64,000 nt of DNA from Fomitopsis serialis (taxonomy: Eukaryota; Basidiomycota; Agaricomycetes; Polyporales; Fomitopsidaceae): positions 62,001 to 126,000 of the forward strand of contig NW_025955011.1 of the NCBI RefSeq assembly GCF_022376445.1, read 5' to 3'. A program made the translations under genes and the position numbers. Positions 1-64,000 of the stretch are shown here, piece by piece. Position 1 is the stretch's first letter, and the number at the start of each line of letters is the position of its first letter. A model generated the notes under the pieces. The model made no database searches. It had not been told where the DNA came from and was given only the letters and a program-made list of their open reading frames with translations.

Positions 1-1
1 A

Positions 2-3000
2 GTGGGTCGTCAGCTCTTCGCCAGATTTGAATCCTTCCGCACGACTATCCAAGAACTTGACCAGATTCATCTTGAGCTTACTGGGACATCCCTCCTTCAG
101 GATGTCGGGCTATTTGGTCCTGCCACGACAGTTAAGCCCCTTCCGAACATCTGGCCAATCAGGATTATCCTGCCGTCTCTCCTCATGGTGCATATTGCCC
201 TTCATGACCTCCTCGTCAAGCTCGGTGTGCAGCCCGACATTGTCATGGGCCATTCGGCAGGCGAAACCGCCATGCTCTATGCCTGTGGTGCGGGATCGAA
301 GCGTATGGCGATGGAAATCGCTGTTATGCGTGGGAAAGTCATGGAGGCCGTCGAGCAGGCAAGGGGAGCCATGGTGGCTTTGTCGTGCGCACCACACCGT
401 GCTCAAGCTATCATCCACGCGGTCAGGACTTCCGACTCAGACGATCCAAAGCATGGCCGAGCCCTGGGTATTGCATGCTACAACGGTCCCGAGGCTGTTG
501 CCATCGCTGGTGACGAATACTCAATACAACGCGCCGTCGACGTGGCCCAAGAGCAAGGCATCCTGTCGCGAAGAATCCAGACTGGCGTCGCGGTGCACTC
601 AGCTCTGATGGAGCTCTGCCGCGAGGAGTATTGCGCACGACTTACCGAAATATATCAGCGCCATGGCGAGGACCTGTTGAATCCTCGCGTCACGACCTAT
701 TCTACTGCGACGGGTATGCGACTCCGGCACTTCACGGCTGATTATTTCTGGCGCAACAGTCGGGATCCTGTACTCTTCGTGCAAGCGGTGCGGCGGATAT
801 TGCACGACCATCCGAATGCGATCTTCGTCGAGATTGGTCCTCATCCCATTCTGTCGGGCTACCTCCAGGAGATCGGAGCAACGCCGTCTTCCGTAGCGTG
901 TCCCATGCGCCGGACGAGGTCTTACGACGCGGGCGATGAAGAGTTTGCGTTGCTGACCGCGTTGGGCCACGTTGTTGCAGCAGGTTATAACGGCGTTGAC
1001 TTCGATGTCTTGTGCCCTGTCGAGCGGCTGCGAAGCCGTAAGGCTCGGACGCCTCCATATCCTTTCTTGAAGAAAACGGTTGCCTACCTACCGGAGTTTT
1101 CACCCCTTCTGCGGACGCAGATTGGGCCTGCACTAAGGCCCTTGCACGGGAATAGCCTACGGGTCAGCTACATGACGCATCCCGACATCGCGCAGCATAT
1201 CATCAACCACGAGCCCATCATGCCTGCGAGCGGCTTCCTAGAGATGGTATGCGTTCATCACGATTCTCATTGTTGTCTGAATAGTAAGAGTCGTGTTAGG
1301 CATTGGAAGCGGGATCATTTCTTCTTTGGAACGTGCAGTTCCATTCCTTCTTCTCGCTTTCCTCCGAGCGTCCTCCGTTGCTCGAGTTCAGACGGGATGG
1401 ACTACAGTGGAGTATCTCTTCTAGGACAGCAACGCAATCTTATCAGGAGAAGGTTCGTCACCAGTACCCGTCTTCCATGACATTCTCATCGCTCACAACT
1501 CACCATAACGTTGGCATGGTCAGGACGTGGCGGCTTCAACTCTCCACGCTGAGGGCTACATGCTCTGTGATCAACCTGACATTGGGGCCTGTGTTGCGAC
1601 AAAGATTGATCTTGGCGACCTCCTTCGTAGTCGTGAGCTCCATGACGCACAAGGTCAGCATATTGTTGCTTCGCCCATTGCATCAGTGCGGCGCCGATTA
1701 CAATCACTCTATTGGTAGACTTCTATGCCGACCTCAAGCACTTTCAGTATGGTTCTCATTTCCGCCTCATATCACGCTGTCATTTCGGCAATAACGACGT
1801 TCTGGTGGAGGTTAGAGCCCTCGAAGACGACTCGACATCGTGCGTAGCCCAACGTTAAAACCACGCCCGAAACTGATATCTGGCTCTCAGGATGTATGTC
1901 GTGCCTCCGAACATCCTCGATGCCTGCATACACGTGGTCGCCCACCCACGCTTCACAGCTAATTATGATCCCAATGCCTACTACCTACCTTCGTTGTTAT
2001 CGTCCTTCCGCCTTGACGATGTCCCGACGAACTCCACATTCCGCGAGAAGGTCTACGCCTATGCAGTACTTAGGCAGTGGCTCCCAGGTTTGGACAGTTT
2101 GTTGGACGTTCTGTTGCGCAGCTGACCTATGTCGCATCTCATCAGATCAGGTCATAAGCGATGTGTTCGTTTTCAGCAAATCTGGCCGCAAGATCTGTAC
2201 TCTAGAAAACCTCGTCGTGAGCCGTCACTTGAACGAACCGATTTCGGCCGTGTCAAAGCGTTTCACGCTGGTCCACGAGCTGTTGGCTATGTCCACACAG
2301 GCTTCACCAGATCTACAGAACGGGATTGAGCACATGGTGAGAACTTCAATGACGCAGATTGAATGTGCGCATACTGAAGTCGTGGAAATACTTACTGTAC
2401 GCTTCACAGCCCTCGGCTGCTCTGGTCGGAGAACGCTCAACGGACATGACCAAGATTCCACAGACTCTGTATTACCAACTCGGCCACGAAACTGCGATTC
2501 AAGCCAACATACGGCATCTCGACGTCAATGCACCGCTCTCCCTTTGGTTCATCGCAAAAACCCAACGAGATGGAGATGCCGCGAGAGGGTTTACCAGGTG
2601 TCTACGGCGCGAATTCCCGCAGTGGGACATCGGGTTGCTCACTTGCACAGACGAAATGCCAGAAGTCGATATCATCAAGCACATCCGCCTCTTAACTCGC
2701 AGGGCGGGATCAGACCGGGAATTCGTCCTCACCAAGCACGGCGAAATCCTGGTACCCCGCTTCCGTGCATCCTCCTCGCCTGGAACCCAAGCATCATCTT
2801 TGATCCGCTCAGCTCTCCCTGTGGGTAAGCCCCCTGCACAACACGTCCGCTTGGAGGTTATCGCTACGCACTCCCAGGTATCGACGCTCCACGGCGTAAT
2901 ATGTCGAGTGGTTGCTATATCTGATTCCGATGACACCTCGCCATCTCTTCTCGGCGCACTAGTCGTTACCGTCGTATCGGACGCACCTCGTCGCACTATC

Positions 3001-5651
3001 ATGACGCTGCATCGCGACTGCCTTACTCGTATACACGACGAATCTGCCGCACATGACATTGCAGCGGTCTCGCCCAGCATACTCGCTGTGGGGATGCTGC
3101 TGGGCGCAGATGCTTTCGCCGGCGCCGGACGTGGATTGCCAGGCCGAATCTTTGTCGTGTCCGATGGCTCCGAGTTGGGACAACACCTCATATGGTTCTT
3201 TCGACAACTGAATGTGCATCCTGTTGCCTTGGACGCTCGCAGTCTGCCCGTCACCCTTGCGCGTCTCTCCCTCCAAACCCCGGATATCATAGTCTGTGAG
3301 TGCACCCGCGATGCTGACATCGCCAGAACGTTCGCCGGCAGCGGTGCTCGCGTCTTCGATTGCTCCGACGGCAATAATCTGATTCGACATACGATCGCAA
3401 GCAATCCCTACCTCATCGGGGAGACGTTGCGGCTCGGACTGGAGAAGCTTGTTAGCTCCGAGTTTCCAACTGATCGAGCTACTCCTCCCACTCAAACTGC
3501 TCTTGACGCTCACGCGGAGAAACCGATCGAACAAGAAGAACATGACGCTCTCTTCAAGGCCGACGAGACCTACATACTGATCGGTGGTATTGGAAGTTTA
3601 GGGCTTCACGTTGCGCGTTGGATGTACGACGTGAGTCCCAGCACGTTTCTGCAAGAGTGTCTCGTGCTAATTGAAGGTCAGGGGGGCGCTCGCTCCATTA
3701 TTCTGACATCGCGCTCTGGACGGGCATCCCTCGAGCGCGCGAACAACATCCTCGCTTTGCGTATTCTCCGATATCTCGAGACCCGACCCGATCTGTCTCT
3801 CAAGCTGGAGGCGTGCGACGCCGTATCGCAGAGCGCGTTGCAAGCTCTGCTCTCCAACCCTGAGCAGCGGATCGCAGGCTGTATACTTCTCTCGGGCGTT
3901 CTCATGGACCGCATGTTCCTTTTCCAAGACGCCGAGAGTTTCGAGGCCGTCTTTCGTCCCAAAGTGCAGGCATTCGAGGCCCTCGAGGCTACGATGGACA
4001 TTGAATCACTGGACTTCTTCGTAGCCGTTTCGTCAATCGCGACGTTTGGAAACATTGGACAGACCAACTATGCTAGGTGAGGTTTACGCTGATTGCTGTC
4101 CTGAAGTAGGATTGTCTCATTCTATCTGGCAGCGCAAATACGGCTCTTGAGGGAATGATGATGCAGTATAGGAATGCCTTCGCTATCGTTGCACCTGCTA
4201 TTGTCGACACGGCCTCTGTTGCGAGCCAGGCTGGCGATGTCCATGGTCCGAGGACGGAACTGAATCACTTAATGGAATGGGCATTCTCGTCCGAAGGTGT
4301 GTACTTTTCATGGCTCCGACCATCGTCTTCAGGACTGACACTTCACTGAAGAGTTCTGCAATTACCTCGAGGACGGAATACACAAGCTCGCAGACGGACC
4401 CGTAGGTCTCTACGTCCCCGACTTCAACTGGGACCTTGTTCACCAACACATGGGCCCTCGCCTCTCTACGATCATCTTGCTACGCCGGTTTCACACCTGT
4501 CGAATCCCAGTCCGGAGCACGAGGCGCTGAACCGAGAAGCCGCACTGCAGGATATTATTCTACGACACCTGGACATCCAGATGAATGAGTTCTCCCCCGA
4601 AGTTCCTTTGACATCATACGGGATCGACTCGCTGTCTGCGGGACGCATCGCCCTCGCCATTAGGCCGTATCTCTTCGTGTCCTCGATGCAGCTCCTGGGT
4701 GGGCTCAGTATGTCCGCCCTCTACGACAGGCTCCGTGAAACAGCGCCGGCCCCGACGAGCTCGGCCCAAGCGTCGCACCGGAGCACGACGGCGGAAGACA
4801 CCGAGCTGCAGACGATAGTGAAGTTCGTCGACGTGGAGGAGGGTGGTCCGCCTCTGTTCATGGTCCACGGAGCGCCGGGAAACGTGACGACGATCGCGCC
4901 CGTGGGCCAGCACAAGTGGGCGAAGCCCTTTTGGGCGGTACAGACCACCCCGGACACGCCCCTGCACTCTCTCCGCGCCATGACCCAGTTCTATTGCCAG
5001 CGGATCCGGGCGGTGCAACCGCGAGGCCCCTACCGCGTCGGCGCGTACTCGGCGACGACCGTCATCGCGTTCATGCTGGCCGAGGAGCTGCTCGATGCGG
5101 GCGAGGAGGTCGAGCGGATATACCTCCTCGACCATTCCCCGCTGCTCTTCATCTCGCCGTACCTGGAGCCTGACGCGGAGTCTGCAAGAGAGCGGAGACC
5201 GTCGCACGAGTTGGTGCTGCAAGCGCTGCAGACGATGCTGGCGCTGCTCCGCGCGGACCCCGCTCCGTCCCGGCACATGATGGCCCAGAACTACGAGGAC
5301 ATCTCGCACGGGGTCCCCGGGACGTCCTACGACCGGGTCTGGGAGCTGTTCCAGTACATCGTGAAGGGGACGTACGAGTTCCTGTTCGAGCTCCTGCCTC
5401 CGGAGACGCCCTACTCGCTGGACGCGATGCAGGACGCCGTCGTCGCGTGGCTGCGGTCCATCAAGGCGCCCGTGACGTTGGTCGTGGCGAGGGAGGGCGT
5501 GCTCGGGGATATGAGGAGGATCGTGCCGGACGGGAGCTGGGATGCGTACGGCTTGGAGAGGGCGTTCCCGGATATGCGTCGGGTGGAGGTGCCGGGCACG
5601 CATTTCAGCATGTTTTTCGAGCAGGTTCTTGCCGATGCCTTGCAGACGTGA
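2..5651 (+). CDS. Reducing polyketide synthase, 3' part (AT-DH-KR-ACP-TE)
   Basis: Assembly-line enzyme for a reduced polyketide. The ketosynthase and the start of the acyltransferase lie left of the window. Visible in order: acyltransferase with the GHSAGE serine motif (about 245-262); dehydratase starting near 1165; a long linker or pseudo-KR (2400-3450); ketoreductase with GGIGSLG (about 3586-3606) and the SS...IGQTNYA active-site region before 4077; ACP with the phosphopantetheine site GIDSL (about 4619-4635); and a thioesterase/hydrolase with VHGAPG, GAYSATT (about 5040), LLDHS and a THFS histidine. Likely introns are 1247-1299, about 1454-1519, 1659-1717, 1834-1890, 2336-2378, 3631-3681, 4078-4132 and 4297-4355, all GT-AG. 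No methyltransferase or enoylreductase motif was seen. Near 2105-2160 two reading frames both look plausible, so an alternative splice or a 1-bp frameshift is possible. The product cannot be predicted. Confidence 0.88.
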
Positions 5652-6133
5652 ACGGGCATGCAGTGTGTCGGACTATCGGCTACGGAAGCGCAGTCCTTCT
5701 TCCTTCAGAATTCGGGAGAGTATGATTAGTGTACAGTAACTTGTAGCCCGTCTTCCAGCTTCAAGCTTCAAGGGTAGCAAGACAGACTACTCATGTGTGA
5801 ACGGGGTCAGTAGATGCAACTTCAAGGTGCTGTCAGGGCCACATTGACCCGGGGCATCTTCGTGCCTCGCCGTGTACTGTCAAGGACAACAGTATCCATA
5901 GCTATTTATCTACAAGGCCTTTTCAGTTCGAATACTGCTTGGGACGATCAACTTTGAATCAACCACGTATACATCTTGCTCAAACGACCGCAGGCGCGAT
6001 AGACAGAAAGACCATACTGATCAATCGATGCATAACGATTCTCGCAGCAATTTACAGTCACAAATACAACACTCGGGTATCATGGACACTAGACATACAC
6101 AACGGAGAATCCTCCAGCATCACATGAAGTACG
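5652..6133. other. Intergenic, nothing recognised
   Basis: This is the convergent interval between the PKS (plus) and the small membrane protein gene (minus). It should hold both 3' ends. I see no gene, repeat or RNA. Confidence 0.5.
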
Positions 6134-6681
6134 TCAAAACCAAGACCTCACGCACGACGCCAGGCGGTTCAGACCACGCGCAGCGCGACTCACGACCGTT
6201 CGTGCCCCACGCATCATACGCGCGACGTGAGGGGCCAGAATGGTCTGGAGTCGAGCAGCCAATCCGCCCAGCGCGCCTCCAAGGAGCATCCCGACGACCG
6301 CGGCGCCCAGTGTCCACAGGATAGGGATGGCGCCGCCCATTGCGACCGATTGGGCGAGAGCAAAGGTGGAGCCCGCGGCGACGAGGCCGATCGACGAGTG
6401 GATGGCGGCTGCGGTGGAACCTGCAGACGTCGACACTCGATGTCAGTGTTTGATTGGTAAAAGTTCGGAGCATTGCGCACCAAGCTGCACGCCTATAGGC
6501 GTGAAGCCCATGGCACCGAGCGCGCCAGGGAGAACGGCCGGCAGGACAATGATCGATACGACTATCGCGCCTACGACGACGCCGATGATTATGTAGCGAA
6601 TGGTGCGTCTGAACGTACGTCTACATTGAGTCGAGAGGCTCGAACAGCACTGGATAGAGCATACCTCTCGATGATTGCCAT
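6134..6681 (-). CDS. Small IFI6/IFI27 (ISG12)-like membrane protein, copy 1
   Basis: Three exons on the minus strand. A short exon 1 (MAIIER) starts at 6681. Intron 1 begins GTATGC. Exon 2 carries a hydrophobic helix (YIIIGVVVGAIVVSIIV) and a Gly/Pro-rich stretch. An intron with donor GGTGCGCA leads into exon 3. The core contains GSTAAAIHSSIG and VAAGSTFALAQSVAMGG, resembling the Gly/Ala-rich, GS- and Q-S-containing core of the ISG12 (Ifi-6-16) family of small membrane proteins. A second hydrophobic segment and an Arg-rich tail ending SCVRSWF follow. The estimated length is about 145 residues. The homologue at 20759-21300 shares the intron position, the FALAQSVAMGGAIP block and the SCVRS tail. 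Animal ISG12 proteins act at mitochondrial or nuclear membranes in stress and cell death; the fungal role is unknown. The family call is inference from motif resemblance. Confidence 0.7.
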
Positions 6682-7693
6682 GACTGATTATTGTCTGCTG
6701 TGGTGGAGGTGGGAGGTAGAAGGGCGTACGCGGTCCCGCTACGCAGACACGGCCTTTTGTACTCGCTGCGGCCCATCTCGCGGGCCTTGCTTCCTGTCAC
6801 ATCGGAGGAACTTCTCTGCTACGTAAAGAGGAGGACGTCTGCTTGAAGCGCGCGCATCCTCGCACGCCTGTCACCAGAAACGCACTCGGACCTGCCTTGA
6901 CAGGCTGAGAGAGAAGCAACTATATCGTATGATAGCTATCGGACTAATTTCACCCGAACTCTAAGACGGCGTGCACTGCACAGTTCCTGCACAGGGCGAG
7001 CATCCAACGGACCTGCTGCACCAGGAAAGGACGAGCTGAGAGACATCTGTGCGAGTTAACGACACGACCAATTACACTGTATGCAAGCGTCGCCTGTCTG
7101 CATGTAGTCTGCCCTGAATTTGCGGACGTAAAGGCATGAATCATTGAGCGACAGCGAATTCTCGGCGAGAGGGCAGTCGGGGGTTCCGGAAGTCAACCAG
7201 TCTTCTGGGCTAAGGAGGTGATATCGGTCATTACAAGGAAACTACCCGCTGGCAAGTGACACACACATGGCTCACTGAACAATGATGTCAAACCCCGGCG
7301 GAGCCACGCACTGAGGTCGATCCTTCAGATAATGATGGTTGTGCCCCAATAATGGTGACATCCGTCTTGGAGATAGGCTCGGATAACTTCGCGTCCTGCA
7401 ATTCTTGAGGATTGTTTTCGACGTCACCTTGCGCTTGACGGTGGGTACATCTGAACAAATGCCTGCGAAGGCATCAGTCCTGTGAGGAATTTGAAGATAT
7501 TGATGAGGGACAGCACCTCAGTTTGCCCACGATCCGTAGCTGGCAGCTCGTGCTTCGCGCTGCTCCCGCCATGCCAGTGCCAGTCTCTTGGAAATTGGTT
7601 TCTCCATCCACAAAGCTCCGCTCTTCTTTCTCAGGCGGCGATGAGGCACTGTTGCTTACATGATCAGTAGAGGTCATTGAACAATTTATTGAC
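6682..7693. other. Intergenic, nothing recognised
   Basis: About 1 kb between the start of the ISG12-like gene and the end of the DUF6535 gene, both on the minus strand. It should contain the promoter of the former. No gene, repeat or RNA was recognised; short open frames here have no family signature. Confidence 0.45.
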
Positions 7694-10120
7694 CTACGGC
7701 TTATCCAAGTCTTCGAGGCGTGTACGGACATTCTCGGAGATTTCCTGGAAGGACCACCGAACCATAACCTTCTTGAATTCCTCCTCGCTAACCAGTAATT
7801 GAAGATCTTCCAAGACTCCCTCCAACATGTGGAGAACCGGTTTTCTGTCATACATGAAGCCAATAAAACTCTTCACGAAAATGTCCGTCAGTCATTATGG
7901 GTTTCAGGGATCAGTTGCACTGTCAACATACTAAGTAATTGAGATTGGTCTTGAGGTATTGATCGCTCCAAAGCGGAAGATTCAACGAATTATTTGTAGT
8001 AGAAGTTAATTTCGCTTCCTCGAGATAAGTCTTGAGTTTGCTCAGTGCGTCCTGAACGTGTTCCCACATGCGTTCCGCATCGAGTTCCGTGAATATCTCC
8101 AGAGCCAGAGCTGTGTAGATCATGGTCATGCGTAGACTAGGTTGAGTGGTGTAGCTCCACCAATTCACGGCTTTGACACGATTGATATCTATGTTAGAGG
8201 TCAGTCCGAACACTCGACGGTGAGACTGGGCAACCTGCTGACCAGTGTCAGTACTGATAGAGAAATACTCATCATATCGCCATATCAACTTGAGGATCTT
8301 CATGTTCAACTCGGTGTCGCGCGTGACGCCTTGGAGTCGCAAAAAATCGAACAATTGCACATACATTTCCATCCCTTTTTCGTCATCCCGAACGGCACCG
8401 AGCGAGTAGTCAAAGGCATCGAGGGCCTGGACTACACTGTTCTTCCTTTCGTCTCCGACCAGCTCCTTCATATCCGTCGATATGCGATCCGCGACGAGCT
8501 TGCCCATCTCGAGGAATATGTTGTTGTCCCGGATATCATGTCGTCACCGCGCAATGTCATCGTCTACTAGGGCGGGCGGTCTTCGTTCGCAGATGGTGAC
8601 CACATTACTCATCGCTACGTCCGACTGCATGTCCTTCAGTGAGGTGCGTACGAGAGGTAGAAGAAGGTCGTAATCCTTGACGAGTGAAAACGCGTTCGCA
8701 ATCATGGTCTTGTCAGTTGCCTGTCCGGCTTCGCTCCGTAGGTACGCTGTCTCTTCCGTTGCCCACCCATAGTAGCCGTACGTTTGGAGAGCTTGAAAGT
8801 CTTCCAATTGTTTTTTGAGTTGTTGCATCAGAGTCTCGAGAAACTCATCGATGCACGCCACTTGGTTCATGACCCACAGCCAAGTGCAGAACTGCGTCGT
8901 CGCCCAATAGAAGGACAACTTGATAGGTGCACACACCCAGCGCAGAAACAGAGACTGTGGGGAAATGAAGGGGCTGTATGCAAGGAAGACGGGTAAGATG
9001 GTGGTGACAGAGAGGAATGACAGGAGGACGGCGACGAGGATGAGTGATGGCATGGCAACTCTGACGCTGAGCTGCCAAAGGTATCCTACAAGGCCCACGA
9101 GGAATAATATGAGCGCGACCTGCAGCAAGACCGACGGAATGTCGATGAAAACTGCTAGTCCCCAGCTCCGGAAGGTTTGGTGACGCAGGTTCCACACCCG
9201 CAGTTGCTCGTGTGACCCGGTGCCAGATAATGCGACTGGGGTCAATAAGTTGTTCACCCACTGGTTAACCAGGATCGCGATTGATGCAGCAGCAAGACCG
9301 CACACCAGCGCCGCAAACCACAACGCTGCAACATATGCGTGCGCAGGGGCTATCTCGGGTATGTCGAACGGCGGCAAGGATGAAGGCAAGGGTTGCGAAG
9401 GGTTGCTATCGGTTTGGTTGACGAAACCTGCCAGTTGAAGCGAGATACGCTCGAGAATCTGCGTATTGTAGTCGGGCGCGGCAGGTTGCTGCATCATGGT
9501 GTAATACTGGACGCCGAAGCCAGTGACCACTGCGGCAAACAGACCAGCCTAGGGTGCCCCCGTGTCAGAGCAATGTCGTCGAAGACGGAAAAACATATAC
9601 TTGCAAATGTCAGCAAGGAGTTGATTTCGTTTCGCCACCTCTTCACGCGTGCATTCTCATGGTCCCATATCTCCTTGGTCAACTGTGATAGATCCGACAT
9701 CTGCCATCGACGCCGGAACGATGAATACACACCACTTCGGACGCGAGGCATAAAGTCCTACCTTCGGGTCTTCGCTCGATGGTGCCCGATAACCATGAAC
9801 ACTCGTATCCCCCATATTCTCAATGATCTCCCTCTACAGCGAATAATTAGCCTACATAGGACGTCATGGTACTGTGACACCCACCCAACTGTAAAATTGA
9901 GAGGCAGGGACCGGGTTTTGTCCGGGTGACGCATTCCTGGCACCAGCATGTTCATGCTGAGACTGATGGTCCGAGCCGCCCTGTTCTGTCTGCTCGCTCT
10001 CTGTATCAGGATCGCGAGACTCATCGAAGCCACACAGTTATGAGTACTGACCTGTACCGGATTATCTTCCTGCACGGAGATCTGGCCAGTCGAACCATTC
10101 GCACCAGAGGAGAGCGACAT
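7694..10120 (-). CDS. DUF6535 multi-pass membrane protein with one in-frame stop
   Basis: The gene starts at 10120 (MSLSSG...), with a low-complexity acidic N-terminus over several short exons (VPASQFYSW, GDTSVHGYRAPSSEDPK). The family core follows: IWDHENARVKRWRNEINSLL, then after an intron AGLFAAVVTGFGVQYY, QLAGFVNQTDSN and AALWFAALVCGLAAASIAIL. This is the characteristic DUF6535 arrangement, in which the first helices are followed by a WFAAL...LVNQW helix. Two further helices (PSVLLQVALILFLVGLVGYL, SLILVAVLLSFLSVTTILPV) are visible. The C-terminal half (FLEMGKLVADR...) is soluble and helical. A TGA at about 8544-8546 interrupts the frame between DDDIAR and DNNIFLEMGK; both sides are in the same frame. 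The last intron is near 7932, and MKSFIGFMYD to DLDKP ends the gene. Function is unknown. The stop may mean a pseudogene, a very short intron or a sequence error. Confidence 0.75.
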
Positions 10121-12683
10121 TCGGGGTCTTGGTACTCGGAGACTGGAATTGCAGTCGTGCGTTTCGTCTCAAGCCAAGCAGGAGAGAGGGCCACTTACAC
10201 TGCGAGACGTCGAGCTTCTCACAAGGAGGGATTGGTCGGTTGTCTGGATAGCCCTGATATATCAGCACCGCATCGGATACGTCTGGACAAAGTTGAGACA
10301 CACGCTGATGCAGCGGGTAGAGTGTCACCTATGGCGGGCGTCCGGAGTACGATGAAGGGACGACACATCCACGCATCGCCGCCATTCCCACAAAGACCAG
10401 CATAAAGACATGATACCGCACAAATCTGGTTAATGCATAAGACTGTGTGCGAGAGTTACCTCCACATAGATTACGAGGACCAAAGTGGAATGATACAAAC
10501 GACCAAGGCGTCAGATGGTGGCAACGGAGAAAAAAGCCCAGATTGTCATACCGCTCATGGGATCGTTCGAACCGGAGACATGAGTACCAGCGCACTCCAT
10601 CGCTGGTCAGCTTCTGAGAACCTGGGCTGAGGTATATGAGCGGTAGTGCACAATGTTCAAAAAGACAGAATTAGGTTCTTTTTTCTGAAGGGCCACTAGG
10701 TTCAATCGCCATCTGTTGCGTATGCGTCTTCTTCTATGCCTTTGTGTTCGGAAACTGAACGCCGTTCTGTCAGCAGAAGCTGACGTACGCTTGATTACAT
10801 CTGTGGAAAGGGCGGTGTACAATTCCGCTCAGTCGCTGACGTTGAGCTGGGTTATGCATTGGATCATGAGCGCGCGCCTTCCAGTATGGCGTAAGAAGTC
10901 GACTTACCCAGAAACGGTTCGGAATGCTCAGATTTGCCTTGGAGACGTGGCAATGTTGCGAGCAATTGGTCCGTATTCATGTGAGCGTTCCGTGCGGTCC
11001 AACGCCACAGATGGACCACGCCGAAACGGGTCACGGAGCAAACGGGTAGAGCACTGGCAAACCGCATGTCAAACTGTTCTGTCGCCACTGCATGACTTGA
11101 AACCGATCCAATGGATCCTCACCTGTCTCGATGGCGCGGATCCAACCACAACATGGTGCGCCCGAGAGGAAATATATGAGTCTCTAGCAGAGGCATTTCG
11201 AATTTGAACAGTAGAAGCCCATCGAGAGAACGAACCAGTGAGCACCGCGGCTATATCAATCACCAGGAGCGCTGGCGAGACAACATATGCCAAGCGCGGA
11301 ACTGCATGGGCTTTCAAGGCACCGACCTATGGATCAGTCACTTTACAGCGGAAGGAGAAGCACACAAAACTCACCCAGCACCAACTATGTCAGTCATATG
11401 ACATGGGATCGCTGCCGGCGCCCTAGTACGATATTCCTAAGTAGTTGAGAACCCGTCAATCGGATAATACATAACTCGGCAATACCTTGCGATGTTGCTG
11501 GCTGAAACCCTCCAAGGAACACAGATGCTGGGCACGTCTCGCATTGCCCTGGCAAACCAGATGTTTGTCCGCGTTTACGATCTGCAACGGAGACTATGGC
11601 AAATTGTTGAGGGAACACGAGTTGCCTTCAATGTAAGGCGTTGGCCACTATTCCAATCGGAGGGGTTTCTACAGTATCTCCCCTGCAGATTGTGAAGTGC
11701 ATCACCGAGGCCATGCGCATCATGGTCGCTCACCTGATGTCGACAAGTTGGTACGTCGGTACATGCAGTCCAACTCACGACGGTGTGTAACGGTCACTAT
11801 AAGAACAGCGCGTGCCTAGGATGTTAATTTACATCGCAGCAGAGCAATAATTACGGGTGCTGGCGAAGGAGAAATGTTCTCCGATGGGACAATTTCACTA
11901 CAATAGTGGGAAGGGACTAGTTTTACAAAGACCGCGTAGAAGAAAGGCAAAGAACAACTTCCGCATGCGATCTTCGCATGCAATGATCTTCGGATGGCAG
12001 GATGGCAGAGAGACAAGTATATTCCACTCACCGTTGATCAAACACGCATATACCCGTCTAGGGAACGCTGTGGCGGCAGGGAGCTTCCCAACGGGGAGAG
12101 GGACAGTAGCAAAATGCGAGCGGCGGTTACAAGGAGGGATGTAAAGCCTGACACGTCACTGAATCGTCGTACCGGTGTACGACCCGACGACCACCCGCTT
12201 TAGGTACATTGTCAAGGGTGCTCCTCGTATAGCTCTTCTGTTGCGGTAGTCCTGGTATCAGCGTAGTCTGTGCAGGCCAACGGGCTTCGCCAACAGATGA
12301 GAGATTTCGACAAGGGCCGATAACAAGGCAGTGTCATGGTTGGGCACTGTCGTCGCTCACGCGACGGGTAACAGAGGTGCGTCAGAACAGAGTGTAGGGC
12401 CCGGGAGGAGACGATCAAAAGACGGCCGAGAAAGTATCGCAAGGCAAGTCATGGCATTTGTGGTGCACATCAGGAGGCGAAGACGACCACATCAGCGCGA
12501 CGGATGGGAGGGAAACGAGCGAGACGATGGTGGACGTCGAGTACGAAGTAAGTATGTAGCTCAGTTGAGTTTATAGGCATTGAGGCAGGATAACGCTGGG
12601 TTAACAGGCTAATAAATGGGTTATCGGAAGTTGTCGCGAAGGATTCTGCCTGGCAACGCTCCTGAATGATTACGTAAGGACCC
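10121..12683. other. Long interval without a supported gene
   Basis: About 2.5 kb between divergently oriented genes (DUF6535 minus, SH3 plus). Open frames are short, on both strands, and show no family motif or convincing exon chain. It should include both promoters. A decayed gene cannot be excluded, but none can be supported. Confidence 0.4.
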
Positions 12684-14129
12684 TTGCAGTCCTGCGGTTG
12701 CGAGCAAGTTAAGACTTGGTTAAGACTTGCTCCTCATCGTCGTCCTCGTCCTCGTCCTCGAGCTGCACGACGCTTTCGCCCTGTTGCATGTCGATGGCAT
12801 CTGCAGCCACGCAGGAAAGTACAGGTGCGGATTACCCCTTCGGCTACCATTGTGCGCCGCGTGAAAGAAGCGAGAGCTAATCCGGACGCCGTAGACATCC
12901 CTCGCCTTTCTCTCTCCGTTGACCATATCGCATCGTCGTCGCCGTTTCCATCGCCAGGCTCACCATTTATACCTCCACCACGCTTGAGTGCGCACGAATT
13001 CGCCCTACGAACACCACTGCAGATGCGCAACAACGTCCACAAAAAGCGTCCGTCAACCGAGCTGCCATCCACGCCTGCTTCGGCAGCACTGTCGCCGACG
13101 ATGGCAACGGCAGCGGGGGGATCGAGACATGTTGACGACGACGTGACGCCGACGACGGCGTCCATGAAGACCGCGTTCGACCGCACGGGTCCCTCTCCAC
13201 CTACGACCCCCACACCGAGCGAGGCCGGTCCCAATCCGCTCACACCACCGGCCACACCCAAGATCACCATTCCAGAGCCCATGCCCAGCCCAGCTCTGGG
13301 ATCGCTCCCAGACGTCGCGCGCCCCACTGCGCTCAATCTCTCCCGCGTCTCCTCCCAGCGCGACTCCCTCACCTCGTCCCGCCCAGCACCCCCAAGCCCC
13401 GCACTCTCCCGGCGCACCTCTGCTGCGCTCTCACGCCGCTCCTCCACACGCTCCCGGCGCGCATCCAGGCTCCCCGCAGAGGCCTCCGCGTCCGCCCCGC
13501 CCACGCCCACGCCCGCACCCGAGAAGGAGAAGAAGCGCAAGTCCTTCCTCGTCAAGATCCGCGACTTTGCCTTCTCGCGCAACGACGACCGCCACGTCGG
13601 CAAGGGCGTCGACGTCCCGCGCCCCAACCGCGTCCGCCGCAGCACTGCTAGCACCTCCTCCACCAGCTCCAATGCGTCCGGCATCCCCGAGGACGAACCT
13701 GATTCCGGCTGGGGCTCCTTCCGGTGGAACACCCTCAGCGCTCACCTCTGGCCGCACGACACCGTCCGCGATTCCGTCGCCAGCGCAGACGCGGGTGGGC
13801 CCTCGCGCACAGACTTTGAGCGCAATTTCGACGTGTCTTCGCCCTCGGAGGAGGTCCCCGACCCATACCAGCAGGGGGAAGACGAGGAGGAGTACGTTCA
13901 GCCCGGCGAGGAGGGTCCGCTCGTTCCAGGCATCTATCGCGCCATGTTTGCGTTCGAACCGGAGGGCACGGCGGAGATGGCGCTCGAGGAAGAGCAGATC
14001 GTCAGGATCATTGGCAGGGGTGGTGGTGTCGGGTGGGCGATCGTGGAGAATGAGGACGGCGGGCATGCGCTCGTGCCGGAGAGCTATTTGGAGCTTGTAC
14101 AGGCTGAGGAGGGCGAGGCTGAGGACTGA
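12684..14129 (+). CDS. SH3-domain protein with long Ser/Pro-rich disordered region
   Basis: One SH3 domain lies at the C-terminus, about residues 415-470 of the open frame. It starts YRAMFAFEPEGTAEMALEE (ALYDF-like strand and acidic RT loop) and continues through the GWAIVENEDG tryptophan region to the LVPESYLELV ending. Before it is a long Ser/Thr/Pro-rich segment, probably disordered, with a basic KKRKSFLVKIRDFAFSR patch and an acidic stretch (DEEEYVQPGEEG). SH3 domains bind proline-rich partners. The layout, with one SH3 near an acidic C-terminus, resembles Nbp2/Skb5-type adaptors, but this is a guess. The start is uncertain: the first 45 or so codons are Arg/Pro-rich and read a CTCGTC microsatellite (12735-12760), so translation may begin downstream (for example ATG 13023) or the 5' part may hold an intron. 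Confidence 0.75.
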   Translation: MQSCGCEQVKTWLRLAPHRRPRPRPRAARRFRPVACRWHLQPRRKVQVRITPSATIVRRVKEARANPDAVDIPRLSLSVDHIASSSPFPSPGSPFIPPPRLSAHEFALRTPLQMRNNVHKKRPSTELPSTPASAALSPTMATAAGGSRHVDDDVTPTTASMKTAFDRTGPSPPTTPTPSEAGPNPLTPPATPKITIPEPMPSPALGSLPDVARPTALNLSRVSSQRDSLTSSRPAPPSPALSRRTSAALSRRSSTRSRRASRLPAEASASAPPTPTPAPEKEKKRKSFLVKIRDFAFSRNDDRHVGKGVDVPRPNRVRRSTASTSSTSSNASGIPEDEPDSGWGSFRWNTLSAHLWPHDTVRDSVASADAGGPSRTDFERNFDVSSPSEEVPDPYQQGEDEEEYVQPGEEGPLVPGIYRAMFAFEPEGTAEMALEEEQIVRIIGRGGGVGWAIVENEDGGHALVPESYLELVQAEEGEAED

Positions 14130-14435
14130 TGCGGTGTATTGATGCTTGGCTCGCGCGGGCGTGGGCGGGCAGTGTAGATGGATCTCCAGCCTGTCGAGAT
14201 GCTCTCGGAGTCGTGCTGAGCAGTCGAAGTGTTACATTGTTGTCTCAGTATTAACAAAGCCTGTCTTATATCCCCAGTACATCCCAGGGAACTTGTGTAT
14301 ACCGTATTACAACAACTGGTCGGTATAGACACAGTCTATGCTTCTGTCATACCCGGGTTCCAGGAAGACATCTCCCATCCATCGCGTGATGGCATGGCTG
14401 ATGAACGAGCACGCCCTTCGCTACCAGTGTTTGCG
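14130..14435. other. Convergent intergenic interval
   Basis: Short interval between the 3' ends of the SH3 gene (plus) and the MTA phosphorylase gene (minus). Nothing else was recognised. Confidence 0.5.
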
Positions 14436-15598
14436 TTAGCTGAAGTAGGTAGGCAAGACGTACGCCAGCTTCTGGCGGTCCTCCTCCTTTTGCTGCTGCG
14501 ACCGCGGCATGATGGAGTATTGCATCGACCCTTGCTCCTCCTTAAGTAGGCTTCCTTCCACTGCGGCACCGTGAAGTTCCTCGAGTATTCGCGCGGCTAC
14601 ATGGCGCGACAGACGTGCGTTCTCCTGCAGGGTCATAAATACCTCTGCCGCAGTCACCGACTCCTCACCTTCGCGCCACGAGTCGTAGTCCGTAGAGGTC
14701 GCAATCAGTGCGTAGCTACGGAAGAACATGAATTGCATGTATAGCACGACACAACGAAGACGCACCTCAGCTCGGCCTCTCTCGCAAGCTTCGCCTCGGG
14801 AAGCACGCTCATGTTAATCACGTCCGCGCCCCACGCGCGGTACATCCTGCTCTCCGCCCGCGTCGAGAATTGCGGGCCCTCCATGCACACGACGCACTTC
14901 TCCGTGTGCAGCTGCGGCACGCGCTTGCCCTCCTGAACTGCGGCCTTCCCATCCTCTTCTAGCACGGCCCTCACGCGGCTCTCTAGCCAGCCAACCAAGC
15001 CCCGGGCGAACGGGTCGCCGAAGGCTGCGTGTGCTACGACGCTGGTTCCTTCGAAGAAGCTTGCGGGACGTATGCCCTTCGTGCGGTCGATGATCTGCGT
15101 AGGTAGGATGAAGTCCCCCGGTGCGATCTCTTCGCGCAGGGAGCCTACTGCTGAGAAAGCGAGTACGGCGCGCACACCCAGTGACTTGAGGGCAGCTATG
15201 TTAGCACGCGAAGGGACGGCAGATGGGTTGATGGTATGTCCGGTGCCATGACGAGCGAGGAACGCGACAAGGGTGCCCGACGGGAGGGTACAGATGGTTA
15301 TGGGTGAGCTAGGGAACCCCCAGGGCTACTTACTGCACATTAGCTTATTACATCGATGCATGAAGGCAAGACTCATACCGTCTCAGGGTTGACGTGCTTG
15401 CTATTGGACAGCAAACAATCAATCCGTCGTCTCTGTGGTGTGCGAGTCCCTTGACTCACACAAATGTGAGGTTGTCCAGATGGTACAGCCCGCTGCCTCC
15501 AATCACTCCAACAAGCACTGCGACATGAAAACATGCGAGTCCATCAGTGAACATGCACCCCATAGATTCCCAGGAAGTTCACCATTTTCGGAACTCAT
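14436..15598 (-). CDS. MTAP: S-methyl-5'-thioadenosine phosphorylase
   Basis: This enzyme cleaves 5'-methylthioadenosine with phosphate to adenine and 5-methylthioribose-1-phosphate, the first step of methionine salvage in the cytosol. Five exons rebuild an apparently intact family member. Exon 1 is only MSSEN plus one base (ATG at 15598). Next comes [16 protein letters not shown] with the phosphate-binding GG-GS motif, then [16 protein letters not shown] and [19 protein letters not shown] (the RHG-GH substrate region). The body follows with [17 protein letters not shown] and [14 protein letters not shown], where the Met/Glu binds the ribose, then [14 protein letters not shown]. The last exon reads [13 protein letters not shown] and ends PTYFS. 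All introns are GT-AG and keep frame, and the order of motifs is that of the MTAP family. Yeast calls the orthologue MEU1. Confidence 0.95.
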
Positions 15599-16070
15599 CT
15601 CAACTGAAGTCCCTCGGGGTCGATACTTTGTCGGTTGCCTGGCACGCAGAACGGGCTGCTTGAGATGGGAGTATGAAGGCAACGAACGACAGCTACTGCT
15701 TCTGGCGAAGACGACCGAGTGTGTTGGACCTGAGAGCCTCGGTGCAAGCATTTAATTATGCTGGAAGAAATTTAACTTCGTGATCTCGAGCGATCTGCGA
15801 CTATCATGGCTAGATTCGATCTCGCGCAAACGCTGTGACGTAGTTTCCGCTTTGGAAACAACAGTCTATTGACCTATCGTGCACATGAGGCGCAGTTACA
15901 TGACAATTACAGCCCGATCTAAGAATACAACAAGATGTACATACGTGATCGATCTATTGAGCTTCTGTGCGAACTACATATCTCATAAAGGTGAAAACGA
16001 CAAACGTGCATATGCTGCACGCGTACTAAGTGCACAGGTGCATGCGCTGAGGGAAAGTGAGGGAGGAAAA
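15599..16070. other. Intergenic, nothing recognised
   Basis: Upstream of the MTA phosphorylase start and downstream of the next minus-strand gene; AT-richer than its neighbours. The promoter of the phosphorylase should lie here. No other element was seen. Confidence 0.5.
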
Positions 16071-19000
16071 TTACTTCTTCCGGAGGTTCGCTTCTGCAAT
16101 CTGCTCCAGACTCATGTTCACAAGCCGTTCGAATCCCATTGGGTGCTCGCGCTCGACATGACCAGCAAGTGTGTCCCAAGACGAGTCGGTCGAGAATGAC
16201 GCGACGCGGAAGGTCCGGTCTTTTTCGTGCCGACGCCTGTAGAGCCAGTAACACATCAGCAAACAGAGTGATATATACTACGCAGCGTGGGGACGTACTT
16301 GCACATAACGCAGGTGTACCGCGATCCGGCTTCGTCGTACGCAAGGTGGATGTGCGAGATGGTGAGCGACCTTCGGAGGGGTGGGCGCTGCACAGGTGCA
16401 GATGCTTCCGGCTTCAAAGGTTTGAATACGGAAGGCTTCGGAGGCACAGGTGTATTCGACTTTGTAGGCACCATCGGTTTGTTGGGAAGCGAATGTACCC
16501 TGAATGGAGGCATAGGTCGGCCCCGGCCTGCAGTCGATCCCGCCGTACCACGGGGAAGCGGACAAGGCAAACGCGGTGACTCTACTTTTGGCGTTGGCGT
16601 CCGTAGAGGTTCATTTTGAGCGGATAGTGTAGGTTTTGGGGAGGGAGCCAGCTGTGGCGACGCATGTGCTTCTTCTTTGATCTCCTCTTCCTCCTCTTCC
16701 TCCTCTTCCCGCATTGCTATATGCATCGGTTCTTGCAGCCCGGCACCTTGCTGACCGGTATGATCACCCGGCCCAGACGTTACGTCTGGCTTCATCTCGC
16801 CTTGGAGCTCCTTCAGATCCGGCTTCGACTCTGAGGGAGTGGCATCGGATGTTGTCATGTGCGCATTCCTCTCGTCTACAAGCGTTTGGTCGGGATCGGC
16901 ATCTCGCTCCGCGGGAGGAGCGGTTTCAGGTGTGGAGGTGAGACCCATGAGCAGGGGCGCAGCGCCGAACTCATGAATGGCCATCGACGAAGAGGACGGG
17001 CGTTCGGGCGAGGGATCTCTAGCTTGAGGGCCTCGTTCGCTAGCGCAGAGCTCCTCCGTTCTCCTCCTCTTCAGAGCACTCATCTCGTCCAACATCGGCG
17101 GACTCGCCGGCCTTTTCCTGTCTGTTGTAGCTAGTGGGCTCGGTGCTCCATCTGACATCGTGAGGTCGATGACTTCCGACATGTCCCTCTCTGGCGCTAC
17201 TGGCTCCATATCGACGGTCCCCACTTGCGACTGTGGCGTCGCCAGCCCCATGAAGGTCTCACTGGCTGTTGGCAGGGACGATTGTCGTTCTGTCGCGGAG
17301 TGCTCGTGCCTGGTCTCGCTTCCCAGCTGTGTGCCAGAAAACGGATCGGGAAGGCCTGCCAGTTTCGGCAGCGCAGAGACCATCTCGGGCCACGTTGTAC
17401 TCGTCCCCGAAGTTTGAAGGAGTGCCTATATGCGGGATAAGCTGAATGCGCTTGATCAAGAACAGGATTTACACACCTGCTTGCTTATCTTTGCCTTCAG
17501 CTCTGTGAGCTCCTGCTCAACCTGCATTCGCCTGTCGTGTTCACCCCTGACCTCTGCCAGTGCTATTCACCGAACCATGAGCATGACACCCTTCTACCAA
17601 TTCGAGAGAGCACGCACCACTAGACAGTAGCGAATCCCCTGTCATCGTCGGGTTGCTCTCCTTCCGCTCCCGTTCACTCAAATGCACGTCCCGCGAGAGC
17701 TTCGCCACCACCTCCTTCAGCTGCCAATTCTCCACCCTCAGACTCTCCCGCTCTCCCTTCACCTGCTGGAGCTCCGTCTGCGTCGCATTCAGCTGGTGGC
17801 GCAGCATTGCGCACGCGGTCGCGAGGTCCTTCGCCGCATTGAACGCCACGGCCACCGCCGCCTGCTCCTTCGCCACCGCCGCGCGCGCAGCGCCCGCCGC
17901 CTGCCTCTCCGCCTCCGCCGCCGTGAGCGCAATAGCCTTCCCGGCCAGTAAGGTGTCCCGCTCGGCGGCGACCGCCACATACCTTTGCTCGAGCTGCAGC
18001 GCGTACGCCTTCACGGGGGCGAGCTCCCGCGCGAGATGCACCTCCGCGGCGTGCACGAGCTCCGCGAAGTGCTTCCCAAGTGAGTTAAACGTCAGCCGCG
18101 CGTGCTCCGGTGGGTCCCATTGGGAGATGGAGTAAGCCACTCGGGTTTCTGGCTCATTCTGCGGAGGCGCGTGTCTCTGCTGCTCTGCTGAAGCCGGACC
18201 GGGAGTTGCGGGCTGGAACTGTTGCGCGGACGCTGACGGCGACGCGGGACCCGCGACAGACTCAGAGAGGGATATCGTCATGTGTCGGCTGTGTTCCGAT
18301 GCTCGAGGTATGTTGGGCGAGAACGGAGGCCTCGGCTGTGCTGCCGAGGAACCCGTGTTCCCGCTGTGTGACTGCACGGAATGTGTGGGTGTCTGGAACT
18401 GTGTGCTGTCACGCCTCTCCGGATGCTGTCTAGCTGGCGGGGCGGGCTGCCTTTGCGAGACTAGGACGTGACTGTGGTGACGCGAGAGGTCGGGCGGCTG
18501 CCCTTGAATGGCTCCTGGACCATGGCTACCGCCATGCGAACCAGAGTGTTGAGGCGCATACATTGATCCGCGTTGGAACGCTACTCCGGGCTGCTGTGCC
18601 ACAGACAATGATTGGCTTCGTGGGTGCGAAGTCGAGTGTTGCGGTTGCAGCTGTGGGGATCCTTGGTGAGGATACGCTTGAGGAGGAGGTCCACCGCCGA
18701 ATTGCGCCAAAGGAACTCTATAACGCGGAAAAGAGCTCGAAGACGGCGATTGGATATGTGGATGCTGCGCTGCATTAAAGTGAGTCGGCTGCGTCGACGG
18801 ACCTGCGATGCAAAGGGGATGAGCGCGTGTCGATATAGTAAGTGATGTCGTTTTGTTGCTTGTAAGATGCGCAATGGAACTTGGCCAACGAAATGATACT
18901 AGGAGAACCTTTGTCTCGCGACTATCACTGTTGTGAGACGCTCCCCTGTGTCAAGTATAAGTTTGCATGCCAATGCTTTGATTCACTGGACGTCGCTCGG

Positions 19001-19274
19001 TATGAGGTTGAGTGGCGATACGCGATAGAAGTCCTCGCTAGGACTCATCTTGTGATTGCACACAAGCAGCACAAAAGCAGCAAGACGACATCATGAGGAC
19101 AGAGGGCTTACCAGGAGATAGCGGCGAATACTGAGGCAAAGCTGCTACCGGTCGATGATGGGGGGAGCTCGCGGAAGCAGGTGGTGTGGGAAGCACTGAG
19201 TTGGACGGACCAGCAGCGGTGGTATTCAACCTTGAGAGGTGCCCGGTAGACGATCCCTGTTGAGGCGCCTGCAT
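16071..19274 (-). CDS. Coiled-coil protein with SUMO-interaction-like motif and C-terminal zinc finger
   Basis: Several open frames join through GT-AG introns into one protein of roughly 850-900 residues. Exon 1 (MQAPQQGSST..., ATG 19274) is Pro/Ser-rich and ends at a GTAAGC donor near 19110. After an intron of about 300 bp, a Gln/Pro/His-rich region follows (AQFGGGPPPQAYPHQ). A long heptad-rich segment (AVAAERDTLLAGKAIAL to VAKLSRDVHLSERER) predicts a coiled coil, which continues after an intron (VEQELTELKAKISKQ). The next exon contains EVIDLTMSD, a good match to a SUMO-interaction motif followed by acid and Ser, then poly-Glu (from a CTT/CTC microsatellite near 16685) and Pro-rich sequence. 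The last intron splits a finger: YTCVMC, then RTFRVASF and HVEREHP, giving Cys-x2-Cys and His-x4-His spacing. I do not recognise the orthologue. A nuclear, SUMO-linked role is inference. Confidence 0.7.
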
Positions 19275-20758
19275 CGCGTCGGTTTGGTTGCGTCGAGTGG
19301 AGGTACCGTATGGGCGTTAATGAGCGGGATCGGCCTGTGCGTTATAAGGTGGTGGGCGTCGGTACACGAGGGCTACGTGTCAATCGAGAGGCTTGCGCAG
19401 GTGAAGAAAGGGAAACAGACGTGATCGGCGAGGAAGAGCGGGTAAGGAATGGCGGATGTTTGGATAAATACACCCGGCGTATGCAGCAAGGTGCTCGGCA
19501 CGCCGCTCGGCGATCAACGACTGAGAAAACGTTGAGGATGCGAGGCCGGTTAGGATGCGGATGGTTGTCGATGAAAACGCGCGAGGGGCGAGAGCATGCT
19601 TGACGTACGCTGCTAGAGTCTACTTGAGTCTCGAGATGGACGATGGGGACTAACCCGTTTTTGGTAAGCGTGGTTTTGGCGGCTTCTGAGATCTCGATCA
19701 CAGATGGTTCCGGTTCCGCTCGATCTCCGCGCTCCCGCCGTCCGGCAGGTCGCCACATCCCTGCCACATCCCTTCCGCCGTGCCACCGTCCGCGACCGAC
19801 GACCGTGTTCAACGATGTCCAACCCCCAAGTTCATAACTGGCTGCAGTCCCGTCCCCTTTCTGCTCCGTTGTCGAAGAAATATCCATAAATACTGAGCTT
19901 GGTCGCAGAGACTGTCGCGGTGCGCGTCCAGGAATGACTTGTCTCAACAGTTCAACAACTGTACACGACGATCTCAGTGCGACCGCCATTTTCTCTATTC
20001 ATTGTCCCGACCAGCTGACAAGGGGCGCAGGCACTGTGGTGATCATGCGCTGATCCTTTCTTCGTCCCGTCTACTCATGAACGCCTTCGCATCCATTGTG
20101 TGAGTCATATCGCTTATATTACGATGCCGTGTTCATCTTCCTCGTGCGACGACAGGCATTCTATGCTTCCTGGAGCGAAAGGAGCATGCTGGAGTCAGAG
20201 CTCTACCATCATGATAAGTACGGCATCAACCCATCATGTTCACCGTGCCTCCTCGAACCTTCTGATGGTCTGGCCTCACGATACCATCATCTTCCAACGA
20301 ACGGGGATTCTCGATGGTTCTGGTCAACGTGCGTACCCTCTGTATCCTCCGTACCCCGATCCTCTCTAAAAGTGAGCTAGTCCTCGAGCCAGTGGCTGTG
20401 TTACCATCTGATACGCACAGATGTCGCTCGTCTCTCAGCTTGTCCTTTCCTGGTGCAGCGGACCCGTCGGAGGCTCGCAGTGTAGAGCGAGGTACGGCGT
20501 CATGAAGGTCGATGCAAGGTCCGCTGCTACGATTGAAGCTTGCTTCTCTCTCCTTAAGGCAGGCCCGACGGTAATTTCGGTGACAGGCGTGTGAGGGAGT
20601 GTGCGCTAAAAGCGTACGTGTCCGTCCTCCTCTTGACGTAGAGTAGAATCCGAGAAGACAGGTTCTAAGGCAATGCGAGACGCTGCAGCGCATACAAAAC
20701 GCCGTCTGCACGGCAGCACGTCGCCTTCTACCCCCCACCATCAAGGATTGGCGTAGGC
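19275..20758. other. Divergent intergenic region, nothing firmly recognised
   Basis: The region lies between the starts of the coiled-coil gene (minus) and the ISG12-like gene (plus), so it should hold two promoters. Open frames occur on both strands, the longest being minus 19342-19989. None shows a known domain, and none was joined to a flanking gene. Confidence 0.4.
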
Positions 20759-21300
20759 ATGGCAGTTAGGTATGTCACGGTTATAAAGAAAGTGCTCCTG
20801 GTGTTTCACTCAACGCCGACGTTCAGACGCATAATTTGGTACATCTTCATCGGCTGCGTTGTATGTGCAATCATAGTATCGGTCGTCGTGCTGCCACTTG
20901 CCCTTCCGGTCGCGCTTGGTGCGATCGGCTTCCTCGCTAGGGGTGTTCTGCGAGGTGCGCAGCACTCAAGTAAGACCACGTCGGATAGTCACTAACCGTC
21001 GATGGGCCTACAGGTTCGATCGCAGCGGGCATACAATCGTCGATCGGTCCCGTCTCTGCAGGCTCTCCCTTCGCGCTCGCTCAGTCTGTAGCGATGGGCG
21101 GCGCGATCCCCGCACTCTGGTCATCCGGTGCCACAGTAGTTGGCGGAGCGGTAGGAGGTCTGCTGGGTTGGACGGCTGCTTGGCTCGAGCCCATTTTCGC
21201 TCTCCACACCAGGTATGCGATGCGTGGGGCTAAGACGGTCCTGAGTCGCGCAACGCGGGGTGTAAGGCGTCTCGTGTCGTGTGTGCGGTCTCGCCTTTAG
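20759..21300 (+). CDS. Small IFI6/IFI27 (ISG12)-like membrane protein, copy 2
   Basis: Paralogue of the gene at 6134-6681, on the opposite strand about 14 kb away. It starts at ATG 20759 (MAVR...). A hydrophobic helix (IIWYIFIGCVVCAIIVSVVV) precedes ALPVALGAIGFLARGVLRG. An intron with donor GGTGCGCA, identical to the paralogue, ends at 21014. Exon 2 carries GSIAAGIQSSIG, SAGSPFALAQSVAMGG and AIPALWSSGATVVGG, and ends RRLVSCVRSRL. A possible first intron, from GTATGTCA near 20770 to TTCAG near 20826, would match the first intron of copy 1; reading through is also open, so the N-terminus is uncertain. It is probably membrane-inserted; function is unknown in fungi. Confidence 0.7.
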
Positions 21301-21944
21301 GGCGGAGCTGTATGCCTGGAGTATGTCTTACGCCGTACCGTATGCTGCTTTTATCTACGTGTAGCATTCATTGTGACTTCTATCGATAGCATGTGTGCCA
21401 CACGTCCACACGTCCACGCGAAGATGTAGAGATTCAGCCTCTAAGTGGGTGCCATATGCAAATATTGGCTAGCCGGATCGCTGCGACCATTGTGTTCAAG
21501 CGGGTAGTATGTATTTAAACTCGAGCTCGCTGTCGAGTCAATTGATAGTGCTCCGACACGACTGGTGCTACACGGGGCATCCTATCTTGTTAGCTATGCG
21601 CCACTTAAAAGGCCTCAAAACCTCATGTCTCTAAACCAACCGAAGGAAGCTGCTACCACGGATTCAAGCACGTATTTTGCACGAGGCCGGTGAGATCATG
21701 AGTGAGCTTCCACTGCAACCCAAGCTTCGATTATGTAGGACGGCATGGGACAGACGATTCATCCTGCGGATGACTGTACAAGTTGTCTTGACCAGGATTT
21801 GCCGTGAAGTAGAAAGCCTTTACAAAGTCGCCATTCGGTGATTCGTTTTGGTTTTAACTAATTGACCTAAGGTACCGATCCGCCCCGCCCTATGTAACAT
21901 CCGATGGCGACGTTCCTGATGTACTCCCGAGACACACAAATTTG
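21301..21944. other. Convergent intergenic, nothing recognised
   Basis: AT-richer interval between the 3' ends of the ISG12-like gene (plus) and the membrane protein gene (minus). No gene, repeat or RNA was recognised. Confidence 0.5.
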
Positions 21945-22761
21945 TCATACTCCTTCGAGAGCCTTCTCGTGAACTTGGGACGGCGGCCTGAACACCATCT
22001 GGCTTTCCGCGCCCACAGAAGAGTCCACGGTGTGCATCTCCTCGTCAGAAGACTCATGCTTGAGATGCACCTCCATTTCCACCACACGACGCGCGTCCGT
22101 CATTCCCGACTCTCCGTCTCCTGCCTCGTTGAAGTGGTGCCCTGTGCAAATAACACCGAAGAAACGGCCATGTCGACGGTGTCCTTTCCCCAGGCTCTCC
22201 TGGTAATGATGCGATATACGATCAACATTGGCGCTAGGCACTGCGCGTAGAATATTCATATCAGTCCGATGAGAGACACCTGCATCAACTCACTGACACG
22301 TCCCCATAGATGTCTCCGAAAATGATCGCCGTCTGGCTATTCCGAGCGTAAGGTATTATGAACATAATCCCTGCTAGGCTGTATAGGGCCGCAGATTCGA
22401 CGAAGATGGCCGTCAGGCCGGTGTACAACTTGGAGTTTTCCGGCCCGAGTACGGCACTGACTCCTTTGGACATGTAGAGCATGCGTGCACAGATGAGAAT
22501 GGTGACGATTATGTTCAAGCTGACGGTCAGTGCGTAGTAAGATGTGCCGAAATCCACGGCGATTCCCTCAAAGAAGTCGCCGTTCGGTGAGCCAGCCGCA
22601 ATGAGTGTAAAGACGGCCACGACTGAAACAGAGTCGAGTTCATGTCAGTGTTCTTGGAGAAGATACCAGTGATAGATATACTCGCCTATAGATGCAATGA
22701 AGATAAGCAGGGGTACCACAACGATCACGTATGATGAGCCCCAGAGGATGAAGCACCGATA
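21945..22761 (-). pseudogene. Agaricomycete multi-spanning membrane protein, 5'-truncated
   Basis: The reading starts at an intron acceptor (CTACTAG) before YRCFILWGSS at 22761. Four hydrophobic segments follow: YVIVVVPLLIFIASI, AVFTLIAAGSP, YYALTVSLNIIVTILICARM and FVESAALYSLAGIMFIIPYA. After an intron near 22295-22240 the tail reads CLAPMLIVYRIITRRAWGKD, then a hydrophilic, acidic tail ending at 21945. This matches the second half of a large family of about seven-helix proteins of unknown function found in many copies in mushroom-forming fungi. Members normally have about 150 more N-terminal residues before the YRC-W-W motif. Here the expected upstream exons are absent, because beyond 22,800 the sequence becomes GC-rich low-complexity DNA. 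It is therefore called partial; a distant first exon has not been excluded. Confidence 0.7.
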
Positions 22762-22799
22762 CTAGTAGAGCTAACACAAACATTAGAACACTGACGGAG

Positions 22800-23860
22800 C
22801 CCATTCAGCGCATTTGCCCATGAGCATTAGTGAGCCGAGGCATCCATTAAGCCCATGCCATCGAGCAGCCGACGCCGGCCGATGTGTCCTCTTCCGCCTA
22901 TGGGGTTTGGGCAGCCGGCGGTCCATCAGCAAATCTGCGCGGGTTCTGAGGGCGCCTGAGGGATCTGAGGCGTCTGATCCGGTGCCTGAGAGCTCTATCG
23001 CATCTGACGCAATCGGGCGTCTATGGCCGCGCTGTTCGTCCCTCTGCGTCTGCTCGTTCCGTGCTCGTTCTCTCAGAGCGACGCAGTCCACTCAGACCCG
23101 TCAGACCCGTCAGACCCTCCAGGCGCGACCTCAAGCCACCCGCATCGAATCTCCCCAAAGTCCACTAGGCGCCTGCCCTAAACTGTGCCACGTTGGCACC
23201 TCGCCACGTCATCGTTCCCTCGCCTCTCTGTTGTGTTACTCGCCTTTCAACTTCCCCATCTCTTGACTTGTTGCACTGTGTTGTTCGTCGCTGACACGCA
23301 GCGGCTGCAGAAGCCTGTCGCGACGTGCGACGCGTCCGGAAGGGTGCACAAGCGCCGGCTTGCCCGCAGCCACGATGTGCGGCTACGATGCACAGCAAGC
23401 AGGCACCACTGCATCGACGTGTGCGCCGCGCCTCCCACCTCCGCCATGTCTCCCTCGCCTCCCTCGCCTCCCTTCTCACTGCCTCTTCACTCTTTTACTT
23501 CTACATACACCGACCCTTGGGCAGCCCACAAACTTGCAGTGCATCGGCCAAATGCATGCAGATGAGGATTCTATGTCGAACAGGGTCACGCGTAGGGTGG
23601 ATAGCGGTCGGATGAAGCAGAGATGAGACCGAATAAGTAAGTTCCTTTTCCCTTCACTCTCCCGCGTTGCCTAGTCATTTATGTACTGTCACATGTCGCC
23701 TGCTGCCCGCTGCGGGCTCACACTGGCAGATGCTGGCTGAGTCACAATCCGACAAAACCCGCCATGCCTCGCCGACATGACCCCTATACGCCGGTTTTGC
23801 ACGCCCACAGCGGCGCTGTAGGTGGGCTGCCTACCTCGTCTCGGACGCATCAGAAGTGTT
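22800..23860. other. Low-complexity GC- and CT-rich tract
   Basis: The tract is dominated by short degenerate repeats: GAGGGCGCCTGAGGGATCTG-type runs near 22,945-22,990, GTCAGACCC repeats near 23,096-23,120, and CT-rich CCTCGCCTCC runs near 23,450-23,480. Open frames exist on both strands but are compositional. No gene is supported. Confidence 0.5.
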
Positions 23861-24510
23861 CCGAGGTCGTGACGACCCCGCACAAGAGCGGGTTCGTCAC
23901 CTCGTGCTCTATGCCCGCCGCCACGTCACCGCCTTCATTGTCAACCATACCTCCACCATCGCGCCACCCCGCCCTCTATGCCTTGCGGACGCACCGAACA
24001 CAGGCCGAGCAGAACCTCACACACAAGACGACCCCGCATCACAGCGGGCGTCCATTCGCATCGTACGTCCCTAGCCCGTCACGCGTCTCGCACGCATCAC
24101 AAGTATGTCGCGGTCTTGGCATAAACGACGGGTGACCCGCAGAAGAGTGGGACCGTCTGTCCGTTTGCCACCGCCTTCCCAGTCCGCCCCCGCTGTCCCA
24201 GCGTCCCAGGCATCCCGGCGCGACAACGGGACATCTGGTCGCAGACTCGGGCCCTCCCCGCCATGCCTCAGCCCTCCTACCTCGCCGCCCCGCGCTCTGC
24301 AGCTCTCGGACGCGCCAAACTCATGCCGAGCACGCAGCACGTACCCATGACGACCCCGCGGAAGAGCGGGGTTGTTTATTCATGGCCGCCGCCTTCCCAG
24401 TCCTCCCCTGCCGTCCTACCATTTCGGACGCGTGCGATGCGTGCCGAGGACCTACCGCGCATGCCAGGCGACCCCGCACCACAACAGGTCATCTAGTCGC
24501 GAGCTTGGGC
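23860..24510. repeat. Degenerate tandem repeat, GACCCCGC-type units
   Basis: A block of the form GACCCCGC-x5-AGCGGG recurs at about 23,873, 24,026, 24,128 (weaker, TGACCCGCAGAAGAGTGGG), 24,350 and 24,470. Each is followed by Cys/Pro-coding CT-rich sequence that repeats imperfectly (for example CCGCCTTCCCAGTCC). Spacing is roughly 100-220 bp, so units are unequal and decayed. It is non-coding as far as can be seen. Confidence 0.55.
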
Positions 24511-24594
24511 CCTCCGCGCCACGCCACCGCCTTCTCGCCCTGCCACAGCCCTCCTACATCGCCGCGCCGCCCTCTACTCATATGGCGTTGAACG

Positions 24595-24690
24595 TGTGGA
24601 TGAGCAAGCAGACGGCGGGAAAGCGGGCAGGCGAGTGGGCGGGCGAGCGGGTGGGTGAGCGGGCAGGCGAGCGAATGAGCGGACAAGGAT
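24595..24690. repeat. GCGGGCGAG-type short tandem repeat
   Basis: About ten imperfect units of GGGCAGGCGAGC / GGGTGGGTGAGC. The complementary pyrimidine form (CCCGCC-ATCTCGC) recurs near 47,760-48,100 and 48,705-48,850, so the motif class is dispersed. Confidence 0.6.
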
Positions 24691-25018
24691 GGCTCACGAA
24701 TGGAAGGTGGGCACGGAACATATGGAACAATCATGGGTGACCGCGACGGTGAGCAGGGCTGGGCGCGCGCAACGCACGCCAACCGCGGGTCCGCGATCAC
24801 CTACACGATTACCCACGGATCCGCGGCCAGTGGGCATCAGTTCGCCGAACCTTGACATGATAGCCCGACGCCCAGCAAGTGGGGTGTCGTCGGAAACGGC
24901 AAGCACAGTGGCGAAGGGAGGGTGGGTATGTGGGTGGACAAACAGGTAAGAGCACGCTGAGTACCAGCTGGTAGTTTACAATGTATTGTATGCACTACTA
25001 GCACTACGTTCTATTATT

Positions 25019-25180
25019 GCTCTGAGCAGCAGTCTGACAACCATCTGAAATGGTCTGAGAGATGGTCTGAAGGCCGTCTGAGTCAGAGTCAATCTCCCGT
25101 TTTCAGACCCCAAGTCTGAAAGGTCTGAGGAGTCTGAAATGTCTGACGTCAGTACTCTCAGACGGCTTCAGACGAACCCG
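25019..25180. repeat. Cluster of TCTGA / TCAGA motifs
   Basis: In about 160 bp the pentamer TCTGA or its complement TCAGA appears more than a dozen times, often as GTCTGA, in both orientations. It could be a simple-sequence remnant or an array of protein-binding sites. No gene covers it. Confidence 0.55.
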
Positions 25181-25199
25181 CAGTTTTGCTGATGTCACT

Positions 25200-25830
25200 C
25201 TTCTGCGTCCATAGTCATTGGGACGGCCGACGGGTCAGTGTAGCATAGTAATGTATACAGTGCGAGCTGTTATTACTGAGCCATCCGATCCCCATTGGGT
25301 ACCCGACATCGGCTGGTATAAGACCGCAACGGCTTTTACACCTGCCCTATAAGCATAGTGCAACCGACCTCGGATGCATCTATGGCCATCGGTTGGCCGG
25401 CGTCGGATGGGTGCACCTTGCGGCCTTTCCTGTTAAGACGTTCGAAGGCCGGCGACCCGACGTCGGGTGCCCCTAACACCATAGGAATGGCCGATGTCGG
25501 TGGGCCCCATACTCATCGGGCAGTCGAGGTTGGCCGGCCTCCCGCTCCGCCTCTTGAACCTCAGGGCGAATTCATTGGGTACCCAATATTGGATATCTCC
25601 ATGAGCATCGGGAGGCCGCGGTCGGGCTGCACGATATGCATCGGACGCGCCGACGTCGGGCAGCCACACCATCCGCCTTTCCAATGTCGGCTGTCCCCTC
25701 CTGCGTCGGATGGGTCGGCTGGCAGGGGGTCCCTCGGTTGGGTAATGTCGGCGGTCTGCATGACCATAGGCCAGCCGAGACCGCAGGCGTAAGCCTGCGG
25801 CCTGGCTGCTGGGCACGGTGCGGCCTCCCA
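25200..25830. repeat. Degenerate repeat with GGCCGACGTCGG-like palindromes
   Basis: Roughly 60-70 bp units combine a palindromic CCGACGTCGG / CCGACCTCGG block, a CATCGG block and CATTGGGTACCC or CCATAGG. They are seen near 25,225, 25,290, 25,362, 25,450, 25,490, 25,575, 25,650 and 25,740. Units are heavily diverged. No transposase or terminal inverted repeat was found. Confidence 0.5.
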
Positions 25831-26250
25831 TTGAGGACGCGCGATCTGATCGGCCTTTTCGGAAATGGCCGCGCGGATCCGGATTTGCCTGGAGAAATCG
25901 CAACCGCCTCCGAAGCTCACATAGACTGCGATGAGTGAGGCATAAAACGAACGAATATGTCATTGATAACAGCCCTGGGCTCACGCAGGGGCGCTCCGCT
26001 GCTCCCGCGAGCCTCCGTCCGTACCTGCTGACTCCGAAGCGCCCGCCCGACGCGTACTCCCTCCCGTCTGCCTTTCGATTTAGCGTTCTCATTGGCCAGC
26101 TCCTTGCGCAACACGCCGTCCGTTAGTCGTTGGTGAGTCACTTCCCATCAGATTAGATTGCCGCACTGGCAGAGTGGTCGCTTAACGCGCCTTACATATA
26201 CTCGCCCGTCCTCCGCACCTCCATCTCTTCCCCCACCCTTGAAGCCATCA

Positions 26251-27149
26251 TGTCTTCCCCGCCCTCACGTTTCAATTGCTCCGACTCCCCAGCTGGCTTG
26301 AGTGAGCCCGGTCGCGGCACTGCGCGCGGTCCAGCGGCTTTCCTCGCGGCCCCGACGGCCTTTGCTGCGCTTCCCCTGCCTTCAGATCCCGTCGCGGGGG
26401 ATGGTTTTGCGGCCACCGCCTTTGGTGCGCCCTTCCGTTCCACGCCCTGCCACTAACTACTGACCTACCTTGCGTGACGCGTATCAGGCAGCAACGCTGG
26501 TTCAGCAATTGCTGCGGAGCCTGGTTTGCCGGCGCGCGACGCGCCTGAGCAAGGTGAGCGTCCGGGCCCTGCTTCCCAACTCCCATCTCACCCATGTCCA
26601 AGGTCCTGCGACTGGGCCTGTTGCAGCGAGCCCGATGGGCCTCGCAGGCGGCGCTCCTCGCGAGATCTGGGATGCGTCGCCTCCTCCGGTTCCCCCGCCC
26701 CTGTACGGGGCACAAGACTTCCACCAGCAGTGGACCTGGCCGGCATACCTGCGTCCGGACTACAACCGACCCTGGACCCGTGCCACGGTGTCGTTACGTG
26801 ACCTCCTCCGCACCATGATAGAGCTGGTCCGCGACATGCAGCCGCACTACCACGGCGACTCGCGCGGGGTGCCCGACCCGACGAACTCAATGTGAGTGCC
26901 CGGTCTCATGGCTACACCCGCGTACTCATTTTGCGCAGACGAAGGCATGCAACAGATGCAATCCGCGTGGGCCCCATGGTCCACGTGTACAAAATTCTCT
27001 GGCGGGAGAGGGGCCCTCCGCTCATGTGGTCGATGGTCGTCGTGGCGGCGCACCCGGAGCAGGAGGTGGTGCTTTATCGAATCGTGCACCACCTATGGTC
27101 AACAAGCGGCATGACGCACGCACCGGGAGCGTACGCGCCACCAGCGTGA
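26251..27149 (+). CDS. Unknown Pro-rich protein, tandem paralogue A
   Basis: Unrecognised family. The likely start is ATG 26251 (MSSPPSRFNCSDSPAGLSE) in an Ala/Pro-rich N-terminus. The exact N-terminal splicing near 26,455-26,590 is unclear. The well-defined part reads SPPPVPPPLYGAQDF, then YNRPWTRATVSLRDLLRTM, then a helix ending ELVRDMQPHY. A phase-2 intron starts GTGAGT at 26,893 and ends GCGCAG at 26,938. The last exon reads RRHATDAIRVGPMVHVYKIL, LWRERGPPLMWSMVVVAA and ends YAPPA at 27149. Paralogue B directly downstream shares YNRP, the L-x2-L helix, DMQP, the same phase-2 intron, and the pattern G-V-x-K-x-LW-x-R-x-W. No catalytic motif, signal peptide or certain membrane helix was found. 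Confidence 0.55.
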
Positions 27150-27643
27150 ATATGCGACGTTCTGTACGTATTGTATTCAATATCGAATGTACATAGTGTG
27201 GCAAATGCGTCAAAAACGCGCCTGTTCCGGACTTCAAGGCCACCGACTCAGAGGCCGGCATAGTGCGTACGACGTTGGAAATGCACGCAAACGAAATGCT
27301 GCCCAACTTACCGGCTGTCAACTAAAAGGCATAAGATTCCGCCTTATGCCGTTCTATCTCGGCGGCGTGCCGAATGCAGTCTCCGCCGAGGTGCAGGCAG
27401 AGGCCTCGTGCGGCTTCCGCGCCAGCCCGGTCTTCGAAAATCAGCGCGGAAGGCCGTGCAGGCGCCGGGAGGCCGCGGGCGCTAGCAATCGAAGACCGTG
27501 ATCCTCGAGCGCTCGCCGAGATGATCAGATCACAGGCCGTCTGAACGGCATGTGACTGTTCTGATGGTGGCTGCGCGGTTTGCCCATCACTTAAGCCTCC
27601 AGTCCATCAACCGGACTTCAACGTCTCTCCCCCACCCCGCACT
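27150..27643. other. Spacer between the tandem paralogues
   Basis: About 0.5 kb between genes A and B. It should hold the 3' end of A and the promoter of B. A pyrimidine-rich stretch precedes both start codons (TCTTCCCCCACCC before A, TCTCTCCCCCACCCC before B), consistent with a duplicated promoter/leader. Confidence 0.5.
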
Positions 27644-28552
27644 CATGCCCGCTTCGTCGCGCCCATCCCCTCGCCGTCTTCCCGCCGTTCCTGTCGGCCC
27701 TCGCGCCCCCGCCTCCTTCAGGCCGTCCGCCTCGGCCGTTCCCGCCACCTCCGCGACGCCCTCGCCCTCTGACGCGCCCCGCGCAATCCGTCCTGGCCCA
27801 CGCGCCACGGCCTTCCATGCGACACCCCCCGCGCCCGTCCCTCCCGCAGCTGCGTGCACGGTCGACTCAAACCCGGCGGGGGCGGGTGTGCGTGGCCCTC
27901 GCCCCAAGCCCTGGCAGTCCAGCGGCGCGATGACCCCTCCGGCCGAGGCCTCCGCGGCCAGCACGGTCTTCTGTCCGGCCTTCACGGTCAGTCCGGCCTC
28001 TCTCGCACCTCCGGCCGTCGCCCGCGCCCTCCCTCCACCACCCCCTCCGTCGGTGCCGAGGCGACGCAGACCGGCGTGGATGACGCCTGCGTTGACGACC
28101 CTCCACCACCGCCGTACTCCGCCGCCTCCATCCCCGTTGTCGACCTGCCACAGCCCGTCTACAATAGACCAAGTGGCGCCATCGCAACGCCGTCGCGCTC
28201 CATCGGGCTGGAGGGTCTGTTTGAGCGGATTGACTGGATCATTGAGGACATGCAGCCGTGGTTCCCCGGACACGCCCAGCGCAGGGAGCTGCCCGCGAGC
28301 GAATGGTGAGTTTGTACTTTTGCGGCCTGTTCTTCTACTCACTTGTGGAAGGGCGAGCCCGGAGACGCTTATCAGGTCGGATGGAGTGGTTTTGACGGTG
28401 ACGAAGCTCCTGTGGTCGCGATCGACGGGCCAGGTATTCTCCTGGCTCATGCAGGCGTGTCCGCGACGCCTGCGCAGGCAGAGGTCGTCCGAAGGTACGT
28501 GACGGACCTTTGTGAGCAGCACAGGCGTCGCTACCAGGTTGCCGCGGCGTAG
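27644..28552 (+). CDS. Unknown Pro-rich protein, tandem paralogue B
   Basis: Likely start ATG 27644 (MPASSRPSPRRLPAVPVGP), with a long Ala/Pro-rich N-terminus. The frame must change once between about 27,960 and 28,060, through an intron or an indel. After that it reads DPPPPPYSAASIPVVDLPQP, YNRPSGAIATPSRS, then the helix GLEGLFERIDWIIEDMQPWF, then RELPASEW. A phase-2 intron (GTGAGT at 28,307 to GGAAG near 28,351) leads to SPETLIRSDGVVLTVTKLL, LWSRSTGQVFSWLMQAC. The ending is either a short intron near 28,495 leading to the stop at 28552, or a stop at 28502. Similarity to gene A is in the helix, intron phase and last exon. Function is unknown. Confidence 0.5.
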
Positions 28553-28823
28553 ACGTAGTGTAGTGTTTCAGCGCGCGGGCATTAATGTATTTGAACTTTT
28601 GCGCTTGGGAGTCCGTCTGGAAATCGATTGTGGTCTTTGTACGGTCTAACTGAAAGCGCATAAGGCCGTATTCATAACGACCCGTCGCGCCCTTGCGTCC
28701 TTCACCCGACGGTCGGCCGTCCAATGGTCTCGCCTCACTGGGTTCGGCGAGGGAGCAGCGCCACGTCACAATTTTGTTTGAATCACACGGTTGGCTTTGC
28801 CATCGCTGCTCTGCTCATCCCAC

Positions 28824-30876
28824 GATGTCGCGACGTATCATACAGGCCGGAGTGAAGCCGCGGGCAAAGGTGATGCGCACGCGCGTTACCGAAACGTCGA
28901 CGAGGAAACATATTCACTGGTGCCCGCAAGGTTTACAGGCAGAACGCAAATCGATGCACCCATCGCCGGGCCATCTGCCTCTGGGCCGTCCACGACCGGT
29001 CTGTCCTCGCAGCCACTTCCATCGGAACCAGCAGTCGACGACATTCCGAACTTCGACTTTGGGGACCCTGCAAACGCGCACCTACTTCCTGGGCATGCCC
29101 GAAAACGAGCGAAGACCAGGTTGGCCGGCTCGGTGCGTGTTATAGCTGGTCGTCCTTTCGCCGTGCTAATTTCTCGCAGACGCAGGCGGACTTTATGAGG
29201 GAATGGCTCCCGCATCGCGAGGACTTCCTTGAACGGCTTATTGATCTGGAAGCTCCACGCGAGAGGCGGCGGTGCGCCGAGTGCAACGCAGAATGGAGTC
29301 CTTGGAGATGCATTGACTGCATGGGCCAGCCGAGCTTTTGTACAGGGTGCTGCGTCACTGAGCATAAGCGAGACTTCCTGCATCGGGTGGAGCGTTGGAT
29401 TTCCGAAGACGGTCCGTTGCCAGCTGACCCCGAAGTCCAGGAGCCTGACGAGGCGTCCGAGTGGGAGGATGTGGAAAGCGATCTCTTTCCCGCAGAGCCC
29501 TCGAGGCAGCAAGGGCCTGTGCTTGGAGAGTGCGGTATGTACTTATAACGGGGTCGGAAATGATTCTGACTCCAATCAAGGATTTTTTCAGACAAGCTCA
29601 TTGTACAATGTTGGCGCCCGCCTCTTTCTCGGACATGGAGGCGCACCGTGCCCGCTTTTCTCCCTGATTAGCGGGGAAGGGTTGTGTCACAAAATTACCG
29701 TAGTCGATGTTACAGGGGTCCACCATGTTCGAGTCACGTTCTGCCAGTGCTCGAAGCCCGACAGCAAACCGCGGCAGCTTCTCGCGCTCGGACTCTATCC
29801 GGCCTCCGTGCTTGCCCCCCGCACCGCCTTCACCTTCCGAGTACTTGACGACTTCTTGTTGGCCAACAAGATTTCTGGCATTGCGGCTCAAAGCTACTTC
29901 GAGCGACTGCGACGGCTTACCAGCAACGCCTTTCCGGCCCGTGTTCCTGTACGTTCCGCTGAACCTCCCATGTCATTTGTCTCACTTGCACCAGGATCGA
30001 TACAGAGAGCTCTTGCGGACCAGTCGGCAGTGGCGGAATCTCAAATATCGCAAATGGCATGGATATGGCCACGGACGGGGCCCCGTAGGTCCCGGGGATC
30101 TTGCATTGGGATGTGTTGCGTGTCCGCGACCCGGTGTCAATCTGAAGGACGGCTGGGACCGGGAAGCCAACCAGTGAGTACGTCGCGTATTAAAAATCAC
30201 CGTACTCACCATTGGAAGGTGGAAATACACACAGTCATTCGTTATGGACGGTAATTTCAGCGCTGAGCATTTAAAAATGCGAAGCCCAAAAGAGGATGTG
30301 TCCCTTGCCGACGGTCATGGATTTATGGTAACGGAAGAGCCCTACAAATGCCACCTCAAAGAGGCCGTAGAGGTTCGAGAGGTGCGCATTCCATCGTTTG
30401 GAACACGCGCGCACTGACTTTGCGGAGAAATCGAGCTGTCATGCGCACCGGGCCGTCAACCAGGCTAATGCCGATCGCCACGACATGGAGGCCACCGGTA
30501 TCGGAGCAGTAGCATGCGCGAGGCATGGCTGTTTTGTTCCCCATGCAGTGGTCGATTTTCAAAAAGGCGAGCGGTGTGTGCCGCCCACCAGCGTACTCTT
30601 TCGCTTCTGACACGCCTTCGCTACCCAGGCAAATGAACATGGACTATGCACTCTCCCAGGCCTTTCAGTTCTACGCCGGCCTGCAGACCTTCATTCTGAT
30701 GTATGACATCGCCTGTCAGTATAGCAAAAATGCTGTTCCTCGGTTTACGAAGGCTTCGAAGCATTTGACGTGGCCGCTAATGGTGTTGATATTTTGGGGA
30801 ATCGGCCTCTTCCACATCCACGGCCATCAGCGAGACTGCCTGCCCAAGTTTTCACCGGACTTTATTCCTGGGGCAG
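28824..30876 (+). mobile_element. KDZ transposase with CxC2 cysteine cluster, 3' end lost to an insertion
   Basis: KDZ (Kyakuja-Dileera-Zisupton) elements are fungal DNA transposons. The start MSRRIIQAGVKPRAK at 28824 is typical. FDFGDPANAHLLPGH follows, then after an intron (about 29,133-29,180) the CxC2 cluster: CAECNAEW, RCIDC, FCTGCC and HRVERW. The next exon reads YNVGARLFLGHGGAPCP and VVDVTGVHHVRVTFCQCS, then LGLYPASVLAPRTAFTF. After 30,174 come FVMDGNFSAEHLKMR and LADGHGFMV, then AVNQANADRHDMEATGIGA, NMDYALSQA and MYDIACQYSK. Reading stops at FSPDFIPGAG, exactly where an LTR begins at 30,877. About a third of a usual KDZ protein is missing. One frameshift near 28,917 (RKHIH to LVPARF) and another near 30,390 also break it, so it is inactive as it stands. 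Confidence 0.88.
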
Positions 30877-31101
30877 TGTAACGTACTCAAATCACGCCCG
30901 CAGATGCAGTGTATCCAATCTCTATTCAGGAGAGTATCGTATACGCATAGGGCATCTTTAGGCAGTAATAGTGAGGTAGTTGAGGCTAAGGTAAGTGCGC
31001 TGGCGCGCCATACGAGACGAGAGAGCAAACATAGCCAAACATACATGATAAGATATACTATAACGGGTAGGTCTTGATGACCCCCGAATAGACCCGTTAC
31101 A
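30877..31101 (-). repeat. LTR (3' LTR of the minus-strand element)
   Basis: 225 bp, TGTAAC...GTTACA. It ends directly against the purine tract CTCTCCCCCACTGG (plus strand). It interrupts the KDZ transposase reading frame. Confidence 0.9.
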
Positions 31102-31511
31102 CTCTCCCCCACTGGACTCGTCTCACGAGTCCCAGCGAAAGACAATGAAGAGAACATACCATGCATATCTTCTTGTAAGAGATTACTCACCTCAGGTACA
31201 GGTAAGATAAACTGTGGGCCGGGTCTCGGAACACAGCAATCTATGTAGTGCCCACAGGGTCTCCGTGAGCTGACTACATCCTGAAAGTACCCGAGATAGA
31301 GCAATCAATGTAGTGAACATCCCATATGGATGTACACAGCATGATCTCGTGGGCATTGAGTATGTTCAACCATCTGTGGTACAACATACTGCAACAGGTA
31401 TGAAAGAAACATAAAAGAAAAGAAAACATATCATCGCGCCAGCGTACTACTCGCCTGCACCTGAACATACAATGTGTTCAGGCATACAGGAGAGCCTCAA
31501 AAAGCGGACTA

Positions 31512-33017
31512 CTACTCTGAGTAGTAGTCACCACCATCATCATCATCATAGTCACCATCCTCGTCATCATAGTCATCATAGTCTTCGGCAGAATATGCAG
31601 AAGCACCAGATGCAGACGAGGCCATAGGTGAGCTATGGTCATACGAGTCTGACTCATAATAGTCATCAGAGACTACTACTGAGTCGACCTCGTCATCACC
31701 TGGACCACCATCATGTTCCGAAGCCTGAGAGTGCTCGGACTCAACATCATCGTGGTCAGATGGTATGTCAGGGGTGGAATCGTAAGACTCATCACCATCT
31801 GATTGACTCCGAGTCGAAGTCGGGACAAATCCACCACCCATGCCATAGAATACTGACCTACCAGCAGTAACATCGACTGCTGGTTGGTAAGTAGCTACGA
31901 AGGGCACTGATTGATCCCAGAGCTGAGCATAGACCCATTCACGGAGTGGTCGTAGCAACCGAGGCTCGGACCACGATAGTTCGTAGTCTATCGGCCGCAC
32001 TTCCACAGCCCGTTGGAAGTGATCGCGGGCTCTCTGAGCCGCTCGGGTGTACGACTCCGGTCGCGGAGACATGTCATTGAGGACATCTCCCCAGTCGAGG
32101 CCGCTGACCTTGAGTTCAGCCCATGCCTTCCAGTCCCCAGCTTGCTCGGCCTTCGCAGCCTGAGCCAGCTTGAGTTCGAACCGGTCGGTCACAAAACTGA
32201 AACACTCGGCTCGCAGGTGCTCAGCAGTCGGCCACCGAGTATCATCAATATACTCGGAGCGCGCGCCCGCTGTTGGAATGGTACCAATCATGTCGAAGAT
32301 ACCACGCGACATGCTCGGCTTCGAGAATGTCGTCGCAGGTACATGGGTCTGTACATCAAGCCTCGCGCTCGATGTCCAGACCACATGTGTCTCGTCTACT
32401 CGTTCCGACCCCAGTACATCGCGACTCGATGTACTGGTATTCGTCCGAGTCAAGCGGTCACGATTTGCCGTGCCGCTCCCTTCCCCCCTTTGGACTGAAC
32501 CTCCCCGGTAATCGGTGAAGGCGACAGTCTTGTCGCGTACACGCGAGGTTGAATCCTCGTGGATACGGCGATAGCCTGGTCGCGCGGAAGGTTGTTCACG
32601 TTCCGTCAGCGGACGTGAGCGTTCTGTCGACGTCGCCGGCCTTGCTGTCGAGTGCGACGAGGTCGGTATGCCCGTCGTGGACATATTGTTCCTCCTCGGA
32701 CGCGATGTCTGGTCCGTGTGCGTACGGGAAGACGTGGCCACCATGTCTGACGGACGTGGTGACTCAGTCTGTGCTGTACTTGTACTTGTACTCGCCCACT
32801 TGCTAGCTGACGAGTATCGGGCGATGAGCGCCAGGCGGTTTGATTCCAGCTCGGCCATCGAGTACGATGAGGTCAGTACGTCCGGCGACTCGGGCGTACT
32901 GTGCCTCGTCGATTGCTCGGCGACCCGCTTGGCGGTCTTGGCGGTCGAGGTCGTGCGCGCGCGCGAGGTCGGTTCCTCGTGCGTGCGGCGGGTATCCGAC
33001 AAGTAGGGGCTCGACAT
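31512..33017 (-). CDS. Element-encoded protein with acidic Tyr/Asp/Ser tail (3'-terminal ORF)
   Basis: 501 residues, unknown family. The first 220 or so residues are Ser/Thr/Arg-rich and low complexity (SRARTTSTAKTAKRVAEQST). A more structured part follows: FDMIGTIPTAGARSEYIDD, RFELKLAQAAKAEQAGDW, KAWAELKVSGLDW, MSPRPESYTRAAQRARDHFQ and RLLRPLREWVYAQLWD. The tail is very acidic, with repeated SVVVSDDYYESDS and poly-Asp/Tyr coded by a CAT/CAC-rich tract (31,540-31,660). A diverged homologue of the structured part and tail occurs at 63438-64000, in the same position next to its own LTR. Persistence of the frame in two diverged copies argues that the protein is used by the element. It is not a known Gag, Pol or Env domain to me. 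Confidence 0.7.
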   Translation of the reverse strand: MSSPYLSDTRRTHEEPTSRARTTSTAKTAKRVAEQSTRHSTPESPDVLTSSYSMAELESNRLALIARYSSASKWASTSTSTAQTESPRPSDMVATSSRTHTDQTSRPRRNNMSTTGIPTSSHSTARPATSTERSRPLTEREQPSARPGYRRIHEDSTSRVRDKTVAFTDYRGGSVQRGEGSGTANRDRLTRTNTSTSSRDVLGSERVDETHVVWTSSARLDVQTHVPATTFSKPSMSRGIFDMIGTIPTAGARSEYIDDTRWPTAEHLRAECFSFVTDRFELKLAQAAKAEQAGDWKAWAELKVSGLDWGDVLNDMSPRPESYTRAAQRARDHFQRAVEVRPIDYELSWSEPRLLRPLREWVYAQLWDQSVPFVATYQPAVDVTAGRSVFYGMGGGFVPTSTRSQSDGDESYDSTPDIPSDHDDVESEHSQASEHDGGPGDDEVDSVVVSDDYYESDSYDHSSPMASSASGASAYSAEDYDDYDDEDGDYDDDDGGDYYSE

Positions 33018-33903
33018 GGGTGCGTCGAGGTGGACGTGCGTCCGCGCAGGTCTTGGCCATCGCGTTGACTCGTACTTGATGTCGGTCGGGCCGTGGATCG
33101 CGAAGAAGTCAGTACACCTGGCTCAGGTGTACTGCCCTTCTCGTCTTCATTGGCCTTGTCAAGCTTCTCGTTCGTCGCGAAGCTGACCGACTTGCTGGTC
33201 TGAGTGTCGGACGACCTGCCCGGCTTCCTAGTCTTCGACGAGGCTGACTGACGTGAGGATGACAGTACATCCGACAGAGTGGGTGTACTGCCTTCCTTCA
33301 CGCCGTCGTGCTCGCGCGGGGCGGTCTTGTCGCGAACCTCGCGTGTTGTCGAGGCTAATGTGTGCCGTGGTGTCGACGAGCTCGCTGTGCTCGGCGACGG
33401 CATCTTGACGGGGGATGTACCGCGCACGTCCGAGGTCGACTCTTTGTGCGCACGGATCGGAGCTTGATCACGTAGTGCGGGGGCCTGTACCGCTCGTACG
33501 AGCTCGAGTGATACGGCTTGTCTTGCGCACGAGTTACAGTACTCGAGGATGGGGCTGCCGACGAAGTCAGTACATCCTTCGAGTTGGATGTACTGTCCTT
33601 CGCTGAGCACTCGTCCATCGTAGTCGGATCCTTGATGCCGGACGACACAGCCAGTGTCGACTCGGGAGACTTACATTCCGTTGACATGGAGGCAGTCAAC
33701 ATGCTTCTGAACGCGTCGACTGCAGCCTTGTCACCGGTGTTGATCTCGCCGGATACGTTGAGCAACGAGCTCTCCGTATGCGGTGATGTCTTGAAGACAG
33801 TGTAGGCGAGTCTGCCTCTCGCGGTGTCGAACCAGTGGCAGACGTCAATGCGGATGAGTCGATCGACGTGCTCAGAGGTACGTCGATGGCGACAACATCG
33901 CAA
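32873..33903 (-). CDS. Overlapping Ser/Thr-rich frames linking the two large element ORFs
   Basis: Two open frames (32873-33610 and 33355-33903) overlap the 3' end of the 1404-residue ORF and the start of the terminal ORF. They carry the same repeat phrases as the large ORF: CSAKDSTSNSKDVLTSS here, CSTKGSTSNLKDVLTPS inside the large ORF. This suggests that one long repeat protein has been broken by frameshifts between 33,000 and 33,900, or that frameshifting or splicing joins the ORFs. Exact borders cannot be fixed. Confidence 0.4.
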
Positions 33904-36900
33904 GCGTTGGGCTCGCCGTGTACGGTGAGTGAGGTGCTCGCCATACGAGACGAGGATGTCTTGACGATGGTGTCAGACGCGTCGGTCATGTTGGATCGTA
34001 CGCCAATCGCGTCGCTGGGCATTGCATTGGCGATGTACATGTCGGATATGCTCTTGGGTGCATCCGACAGGGCGCTATTGCTGCGTGATGTACCCACGAC
34101 GAGCGACGGGCTCGTCGTGTAGCACTTCGGCTGCGGGATAGGGAGAGCCGGTGGCGAAGGAGGTGCCAGCAGTGAACTGAGTACCCTCGACCAAGGTCCG
34201 GCCTTAGGGGTGGACGCAGACGCGCCGCTTGGTTGTACACCGGTTGCATCGCAGGGCGTGGTCTCCGATATGGAGGTTAGCGTACCGCGCACGCACAAGG
34301 TCGGGTCCTCGTACGTGCGGCGGGTACCCGACGCATAGCGACTCGATGCAGACACGTTGAGGTCGGACCTGCATGGACGTGTGTCTTTGCCATTGACACG
34401 GCCTGCCATGGACACCAAGTCCTTGCGGGTCCGTGTACCAGATGACAGGTCTGGTTGCAGAACCATCGACGGAGCTTCGTGCTCGCGCACGTCTTCGTCA
34501 TCGACACGGCCTGCAAGGGACGTAGAGTCCTTGCGGGTCCGTGTGCTAGATGACAAGCCCAGAGGCCGGGTCTTCACGCCTTCAGGCTCGCGCTGGTCTA
34601 TCTTGTCAGACCCGTCGTGAGCCTCGCGTGTTGCCGAAACCGATGTGGGCAGCGATGTCGATGAACTGGTGGACGTGCTTCTGAGCGCGTCGATCGCGTC
34701 GTCGTCGTGGGTGTGGGCCTCGCCGTGTACAGTGAGTGCGAGGCTCGTTGTACTCGACGATGGCACCTTGATGACGTAGGAGGACGCGACGGCCATGCTT
34801 GATCGCATGCTGTCTGCATCGTTGGACGGGGTATTGACCAAGCTAGCCTTGTGTCTTGACGAGCTAGGCGTGGCCGACGTGCTTCTGGGTACGTCGGCGA
34901 CGGCCTGGTCGCAAGGGTCAGCCTTGTCGGATACGTGGAGCGAGGCGGCTGCTGACGGAGTCAGTACATCCTTCAGGTTGGATGTACTGCCCTTCGTCGA
35001 GCACTTGTCCCGGTCAGTCTCGTCGAGTACGTTGGCTGACAAGCTCTGTGTGCTCGACAAACCTGTCTTGACGATGGAGGTGGACGCGCCGAGCGTGCTT
35101 GATTGCACTCCGGCTGCGTCGCCGGGCGTAGCAGTGACGATGGTCTTGCACCTTGACGGAGGAGACGTCGTCGACGTGCTTCGAGGTACGTCGACGGCGA
35201 CCTGGTCAAAGTTGCGAGTGTTCGTCTTGGCGGTGGAGACGGATGCGTCGGACATGCATGATCGCATGCCGACGGTCTCGCTCAGTGTAGCTTGAACCGA
35301 GCTTGACTTGCACCTTGACGAAGGAAACGTCGCCGACATGCTTCTGAGTACGTCGACGACGACCTGGTCGTGGTTGCAAGTCCCAGTCTTGGAGGTGGAG
35401 GTGGATGTGCCAAGCGTGCTCGATCGCACGCTGGTCGCATCGCTGGACGCAGCGAGCACCACAGGTACACTAGGTGTCGATAGGCTGACCGACATGCTTC
35501 TCTGCACGTCGGTCAGGATCCTTCGCATATGACCTGCGTGTCCTGTGTCTTGATGCTCGGACTCAGAACCGTGGACGGTCCCTTCCCCCTCCTCCAAAAT
35601 TGCAGAAGGAATTGGACTAATACAGTGTACGTCGAGCGAGCTGTTGCTCGACGTACCCAGTACGTGGGGTTTCGAATCCGCGGCGAGCACGTTTGGGCGT
35701 ATCTCGCGCGTGTTGCTGGGCTCGTCGACAGTGAGCACGTCAAGCCTCGAGCTCGGCGTGTTCTCTGTGCGAGGAGCAGGTGTTGTAATAGAATAAGGAG
35801 ACGTGTCGGTCGTGCTGTGTGGCACGCCGAACACGTCGTGCGTCATGACGCCGCTGGGCTCGGTAACCAGGCCGTTACAAGGACTTGCTACCCCAGGACT
35901 GTCGCCGATGCTTGTTGCCGCGAGCTCGATGCTCGTGGTACCATTCATCGGTGTGGGCAGCAGACGCGTATGCGTCGAGACGGGAGCCCGACGGTCACAG
36001 ACAGTGGTTACATCGAACCTCGAGCTCGTTGTACTCCCTGTATGACGTGCGGATGTTGCAATGAAAGGATGAGAGATAGAAGTAAAATACGCGTCTGTCA
36101 TGCTCGATTGCATGCCGAACACGTCGTGCGTCGTGACGGCGCTGGGCCCGTTAGTCAGGCCGTCGGACGGATACAGTGGCTCCGTGAGGTCATCAACACC
36201 GGGTGCAGCGAGCTCGATGCTCGTTGTACCATGCGTTGGTGTGGGCACTGGACGTGAAAATGTCGACATGGAAGCTTGAGGGGTCGCGGCGAGCAAGCTT
36301 GAGGGTGCGTCGCGCGCGTCCCAGGACTCGGTTGCGTGTACGTCGGGCGGAAGGCTCGACGTACGCATAGCGCGAAATGGTAGAGAAGAAGAAAAGGACG
36401 ACCCGGTAGAACTAGCGTGTTCTCCGGGCGCGTCGCTACGCCAAGTAGGGGCGTGCTGGATGGCGATGAGCGCGGACGGAAGTGCGTCGCTCGCATCCAG
36501 AAGGAAAGCATCGGGGGATACATCGAGCGACAGGCTCGACGTATCCGCCGCGTGCGGTGGTAAGGAAACAGAGGGAGACGGCCTGGCAGAGCTCGACGAC
36601 TCTCCAGACGCGCCGTCTCGCGAGGTATGAGCAGCAGGCACACTTGTAGTGCTACTGCACAGGCCCAGTACCCGGTCTTCAACGTCGGAGGGACACGCAA
36701 CGTACTCAATGTTCGTTGTGTTGTCTCCCAACGCGGGCACTGCGGCTGGTGACGTGCGTACCGGGTGCACCTTTGCAGGGTGTACCTCGGGGCCGTCGCT
36801 CGCGCATGAGAGGTCGGCGAGCGCGCCGGGTACATTTGCGAGTACGCCGGGCGCAGCGTCGTCCTCCTCGACAACCTGTACATCGAGTAGTAGGCTCGAT

Positions 36901-37910
36901 GTACACGCTGTGCAGCGGTTCGTAGAAGGACGGGGTACGTCAGACGTGCAGCAATGTACGTCCGACGGGCTACCCTGCAGAATGTCGGGTACGACGCTGG
37001 AGTCGTCCCAGGAGACGAATGTTCCGTCTTCGTGGCCAGCAGGGCGCACGACGGGCTTCTCGTGCGTCGATACGCCTGCTGGCGCGGGCAGTGGCGATGG
37101 AACGGGCACGTCGGACGCGCAGCTCTGTGCGTCTGCCGTGGTACCGTCCAAGGCGGTGGGTACGACGTATGAGTCGTCCCGGAAAGCAGAGGTGCCGTCT
37201 TGGTGACCAGCAGGACGCACGACGAGCTTCTCGTTCGTCGATACGCCTGCTGGCGCGGGCACTGGGAGCGGAGGCGGCGAGGCAGGGACGGCCAGCGAAG
37301 GCGTACCTGCGGTTTTCGAGCCGTCGTGCTCGTTTTCCATGCTCGTCCCGCGCCCTTCCCCCTCCTCTCTCTTCCTCCCCTTCTCCCCTTCCTCCTTCTG
37401 CGTCCCTTTCGCGGCGTTCTCGGTGGCCTGAGCGACCTTGTGGCTCGGCGCTGGACTTGCACGCGCGTTGTGCGAGTCCTGGGCCGCGCGGCTTTGTTGC
37501 ATGTCGCCTGGGTCGCAAAGATCCGGATAGAAGTCGCCAGGGTAGAGAGGAGAGGAGAGGGGATCGAACGGAGGTCTCGCGGATGAAGTTGGAGGCCCGG
37601 GAGAGGAAGGAGACGGCGGTCTTGCGTCGCCTGCAGGGTCTTCGCGCGCTGCTAACTGAACTGACGGGAGTTCAGCTAGCCAGTCGCGGATTCGCGCGTT
37701 CCTGCCCGTTGGGACAGAACACGCGTCTTGATGCGCGTTCTGGCGGTCGAGACGGGTGCCCGGAGGGAGGTCGTCGGCGAGGTGGTGGCGGTCGAGAGCA
37801 GAGCGTTGGGCGCTAGCTCTCTGAGCGCTCACCGCCGACACGGGCTCGTGACGCTCAACACTTCTCGTGTCGAGCGCGTCGCCGGCCGTGTCGAGCGCGT
37901 CGTTGCTCAC
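33696..37910 (-). CDS. 1404-residue repeat-rich element protein
   Basis: The longest open frame in the window, on the minus strand between the LTRs. It starts MSNDALDTAGDALDTRSVER. Two near-identical blocks, VVRPAGHQDGTSAFRDDS and VVRPAGHEDGTFVSWDDS, lie 60 or so residues apart, then Ser/Thr/Ala/Pro-rich sequence. A long C-terminal array has units of roughly 45-55 residues with a core like VDVPRSTSTTSPPSRCK and DASVSTAKTNTRN. Stop-free length of 4.2 kb in GC-rich repetitive DNA could be partly compositional; alternative frames here are also long (minus 36155-37462). No enzymatic motif was seen. It may be structural (Gag-like) or intrinsically disordered. Confidence 0.55.
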   Translation of the reverse strand: MSNDALDTAGDALDTRSVERHEPVSAVSAQRASAQRSALDRHHLADDLPPGTRLDRQNAHQDACSVPTGRNARIRDWLAELPSVQLAAREDPAGDARPPSPSSPGPPTSSARPPFDPLSSPLYPGDFYPDLCDPGDMQQSRAAQDSHNARASPAPSHKVAQATENAAKGTQKEEGEKGRKREEGEGRGTSMENEHDGSKTAGTPSLAVPASPPPLPVPAPAGVSTNEKLVVRPAGHQDGTSAFRDDSYVVPTALDGTTADAQSCASDVPVPSPLPAPAGVSTHEKPVVRPAGHEDGTFVSWDDSSVVPDILQGSPSDVHCCTSDVPRPSTNRCTACTSSLLLDVQVVEEDDAAPGVLANVPGALADLSCASDGPEVHPAKVHPVRTSPAAVPALGDNTTNIEYVACPSDVEDRVLGLCSSTTSVPAAHTSRDGASGESSSSARPSPSVSLPPHAADTSSLSLDVSPDAFLLDASDALPSALIAIQHAPTWRSDAPGEHASSTGSSFSSSLPFRAMRTSSLPPDVHATESWDARDAPSSLLAATPQASMSTFSRPVPTPTHGTTSIELAAPGVDDLTEPLYPSDGLTNGPSAVTTHDVFGMQSSMTDAYFTSISHPFIATSARHTGSTTSSRFDVTTVCDRRAPVSTHTRLLPTPMNGTTSIELAATSIGDSPGVASPCNGLVTEPSGVMTHDVFGVPHSTTDTSPYSITTPAPRTENTPSSRLDVLTVDEPSNTREIRPNVLAADSKPHVLGTSSNSSLDVHCISPIPSAILEEGEGTVHGSESEHQDTGHAGHMRRILTDVQRSMSVSLSTPSVPVVLAASSDATSVRSSTLGTSTSTSKTGTCNHDQVVVDVLRSMSATFPSSRCKSSSVQATLSETVGMRSCMSDASVSTAKTNTRNFDQVAVDVPRSTSTTSPPSRCKTIVTATPGDAAGVQSSTLGASTSIVKTGLSSTQSLSANVLDETDRDKCSTKGSTSNLKDVLTPSAAASLHVSDKADPCDQAVADVPRSTSATPSSSRHKASLVNTPSNDADSMRSSMAVASSYVIKVPSSSTTSLALTVHGEAHTHDDDAIDALRSTSTSSSTSLPTSVSATREAHDGSDKIDQREPEGVKTRPLGLSSSTRTRKDSTSLAGRVDDEDVREHEAPSMVLQPDLSSGTRTRKDLVSMAGRVNGKDTRPCRSDLNVSASSRYASGTRRTYEDPTLCVRGTLTSISETTPCDATGVQPSGASASTPKAGPWSRVLSSLLAPPSPPALPIPQPKCYTTSPSLVVGTSRSNSALSDAPKSISDMYIANAMPSDAIGVRSNMTDASDTIVKTSSSRMASTSLTVHGEPNACDVVAIDVPLSTSIDSSALTSATGSTPREADSPTLSSRHHRIRRARCSTYPARSTPVTRLQSTRSEAC

Positions 37911-38031
37911 GTCGAGCGCGTTGCTCGACTCGAATATAATATTTTTATGTCGCGGCTCATTTCTGAGCGCGCGACGCGTGAACTTGCGAGTTCCGTCCCG
38001 TTCTCGCTGGGCACACCGTTGAGTTGTGTAC

Positions 38032-38652
38032 CTATCCCTTCTCGGGCGCGGATACGGGTCGGCTCGGCCTCTCGCTCGTTGAACTCGGGCTCAGGCTCGG
38101 CGACGGCGGCGCCGTCGAGCCTAGCGCGTGCACCACTCTTGACAGTGGTGCCGAGCTCGTCGGCTGGGCTGGAGCAGGCGGAGACGGGATCTCCGGGCGG
38201 CTCTGAGCAAGCTCGACTTCGGGCTTGAGCTGCTCAGAGCGCGGTGCGCATTCGACCTTGCGGTCGGATGCTACCTGCTCCGTGAGTGCTCCGGCTGAGT
38301 TCTCTGGGTCGGAGGACTCAGTCCGGGCGGTCTTCGAGCGGGAAGACCTGCTACGGCTGCTGGCCTCGGTCAACGCGTTGTCGACCGATTCCAGCAAGTC
38401 CGTTTGGAGTTGCTGTGACTCCTCGAGAGCGGAGTTGATCCGCTGTTGGCTCGCGGCTGCCTCTACGAGGGCAGCCTCCATTCGCTGTTGACTTGCGATG
38501 GATTCCGCGAGCACTTCGTTCAGCCGCTCTTGACTCGCGGCGAGCTTAGCTCGGATTTCCGCGCGCAACGCCTTCAGCCTGCTGCGGGTTCCACTTCGGG
38601 ACCCGCGGCTGCTGCGCGTGGGCTCGGAAGTGTTGGTTGTCGACTCGGCCAT
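38032..38652 (-). CDS. Coiled-coil protein, first ORF of the LTR element
   Basis: 206 residues, starting MAESTTNTSEPTRSSRGSR about 145 bp inside the 5' LTR. The centre is a regular amphipathic helix (RAEIRAKLAASQERLNEVL, then repeated ASQQRM/ASQQRI and ALEESQQLQTDLLESVDNAL), which predicts a coiled coil. The ends are Ser/Arg- and Pro-rich. Position and shape suit a Gag-like assembly protein, but no capsid or zinc-knuckle motif (CCHC) is present, so the role is inference. Confidence 0.6.
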   Translation of the reverse strand: MAESTTNTSEPTRSSRGSRSGTRSRLKALRAEIRAKLAASQERLNEVLAESIASQQRMEAALVEAAASQQRINSALEESQQLQTDLLESVDNALTEASSRSRSSRSKTARTESSDPENSAGALTEQVASDRKVECAPRSEQLKPEVELAQSRPEIPSPPAPAQPTSSAPLSRVVHALGSTAPPSPSLSPSSTSERPSRPVSAPEKG

Positions 38653-38795
38653 ATTCTTGAGATATTGCGAGGTCGACTAGAGTGTTCCAAAAAAGCATAG
38701 GTTCGAGTTCAAGTTCGAGAGTTGTAGAGTTTGTTGCCAGTAGTAGTTCCCCAGAATAGAAGTCTGTTCGAGAGAAGCAGAGGACTGCAAAAAAG

Positions 38796-39018
38796 TGTAA
38801 CACTCAAATCACGCCCGCAGATGCAGTGTATCCAATCTCTATTCAGGAGAGTATCGTATACGCATAGGGCATCTTTAGGCAGTAATAGTGAGGTAGTTAA
38901 GGCTAAGGTAAGTGCGCTGGCGCGCCATACGAGACGAGAGAGCAAACATAGCCAAACATACATGATAAGATATACTATAACGGGTAGGTCTTGATGACAC
39001 CCGAATAGACCCGTTACA
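38796..39018 (-). repeat. LTR (5' LTR of the minus-strand element)
   Basis: About 223 bp, TGTAAC...GTTACA, almost identical to 30877-31101. The flanking sequence on its right (from 39019) is coding sequence of a DDE transposase. It does not match the 5 bp left of the other LTR (GGCAG versus GTCTA). Confidence 0.9.
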
Positions 39019-39019
39019 G

Positions 39020-41207
39020 TCTACGAACACGCACCCTCATGACAACTCCGAGTCCACGGGCTCAGACGCCACAGGCGAGCAATCAACTTCGCAGCCAGTG
39101 TGGCCGGCCTCAGGCTCCACCATTGATTCTGAAGACGAGACTTCGGTGAGCATACATGCACTTTTGTATCTGTGAGCTAGATTCTAACATTGCCCTGCTA
39201 GTTTGCGAGTGTAGTCGAAGACTCACCAGCCATGACCCAAATCTGTGACGACGAGCCGAGTGACTCCGAACAAGACCGCCTCGGGCCTGAGATCGCTGTG
39301 GTGGAGGCTCGCCGCAAAGTCGATGAACTGCTTCGCGACTTACGCCAAGCTCGCAGCATGTCTGGCGGCTCGGAGGAACCCGAGACCGCAATTGATGATG
39401 CGTTGAATGTCCTGTCATACCGGGATTTCCCAGCTCTCAAAGCAGCACAGACTCGACTCACCTTAAAGTCGAAAGACAAGAAACTTGATGTTGTCTTCCG
39501 CAGCCGCATCACGGCAATGGTTGGCACTCTCAACCTCTATCTTGACCCGGCTCTCACCTACACATGGCGGGAGTCATCAGTTCTCGCAGCAAAAGCCGCT
39601 GGACGCAGCTCCGAATACGCACGAACAATTCGACGGTGGCTCCATCAGTATCTGAACTCCAACAAGCTCCCGCTGCACCGATACTGTCGCCCACACCGTT
39701 CAATCCTTGACGACGAGGACCTCTCCGCAGCAATACAAGCTCACCTCATGTCCATCGCGAAAACCGGTTACATCCGCGCAAAAGATATCGTTGACTTTGT
39801 ATCAACTCCGGACATGCGCGACAAGCTCGGTGGCAAGTTAACGATCTCCGAGCGGACGGCACGTCGGTGGCTGCACAAGCTCGACTGGCGCTACAAAAGG
39901 CTCGCGAATGGCATGTACATTGACGGCCATGAACGCAGCGATGTTGTCGAGTACCGCAGCAAGTTTGTTGAGCGCTGGAAGGAGTATGAAAAGCGGATGG
40001 TGACTTACGACAATGATGGCAACATCTGCCACATCCCGAAAGGCTTCCCAATACCTGGTGGTCGCCCATTCCGGCTCATAGCGGCGACCCAGGATGAATC
40101 AACATTCTATGCCCATGACCGCCGAAAGACGAAATGGACCCACAGCTCCGAACGTCCAAAGCCGGTCCGCAAAGGCGAGGGTTCGTCGTTAATGGTGTCC
40201 GATTTTTTGACAGTAGAATGGGGTCGACTCACACATGGAGATGAGTAAGTCTGCCACAAACAAATTTTCATGCGATTGAATGCGCAACTGATTGGGCATG
40301 TTGCATGTAGAGAGGCACGAGTATTCTTTGAAGCGGGGAAAAACCGTGATGGCTACTTCGCGACCGAGGAGTTACTTGCACAGGTCGATAATGCAATCGA
40401 TGTCTTTGAGGAGAAGACAAACGGGTTTGCTACGGGACTCTTCCTCTTCGATAATGCTCCCAGTCACCAGAAGCGAGCGCCGGACGCCCTGTCCGCACGC
40501 TACATGCCGAAGAACCCATCGCAGACGTGGGTACCGAAGGGCGGCACCCGCATGCGTCATGGTCAGCTTCCCAGTGGCGAACCGCAAGATTTCTACTTTC
40601 CGGATGATGACCCTCAGCACCCCGGATGGTTCAAGGGCATGGAGGTCATCATCCGGGAGCGTGGATTATGGCCAGACAGCGGGTTGAAAGCCCAGTGCGT
40701 CGGATTCAAGTGCGAATCTGGCAGGACAGATTGCTGCTGCCGCCGTCTTCTATTCACACAGCCAGACTTTGTGAGCCAGAAGTCTCAGCTGGAAGAGCTG
40801 ATTGAATGTCGCGGTCATATCTGTGACTTCTATCCCAAATTTCATCCAGAATTGAACTTTATCGAGCAGTATTGGGGTGCATCAAAGTACCTTTACCGTT
40901 TATCCCCGGTGACATCTGACATGCAGCAGATGAGGGAGAATGTCAAGGCATGCCTTGATGCTGTTCCGTGGACTCGCATTGTAAGGTAAGTGATCTAGTC
41001 TATCCCTGCCATCCTTTGTTTGTGTTGATTTCGGACATCCGTAGATATGCAAATCGCTCTGCGCGCTTCATCTCTGCATATCAGCAAGGTCTCGATGGCA
41101 CGGAGGCCTACTGGGCTAACCGAAAATACCACGGACATCGCACACTACCATCGAGTTTCGTCGCACAGATCAGGGATGACTGTAAAGAACTAAATAGGCA
41201 TTCGTAA
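39020..41207 (+). CDS. DDE transposase (Tc1/IS630-like), start lost to the LTR element
   Basis: Reading opens directly at the LTR edge with STNTHPHDNSESTGSDATGE, an acidic N-terminal region, so the first exon or start is missing. An intron lies about 39,147-39,200. The helix-turn-helix part is LTYTWRESSVLAAKAAG, YARTIRRWLHQYLN and ISERTARRWLHKLDWRYKR. The DDE catalytic core has QDESTFY (first Asp), LFDNAPSHQ (second Asp) and HPELNFIEQYW (Glu). Introns are at 40,245-40,310 and 40,987-41,042. The last exon (RYANRSARFISAYQQGLDG) ends at 41207. Apart from the lost start it looks uninterrupted. A pyrimidine microsatellite (CTC)n follows at about 41,209-41,230. Terminal inverted repeats were not found by eye. 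Confidence 0.85.
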
Positions 41208-41310
41208 CACCCTCCTCCTCCTCCTCCTCTCGTCTGCTATCGGGCGCTTATGTTACATCGGTTCTGAGGCTGGGATTTGGCCGTGTAAATTGATTATGTA
41301 ATTGATTACG

Positions 41311-42298
41311 TAAGGGGGGTGGTACCTGGCGTCCTCTACCTTATGCTGCGATGCGCACGGACCACGCAGCGAGCAGCGGAGGGGCGGCGCGCACCGAGGC
41401 CTGTTCGCGCCGAAGGAAGGTGGGGGCTGCCCGGGCCCTTGCTGGCTAGCCCGAAGCCGAAGTTGGCCTTCGATCTCGCGCCAGAATCCTTCCACACCTG
41501 CGCTGCCAAGCCCGGCACGCTGAACGGTTAGCTGAGGTCCCTCGCGTTCGCATCCTTGGAAATGGGCGGGTCGAGCTTGCTGAGCGAGGGGCAGTGTCGC
41601 CCTTGGGAGACGTCGCACGCGTTGTCCTCCGAAGGTGCACCGGGCGAAAGAGGCGCGGGTGCGGCGCTTCGCATGTACCGCATGATGCAGTGGATGGGCG
41701 AGCGCATGCCGGGTGTTTCCCGAAGGGCAGCGAGGGGCGCGACAGGGCAGCGGGCGGCAAGCGCCTGGACTGCCAGGCTTGCGCATTCGCAGCCGCGCCC
41801 GCAGCAAGTCGAAGCTGCTGGCACTTCAAATGAGTGGGCGGCAGCTGGCTTGATAACCCGGCGAGCTTACCTTCTTGATGCGGCAGCACTGGAGGTGCGC
41901 GCGCTGCAGCACGAAGGCCGCGGCGAGGTGGTGGCAGCCTTGCCTTGCTGGCACACCCAGCCAATGGCGAACAGGGCGAGGGCAGAGCAGCCAGGGGTGC
42001 AGCATTCGTCCCGAAAGGGTCAGAATGAAGACCACGCTGGCTGGTTACCGCGACACGCTGCTCTGCGGCGGGTGACCTGCGAGGGAGAGGCTGCGAGGGA
42101 GAGAAGAGGCCGGCCGCGCGTCGCGCGCAAGGGCCACCTGCGTTCCCACGGTTTGGGCGCCTCGAACTCCCGGTGCAGCTGCTGCGCGCCCGGGCCCTCA
42201 AAGAAATAACTGCAGCATTCCCAGCAGCTCTGAGTGGTGCCTGTGCTCATTCGTGCTCATTTGCACTACCCATTGAGCCTTTTCTGCGCTGGGTGATC
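41311..42298 (-). repeat. GC-rich dispersed repeat, copy 1, between 11-bp direct repeats
   Basis: The stretch 41,341-42,159 is homologous, in reverse orientation, to 52,714-53,587. The best-conserved part (41,800-42,159) is nearly identical. The segment is bounded by direct repeats AATTGATTACG at 41,300-41,310 and 42,299-42,309, resembling a target-site duplication. Open frames run on both strands (for example minus 41446-42201) but are broken relative to copy 2. No known domain was recognised. A short CAAGAAGGTAAGCT motif suggests an exon/intron border of a captured gene. Composition is clearly GC-richer than its surroundings. Confidence 0.65.
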
Positions 42299-42549
42299 AA
42301 TTGATTACGGGCAGGATTGTGATTCGTCAAAACATTGCTTATTTCTGTGTGCTTGTAGTGAGTCACGAAGTAACTGAAGGCTGGTGTCGGGCGCATCGGA
42401 GGCTCATTGCACACCCACCGTAGTACCATTCACATACCTCGACTCGGACATATCCAGTTGCAAGACCATTGTATTTCCTTGTATGCGATGTCTTTGGTGT
42501 TAGAGGCAGGGCTGATCTCTAAACAGAAAAAGCAGATCTGCGAAGTGCT

Positions 42550-44439
42550 GTGATGGACAGTCAGACGAGTCCAGCAGGTTCCTTCGACCTTCGGGGAGAG
42601 TTCTATAGCCGATTCAATCAATATGTAACCTCTGTCCAGGCCACTATGTCGGCTCCGACCGATTCAACTGTTCTTGAGCGCCTTGGAGACGACCTGGACC
42701 AATTCTCGCAGCTCGTCCACCAGGTGAGTAATCCTAAAAATCAGAACTTGGTGCACAATGATGATGTATTGCTGTAGCATGTGTCGGTATTTCCCCGCGA
42801 TGATCTGCAAACTATACAAAATGGGCTTTCGACGATGCAGTTCGACATTCGAATGCAGTATCGTGACGCAGTCGACCGGTCCCACCATGGCCGGCCCATT
42901 ATCCTGGCCGAGGAGCACACCGGTGGCCGCGGCCGCCCCCGATATGTCATTGATCGCGACTGGCTTGCGTGGGCCTATCAGCAGCGGTCCACATCCGGTA
43001 TTGCGCAGTTTCTGCAAGTTAGTCGCACTGTCGTCCGCAACGCGCTGTTGGAGTATGGAATCGCCGAACCACAAGCTAGCCCCTTTCCCCTCGTACAATC
43101 GTCTAGTGAGACATCCGAGCCACATGAAGAAGGAGCAGACGATGACCTCCTCCATCCTGTGCGCGCTTGGCCGCCTGAATCTCAGCCGCAGGTCGCGTCG
43201 TATACAGGTCCACTGTCTACTCTCACTGACAGTGAACTTGATGATTTGATCTTCCGCCTGCGGCAGCACTACATTCGGGCGGGACTTGCAATGCTCGATG
43301 GGATGCTGCGAAGGTTGGGCCATCGCATTCCTCGCACTCGAATTCGCGAATCTCTTCTCCGCATTGATCCTGTTCACCGGGTCTTCGAGCGGATCCGGAT
43401 TCGCAGGCGGAAATACCAAGTCGCAGGGCCAAATGCCTTGTGGCACCACGACGGGCAACATGGTGCGCTCCGAGTCGTCGTTCATGTGAGAATCGCAAGT
43501 GCTCATACCCTCCAACAGGTCTTATTCGGTGGAAAATTGTCATACATGGCTTTATTGATGGCTACTCCCGGCTGATTGCCGCGCTCCGGGCGCATAACAA
43601 TAATCGGGCTGCTACAGTGCTGCTGCTGTTTCTGCAGGCGGTGTATGTCTTTGGTGTCCCATCTCGGGTGCGGGGAGATCATGGAGTCGAGAATCTGGCA
43701 GTGGCCTAGTGGATGGAAGCGAACCGAGGTGGGCAGCGTGGGTCATACATTTGGGGCAGGTATGTACTGCACACAGTATCATCGGACAATATTTACATTG
43801 CCCCGCAGAAGCATACACAATGTGCGCATTGAGCGCCTGTGGGTTGACGTCACTGCACAGGTCGGATCAAAATGGGCAGAGTTCTTCATGCAGCTGGAGC
43901 TACGGTACGGCCTCGACCCGCAGAGTGACCTCCATATCTGGTTGCTCCAATACCTTTTCCTTGATGACATCAATGCGGAACTCGAGTTCTTTGCTGAAGG
44001 CTGGAATCACCACCGGATCCAAATCCGCAATGGTCCGAATTGCTCTCCAGCAGACATGTTTGGCTTTGACATGCTCGTTCATGGTGTGCGGGGTGACCAG
44101 TTGCCAGAAGAGGCTCTGAGCGAAGAGGAGTTGGAGGTGTATGGAGTTGACTGGGAAGCGCTCCGCGAGGAGAGGCTATTACACTCGCATCATGCGAATA
44201 ATGCTCACGATGATGGTTGGTCATCATGGATTGGTAGGTCAGGTCCTCCAGAGCACATGAACGAAGTACCAGTTCAAGCTTTGGAGGATCCAGCCCTTAC
44301 CAATCTATCCAATACTCTGGCAGAGCTCCGAGATGTCATTCATCCATGGGCTGGTCGCGCTGATAGCGAGAGTCTGACTTTGCGCTGGATTAACTCGCTT
44401 CTTTTATTACAAGCTAGGTACCCAAACTTGTTTCTGTAA
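42550..44439 (+). pseudogene. Integrase-core (rve-like) transposase gene with one nonsense codon
   Basis: Introns 42724-42777, 43463-43518 and 43760-43808, all GT-AG and frame-keeping, rebuild one protein of about 570 residues. The N-terminus reads FDLRGEFYSRFNQYVTSVQ, then FDIRMQYRDAVDRSHHGRP and GRGRPRYVIDRDWLAWAY (a helix-turn-helix-like part). The catalytic core shows WHHDGQHGLIRW with the first Asp, FIDGYSRLI, SRVRGDHGVEN with the second Asp, and HNVRIERLWVDV with the Glu, which is an intact DDE triad. The C-terminal part reads GWNHHRIQIRNGPNCSPADM, then VYGVDWEAL. The only break is TAG at 43,707-43,709 (ENLAVA-stop-WMEANRG), where relatives of this core normally carry a sense codon. A single base change may thus have inactivated it. 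Terminal repeats were not identified. Confidence 0.8.
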
Positions 44440-47400
44440 TATGTAGCTACACCGACTCAACTTTCACTTGCATATCGCCTCAGGGTCATCTGGAGTGCCG
44501 TGCAAATAGAACATCTTTGTCTATTCTACGAGAACACTTTCACCGACTGCGACGTACAGTCGTACTTGCCACATCTGCCCGTCGACTCTCTTGTTGCTGC
44601 GCCTCAACACTTGACTGGCAGGGCCCGGCGACCGGCGATATACGTCGCCTATCCATCTCAGACTCCACCCATTATGCGTCTTCCGAAAATCGATGCCGCG
44701 ACCTTTCGGCGTGATTGTTTGAGTTTGACATCCCAATCGAGAACGCGCAGTGCGTCGCCGGGAGTACCCTGTATCTATGCGAGGTAGTCCGGGTTGTACG
44801 GGATGAATGATTATCTTCCCGCCGAACGACCAGTTTGTGGCCTCCGCAGTGTGCGATCTTGCGCGCAGGTCGATGCACCGTGACCCGCAGCTGAGCAAAC
44901 AGTCTAAAAACTGCAGCTAACCTCAATGTTAGCAACAAGCTTGACTCGGGAATGCAAGTGTCACTCACACATTGAACCGGCTTGCCTTGCATGAGCGCGG
45001 CATCGTGTTCGGGGGGCAACGGGCTCTAGTATGAGTAGTCACGGCGGAAGGCAGACATCAACGTAGACATGGAGCAGATACATATCGAGTACTTCCTGAG
45101 TGTTGCTACGAGCGGTGTGCTGTGTATCAATCTCCCCGAGGTTGTTTCGGATGCTCTTCGCGCGCGGACATACGTCCTACATAGTACAGGGTCAGTGAAA
45201 TGCAAGATATGTCAATAGGCATTCGCTGCACCAGCGTGTAATACAGTCAGCACGAATCGCGGTCGGTTTACCGTCGCACTCCGGACGAGCATGCGGTCAG
45301 CTGCGTACACACACTCAAGGACGGACACTTGCCCTCGTCGCGCATCTATAAAGCCGTCGCACCGATGATGCCCAGGCACGTCGAAGTGTTGGTACAGTGC
45401 ACCATCGCTTCGACGGGCGTGGGCAGGGCAGGGACGTCGCGTAGTGCTATGGTGGACCAAAGGACATCGTCGTGGTCAGCGGCGCTGCACGCGCTGCGAC
45501 CATCGAAGGCGGGGTATGACACGTCGCGCCAGCAGATGCCATAGCTGGTGGATCGTCAGGAACGAGGTCGTCAGCATTCAAGAGTGGTGTTAGAGGGGAC
45601 CTACCATGGTGACCGGGTGGTAATTGGATTCGTTGGCGTCGGGCGTAGTGATCCCACCGCAGGTCGTCAGGTTCGTGGTACACTGTCAAGCAGAAAACGT
45701 TAGGAAGCAGCGACGGAGTGGGAGACCGGCTTATGTAGAGTGAATCACCAGTGTCACGAGGAGCCTTGCTCGCGCGGACATGTTGTTAATGCTACGTTGA
45801 AGGCCGATCACCGTCGCGATGTTCCTCGGCACACTGCGTGGCCGTGCTTGGCGGAACACTCCTGGACAGGGCAGGCTAGGGTTCGCAGACGTTCGGCGGC
45901 GCGGGCAGCCAACCGTCTCCGGTCTGACATGTTGGACCGTGTCACGTCGGGGCCTTTCAAGCGGGCGTCCGGGGAGGCATATTTGAGTGCGAGTAAGCAT
46001 CTGTGAGTATACGTACCTCGCCAACCCATCTCCCTTCCCAGCTGACGTCTGCATGTGCCTCAGCAACAGGGCCGTCTTCGCCAGCACTCTCGCCACGCCC
46101 CGGGCAAGTTTCGAATCACTCGCGCTCGTCTCTGGCATCCCCACTTGCGCCTTTCTGGACGTGACAAGACACGCTTCAGATGGGTTGACGTGTTGGCTGG
46201 GATCGTCCTCGCAACACAGCATGGTCGCCGTTGGCTCCTGCATGTTCCTGAACATGAGTTCTCTCGTAGTCGGCTCGTCTGAGTACCTCACCCTCGGGCT
46301 GGCCGCCATCCTCTGCCGCGCTTGCCTCGGCTTCGTCGCATACCCAGTGGTCGTCACCACCAAGACGTACGTTCACCCTCGACGGCATCACGCTCTGCTA
46401 CATTGCAGGTGCTGACCAGTGGTCCGGTTCGCCACGCTACGCTCGGCTGACGAGGGCCTCGTGCCGTGTCCTAGGACGTCCGACAGCCGCCTCGCATACT
46501 CCGTCTTGCATGACGCCGTGTCGTGTGTCGGTGCGTCTCAGTCTCACGTGCTGCCTCTCCCGCGCTACCTACGTGACTAGGACCGACAACCGTTGGCAAA
46601 TTGCCTCCTGGGACGCCCCCATGTCTTCACCACATGCTATTATCGCCTGGCGAGTCTGGCTGCGGACGCAGCAGCGGTCGGGACGTGTCTTGAAGGCCTG
46701 TGATGCTCTGCTTGTTGACCAACGCTGCCGCGGTGTAACCCGTCAATCCGGGCCGTACAGCCTACATGTTTTGGTGAGTGGGCCCTGCTGGTTGGCCTGG
46801 TCAGTCCGTGTGAGACAGTGAGATGGCCTGAACAACAGGATGGAGTACTTACCGTGACCTGTTCCGCCCGGGGGCGGCTCCCGTGTACTCAGACGTCGGG
46901 CTCTGATAGACGCACGGTCAGAACGTGTCACGGCGTGTCGTGCGGAGCTTCGGCATGTCCTAACCGTGTGGTGTAGACTGTGCAACCCGGGCTTGCACGG
47001 TCTCTGTGACGCGGTCTGCGACCGGCAGTGAACTCGGTGCTGTGACCGCTGCTCAAGAGAGCCCCGCGGAACGAATGGGACTGCACTGGCGAGACTCGAA
47101 GAGACAGAGGTGCCGGAAGACACGGAACATGAAATGAAGTTGGGGTAGAGAGGATGGAAACGAAAAAGAATGCGAACACACAAGTAGAATGGACGAAGGA
47201 AGGATGCACCGTGTAATGGACGTGCACATACAAGTGTACACGACACGTTAATAGAGAGAACACAAGCATCAGTAGGCGCCTGAGGTCGCTGCTAAGCGCC
47301 CGCCTTAATGCTCCTCCCCGTCGCAGCGTGGAAGATTAAGACTTCAGCTCTGAGTCTCAGGTAGTATTTTGTGCATTATTTAGGATCGCGCAGAAGAATA

Positions 47401-49018
47401 GTGTCGGGAAACACAGATACTCACACCAGTTCAATAGTACGGCTGAGCAAATGCGCCACCGCGACCGGCGCTTCTGGTCCTCAGGCGCGCCGAACGCAAA
47501 CTCGGCGCTAATGACTCTCAACGCCTCCCGAGACTGCTGCCACCATCTCGGACCAACAGCAACGCGCCAGAAGCAAAAGCCGAGCGCAACAAGCACAGAC
47601 GAAGGAGATACAAGGATGAGGGGCAGGAGCGACGGACGCACAAAAGGATAGCAGAGGCATGAAAATCGATGGTGAGTCATTAATTGCATACCTACTAGTA
47701 CTAACACACCCCATCCTCTCGCGCCCACCGTCCTCTTGCGCCCTTAGCTCGACCACTTACTTGCTCGCTCACCCGCTTTTCCATTGACCCGCTGTCCCAT
47801 TCACCCACCATATCGCTTGTTTCGCCGCCCCTCTCTCCCGTCGTCCCTCTCGCTGCTCACCCGCCATTCTGATTACCCGCCGTCTCGCCCATCCACTGTT
47901 TCACTTACCACTCGTCCCTCTTGCCCTGTCATCCGCTCGCCCACCATCTCGCTCGACCTGTCGTCAATGAGAAGTTCGGCATACCCACCCGTCTCAACCG
48001 TCTCACCCGCTCGTCTGCTCGCGCAGGCGCACGCACCATTCGTCTGCATGCCCACTCTCACCTCTTCGCTAGCTCGCCCACCCTCCCGCTCTCACATGCT
48101 CGCCCATTGATGATGCTCCGCTGGACACGCACTTCAGGGAGGATGGATTGCGCGTCAGCAATGCAGGACGTACGGGAATGAACAGCGCGGAAGACTTACC
48201 GCAGTCAATGCATTGGCGCATGCTGGACGTGTGTCGCAGTGACACTAGCCCGTGGACGAGGCGCGTTAGCACGCGGTCAGGCAGAGGGTGCGATGTAAGT
48301 ACTGGGACCACGAGAAGGGCGGGGTGGCTCGAGATCTGGAGGGAGAGAACGTGGGCTAGGGGTGCGATCAGGCAGTGTCCACGCTCGAACTTAGTAAGTT
48401 CGAGCGCGGAGCGGGCTAGGTACGAGAGTAGGAAGGACTCAGTCTCTTGATGAATGCGAAAGCGACTGAGGTGCGTCGTCTGTGAGGCTAGGTATATAAG
48501 GCTAACGATCATCTATCCTTCAGGTACCATAACACGTTGCGCGTACATCGCGCTATCGTCGGGCTGCTGCGCCCGACACTCAGCTATGTTCCGCCTCCCG
48601 ATGTACCCGACTCTTGGTTTTCCACAGGTGTCCGTCGACGTTGACACGTAAACACCTCACAGAAGTGTGCTCGACCAGGATGGACATGCGGAGACTGTCA
48701 TTGGCCAGCTCGCTCGCCAGTGCTCAATGTCGGCTTGCTTGTCGCCTCGCTCGCCCGGCGCCCGCCATCTCGCTCGTCCGCACTCACACTTGCACGTGTG
48801 CCCACCATCCCACTCGCCGACTGACTCGCCATCTTGCTGTCTCGCGCAATGTCCCGCAGTAACAACCACAAGACGAACACGTGTGACTGTTACGCCCACA
48901 CACCCTCACACCCTCACGGCCTCTCTTGCCCACAGCCTCTTGCCCACAGCCTCTTGCCCACAGCTTCTCGCCCACGGCTCCTCTCGCCCTCTCGCCTACT
49001 CAGCCACCCACTCACCGA
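44440..49018. other. 4.6 kb without a supported gene, partly pyrimidine-rich repeat
   Basis: Open frames on both strands (for example plus 44500-44787, minus 45731-46363, minus 47357-47728) show no recognisable family or consistent exon chain. The minus frame at 47,357-47,728 reads a hydrophobic stretch ending at a GTGAGT donor and could be one exon of a lost membrane protein, but it stands alone. From 47,760 to 48,110 and 48,705 to 48,850 the DNA is a degenerate array of CGCCCACCATCTCGCT-like units. Immediately before 49,018 are three CTTGCCCACAGC units. Confidence 0.45.
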
Positions 49019-50205
49019 CTCCGATCTCGAAGTTCAAGGAGGCTGTCGAGAAGAACAACTGGCCTGCTGATCTCCGTGTCGCTCTGATCAGTTCTTGCAC
49101 CAACTCTTCGTACGAGGACATGTCCAGCGCTGTTTCTATCGTCAAGCAAGCTGCCGACCACGGTCTGACGACCAAGAGCAAGTTCACCGTTACTCCCGGT
49201 TCCGAGCAGGTTCGTGCGACCATCAATCGCGACGGCTACATCGCGACGTTCGAGGTTGGCGGTATCGTGCTCGCCAACGCGTGCGGTCCTTGCATTGGTC
49301 AGTGGGACAGGCGTGACGTCAAGAAGGGCGAAGTCAACTCGGTCATCACCTCCTACAACCGTAACTTCACCGGCCGTAACGGCGCTAACCCAGCCACGCA
49401 CACTTTCGTTGCCTCCCCCGACATCGTGACCGCCTTCGCGTTCGCTGGTGACCTCCGCTTCAACCCCCTCACCGATACCCTCAAGGGCGTCGACGGCAAG
49501 CCGGTCAAGTTCGTCGACCCGACCGGCGCTGACCGCCCACCGAAGGGCTACGACCCCAGAGAGAACACCTTCCAGCCTCCCCCGCAGGACCGTGCCAGCG
49601 TCCAGGTCGCCGTTGACCCCAAGTCTGACCGCCTTCAGCTCGTCACGCCTTTGTTGATGATCATTGTCTGCAGCGACGGATCACATCTCTGCTGGTGGTC
49701 CCTGGCTCAAGTACCGTGGTCACCTCGAGAACATTTCTCGTACGTAGTGTCTTGTCTTTGATCTGTGCTTATTCCTGACGGCTCCGCATAGAAAACTGCC
49801 TGATCGGTGCCATCAACACTGAGAACGGCGAGGCTAACAATGTGAAGAACCAGATCACTGGCGAGTACGGTGCAGTTCCCCAGACTGGTGCCTACTACCG
49901 CGACCACGGCATCAAGCGGGTCGTCATTGGTGACCATAACTACGGTGAGGGTTCGTCGCGTGAGCACGCCGCTCTCGAGCCCCGCTTCCTTGGTGGTATG
50001 GCTGTCATCACCCGCTCGTTCGCCTGTATCACGAGATGAACCTGAAGAACCAGGGCATGCTCAAACTCACGTTCGCCGACTCCGAGGACTACGAGAAGGT
50101 CAGCCCTCACGAGCGCGTCAACATCGTCGTGTTGCGCTCGAGTCGTTCGCGCCTGGCGAGAACTTCACGCTCACGCTCAAGCCCAGTGGTGGCCCCAAGG
50201 AGTAG
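49019..50205 (+). pseudogene. ACO1: Aconitase, C-terminal half only, frameshifted
   Basis: Aconitase converts citrate to isocitrate in mitochondria using a [4Fe-4S] cluster. Homology begins abruptly at [19 protein letters not shown] (family residue near 380-390). The cluster cysteines are visible in [11 protein letters not shown] and [13 protein letters not shown], followed by [20 protein letters not shown]. At about 49,650 the expected segment between DRLQLVTP and [17 protein letters not shown] is missing, and the sequence there looks like an intron end (CTGCAG), so about 60-70 coding bases are deleted with loss of frame. After an intron (about 49,740-49,790) come [15 protein letters not shown] and [16 protein letters not shown]. 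One base is lost at about 50,028 (FACITR instead of FARIHE) and frame shifts again near 50,130; ESFAPGENFTLTLKPSGG ends the homology. The N-terminal half is replaced by short tandem repeats. It cannot encode a working enzyme. Confidence 0.9.
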
Positions 50206-51113
50206 GTCTCGCTCACGCACAACTTCAGTACGCGCCACCGCCGATGTAGACTCCGGTCTGAACGAGAAGACTGCGGCGGCCAACTCGCCACTGCACTTCG
50301 TGTACACAGCCTCTCTGATCTCGACATTCGCCCTCTCCATCCACGAGTCCCTACGTGATGCCGTGCAATGTGCATGGAGCTGCGCTCGCCGTTCCGCCGT
50401 TCCTCAAGCTTGGCATCCTCTCGATGCTCGCGCCCGCATTCAGCCTGCGAGTAGACCGCGGGTGAGAGTGCAGGCGAGGGCGAGGAGACTGGTGAAGGTA
50501 CGAGCACGAGGAATGGTGTGGCCGAGGGCGGGTGGATGGTAGGAATGGGCGGGCGCGAGGGCAAGCGAGCAGAGGGGGATGTATGCTGGCAGAGGTGTTT
50601 TCTGTAGTTTGGACTTGGTGACAAGGCCCTTTTCATGGCCTCTGGCCAATCCATGGCCTGCCACTGCGATATCCCTTGGTTGTGTGTGAGTTCCCGTGCT
50701 GTACTGCCGCGCCTGTGCAGAATATGCACCACTGCGCTGCACAGAAGCTCGGCGCATTAATCGCCTCGGTGCGCACACGCACACCGACCTTCGCTCGGCC
50801 ACACGACTCGCTATTCGCCTGCGCACCTCGCCTCTGTGCGCCCAGCTGGACATTGACCCATACTATGTTGAGTACTATATTACGATGTTGAGTACTGTGA
50901 TATGACGTTGAGTACTGTCACTTCCCCATCTGTGATTGCATGCTGCCCCTGCCATTGACTGCGATGGTTGTCTGTGATGCGCGTTCGTGCAGATGCTCTT
51001 TCCTGTCGCACTTGAAGATCTTATGTAGATTGCATACACCTCTTAGGTATCGTGTTACAATATATACTGCTATCTGTGATCCAAGTCAAGTGTTTGCCTA
51101 TCTTTGTAACGAC
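50206..51113. other. Intergenic, AT-richer to the right, one small tandem repeat
   Basis: No gene is supported between the aconitase remnant and the next gene. It contains a 19-20 bp repeat at 50,866-50,921 (listed separately). Confidence 0.45.
50866..50921. repeat. Three-copy 19-20 bp tandem repeat
   Basis: GTTGAGTACT recurs at about 50,867, 50,886 and 50,906, each followed by an AT-rich spacer with TAC/TATGAC. Confidence 0.7.
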
Positions 51114-52657
51114 TCAAGCACTAGTACCATCTTGACCATCCTCTATACCATCTTCTAAACTATCTGCATATTCCTTAGCAGCCTGCTCAGCCGAAATAAG
51201 CCCTTCATGATACCGCTTCCATGTCGCCGCAAGGCGCATGCTGCTGACGATGCTCAGACCTTCTTGTGCGAAAGGTGGCACAGTCTGGCCAGGCTCGCAT
51301 GCAAGCATGCTTGTCCCATGAGCGAGGCGCGGTTGCCAAGCAATGAAGGTGTTCGCAGATTGCTCGATCTTGATCCCATGTGTAGCGATATAGAAGCTAC
51401 CACCCTCGCTTGTATTCCGGCCTGTTGTCCAGGAATATGCAAAGCAATGAGGTTGGTGCTCCCAGTGAATTGACCTGTTCTAAGAAGTCAGCACTGCACC
51501 AGGAAAGCGATGCAGACAGCCTTACCGCGCATAATTGGCACCCATGACTGCTGCTGGTGGTGCGAGTTGCTCATGCGCAAATCCAACCACCTTAGCTCCC
51601 TTCTGAATGTAATACTCACCTTGCCCATCATTCGTTGCACCCATCGTGTGGTTTGCATCCATGCGGCAGAGTTGGTTAGACTCGAGATACTTGTCGAGGT
51701 CAGCCAGGAGCTCACTTGGAAGACGAGCGCGCATCATGTTCCAGAATAGCGCAAGGGAGGATGAGACAGCCATGTCGTGGCTGCGGAGGAATTCTGCTGT
51801 ATGCTTCTTCGAGAGGATGTTCCGCGTCCAATCGAAGCAGGGATGCGAGCGGGAACCAGCTGAGTAGCCGACGAGGACCAGCTTCCCCGTATCCTCCTTC
51901 TGTTGCAGCTTGTCAGTACCCAGCTGTTACACAAGAAGTAAAAAACACTTGCGCAAACTGAGCGCTTGAGGCCAACAGCCTCAGCAACCACAGCACTGAC
52001 CCACGCGACAACCTCAATATCAGCGCAGAAGTCGCAGATAACCACACATATGATCTCGCCTGTGTTGCTGTCGCGGATGATAGCATTCTGGTCTGCAGCA
52101 ACGATGTAGGCTAGCTGCCCAGGATCCTCGACCATCATCTCGCGGCGCGAGTGCCTCTTGTCAGATAGCGGTTTGTCGTTGACCCAAGCCTCCCATACAC
52201 CTTTGGTCTCGGGAGACTCGCAGACCCATTTGAAGAGGTCAGGATCGGCCTTCTTCAAGCAGCGCAGGTGGATCGTGGGGACAACGTTCTGAAAGGCGGC
52301 CAGTTTGGCTGCCTCAGAAGCAGGGCCGAGCCCAAGCTTGGAGACGAGCCGAGCGTGAGTCCGCCTCTGGCTGTTGGCCTTCTTCGTGCGATATGACAAA
52401 GCTGCACGAAGTCGTTTCGGTAGGTTTGCATCGTATTTCTTGCATTGTTTGACGAACTCAGCGAAGGGTTCCCGCCCAAGATCGATTGGGCTGCCCTTCG
52501 TGTGCCGCGCGAGTAGGGCAGCGAACTGGTCGCGGTAGGCCCGTGTTTCGGAGCGCCGCAATGAAAAGAGAGTGGGTGTTTTTTCGAGTCGAGCACAAAG
52601 TGCGAGAAATGGACCGCGCGGAGCCTTCGTGAGCGATTGTCGGGAGCGGACCATCAC
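51114..52657 (-). CDS. Candidate 2OG-Fe(II) oxygenase (JBP/TET-like), fungal multigene family
   Basis: Three exons on the minus strand, read through two in-frame GT-AG introns. Exon 1 runs from about 52657 (FAEFVKQCKKYDANLPKR, RDSNTGEIICVVICDFC) to LKRS. Exon 2 starts KEDTGKLVLVGYSAGSRSH and contains LALFWNMMRARLP and APPAAVMGANYAR. Exon 3 reads SIHWEHQPHCFAYSWTTGRN, GGSFYIATHGIKI, NTFIAWQPRLAHGTS and LSIVSSMRLAATWKRYHEG, with an acidic end at 51114. HWE followed 50 or so residues later by HGTS fits the HxD/E...H iron ligands of a double-stranded beta-helix oxygenase. The surrounding GG-F-x5-GIK pattern resembles JBP/TET-type domains. Upstream the coding runs into the GC-rich repeat at 52,714, so the N-terminus may be truncated. 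The family assignment is inference; activity and substrate are unknown. Confidence 0.55.
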
Positions 52658-52713
52658 AGCAAAAATTGGGTGCAGCGAGCGGCGGAAAGCCTTGCGAGCG
52701 CTCGCCGCCCCGC

Positions 52714-53587
52714 CCGCCCAAACCGTGGGAACGCAGGTGGCCCTTGCGCGCGACGCGCGGCCGGCCTCTTCTCTCCCTCGCAGCCTCTCCCTCGCAGGTC
52801 ACCCGCCGCAGAGCAGCGTGTCGCGGTAACCAGCCAGCGTGGTCTTCATTCTGACCCTTTCGGGACGAATGCTGCACCCCTGGCTGCTCTGCCCTCGCCC
52901 TGTTCGCCATTGGCTGGGTGTGCCAGCAAGGCAAGGCTGCCACCACCTCGCCGCGGCCTTCGTGCTGCTGCGCGCGCACCTCCAGTGCTGCCGCATCAAG
53001 AAGGTAAGCTAGCCGGGTTATCGAGCCAGCTGCCACCCACTCACTTGAAGTGCCAGCAGCTTCGACTTGCTGCGAGCGCAGCTGCGAATGCGCGAGCCTA
53101 AGCCCCTGCTACCCAAGACCTTCCAGGCACCCTCTCCCACGATTTTGCCCTCGCACCTGCTCCGCCCGCCGCCCGCCGACCTGCCGCACCCATTCCCACC
53201 GCCGTCTTTTGGGAAATGCTCCGCATGCACGCGCCCGGCCACCGCATCTCTCGGTGCGTGCGAGGCGCCGCGCCCGCGCCTCCCTCGCTCGGCGCACCGC
53301 CAGAGGACAGCGTTTACGTCGTCTCCAAGGGCTGCGCCATCCTCGCGTCGCCCCCGCTCAGCCAGCTCGATCCGCTCATTTGCAAAGACGCGAACGTGAG
53401 GTACCCCAGCTGGTGGTTCGACGCGGCTTTGCAGCGCAGGCGAGGAAAGGACTGCGGCGCGAGATCGAAGGCTTCGGGCTACTCAGCAAGGGCCCGGACA
53501 GCCCCTACCTTCCTTCGGCGCGGACAGGCCTAGGTGCGCGCTGCACTTCTACTGCTCGCCGCATGGTCCGTGCGCATTGCTGCATAG
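52714..53587 (+). repeat. GC-rich dispersed repeat, copy 2
   Basis: Inverted relative to copy 1 at 41,341-42,159. The interval 52,714-53,100 is nearly identical. After that, about 100 bp is different or inserted (53,100-53,200), then weaker similarity continues to about 53,587. Copy 2 keeps CAAGAAGGTAAGCT near 52,998. No protein domain was recognised in either copy. Confidence 0.7.
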
Positions 53588-53815
53588 GCCTCGACCAGCC
53601 GCACTGCCGCGTCCGCACGCACCCTAACGACCTCTCGGGGCCGCCGCTTGCCCGCACACGGAGGCCCGATCCACCGATGCCAATACCTGGGGCGCGGGTG
53701 CGGCACTGCTTGCGCGCGGGCTCGTGGGCGGCGCCGCCGGTCCGTGCGCATCGCCGCGCAGGCCACGACCAGCGGGGCGGCCGCGTCTGCCCATACCCCG
53801 GCGACCTCTCGACGC
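53565..53815. repeat. Diverged 174-bp tandem duplication
   Basis: GGTCCGTGCGCAT at 53,565 and again at 53,739 starts two units. Both contain AGGCC-x-CGACCAGC, a CCGCGTC block and CGACCTCTCG. The second unit is incomplete. Confidence 0.6.
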
Positions 53816-54345
53816 TGCGTCCCCGACTGTCGATGAGCACAAGGACAAGCAGGATGTTAGGGCTCGGCGGTTCGAGTCCTGGACACAGGGGGCGGGCTAC
53901 CCGGCGAGACTAACTATGGTGGTCGCTCGGCGACCGGGTCTTATGGGATAAGAGTCGTGAGGTCGTTAAAGGGGCGTAGAGCCCGTGGAGGTCGTACGAG
54001 GACTGTTGAGTCCTCGTTAAGTTCGTTCACGCGGCTGTTGAGCTCGCGCTGGCAGTCGGCGACGAGCCGGACTGTAAAGGAGTCGGCGACGAGCCTATCC
54101 TAGGCGCAGCGACGAGCAAACACCTTAGAGATGAGAGCGCGACAAGCACTCTCGTTGAGGGCCGATCCCGCAGTCGTACGGCGTGAATACTTCGCGCGCG
54201 GACGATATGGTTGGGAGTAAAAAGGCTGCTTTCCATTCTGGTAAAGCGCGCATCTTCGGCGAGACGCGCGCCTACGTGTACAAATCCGGAAACGAGTAAG
54301 TAAGTACAGTGATGGACATAAGTGAATACAGTATACTCGTAGTAT
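53816..54345. other. Non-coding, nothing recognised
   Basis: Between the GC-rich repeat and the stop of the next minus-strand gene. It contains several GTCGGCGACGAGCC repeats (near 54,055-54,105). A tRNA-like TTCGAGTCC word at 53,872 was examined and rejected. Confidence 0.4.
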
Positions 54346-56878
54346 CTAGGCCCGGGCGACGAATGCCTGCGGGTCGCGGTTATTGTATGTAGCGCGGAAT
54401 AGATTAATGTACGCGGTCTTAATCCTATCCGCCGCGTCCGTAACAGAGCCCCCCACCGCGGCTCGCAGGTCTTGAGCAATGTCCGGCCGGGGCTCCAACT
54501 CCAGCAGGATTCTTCCAATCGCGTACCAATGTTTGAGGCGAACCACGTCGTCGTCGCTGTCAAGGCCTCGCGGGTCGGAGAAGGCGGGGTAGTACGACGA
54601 ATTCGCCCCCCAGGCTCGTCGTAGACGGTCGCGCACTTCAGCCCAGATGGTTCCGCGAGCTGCACTCGACGTCGCGTTCCTCAGCGCAGGGAGACGGCCA
54701 ACCACGAGCCGTTCGACATTGAGTCGGAAGTGGTAAGTGCCCAGCTCCCACACTTCACGGTCGACCTCCCCTGGAGCCGGGTTGCGTAGGGATGGACTTC
54801 GTCATCCGGGAGGGGACGGGCGTTGGACTTCTTAAGAGCCGCCTGTAAGTGCTGAGGAGCCTTGAGGCGGTTCTTCCAACCCTTATGCTTGGTAGGGATC
54901 CAAGTCCCCGGAAGCTTGTGCAGAGCCTCGACGTGAGTGTTACGAGTCTTTAACCACCGGAGGACCGCTGAGTACCCGTCGTCGCCCTCCATTCGTAAGA
55001 TAGAGGGGAACGGCATGAGATGCGCATTCTCCGGGGGAAGCTGGGGCTCCGGGCCTTGGTCATGTTCCCAGGCTAGGCATCCTACCGGGACACCGGTGTC
55101 GTTTTCGAAGGGGAGTCGGAGGAAGTCATCCACTTCGCTGGCCGTGAAGAGAGGCAGTTTGGTCCGGACAGGCGCTCCTGAGGATAGGGTGACGATGTGG
55201 AAGTCGTCCGGGGGAGGAAGTCCGCTGGAATGTTGCCCCCCAGTCGAGTTTGACGCCACCTGAGAGTCGGTCAACCGTTCTCCTAGCGGGACGCCTACTC
55301 GAGCGAAGAGCGAGGGTGGTTCTTCGAACCTATCGAGCAGGGGACGGTTGAGGTGACGTTCCGCAGGAAGAGCATCCGAAAGGGGAGCCGTCGCTTCGCC
55401 AACTGTCAGACGGTCGGCGAGCGAGCGGACTGGCTTGGTTGACGCTGGTCGCGACAGACAGTCCAACAGAGTGGGAGCAGTCGAGGCGATAGTTGAAACG
55501 GGGGAGGGTGAACGGCGGCGACCTCGCTCAGTCCTAACAGGACTTCGTCCTCGATCCTCTCGTACTGGTTCCCTCTGGTCAGAACGCTGCCTGGACATGC
55601 CGCGCGAGGAAGAGAGCTGACGCCTTGAACCGGCGTTGGGTCGGTAAGAGTCGCCGACTCTCCGGTCACGTCGAGGTGAGTAGTCGTGGTAGGAGCGACG
55701 TGGAGGGGAGCGGCGAGGGATACATTCGTATGGGCGCGAGTGGACGTAGTCTCGTGAAGGACGAGGCGGGGAGTGGCGACGACGAGGAGACCGGGATCGA
55801 GACGATCTTCGTTGCAGGCTTCGAGGAGAGGGCGAGCGGACTCGGCGTAGCGGTGGATGGCCAGCTCGAGGTTCCGGCGGCGAAGAGCGGAATTCCTTCT
55901 GCTTGCCTTTGTCGATGTTCGACGGGCGGGGCGGCGAAGGGCTCCTTCTTCGTTCGAGCTCCTGAGGGGAGCCCGGCTCGGGCGACGGAGGCAAGGAAAA
56001 CGCCATAGGCAAGTCTCTCCGGAGGGGCGAAGAGTTCGCGCCGCTCCGGGGAGGCGTGGCTGGGCGAACATCTGTGGAGACTACCATCGGTGAATCTCCT
56101 CGAAGGGGGAAGAGTTCACACCGCTTCGAGGAGGAGTGGCCGGGCGATCCTCCATGATGATGTTGGACACTGGATGAGTGTTCCCAACATTCTCATCCCC
56201 TGGGAGAGACGTTGAAGGCAGTGTTGTGGGAGGAGTTGGTTCTACTCCCGGAGTGGAGGCGACGAGGGAGGAAGGGGCAGACGTCCACGCGGGCACTGGG
56301 AACTTCATGTAATTGAAGTCCGGGTCTTCATCGGCGCTGTCCAACTCATCTTCTTCTTCTCTCTGTCTCTTCCTACTCTTCTTGTTCGAGGGGGCCTTAG
56401 GCGCGTGATCCTCGTCGTCCCAGTACTCCAGAAGAAGACGAATATCGAGGCGAGCCAAGGAACCTTGCACCACGGAAGTGGGAGGAGGCTTGCGAGTTAC
56501 GCACCATACAGGGACCCCGTACCATACTAATCGCTTCAACACTTCGTCCTCGTTCTCGTCCACCCAGCTCCCGATCCCGATGAGATTCGTAGCGGGCGCA
56601 CTCATGAATCCTTCGTCGAATACGAGCTGTAGATACCTCTTATACGAGTACGCCCGTAGTTCGAGGAGGTGGCGTTGGATGAGGGCCACATCCTTCCGGA
56701 AAGGGAAAAGCTCCTGCGAGTAGCTGCGGAAGCGGTATAGAGCGTCCTGGACGTCGGCGGGACGGAGTCTAAGACCTCCATCAGGGAAAACCGCCCAGAT
56801 GCTTGGGCCCTCTGAAGAGCAACAGAGAGTGCTTTGAGAGCGCCAAAGTAGCCAAACCGCCTCAACCAATCTCAACAC
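54346..56878 (-). pseudogene. Unknown RS-rich protein gene broken by two frameshifts
   Basis: Three consecutive minus-strand frames appear to be one protein of about 780 residues. The first (56878 to 56081) has SIWAVFPDGGLRLRPADVQ, YLQLVFDEGFM, RLVWYGVPVWC and an acidic/basic KKSRKRQREEEDELD linker. It ends inside a duplicated block, RPATPPRSGVNSSP. A one-base shift near 56,105 would continue directly into the second frame, which repeats RPATPPRSGANSSP and goes on with an Arg/Ser-rich region (SRSRSPRRRHSPPRPSRDY), then GVPVGCLAWEHDQGPEPQLP and LRWLKTRNTHVEALHKLPG. A second one-base shift near 54,795 would join DDEVHP to VWELGTYHFRLNVERLVVG and LLELEPRPDIAQDLRAAVGG, ending at 54346. The family is unknown to me; it resembles multicopy hypothetical proteins of mushroom fungi. 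Confidence 0.6.
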
Positions 56879-57538
56879 AAGTGCCTCGGTCTCAAGAGGA
56901 ATTGTTTGACAAAAGCAGCTTTTTATTTTTATTTATTCCTTGAAGTGCGTTTCCAACCGCCATTTGTCAGGGCAGCCCAGCATTGGGTTTCCCACTCAAA
57001 AAGCAATAATAAACTGGTTTGCGAGTGATAAAACCAACGTCCAATTCCTACTCATTAAGAGGTTGGGACTGCTAATCAAGAGCTCTCAAGATGTGCATAT
57101 TGCGCCCATAGCATGGTTATAAATGGATCATGATGCACTTCAGTAGGCAATGCGAGCGAACAGTTCATTGCGGTATTGACGGTGCATACAGTAATACATG
57201 ATCACAACACGTAGCTATACAGGGTATACCACCAGCTCGTGGATATGAGAGCGATGTTAGTAATGCAGCTGGTGTTTGAGCCCAGTAAAAGCTACAGAGA
57301 GGCGGAGAGGACAGCGCAGGCATGGGCACAGAATGACAGTCCGAATACGACGTACATGATGTAGAGAACCTCGACGAAGATGATCGTACACGAAACGGAG
57401 CGCAGCGAGACGTACTGCATTTCAGTTCCACCACCTGACGGACGTAGACAGGACGTAGACACCACCATGGCAAGACCTATTCAGTTTCAGGAATTATGCT
57501 CCATGTCAGACCGTCAGTTCACGCACCTGCACACTCCT
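56879..57538. other. AT-rich intergenic, nothing recognised
   Basis: Lies between the start of the RS-rich gene and the end of the DUF6532-like gene, both minus. It should contain a promoter and a 3' end. No other element was seen; a minus-strand hydrophobic frame (57165-57473) lacks support. Confidence 0.45.
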
Positions 57539-59312
57539 CTACGCGGTCGACGGGGCCTCTGCATCCTCTTCACGCTCGTCAGGCTGGCCTGAGCCGCTTG
57601 CCGAGGCCGCCGCAGGCACGTCACTAGCCTTCGTGCCAGTGTTCTTCGGCGCCCACAGCTTGGAGATGCGCGAGATCGCGGCCGTAGGAATGCCACGGGT
57701 GACCGTAGGCTCAGCTGCCTCGTCGTCGTCGTCTACGCTCGTGCTCGAGATCCCTGCAAGCCTCCTGATAGGCACCATGTTGTGTCAGCACAGCGTCAGC
57801 AACAGGCTATGTGCTTACCGTATGGTGTTCGCCAACGTCTCATCCATTGACTTGCAGAACCGAGCACAGCCCTCGTCGTACTTCGACGGGTCACTCGGGT
57901 CCGCACAGCGCCACAGGTTGTCGATGCTGACCTTCAGACGATCGTGCCTACAAAGCACAGTTAGGCCGGCGCTATAAACAAATAATGTTCCTTACTCGGT
58001 GGCGTACGTCTTCTCGTCGAAGCTGACGGTGACGTTCACCTTGACGGCCTCGTCCAGCGCAACGATGATCTAATGCACAATGACTTGAATAGAGGCTTCA
58101 GTACCTAGGGTATCGTACTCACCGCAGAGCAGACCAGAGCTATCATGTTGCTCGACAGGGGCTGCTTGTTGATGTCGAACCGCGCGTGGTTCTCAGGCCG
58201 CATGGCCTCCCGATGAGCTCCAGACCACCACTGACGAGCTGCGACTTCAGCCACAGCCTCGTTGTGGAAGGGAGCGTCCAGGTTGGCCACCCACAGCTAA
58301 TACATATCAGTAAGCCGTACCTAGACATTGGCACGCACACGCACCGAGGGATCCACCATCGGATCTGGCATCTCCAAGTTGCCGTGATGGAACGTGAAGT
58401 CCTGCTTCAAGAACTTCACGAGAGCCTCGAGGTGACTCGCCGTCTTCTCGTTGTACTCAGCACTGCTGAGCTTCTTGCCGTCAGAGCCGTGTTGCGGCAC
58501 CTTGAACGCGAGGAAGTTCTTCTCGACGACGCGCTTTGCCTTCTGCTTGACTTCCTGACGAAGTTGAGATGACACCTTCGCCACCTGACAATTTGCTCGA
58601 TGCTCATGTCACCGCTGAGACATCATGAAGTGACGACTCACATAGTGGATCATCCTCCCGCGAGTCACTGTAGTATCCGCCCACGCCCTGTTGTACGCGG
58701 TCAAGAACTTTTCGGTCTTGTACCTCTCGTGCTTCTCCATGAGCATCTTCATGATCTCCACGGGCTTCTCGGTCTTCTCCATACGACCGTCCTTCATGAC
58801 TCGAGGCCACGCGTTCTCCAAGCTGAGGTACACGCGGAACTCCTGCTGGGCGTGGTGCAGGAAGCTCTTCAACGGCTCCTGCGTCATCGTCTCGAGCACG
58901 TTGTTGTCGACGTCGATGACCTTCTTAGGCCGGCCGACCTTGCGCTTGCCCTTGCTCTGGGCTTTCTCTTTCTTCTTCTGCTGAGGCTTGTCCTTGACCT
59001 TGACGACGATCTAGGCCAAACGTCAGTCAAACGCCGCCTTCCAAGCCACAGTCTCACCTCGTCATCCATGTCCACGTCGCCATCAAGCTCGTCAACGTCT
59101 TCCTCTCGGTCGTGACTCGACACCTTGTACTCGCTGCCATCGTCGTCAGAGTCGTCCGGGACGTGGATGGGGGACATCGACTCCATCTTGACGCGACGAG
59201 TACGCCTTGCTGCACCCTTTCCTGCTCTGGATGGCGAACCTGCTGTCACAGATATCAGTCATCAGCGTGAGTTGTAAGACACACCAGTGGCTCACCGCCC
59301 TGTCCAGAACCT

Positions 59313-59344
<32 letters not shown>

Positions 59345-59802
59345 ATCGTCCTCATTCTCCTCGTCACTGTCCTCCAGACGCAGGAAAGTCTTCTTCTCCG
59401 GAGGCTTCGCAACGCCCTGCGTCTGCTTGGCTGATTTTGTACCTGAGGAATTAGTAAAATACGCGACTCTTTGAGCGACTTACCAAGGGATGCAGCCAGG
59501 TCCTCCTCCTGCCTGGGCGCCTTCGAGCGCGACACCGGGGGCGAGGACTGGATGACCACCTCCGGTATGACAACACGCTTGCGTCCAGGCGACACCTCTG
59601 CGAGGTATGCGTCAAAACAGGACCGTATGCTCCGAAGAACATGACGCTCACCAGACGTCTGACCTCCTCTTGCGCTCGTCGACGCGGCGTCGGCTGCCGA
59701 TGCGTCCTGACCAGCTGGCTTACTTGCCAGCTGGGTCTTCGCCTTCTTCTTCTCGGGCTGCTCCACGCTCGCCTCGTCATCGCTCGCCTCCTTCTCGGGA
59801 GC
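57539..59802 (-). CDS. DUF6532-like protein with AT-hook, 5' end missing
   Basis: About ten exons on the minus strand. The first visible exon opens at an acceptor (CATTAG, 59,803) with APEKEASDDEASVEQPEKKK. Basic/acidic low-complexity exons follow, including poly-Asp/Glu from a TCCTCG microsatellite near 59,320, and HVPDDSDDDGSEYK. KGKRKVGRPKKVIDVD contains an AT-hook core (GRP between basic residues). The folded part reads PLKSFLHHAQQEFRVYLSLE, KEKFLTAYNRAW-like sequence, VAKVSSQLRQEVKQKAKRVV, FLKQDFTFHHGNLE, FHNEAVAEVAARQWW and LSSNMIALVCSAIIVALDEA. This order, ending in an Ile/Ala-rich helix before V-x-F-DEKTYATEHDRLK, matches fungal DUF6532 proteins. It ends PDEREEDAEAPSTA. DNA binding is inferred from the AT-hook only. 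Upstream coding would fall in the minisatellite, so the N-terminus is probably lost. Confidence 0.65.
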
Positions 59803-59859
59803 CTAATGAGTGGGAAATCACGTTTCGAATGGTCCACCCGGAGTGCATTTGGCCCGTTT

Positions 59860-60385
59860 GTAACGGTGGACCCGGGCTCGGCCGGAGCACTCCGGGTCCA
59901 CCGTTCGGAGCGGCCGCCGGCAGCAACGAACCGGCCGGAGGGAGGGTGGTGGTTAGGAATGGTCCGGCCGGCCTGTGGTGTAACGTTCCGGCCGGACCTC
60001 AGGCGAACAACCCGGCCGGAGGCCTCGAAAAAATAGGCTTCCTACGGTCCGGCCGGACACAGACCCAGCGTTCCGGCCGGACCCCTTGTCAACGACCCGG
60101 CCGGAGGCCTCGAAAAAATAGGCTTTCTACGGTCCGGCCGGACACAGACCCAGCGTTCCGGCCGGCAACCAGGTCAACGACCCGGCCGGAGGCCTCGAAA
60201 AAATAGGCTTTCTACGGTCCGGCCGGACACAGACCCAGCGCTCCGGCCGGCAACCAGGTCAACGTTCCGGCCGGAGGCCTCGAAAAAATTAGGCTTCCTA
60301 CGGTCCGGCCAGACCCCTTGTCAACGTCCCGGCCGGAGGCGTCGAAAAAATAGGCTTCCTACGGTCCGGCCGGGGCTCATATCAA
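59860..60385. repeat. 85-bp minisatellite with CCGGCCGG blocks
   Basis: Units contain GGCCTCGAAAAAATAGGCTT, CTACGGTCCGGCCGGACAC and GACCCAGCGTTCCGGCC. The GGCCTCGAAAAAA block starts near 60,021, 60,106, 60,191 and 60,276 (period 85), with a shortened unit near 60,339. Incomplete, more diverged units extend left to about 59,860. Each unit carries two to three CCGGCCGG palindromes. The frame stays open in places (plus 59607-60206), but this is a repeat artefact. Confidence 0.85.
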
Positions 60386-60625
60386 TGATCCTGCGGGCCA
60401 AATCGGCACCAGAATTGTCAAGGGCACTCATCCAGACAACGTGACATCACATTAGATGGCGCATGCATGAACCAGCACCTAGCCGGGGTCACTTGAGCAC
60501 TGACAACATCACATGCCTACAAACATGAGGCAAACACATGGTCACCACATGTTGCCCATCAGGTCCTCCACATCGTGCAAACTTGTCGCACAACTCTTCT
60601 CCAATCCCCCCCCCCACTCTCCAAC
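60386..60625. promoter_or_regulatory. Probable promoter/leader of the following oxygenase-like gene
   Basis: 240 bp between the minisatellite and ATG 60626. A C-run (60,606-60,616) and CT-rich ACTCTCCAAC lie just before the start codon, as is common at fungal transcription start sites. No TATA box was assigned. Confidence 0.3.
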
Positions 60626-61824
60626 ATGACTACCGCACAGATCAGCACCCAATTTCGTTCCTACCTGAAGGGGACATATTTACACTGGCTGTCTCGCATG
60701 CAGGAGGGCCAGGCGATGAAGCCCGAGCCACTTCCGGGTCTCTTCCTGGATGTGTATATGATACGCCAGGCGACGAATGCTGGCAAGATGTTAGCTCAGG
60801 CTTATTGTAACCGAAGTGAGCTTCCATTGACCGCCATCGTAAGCTTGGCTAACACTCCACTTGGAGGGAGCGTTGAATGGGACGCATTGACTTATCCGAT
60901 GACAACACCGAGCGATGAAGAAGCCGAGAACGTACAGTACGAGGCGTGCAAGGAGCCTGCGACCATCGAGGATAGCGCCGGCCGGATTCTTTTGTGGCAT
61001 CTCCCCGGCGTAATCACACCGTACTACCAGGTATGCGAGATCGCCAGGCAGACATCACACCGTTGTTAACAATCAAGCAGCAGTTCATATGGGACACCGC
61101 AGCTCAACTGGAACCGCTGTTCCTCCGGTACCCCCCCACCACCACCGAGAAGTGGAGACAAGATATCAACAACTACCGCAATGCGGATGAATGTCCAATC
61201 TTCCCGCCGTCATGCTTATCTGCCTCGCCCGGCTGGTTTCAGCAGGGTCATACGGTGCGCATCCGTGGCGTACTGATCATCATATGTTGTATTAATCCGC
61301 AACAGGGTACTACAGGTCCACCCCAGGTATCGCGGCTGCTGAGGGAACCGACCTCGCTCGCCCGACCGTGGCTCTCGGCGATGGAGCACCCCCATATCAT
61401 CCTCTCGGCGATGCTCGAGATACTCCATCCGGACCTCTATGCAAGTGGCGTGGCGTCGATCAATGCACTGCGCAACGACCCGGACCGCGCTAGCGTCGCC
61501 GAGATATGGAACACGCCATTCAACGCCTTATCGGTGATTGCCAACCGGGCCAGTCCACTTCACCGAGACGTACTCTCGGCGAAGCACTGGTACGATATGA
61601 TTCTCACGCTCGGCGGAGACAAGACCTTGCATATGGAGTATCCTACTTTGGGAATGAAGATGCCATACTACAGTGGCACTATGGAGGTATTTTCTGGCTG
61701 TCGCATACCTCATGCCGTACGGCAATCGACCCAGGAGCGCTTGTGCTTATCTTACTATATGCGTGAGGCGGTACATGCATGGACAAACGCTCCCCCGGCG
61801 GATTGGCGGATGGACTCGGAGTAG
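60626..61824 (+). CDS. Candidate 2OG-Fe(II) oxygenase (TET/JBP-like), fungal multigene family
   Basis: Three exons. ATG 60626 gives MTTAQISTQFRSYLKGTYLH; exon 1 ends at HLPGVITPYYQ (intron 61,030-61,076). Exon 2 has FIWDTAAQLEPLFLRYPP and FPPSCLSASPGWFQQG; the intron 61,255-61,307 ends in CAACAG. Exon 3 reads GPPQVSRLLREPTSLARPWL, SAMLEILHPDLYASGV, IWNTPFNALSVIANRASPLH and HRDVLSAKHWYDMILTLGG, then YSGTMEVFSGCRIPHAV and RLCLSYYMREAVH, ending at 61824. H-R-D, then a second His (PHAV) 60 or so residues later and an Arg (YYMRE), fit the iron and 2-oxoglutarate ligands of a double-stranded beta-helix. This family is expanded in mushroom fungi. The reading is complete and uninterrupted. The TET/JBP label and any nucleic-acid substrate are inference. 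Confidence 0.6.
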
Positions 61825-62015
61825 CTGTATAACCTTACACTGTGTTTACAATATATATGGAACTGTTGATGTGCTCGGCGGTTTCATCTTCACCATAACT
61901 GTACAGGTATAGCAGACAGTCTGGCCTAGCCAGCTGCCTTGCTGCCCAATCGTTCTGCCGGTGTTTGATTCGGCCGGCCGGTGCACATAAGAACATCAAA
62001 GCCTTCCCTGTCATA

Positions 62016-62883
62016 TCACGAGATGTAAATACCGGTGCCAACACGACTGTACACTAATGGGACATCCCGACTATCCATCATGCGACTCTGAGACAGGACG
62101 GGGTGGCAAGAGCCCGCCGCAGCACTCGGCGCTTCTCCTGGCTGCAAGACCGCTAACTCGGCCGCCTTCACTCGGTCCACCGCCCGCCAGTAATCCACCT
62201 CTGCCTGGATGTATAGATCCATGCCGGCCATCGATTCGCCGAGACCGTCCAACCAATTCAGGGCTTGGACTGGCACGTTTGGGGGCATGTTCTCCGGTGA
62301 GATCACACCTGGCTCGGGTATTTTTGGGAGCACAGGGAGGTGGATGCGGTCGGTGTGAGCTCTCACTTCGTCCTAGTTTTTATTGTATAAGTCCCATGTA
62401 ATGTGAATGTGCTGTGTAAAACCTACCCGGAGCTTCTCCACATGCAGCCGGCCATCAAGATGCTGGAGTTGCTGTTGGGCGGCCTTCAATTGCTCGGCGA
62501 CCATCTCTTGGATTTTGGCCTGCTCGGTCGTGATGTCATCCAGCGCATCTTCGATTTGATCCCGGACTTGAGGCAGATCTTCCATCCAGGCACCGACCTG
62601 CCCCTCTGTCGTGGCATGAATATCCGGAAAGGCCGGAGAGAATTGGTCAGTTACCTGGTTCACCAGAGTGCTCGGCGTGCAGCGAGGATGTCTCCGGCTG
62701 CGGCGGTTGAGCGACATCCGCCGCTCGGAAGCCGAGGATCATGTCCACCAGGACCTCCTCCTGGGTCTTACCCTCCGGCAGCATGATCGTGCAGTACTTG
62801 TCCATCACTTCCCCGAGACCCAGTTCCTCGGCCACATCGGGCTTCATCAGCCGCTCGAAGCCGAGCATCATGGCCGCCAGCGA
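62016..62883 (-). CDS. Coiled-coil protein of unknown function, 5' end missing
   Basis: The first visible exon opens at an acceptor (CACTAG, 62,884) with SLAAMMLGFERLMKPDVAEE, then DKYCTIMLPEGKTQEEVLVD and MILGFRAADVAQ. After an intron (about 62,655-62,604) it reads GQVGAWMEDLPQVRDQIEDA, then TTEQAKIQEMVAEQLKAAQQ, QQLQHLDGRLHVEKLR, a clear coiled coil. A last intron (about 62,428-62,375) leads to VRAHTDRIHLPVLPKIPEPG, NWLDGLGESMAGMDLYIQAE and VDYWRAVDRVKAAELAV, ending at 62016. No family was recognised. The expected upstream exon would lie in or beyond the LTR at 63.0-63.2 kb, so the gene is likely truncated by that insertion. Confidence 0.5.
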
Positions 62884-63029
62884 CTAGTGCATCAGTGGTT
62901 ACTATGGTGCAGACACGTAAGTATGGATTGACCGCACCGTATAATGGATCATTGCTATGTATGGTAATTCTCCATTCTCCGTCGGGCGCAACTCCTGCCG
63001 GGCTGTGGCGTCCCTTAGTCCTCGTGCCC

Positions 63030-63205
63030 GGTATGCGCTGTATCCAGTCTCTATTCAGAGGAACTGTCTACACTTGCATACATGGGGCGATGAGGATGGT
63101 AAAGGACTGAGGTCTCGTAGGTGCACAGGCGCGCCATACGAGCCCTCAGGCAAACAATGACAAACATACAAGACGAGAAATACCGTAACGGGAATATCCG
63201 TTACA
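63030..63205 (-). repeat. Diverged LTR of a second element
   Basis: Homologous to the 30877-31101 LTR in three blocks: GCTGTATCCAGTCTCTATTC, GGCGCGCCATACGAG and AACATACA-AGA. It ends GTTACA at 63,205 and is followed by the same purine tract in complement (CCCTCCCCCACTGG). The left end is not certain; no TGTAAC start was found. Confidence 0.75.
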
Positions 63206-64000
63206 CCCTCCCCCACTGGACACGACCACGGGTCCCAGCGATAACCAGAGAAACAGATAGAAAAAAGGAAAAAGAAAGGAAACACACGCAACAACCCAAC
63301 GGTGGTAGCGAGTGGCAAAACAAAGATGATGTTGAACTGTAGACAACGACATGCTAGATCGTGTCAGTGAGCAGACACAACCATTCACCATTGTCATACA
63401 TAACTTGATGGAGTTATGCAACCAGGAACGTAGACTACTACTCGGACTTGGAGTAGTAGTCTGCGTCTTCCGAGTTACCCTCATCTTCGGCAGATAGTGC
63501 AGAAGAACTCTGGATATCCTCCATCTCAGACTGCTCGTAGTAGTCAGAGACTACTACCGAGTTTGTCTCTTCAGACCCTGAACTTCGTGAGTACCACGAG
63601 CTATGGTGCTCGGACTCGGAGAAGTACTCCGACTCAATCTGGTCAGGGTACTCCTCACGAGTGGTGGTATGAGGCTCCTCATCAGAGGAGTTATACCAGT
63701 CAGAGTCATCCCGAGGTTGACTGCGAGGTGGTACAACAAGCCATCCCAGCTTGTTGTAGGCCCAATATCGCACCATCTCCATAGGTAATGGTGCAATGAG
63801 CAGAGGATCAAACTCGAGAGGAACCACTTCCAATTCCCTCTGGAAGTGGTCCCATGCTCGACGAGCAGCACGAGAATATGTCCCCGGTCGCGGGGACATC
63901 TCCTCGATGGCCTGTCCACAGCTGAGTGCAGATCTCTTGCAGTGAGCCCAAATGGCCCACTCGCCATCACTCGCCGCGGATTCGGCCTCGTCGAAATCGT
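63206..64000 (-). mobile_element. Second LTR-family element, partial (runs off the window)
   Basis: Internal region adjoining the LTR at 63,205, orientation minus as in the first copy. It contains the polypurine tract and the 3'-terminal ORF. The rest of the element lies to the right of the window. Confidence 0.75.
63438..64000 (-). CDS. Homologue of the element's acidic-tail terminal protein, partial
   Basis: The frame continues past the window edge. It contains FDEAESAASDGEWAIWAHCK and IEEMSPRPGTYSRAARRAWD, then HFQRELEVVPLEFDPLLIAP and YWAYNKLGWLVV. The tail is rich in Ser/Glu/Tyr with NSVVVSDYYEQSEMED and ends DADYYSKSE. It aligns with the ORF at 31512-33017 over MSPRP-x2-Y-x-RAA-x-RA-x-DHFQR, the P-LL-PL block and SVVVSD-YYE, ending YYS-SE. 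The sequences are well diverged, yet the frame is kept to the same stop position relative to the LTR. Function is unknown. Confidence 0.7.
   Translation of the reverse strand, partial: DFDEAESAASDGEWAIWAHCKRSALSCGQAIEEMSPRPGTYSRAARRAWDHFQRELEVVPLEFDPLLIAPLPMEMVRYWAYNKLGWLVVPPRSQPRDDSDWYNSSDEEPHTTTREEYPDQIESEYFSESEHHSSWYSRSSGSEETNSVVVSDYYEQSEMEDIQSSSALSAEDEGNSEDADYYSKSE

What the first reader, a model, noticed from the sequence alone, without database searches (positions are those of the whole stretch)
30877..39018. An LTR element family with no recognisable pol but with three of its own proteins
Near-identical LTRs and a polypurine tract show a genuine LTR element, yet 7.7 kb of internal sequence encodes a coiled-coil protein, a 1404-residue repeat protein and an acidic-tail protein instead of RT, RNase H and integrase. 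Non-autonomous LTR elements usually lack coding capacity or carry captured genes; one with several long frames of its own, found twice in 64 kb, may be an undescribed group. Basis: structure seen; absence of pol is from reading, not from a profile search.
Basis: partly seen in the sequence, partly recalled or inferred. Interest (0 to 1): 0.78.

Follow-up and report, generated by a model that had tools for sequence, protein, structure and literature searches.

The report
Pol-less LTR element with giant ORF
A family of jumping genes in a wood-decay fungus carries none of the usual copying genes, appears to borrow those of a Ty3/gypsy element through shared control signals, and still keeps one giant protein of unknown origin under natural selection.

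Summary
The LTR element is real: 30877-39018, minus strand, LTRs 97.8% identical, PPT and PBS in place, no pol found. "Three of its own proteins" is wrong: they are colinear pieces of one frame-shifted ORF; eight relatives in the genome carry its N- and C-terminal parts in one open frame of 1,686-1,865 codons. The genome is Fomitopsis serialis. The exact PPT lies at 43 places; 0 of 43 intervals hold a listed RVT_1, RVT_2, rve, gag or RNase H match. Five fetched relatives have 99-100% identical LTRs and 5-bp target duplications. Both ORF ends are under purifying selection (dN/dS 0.26-0.29; shifted frames 1.0-1.6). A 10-kb Ty3/gypsy family in the same genome shares the LTR start, a 70-nt LTR-end-plus-PBS block and a near-identical PPT, and is the likely mobilising partner. 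Three capped protein searches found no relative in a named other species. Best reading: a coding, non-autonomous LTR family, like wheat RLG_Quinta or Sabrina in lifestyle, but with a giant ORF without recognisable Gag. Mobilisation in trans is inferred; the protein's function is unknown.

The parts
30877..31101 (-). 3' LTR (225 nt), TGTAAC...GTTACA
31102..31115 (-). polypurine tract, CCAGTGGGGGAGAG in sense orientation
   Evidence: PPT followed by NN-TGT at 43 places in the genome, control 0
31512..33122 (-). last piece of the broken ORF (536 codons); conserved C-terminal domain and acidic tail ending DYYSE-stop
   Evidence: dN/dS 0.26-0.27 among copies
31917..32222 (-). four-helix part of the C-terminal domain (residues 34-135 of the 269 folded)
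   Evidence: AlphaFold2, ten-residue blocks 76-94 pLDDT over residues 31-130; whole model mean 60.2, pTM 0.44
32873..33670 (-). fourth piece of the broken ORF (265-codon frame; the match covers residues 64-222)
   Evidence: 93% identical to P0006 residues 188-346
33355..33972 (-). third piece of the broken ORF (205-codon frame; the match covers residues 59-165)
   Evidence: 100% identical to P0006 residues 82-188
33696..38090 (-). second piece (1464-codon frame): Ser/Thr/Pro-rich, internally repetitive middle
   Evidence: 44% identity over 1,629 columns to P0003; repeats D4-D8
38032..38676 (-). first piece (214-codon frame): start codon and coiled-coil-like N-terminus
   Evidence: dN/dS 0.29 among copies
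38783..38795 (-). primer-binding-site region, CTTTTTTGCAGTC in sense orientation (differs from the exact family form)
   Evidence: family form WTTTTTRCGCTCC 54 hits, control 3
38796..39018 (-). 5' LTR (223 nt)
63033..64000 (-). 3' end of a second family member: LTR-similar stretches 63033-63192, PPT 63203-63219, C-terminal domain from 63450 to the window end

Best explanation
A non-autonomous LTR retrotransposon family of Fomitopsis serialis. Its RNA, made from the LTR, carries a primer site, LTR-end leader and PPT like those of a resident Ty3/gypsy family, is copied by that family's reverse transcriptase in its particles, and is inserted by its integrase with a 5-bp target duplication. It codes for one giant protein (open frames of about 1,700-1,900 codons where both conserved ends are in one frame): a basic, coiled-coil-like N-terminus, a fast-evolving Ser/Thr/Pro-rich middle, and a four-helix C-terminal domain with acidic tail. 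Shown: LTR anatomy, target duplications, no known pol domain, single ORF, purifying selection at both ends, shared cis signals. Inferred: mobilisation in trans by this partner. Guessed: that the protein works on the element's RNA or particle (packaging, particle structure or target choice) and can act in trans, because members without its C-terminal domain or with broken frames have moved recently.
For: PPT-NN-TGT at 43 places, control 0; PBS form at 54, control 3; 33 of 43 PPT sites pair with a PBS 5.3-13.5 kb away, and 0 of 43 intervals overlap a listed RVT_1, RVT_2 or rve match or a gag or RNase H match. Five of five fetched relatives: LTRs 99-100% identical, 5-bp target duplications. N- and C-terminal matches lie in one frame in eight copies. 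dN/dS 0.26 C-terminal (157 pairs), 0.29 N-terminal (26 pairs); shifted frames 1.02-1.56. Partner LTR-plus-PBS query retrieves 16 pol-less copies over positions 148-217, 77-79% identity, E about 2-3e-7. Partner PPT CCAAGGGGGGAGAGTGTAACG against CCAGTGGGGGAGAGTGTAACG. At 4 of 8 TTTTTTACGCTCC sites RVT_1 lies about 4 kb downstream, then RNase H and rve, the gypsy order.
Against: No experiment; the partner shares only short signals and differs in the LTR middle. 10 of 43 PPT sites had no exact PBS; for them 9 kb upstream was assumed, which runs off the contig in four (C78, C466, C704, C444). RVT_1 and rve searches scored 150 of 159 and 150 of 153 candidates. A pol too divergent for Pfam is not excluded. 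The partner copy read (C158) has no target duplication. Of the other 4 of 8 TTTTTTACGCTCC sites, C25 has RVT_1 19 kb off and three have none listed near. At three places (C40, C412, C516) a fragment of the C-terminal domain lies about 2.1 kb upstream of, and on the same strand as, degenerate RVT_1 and RNase H matches. The one read (C412) is a truncated, stop-containing remnant typical of this family (87.6 bits); whether it is nested debris or part of a chimeric element is open, because the sequence in between was not obtained.
Confidence: 0.82

Rival explanations
1. The giant ORF is a Gag diverged beyond recognition, so this is a semi-autonomous gag-only element (TR-GAG, RLG_Quinta or RLG_Sabrina_SA type).
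For: Lifestyle and partner signals are as in the wheat pairs; a 21-column SR-rich resemblance of the N-terminus to the partner's Gag (52% identity, hhalign probability 1.8%, E 0.027); helical C-terminal domain; a C-terminal-domain fragment upstream of RVT_1 at three places, although the one read looks like a remnant of this family.
Against: No Retrotrans_gag match to the protein or inside the intervals; no significant similarity of the C-terminal domain to the partner's Gag (probability 0.4%). But the partner's own Gag matches that profile only weakly (E 0.14), so the profile is a blunt test.
Confidence: 0.25
2. The ORF is a captured host gene carried as cargo.
For: No transposon domain recognised; cargo capture is known for LTR elements (recalled).
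Against: 28 of 35 C-terminal-domain matches lie in intervals ending in the family PPT; of the other seven, C260, C148 and C476 are on contigs with family LTR matches and the rest are pieces on C516, C40 and C412. No host copy outside the element setting was recognised. Three protein searches give only F. serialis names; the five unnamed hits have contig lengths of this genome.
Confidence: 0.08
3. One reading: an element with three separate proteins.
For: Three long frames exist.
Against: The frames are colinear with relatives' proteins, two further frames fill the gap, and eight copies have both ends in one frame.
Confidence: 0.02
4. A pol gene is present but unrecognisable, so the element is autonomous.
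Against: Five pol/gag profiles give 27 to 147 matches each elsewhere in the genome but none in these intervals (70, 93); the stretch before the C-terminal domain is fast-evolving (dN/dS 0.64), unlike a polymerase.
Confidence: 0.02

Closest known systems
RLG_Cereba / RLG_Quinta of einkorn wheat (PMC11302176, abstract and passages seen)
   Same: Non-autonomous Ty3/gypsy family that keeps an ORF, shares LTR ends and PBS (and, by the abstract, PPT) with one autonomous family and is proposed to be mobilised by it; its ORF also has a domain of unknown function.
   Different: Quinta's ORF is clearly Gag; here no Gag similarity was found, and the host is a fungus.
[quoted passage not shown]
   Same: Families without RT and INT that share little more than LTR termini, PBS and a promoter motif with the autonomous family; some Sabrina variants encode other short proteins.
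   Different: Here one giant ORF with purifying selection at both ends.
TR-GAG elements of plants (search listing only; definition recalled)
   Same: LTR element with coding sequence but no pol.
   Different: Defined by a Gag domain, not found here.
LARDs (recalled; the term appears in the listing)
   Same: Large non-autonomous LTR elements without pol.
   Different: LARDs are non-coding; this family codes.

Membership tests
LTR retrotransposon | near-identical LTRs with TG...CA ends | tested here: met
   five relatives 99-100%
LTR retrotransposon | target-site duplication | tested here: met
   5 bp in five of five fetched relatives; not in the window copy itself
LTR retrotransposon | PBS and PPT next to the LTRs | tested here: met
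   which tRNA, if any, primes was not identified
Ty3/gypsy, autonomous | RT, RNase H, integrase inside | tested here: not met
   0 of 43 intervals
Non-autonomous partner of a Ty3/gypsy family (criteria of PMC9744471) | same PBS | tested here: met
   the window copy's own PBS differs slightly
Non-autonomous partner of a Ty3/gypsy family (criteria of PMC9744471) | conserved LTR termini | tested here: met
   TGTAACG start identical in window and partner; 3' ends GTTACA against GTTATA
Non-autonomous partner of a Ty3/gypsy family (criteria of PMC9744471) | active at the same time | tested here: inconclusive
   partner C158 LTRs differ by two substitutions and one indel; fetched family copies 99-100%; no population analysis
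Non-autonomous partner of a Ty3/gypsy family (criteria of PMC9744471) | shared promoter motif / co-expression | not tested
   no expression data
TR-GAG / gag-only element | Gag domain | tested here: inconclusive
   no profile match, but the profile is weak on the partner's own Gag
LARD | no coding capacity | tested here: not met
   single ORF with purifying selection at both ends
MIT-domain protein | MIT three-helix fold | tested here: inconclusive

The most novel reading that the evidence does not exclude
The giant protein is a new class of retrotransposon protein, not derived from Gag or Pol, by which a non-autonomous family commandeers another family's particles (for example by binding the shared leader and the foreign Gag), and whose C-terminal helical domain has itself become dispensable in cis, giving a three-tier chain of autonomous element, coding parasite and truncated parasite.
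Probability: 0.25. Interest if true: 0.75.

Novelty: new variant of a known kind. Interest (0 to 1): 0.5.

Why it matters
Non-autonomous LTR elements usually lose their genes or keep Gag. A pol-less family that keeps a giant, unrelated-looking protein under selection, beside a visible partner with matching signals, makes a testable case of how such parasites evolve tools of their own, and shows how such ORFs enter fungal genome annotation as orphan 'uncharacterized proteins'.

Tried and rejected
Pfam on window frames and on three long ORFs gave only sub-threshold matches; on ten C-terminal domains nothing at E up to 10. PDB by sequence: nothing meaningful. Fold searches: no match with E under 0.001 in the PDB or viral libraries; MIT domains head the PDB lists, not used as evidence because helical bundles give such scores by chance; I saw no capsid among the rows shown (50 per list), which does not exclude one. 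Partner Gag against N- and C-terminal profiles: no significant similarity. An exact complement of the PBS was looked for by eye in the partner LTR (self-priming); none seen. No tRNA in the window to test the primer. Copia origin, considered because the PPT looked copia-like from memory, rejected: the PBS-sharing family carries RVT_1 then rve, and no RVT_2 match lies in the intervals. Literature: seven searches (two searches returned no paper) showed no description of this family in the listings and passages seen; the library holds open-licence papers only. PMC12810828 (passages) and PMC5408684 (abstract and outline) were not close.

Limits and rows dropped: protein searches took candidates of restricted length, and searches scored only the 7,992 and 7,991 candidates sharing most words. 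In dN/dS, L035 (stop inside), identical sequences, the three window-like copies, and pairs with fewer than 15 differences or saturated were left out. The stretch before the C-terminal domain has a weaker signal (median 0.64, up to 0.92). The C-terminal domain was not found in four of five fetched relatives (L076, L078, L079, L080), which counts against its being needed in cis.
Full report
What is there. The repeats at 30877-31101 and 38796-39018 are a true LTR pair. The minus strand carries the PPT directly before the left LTR and a PBS-like stretch directly after the right one, so the element reads from 39018 to 30877. This copy lacks a target duplication. Its left flank is part of a KDZ transposase gene that stops at the LTR (PF18758, E 1.4e-12, profile positions 82-174 of 217; CxC2 just upstream), while the right flank leads into a piece with weak HTH and DDE_3 matches. 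The two flanks do not look like halves of one site, so this copy was rearranged after insertion or is misassembled.

One protein, not three. The window frames of 214, 1464, 205, 265 and 536 codons align in order with relatives' proteins. In the genome, matches to the N-terminal piece (74 matches, 105 candidates) and to the C-terminal piece (35 matches, 38 candidates) fall in one uninterrupted frame in eight copies: C146 1861, C144 1865, C12 1843, C16 1783, C257 1804, C126 1791, C28 1797 and C788 1686 codons. Other members have open frames of 2118 and 2524 codons with a different end. NCBI carries one such ORF as an uncharacterized protein of Fomitopsis serialis, 1814 residues, on a contig of 307,180 bases, the length of C335; this identifies the genome. 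It has 66.2 Mb in 806 contigs.

A family without pol. The exact pattern PPT-NN-TGT occurs 43 times, its reversed control 0. The PBS form occurs 54 times, control 3. Pairing by script gives 33 of 43 PPT sites with a PBS on the same strand, 5,330-8,150 bases away in 32 cases and 13,498 in one; for the other 10 a 9-kb stretch was assumed, which runs off the contig in four (C78, C466, C704, C444; the C444 length is that of P-search and listings). RVT_1 and rve were scored for 150 of 159 and 150 of 153 candidates.

Exceptions. 28 of 35 C-terminal matches lie in these intervals. The other seven are on C260, C148, C476, C516 (two), C40 and C412. Three of them (C40, C412, C516:7813) lie about 2.1 kb upstream of degenerate RVT_1 and RNase H matches on the same strand. 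The C412 one is 69 residues of a typical family C-terminal domain with a stop inside, then breaks off into other sequence without a Pfam match. The equal spacing suggests that one arrangement was duplicated. I take it for nested debris, but a chimeric element is not excluded.

Recent movement. Of five relatives fetched, LTR identity is 100% in four and 99.1% in one (a match that runs into the flank), and all five have a 5-bp duplication (GCCAG, CCCGG, CCGCC, ACAAG, ACTAG). In four of the five the C-terminal domain was not found, and at least two are frame-broken (L076, L079), so the complete protein was not needed in cis for these copies to move, unless they broke afterwards.

The protein is kept by selection. 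Over the C-terminal 230 codons the median dN/dS is 0.27 in 205 pairs (0.15-0.51, 22 sequences), and 0.26 in 157 pairs of 19 sequences without window-like copies (0.15-0.54); the same alignment read in the two other frames gives 1.56 and 1.02. The N-terminus gives 0.29 in 26 pairs of eight sequences (0.24-0.82), other frames 1.26 and 1.37. About 490 codons upstream of the C-terminal domain give 0.64 in 88 pairs (0.49-0.92). So the two ends are constrained and the middle much less. Of 24 loci read, 23 end DYYSE, DYYSESE or DYYSKSE; L035 does not.

What the protein is. No Pfam or PDB relative was found. Protein searches gave 1, 10 and 12 hits; those with a name are all F. serialis, and the five without have contig lengths equal to contigs of this genome. 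AlphaFold2 gives four helices in residues 34-135 of the C-terminal piece, with blocks of 76-94 pLDDT over residues 31-130, and low confidence in the acidic tail (mean 60.2, pTM 0.44). Best fold matches are MIT domains, below any safe threshold.

The partner. Eight places with TTTTTTACGCTCC were listed; at four (C12, C158, C374, C805) RVT_1 lies about 4 kb downstream on the same strand, followed by RNase H and rve, the Ty3/gypsy order. C25 has RVT_1 19 kb off, inside a 31-kb LTR pair; C342, C539 and C668 have no RVT_1 near. The LTRs of the four lie about 10.0 kb apart. The C158 LTR begins TGTAACG, ends GTTATA, and over its 3' part and the PBS aligns with the pol-less family (GAATAGAGACTGGGTGCAGCGTAT, then CTTTTTTACGCTCC). 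Searching the genome with this LTR plus PBS returned 14 partner LTRs and 16 pol-less copies, the latter over positions 148-216 or 148-217. The 14-nt PPTs differ at two positions. Seven PBS hits belong to neither family (C8:143652, C140, C279:103985, C357, C594, C668, C778), with no RVT_1 or RVT_2 match within 15 kb (by eye), so I saw no other candidate partner among exact PBS matches. The PBS and LTR-terminus criteria used for wheat pairs are met (PMC9744471, passages).

How it probably works. The shared block covers what should be the R-U5 end and the PBS in the RNA, the PPT is needed for second-strand synthesis, and the shared LTR start is what integrase would bind; these roles are general knowledge on Ty3/gypsy elements and are inferred here. 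The purpose of the protein is not shown. I think it most likely acts on RNA or particles in favour of its own family, shared in trans among copies.

Place among known things. In lifestyle it resembles wheat RLG_Quinta, Sabrina and WHAM. It differs in having one giant ORF without Gag similarity. A survey of fungal LTR elements (PMC3248453, passages) mentions non-autonomous elements but none like this in the passages seen. I rate it a new variant of a known kind.

Noticed in passing
29199-30875: CxC2 domain and a KDZ transposase fragment that stops at the left LTR.
   Followed up: partly
39202-40989: Right flank: weak, sub-threshold HTH and DDE_3 matches, perhaps a Tc1-like transposon remnant.
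   Followed up: no
41775-42159 and 52715-53099: 385-nt inverted repeats, 98% complementary, 10,555 nt apart, enclosing an integrase-core-like frame (rva_4, 43576-44439) and an aconitase-domain frame (48652-49761): possibly a large DNA transposon.
   Followed up: no
60976-61824: TET/JBP oxygenase domain (E 1.3e-11); such genes are reported in fungal DNA transposons (PMC12730594, search listing).
   Followed up: no
59961-60373: Tandem copies of an 85-nt GC-rich unit.
   Followed up: no
2353-5651: KR, phosphopantetheine and thioesterase matches in neighbouring frames, likely a polyketide-synthase-type gene.
   Followed up: no
L076, L078, L079, L080: Members whose ORF ends without the conserved C-terminal domain although their LTRs are 99-100% identical.
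   Followed up: partly
L084 (C412:261200-262300); also C40:55288 and C516:7813: Truncated C-terminal-domain fragment of this family about 2.1 kb upstream of degenerate RVT_1 and RNase H matches, same arrangement at three places.
   Followed up: partly
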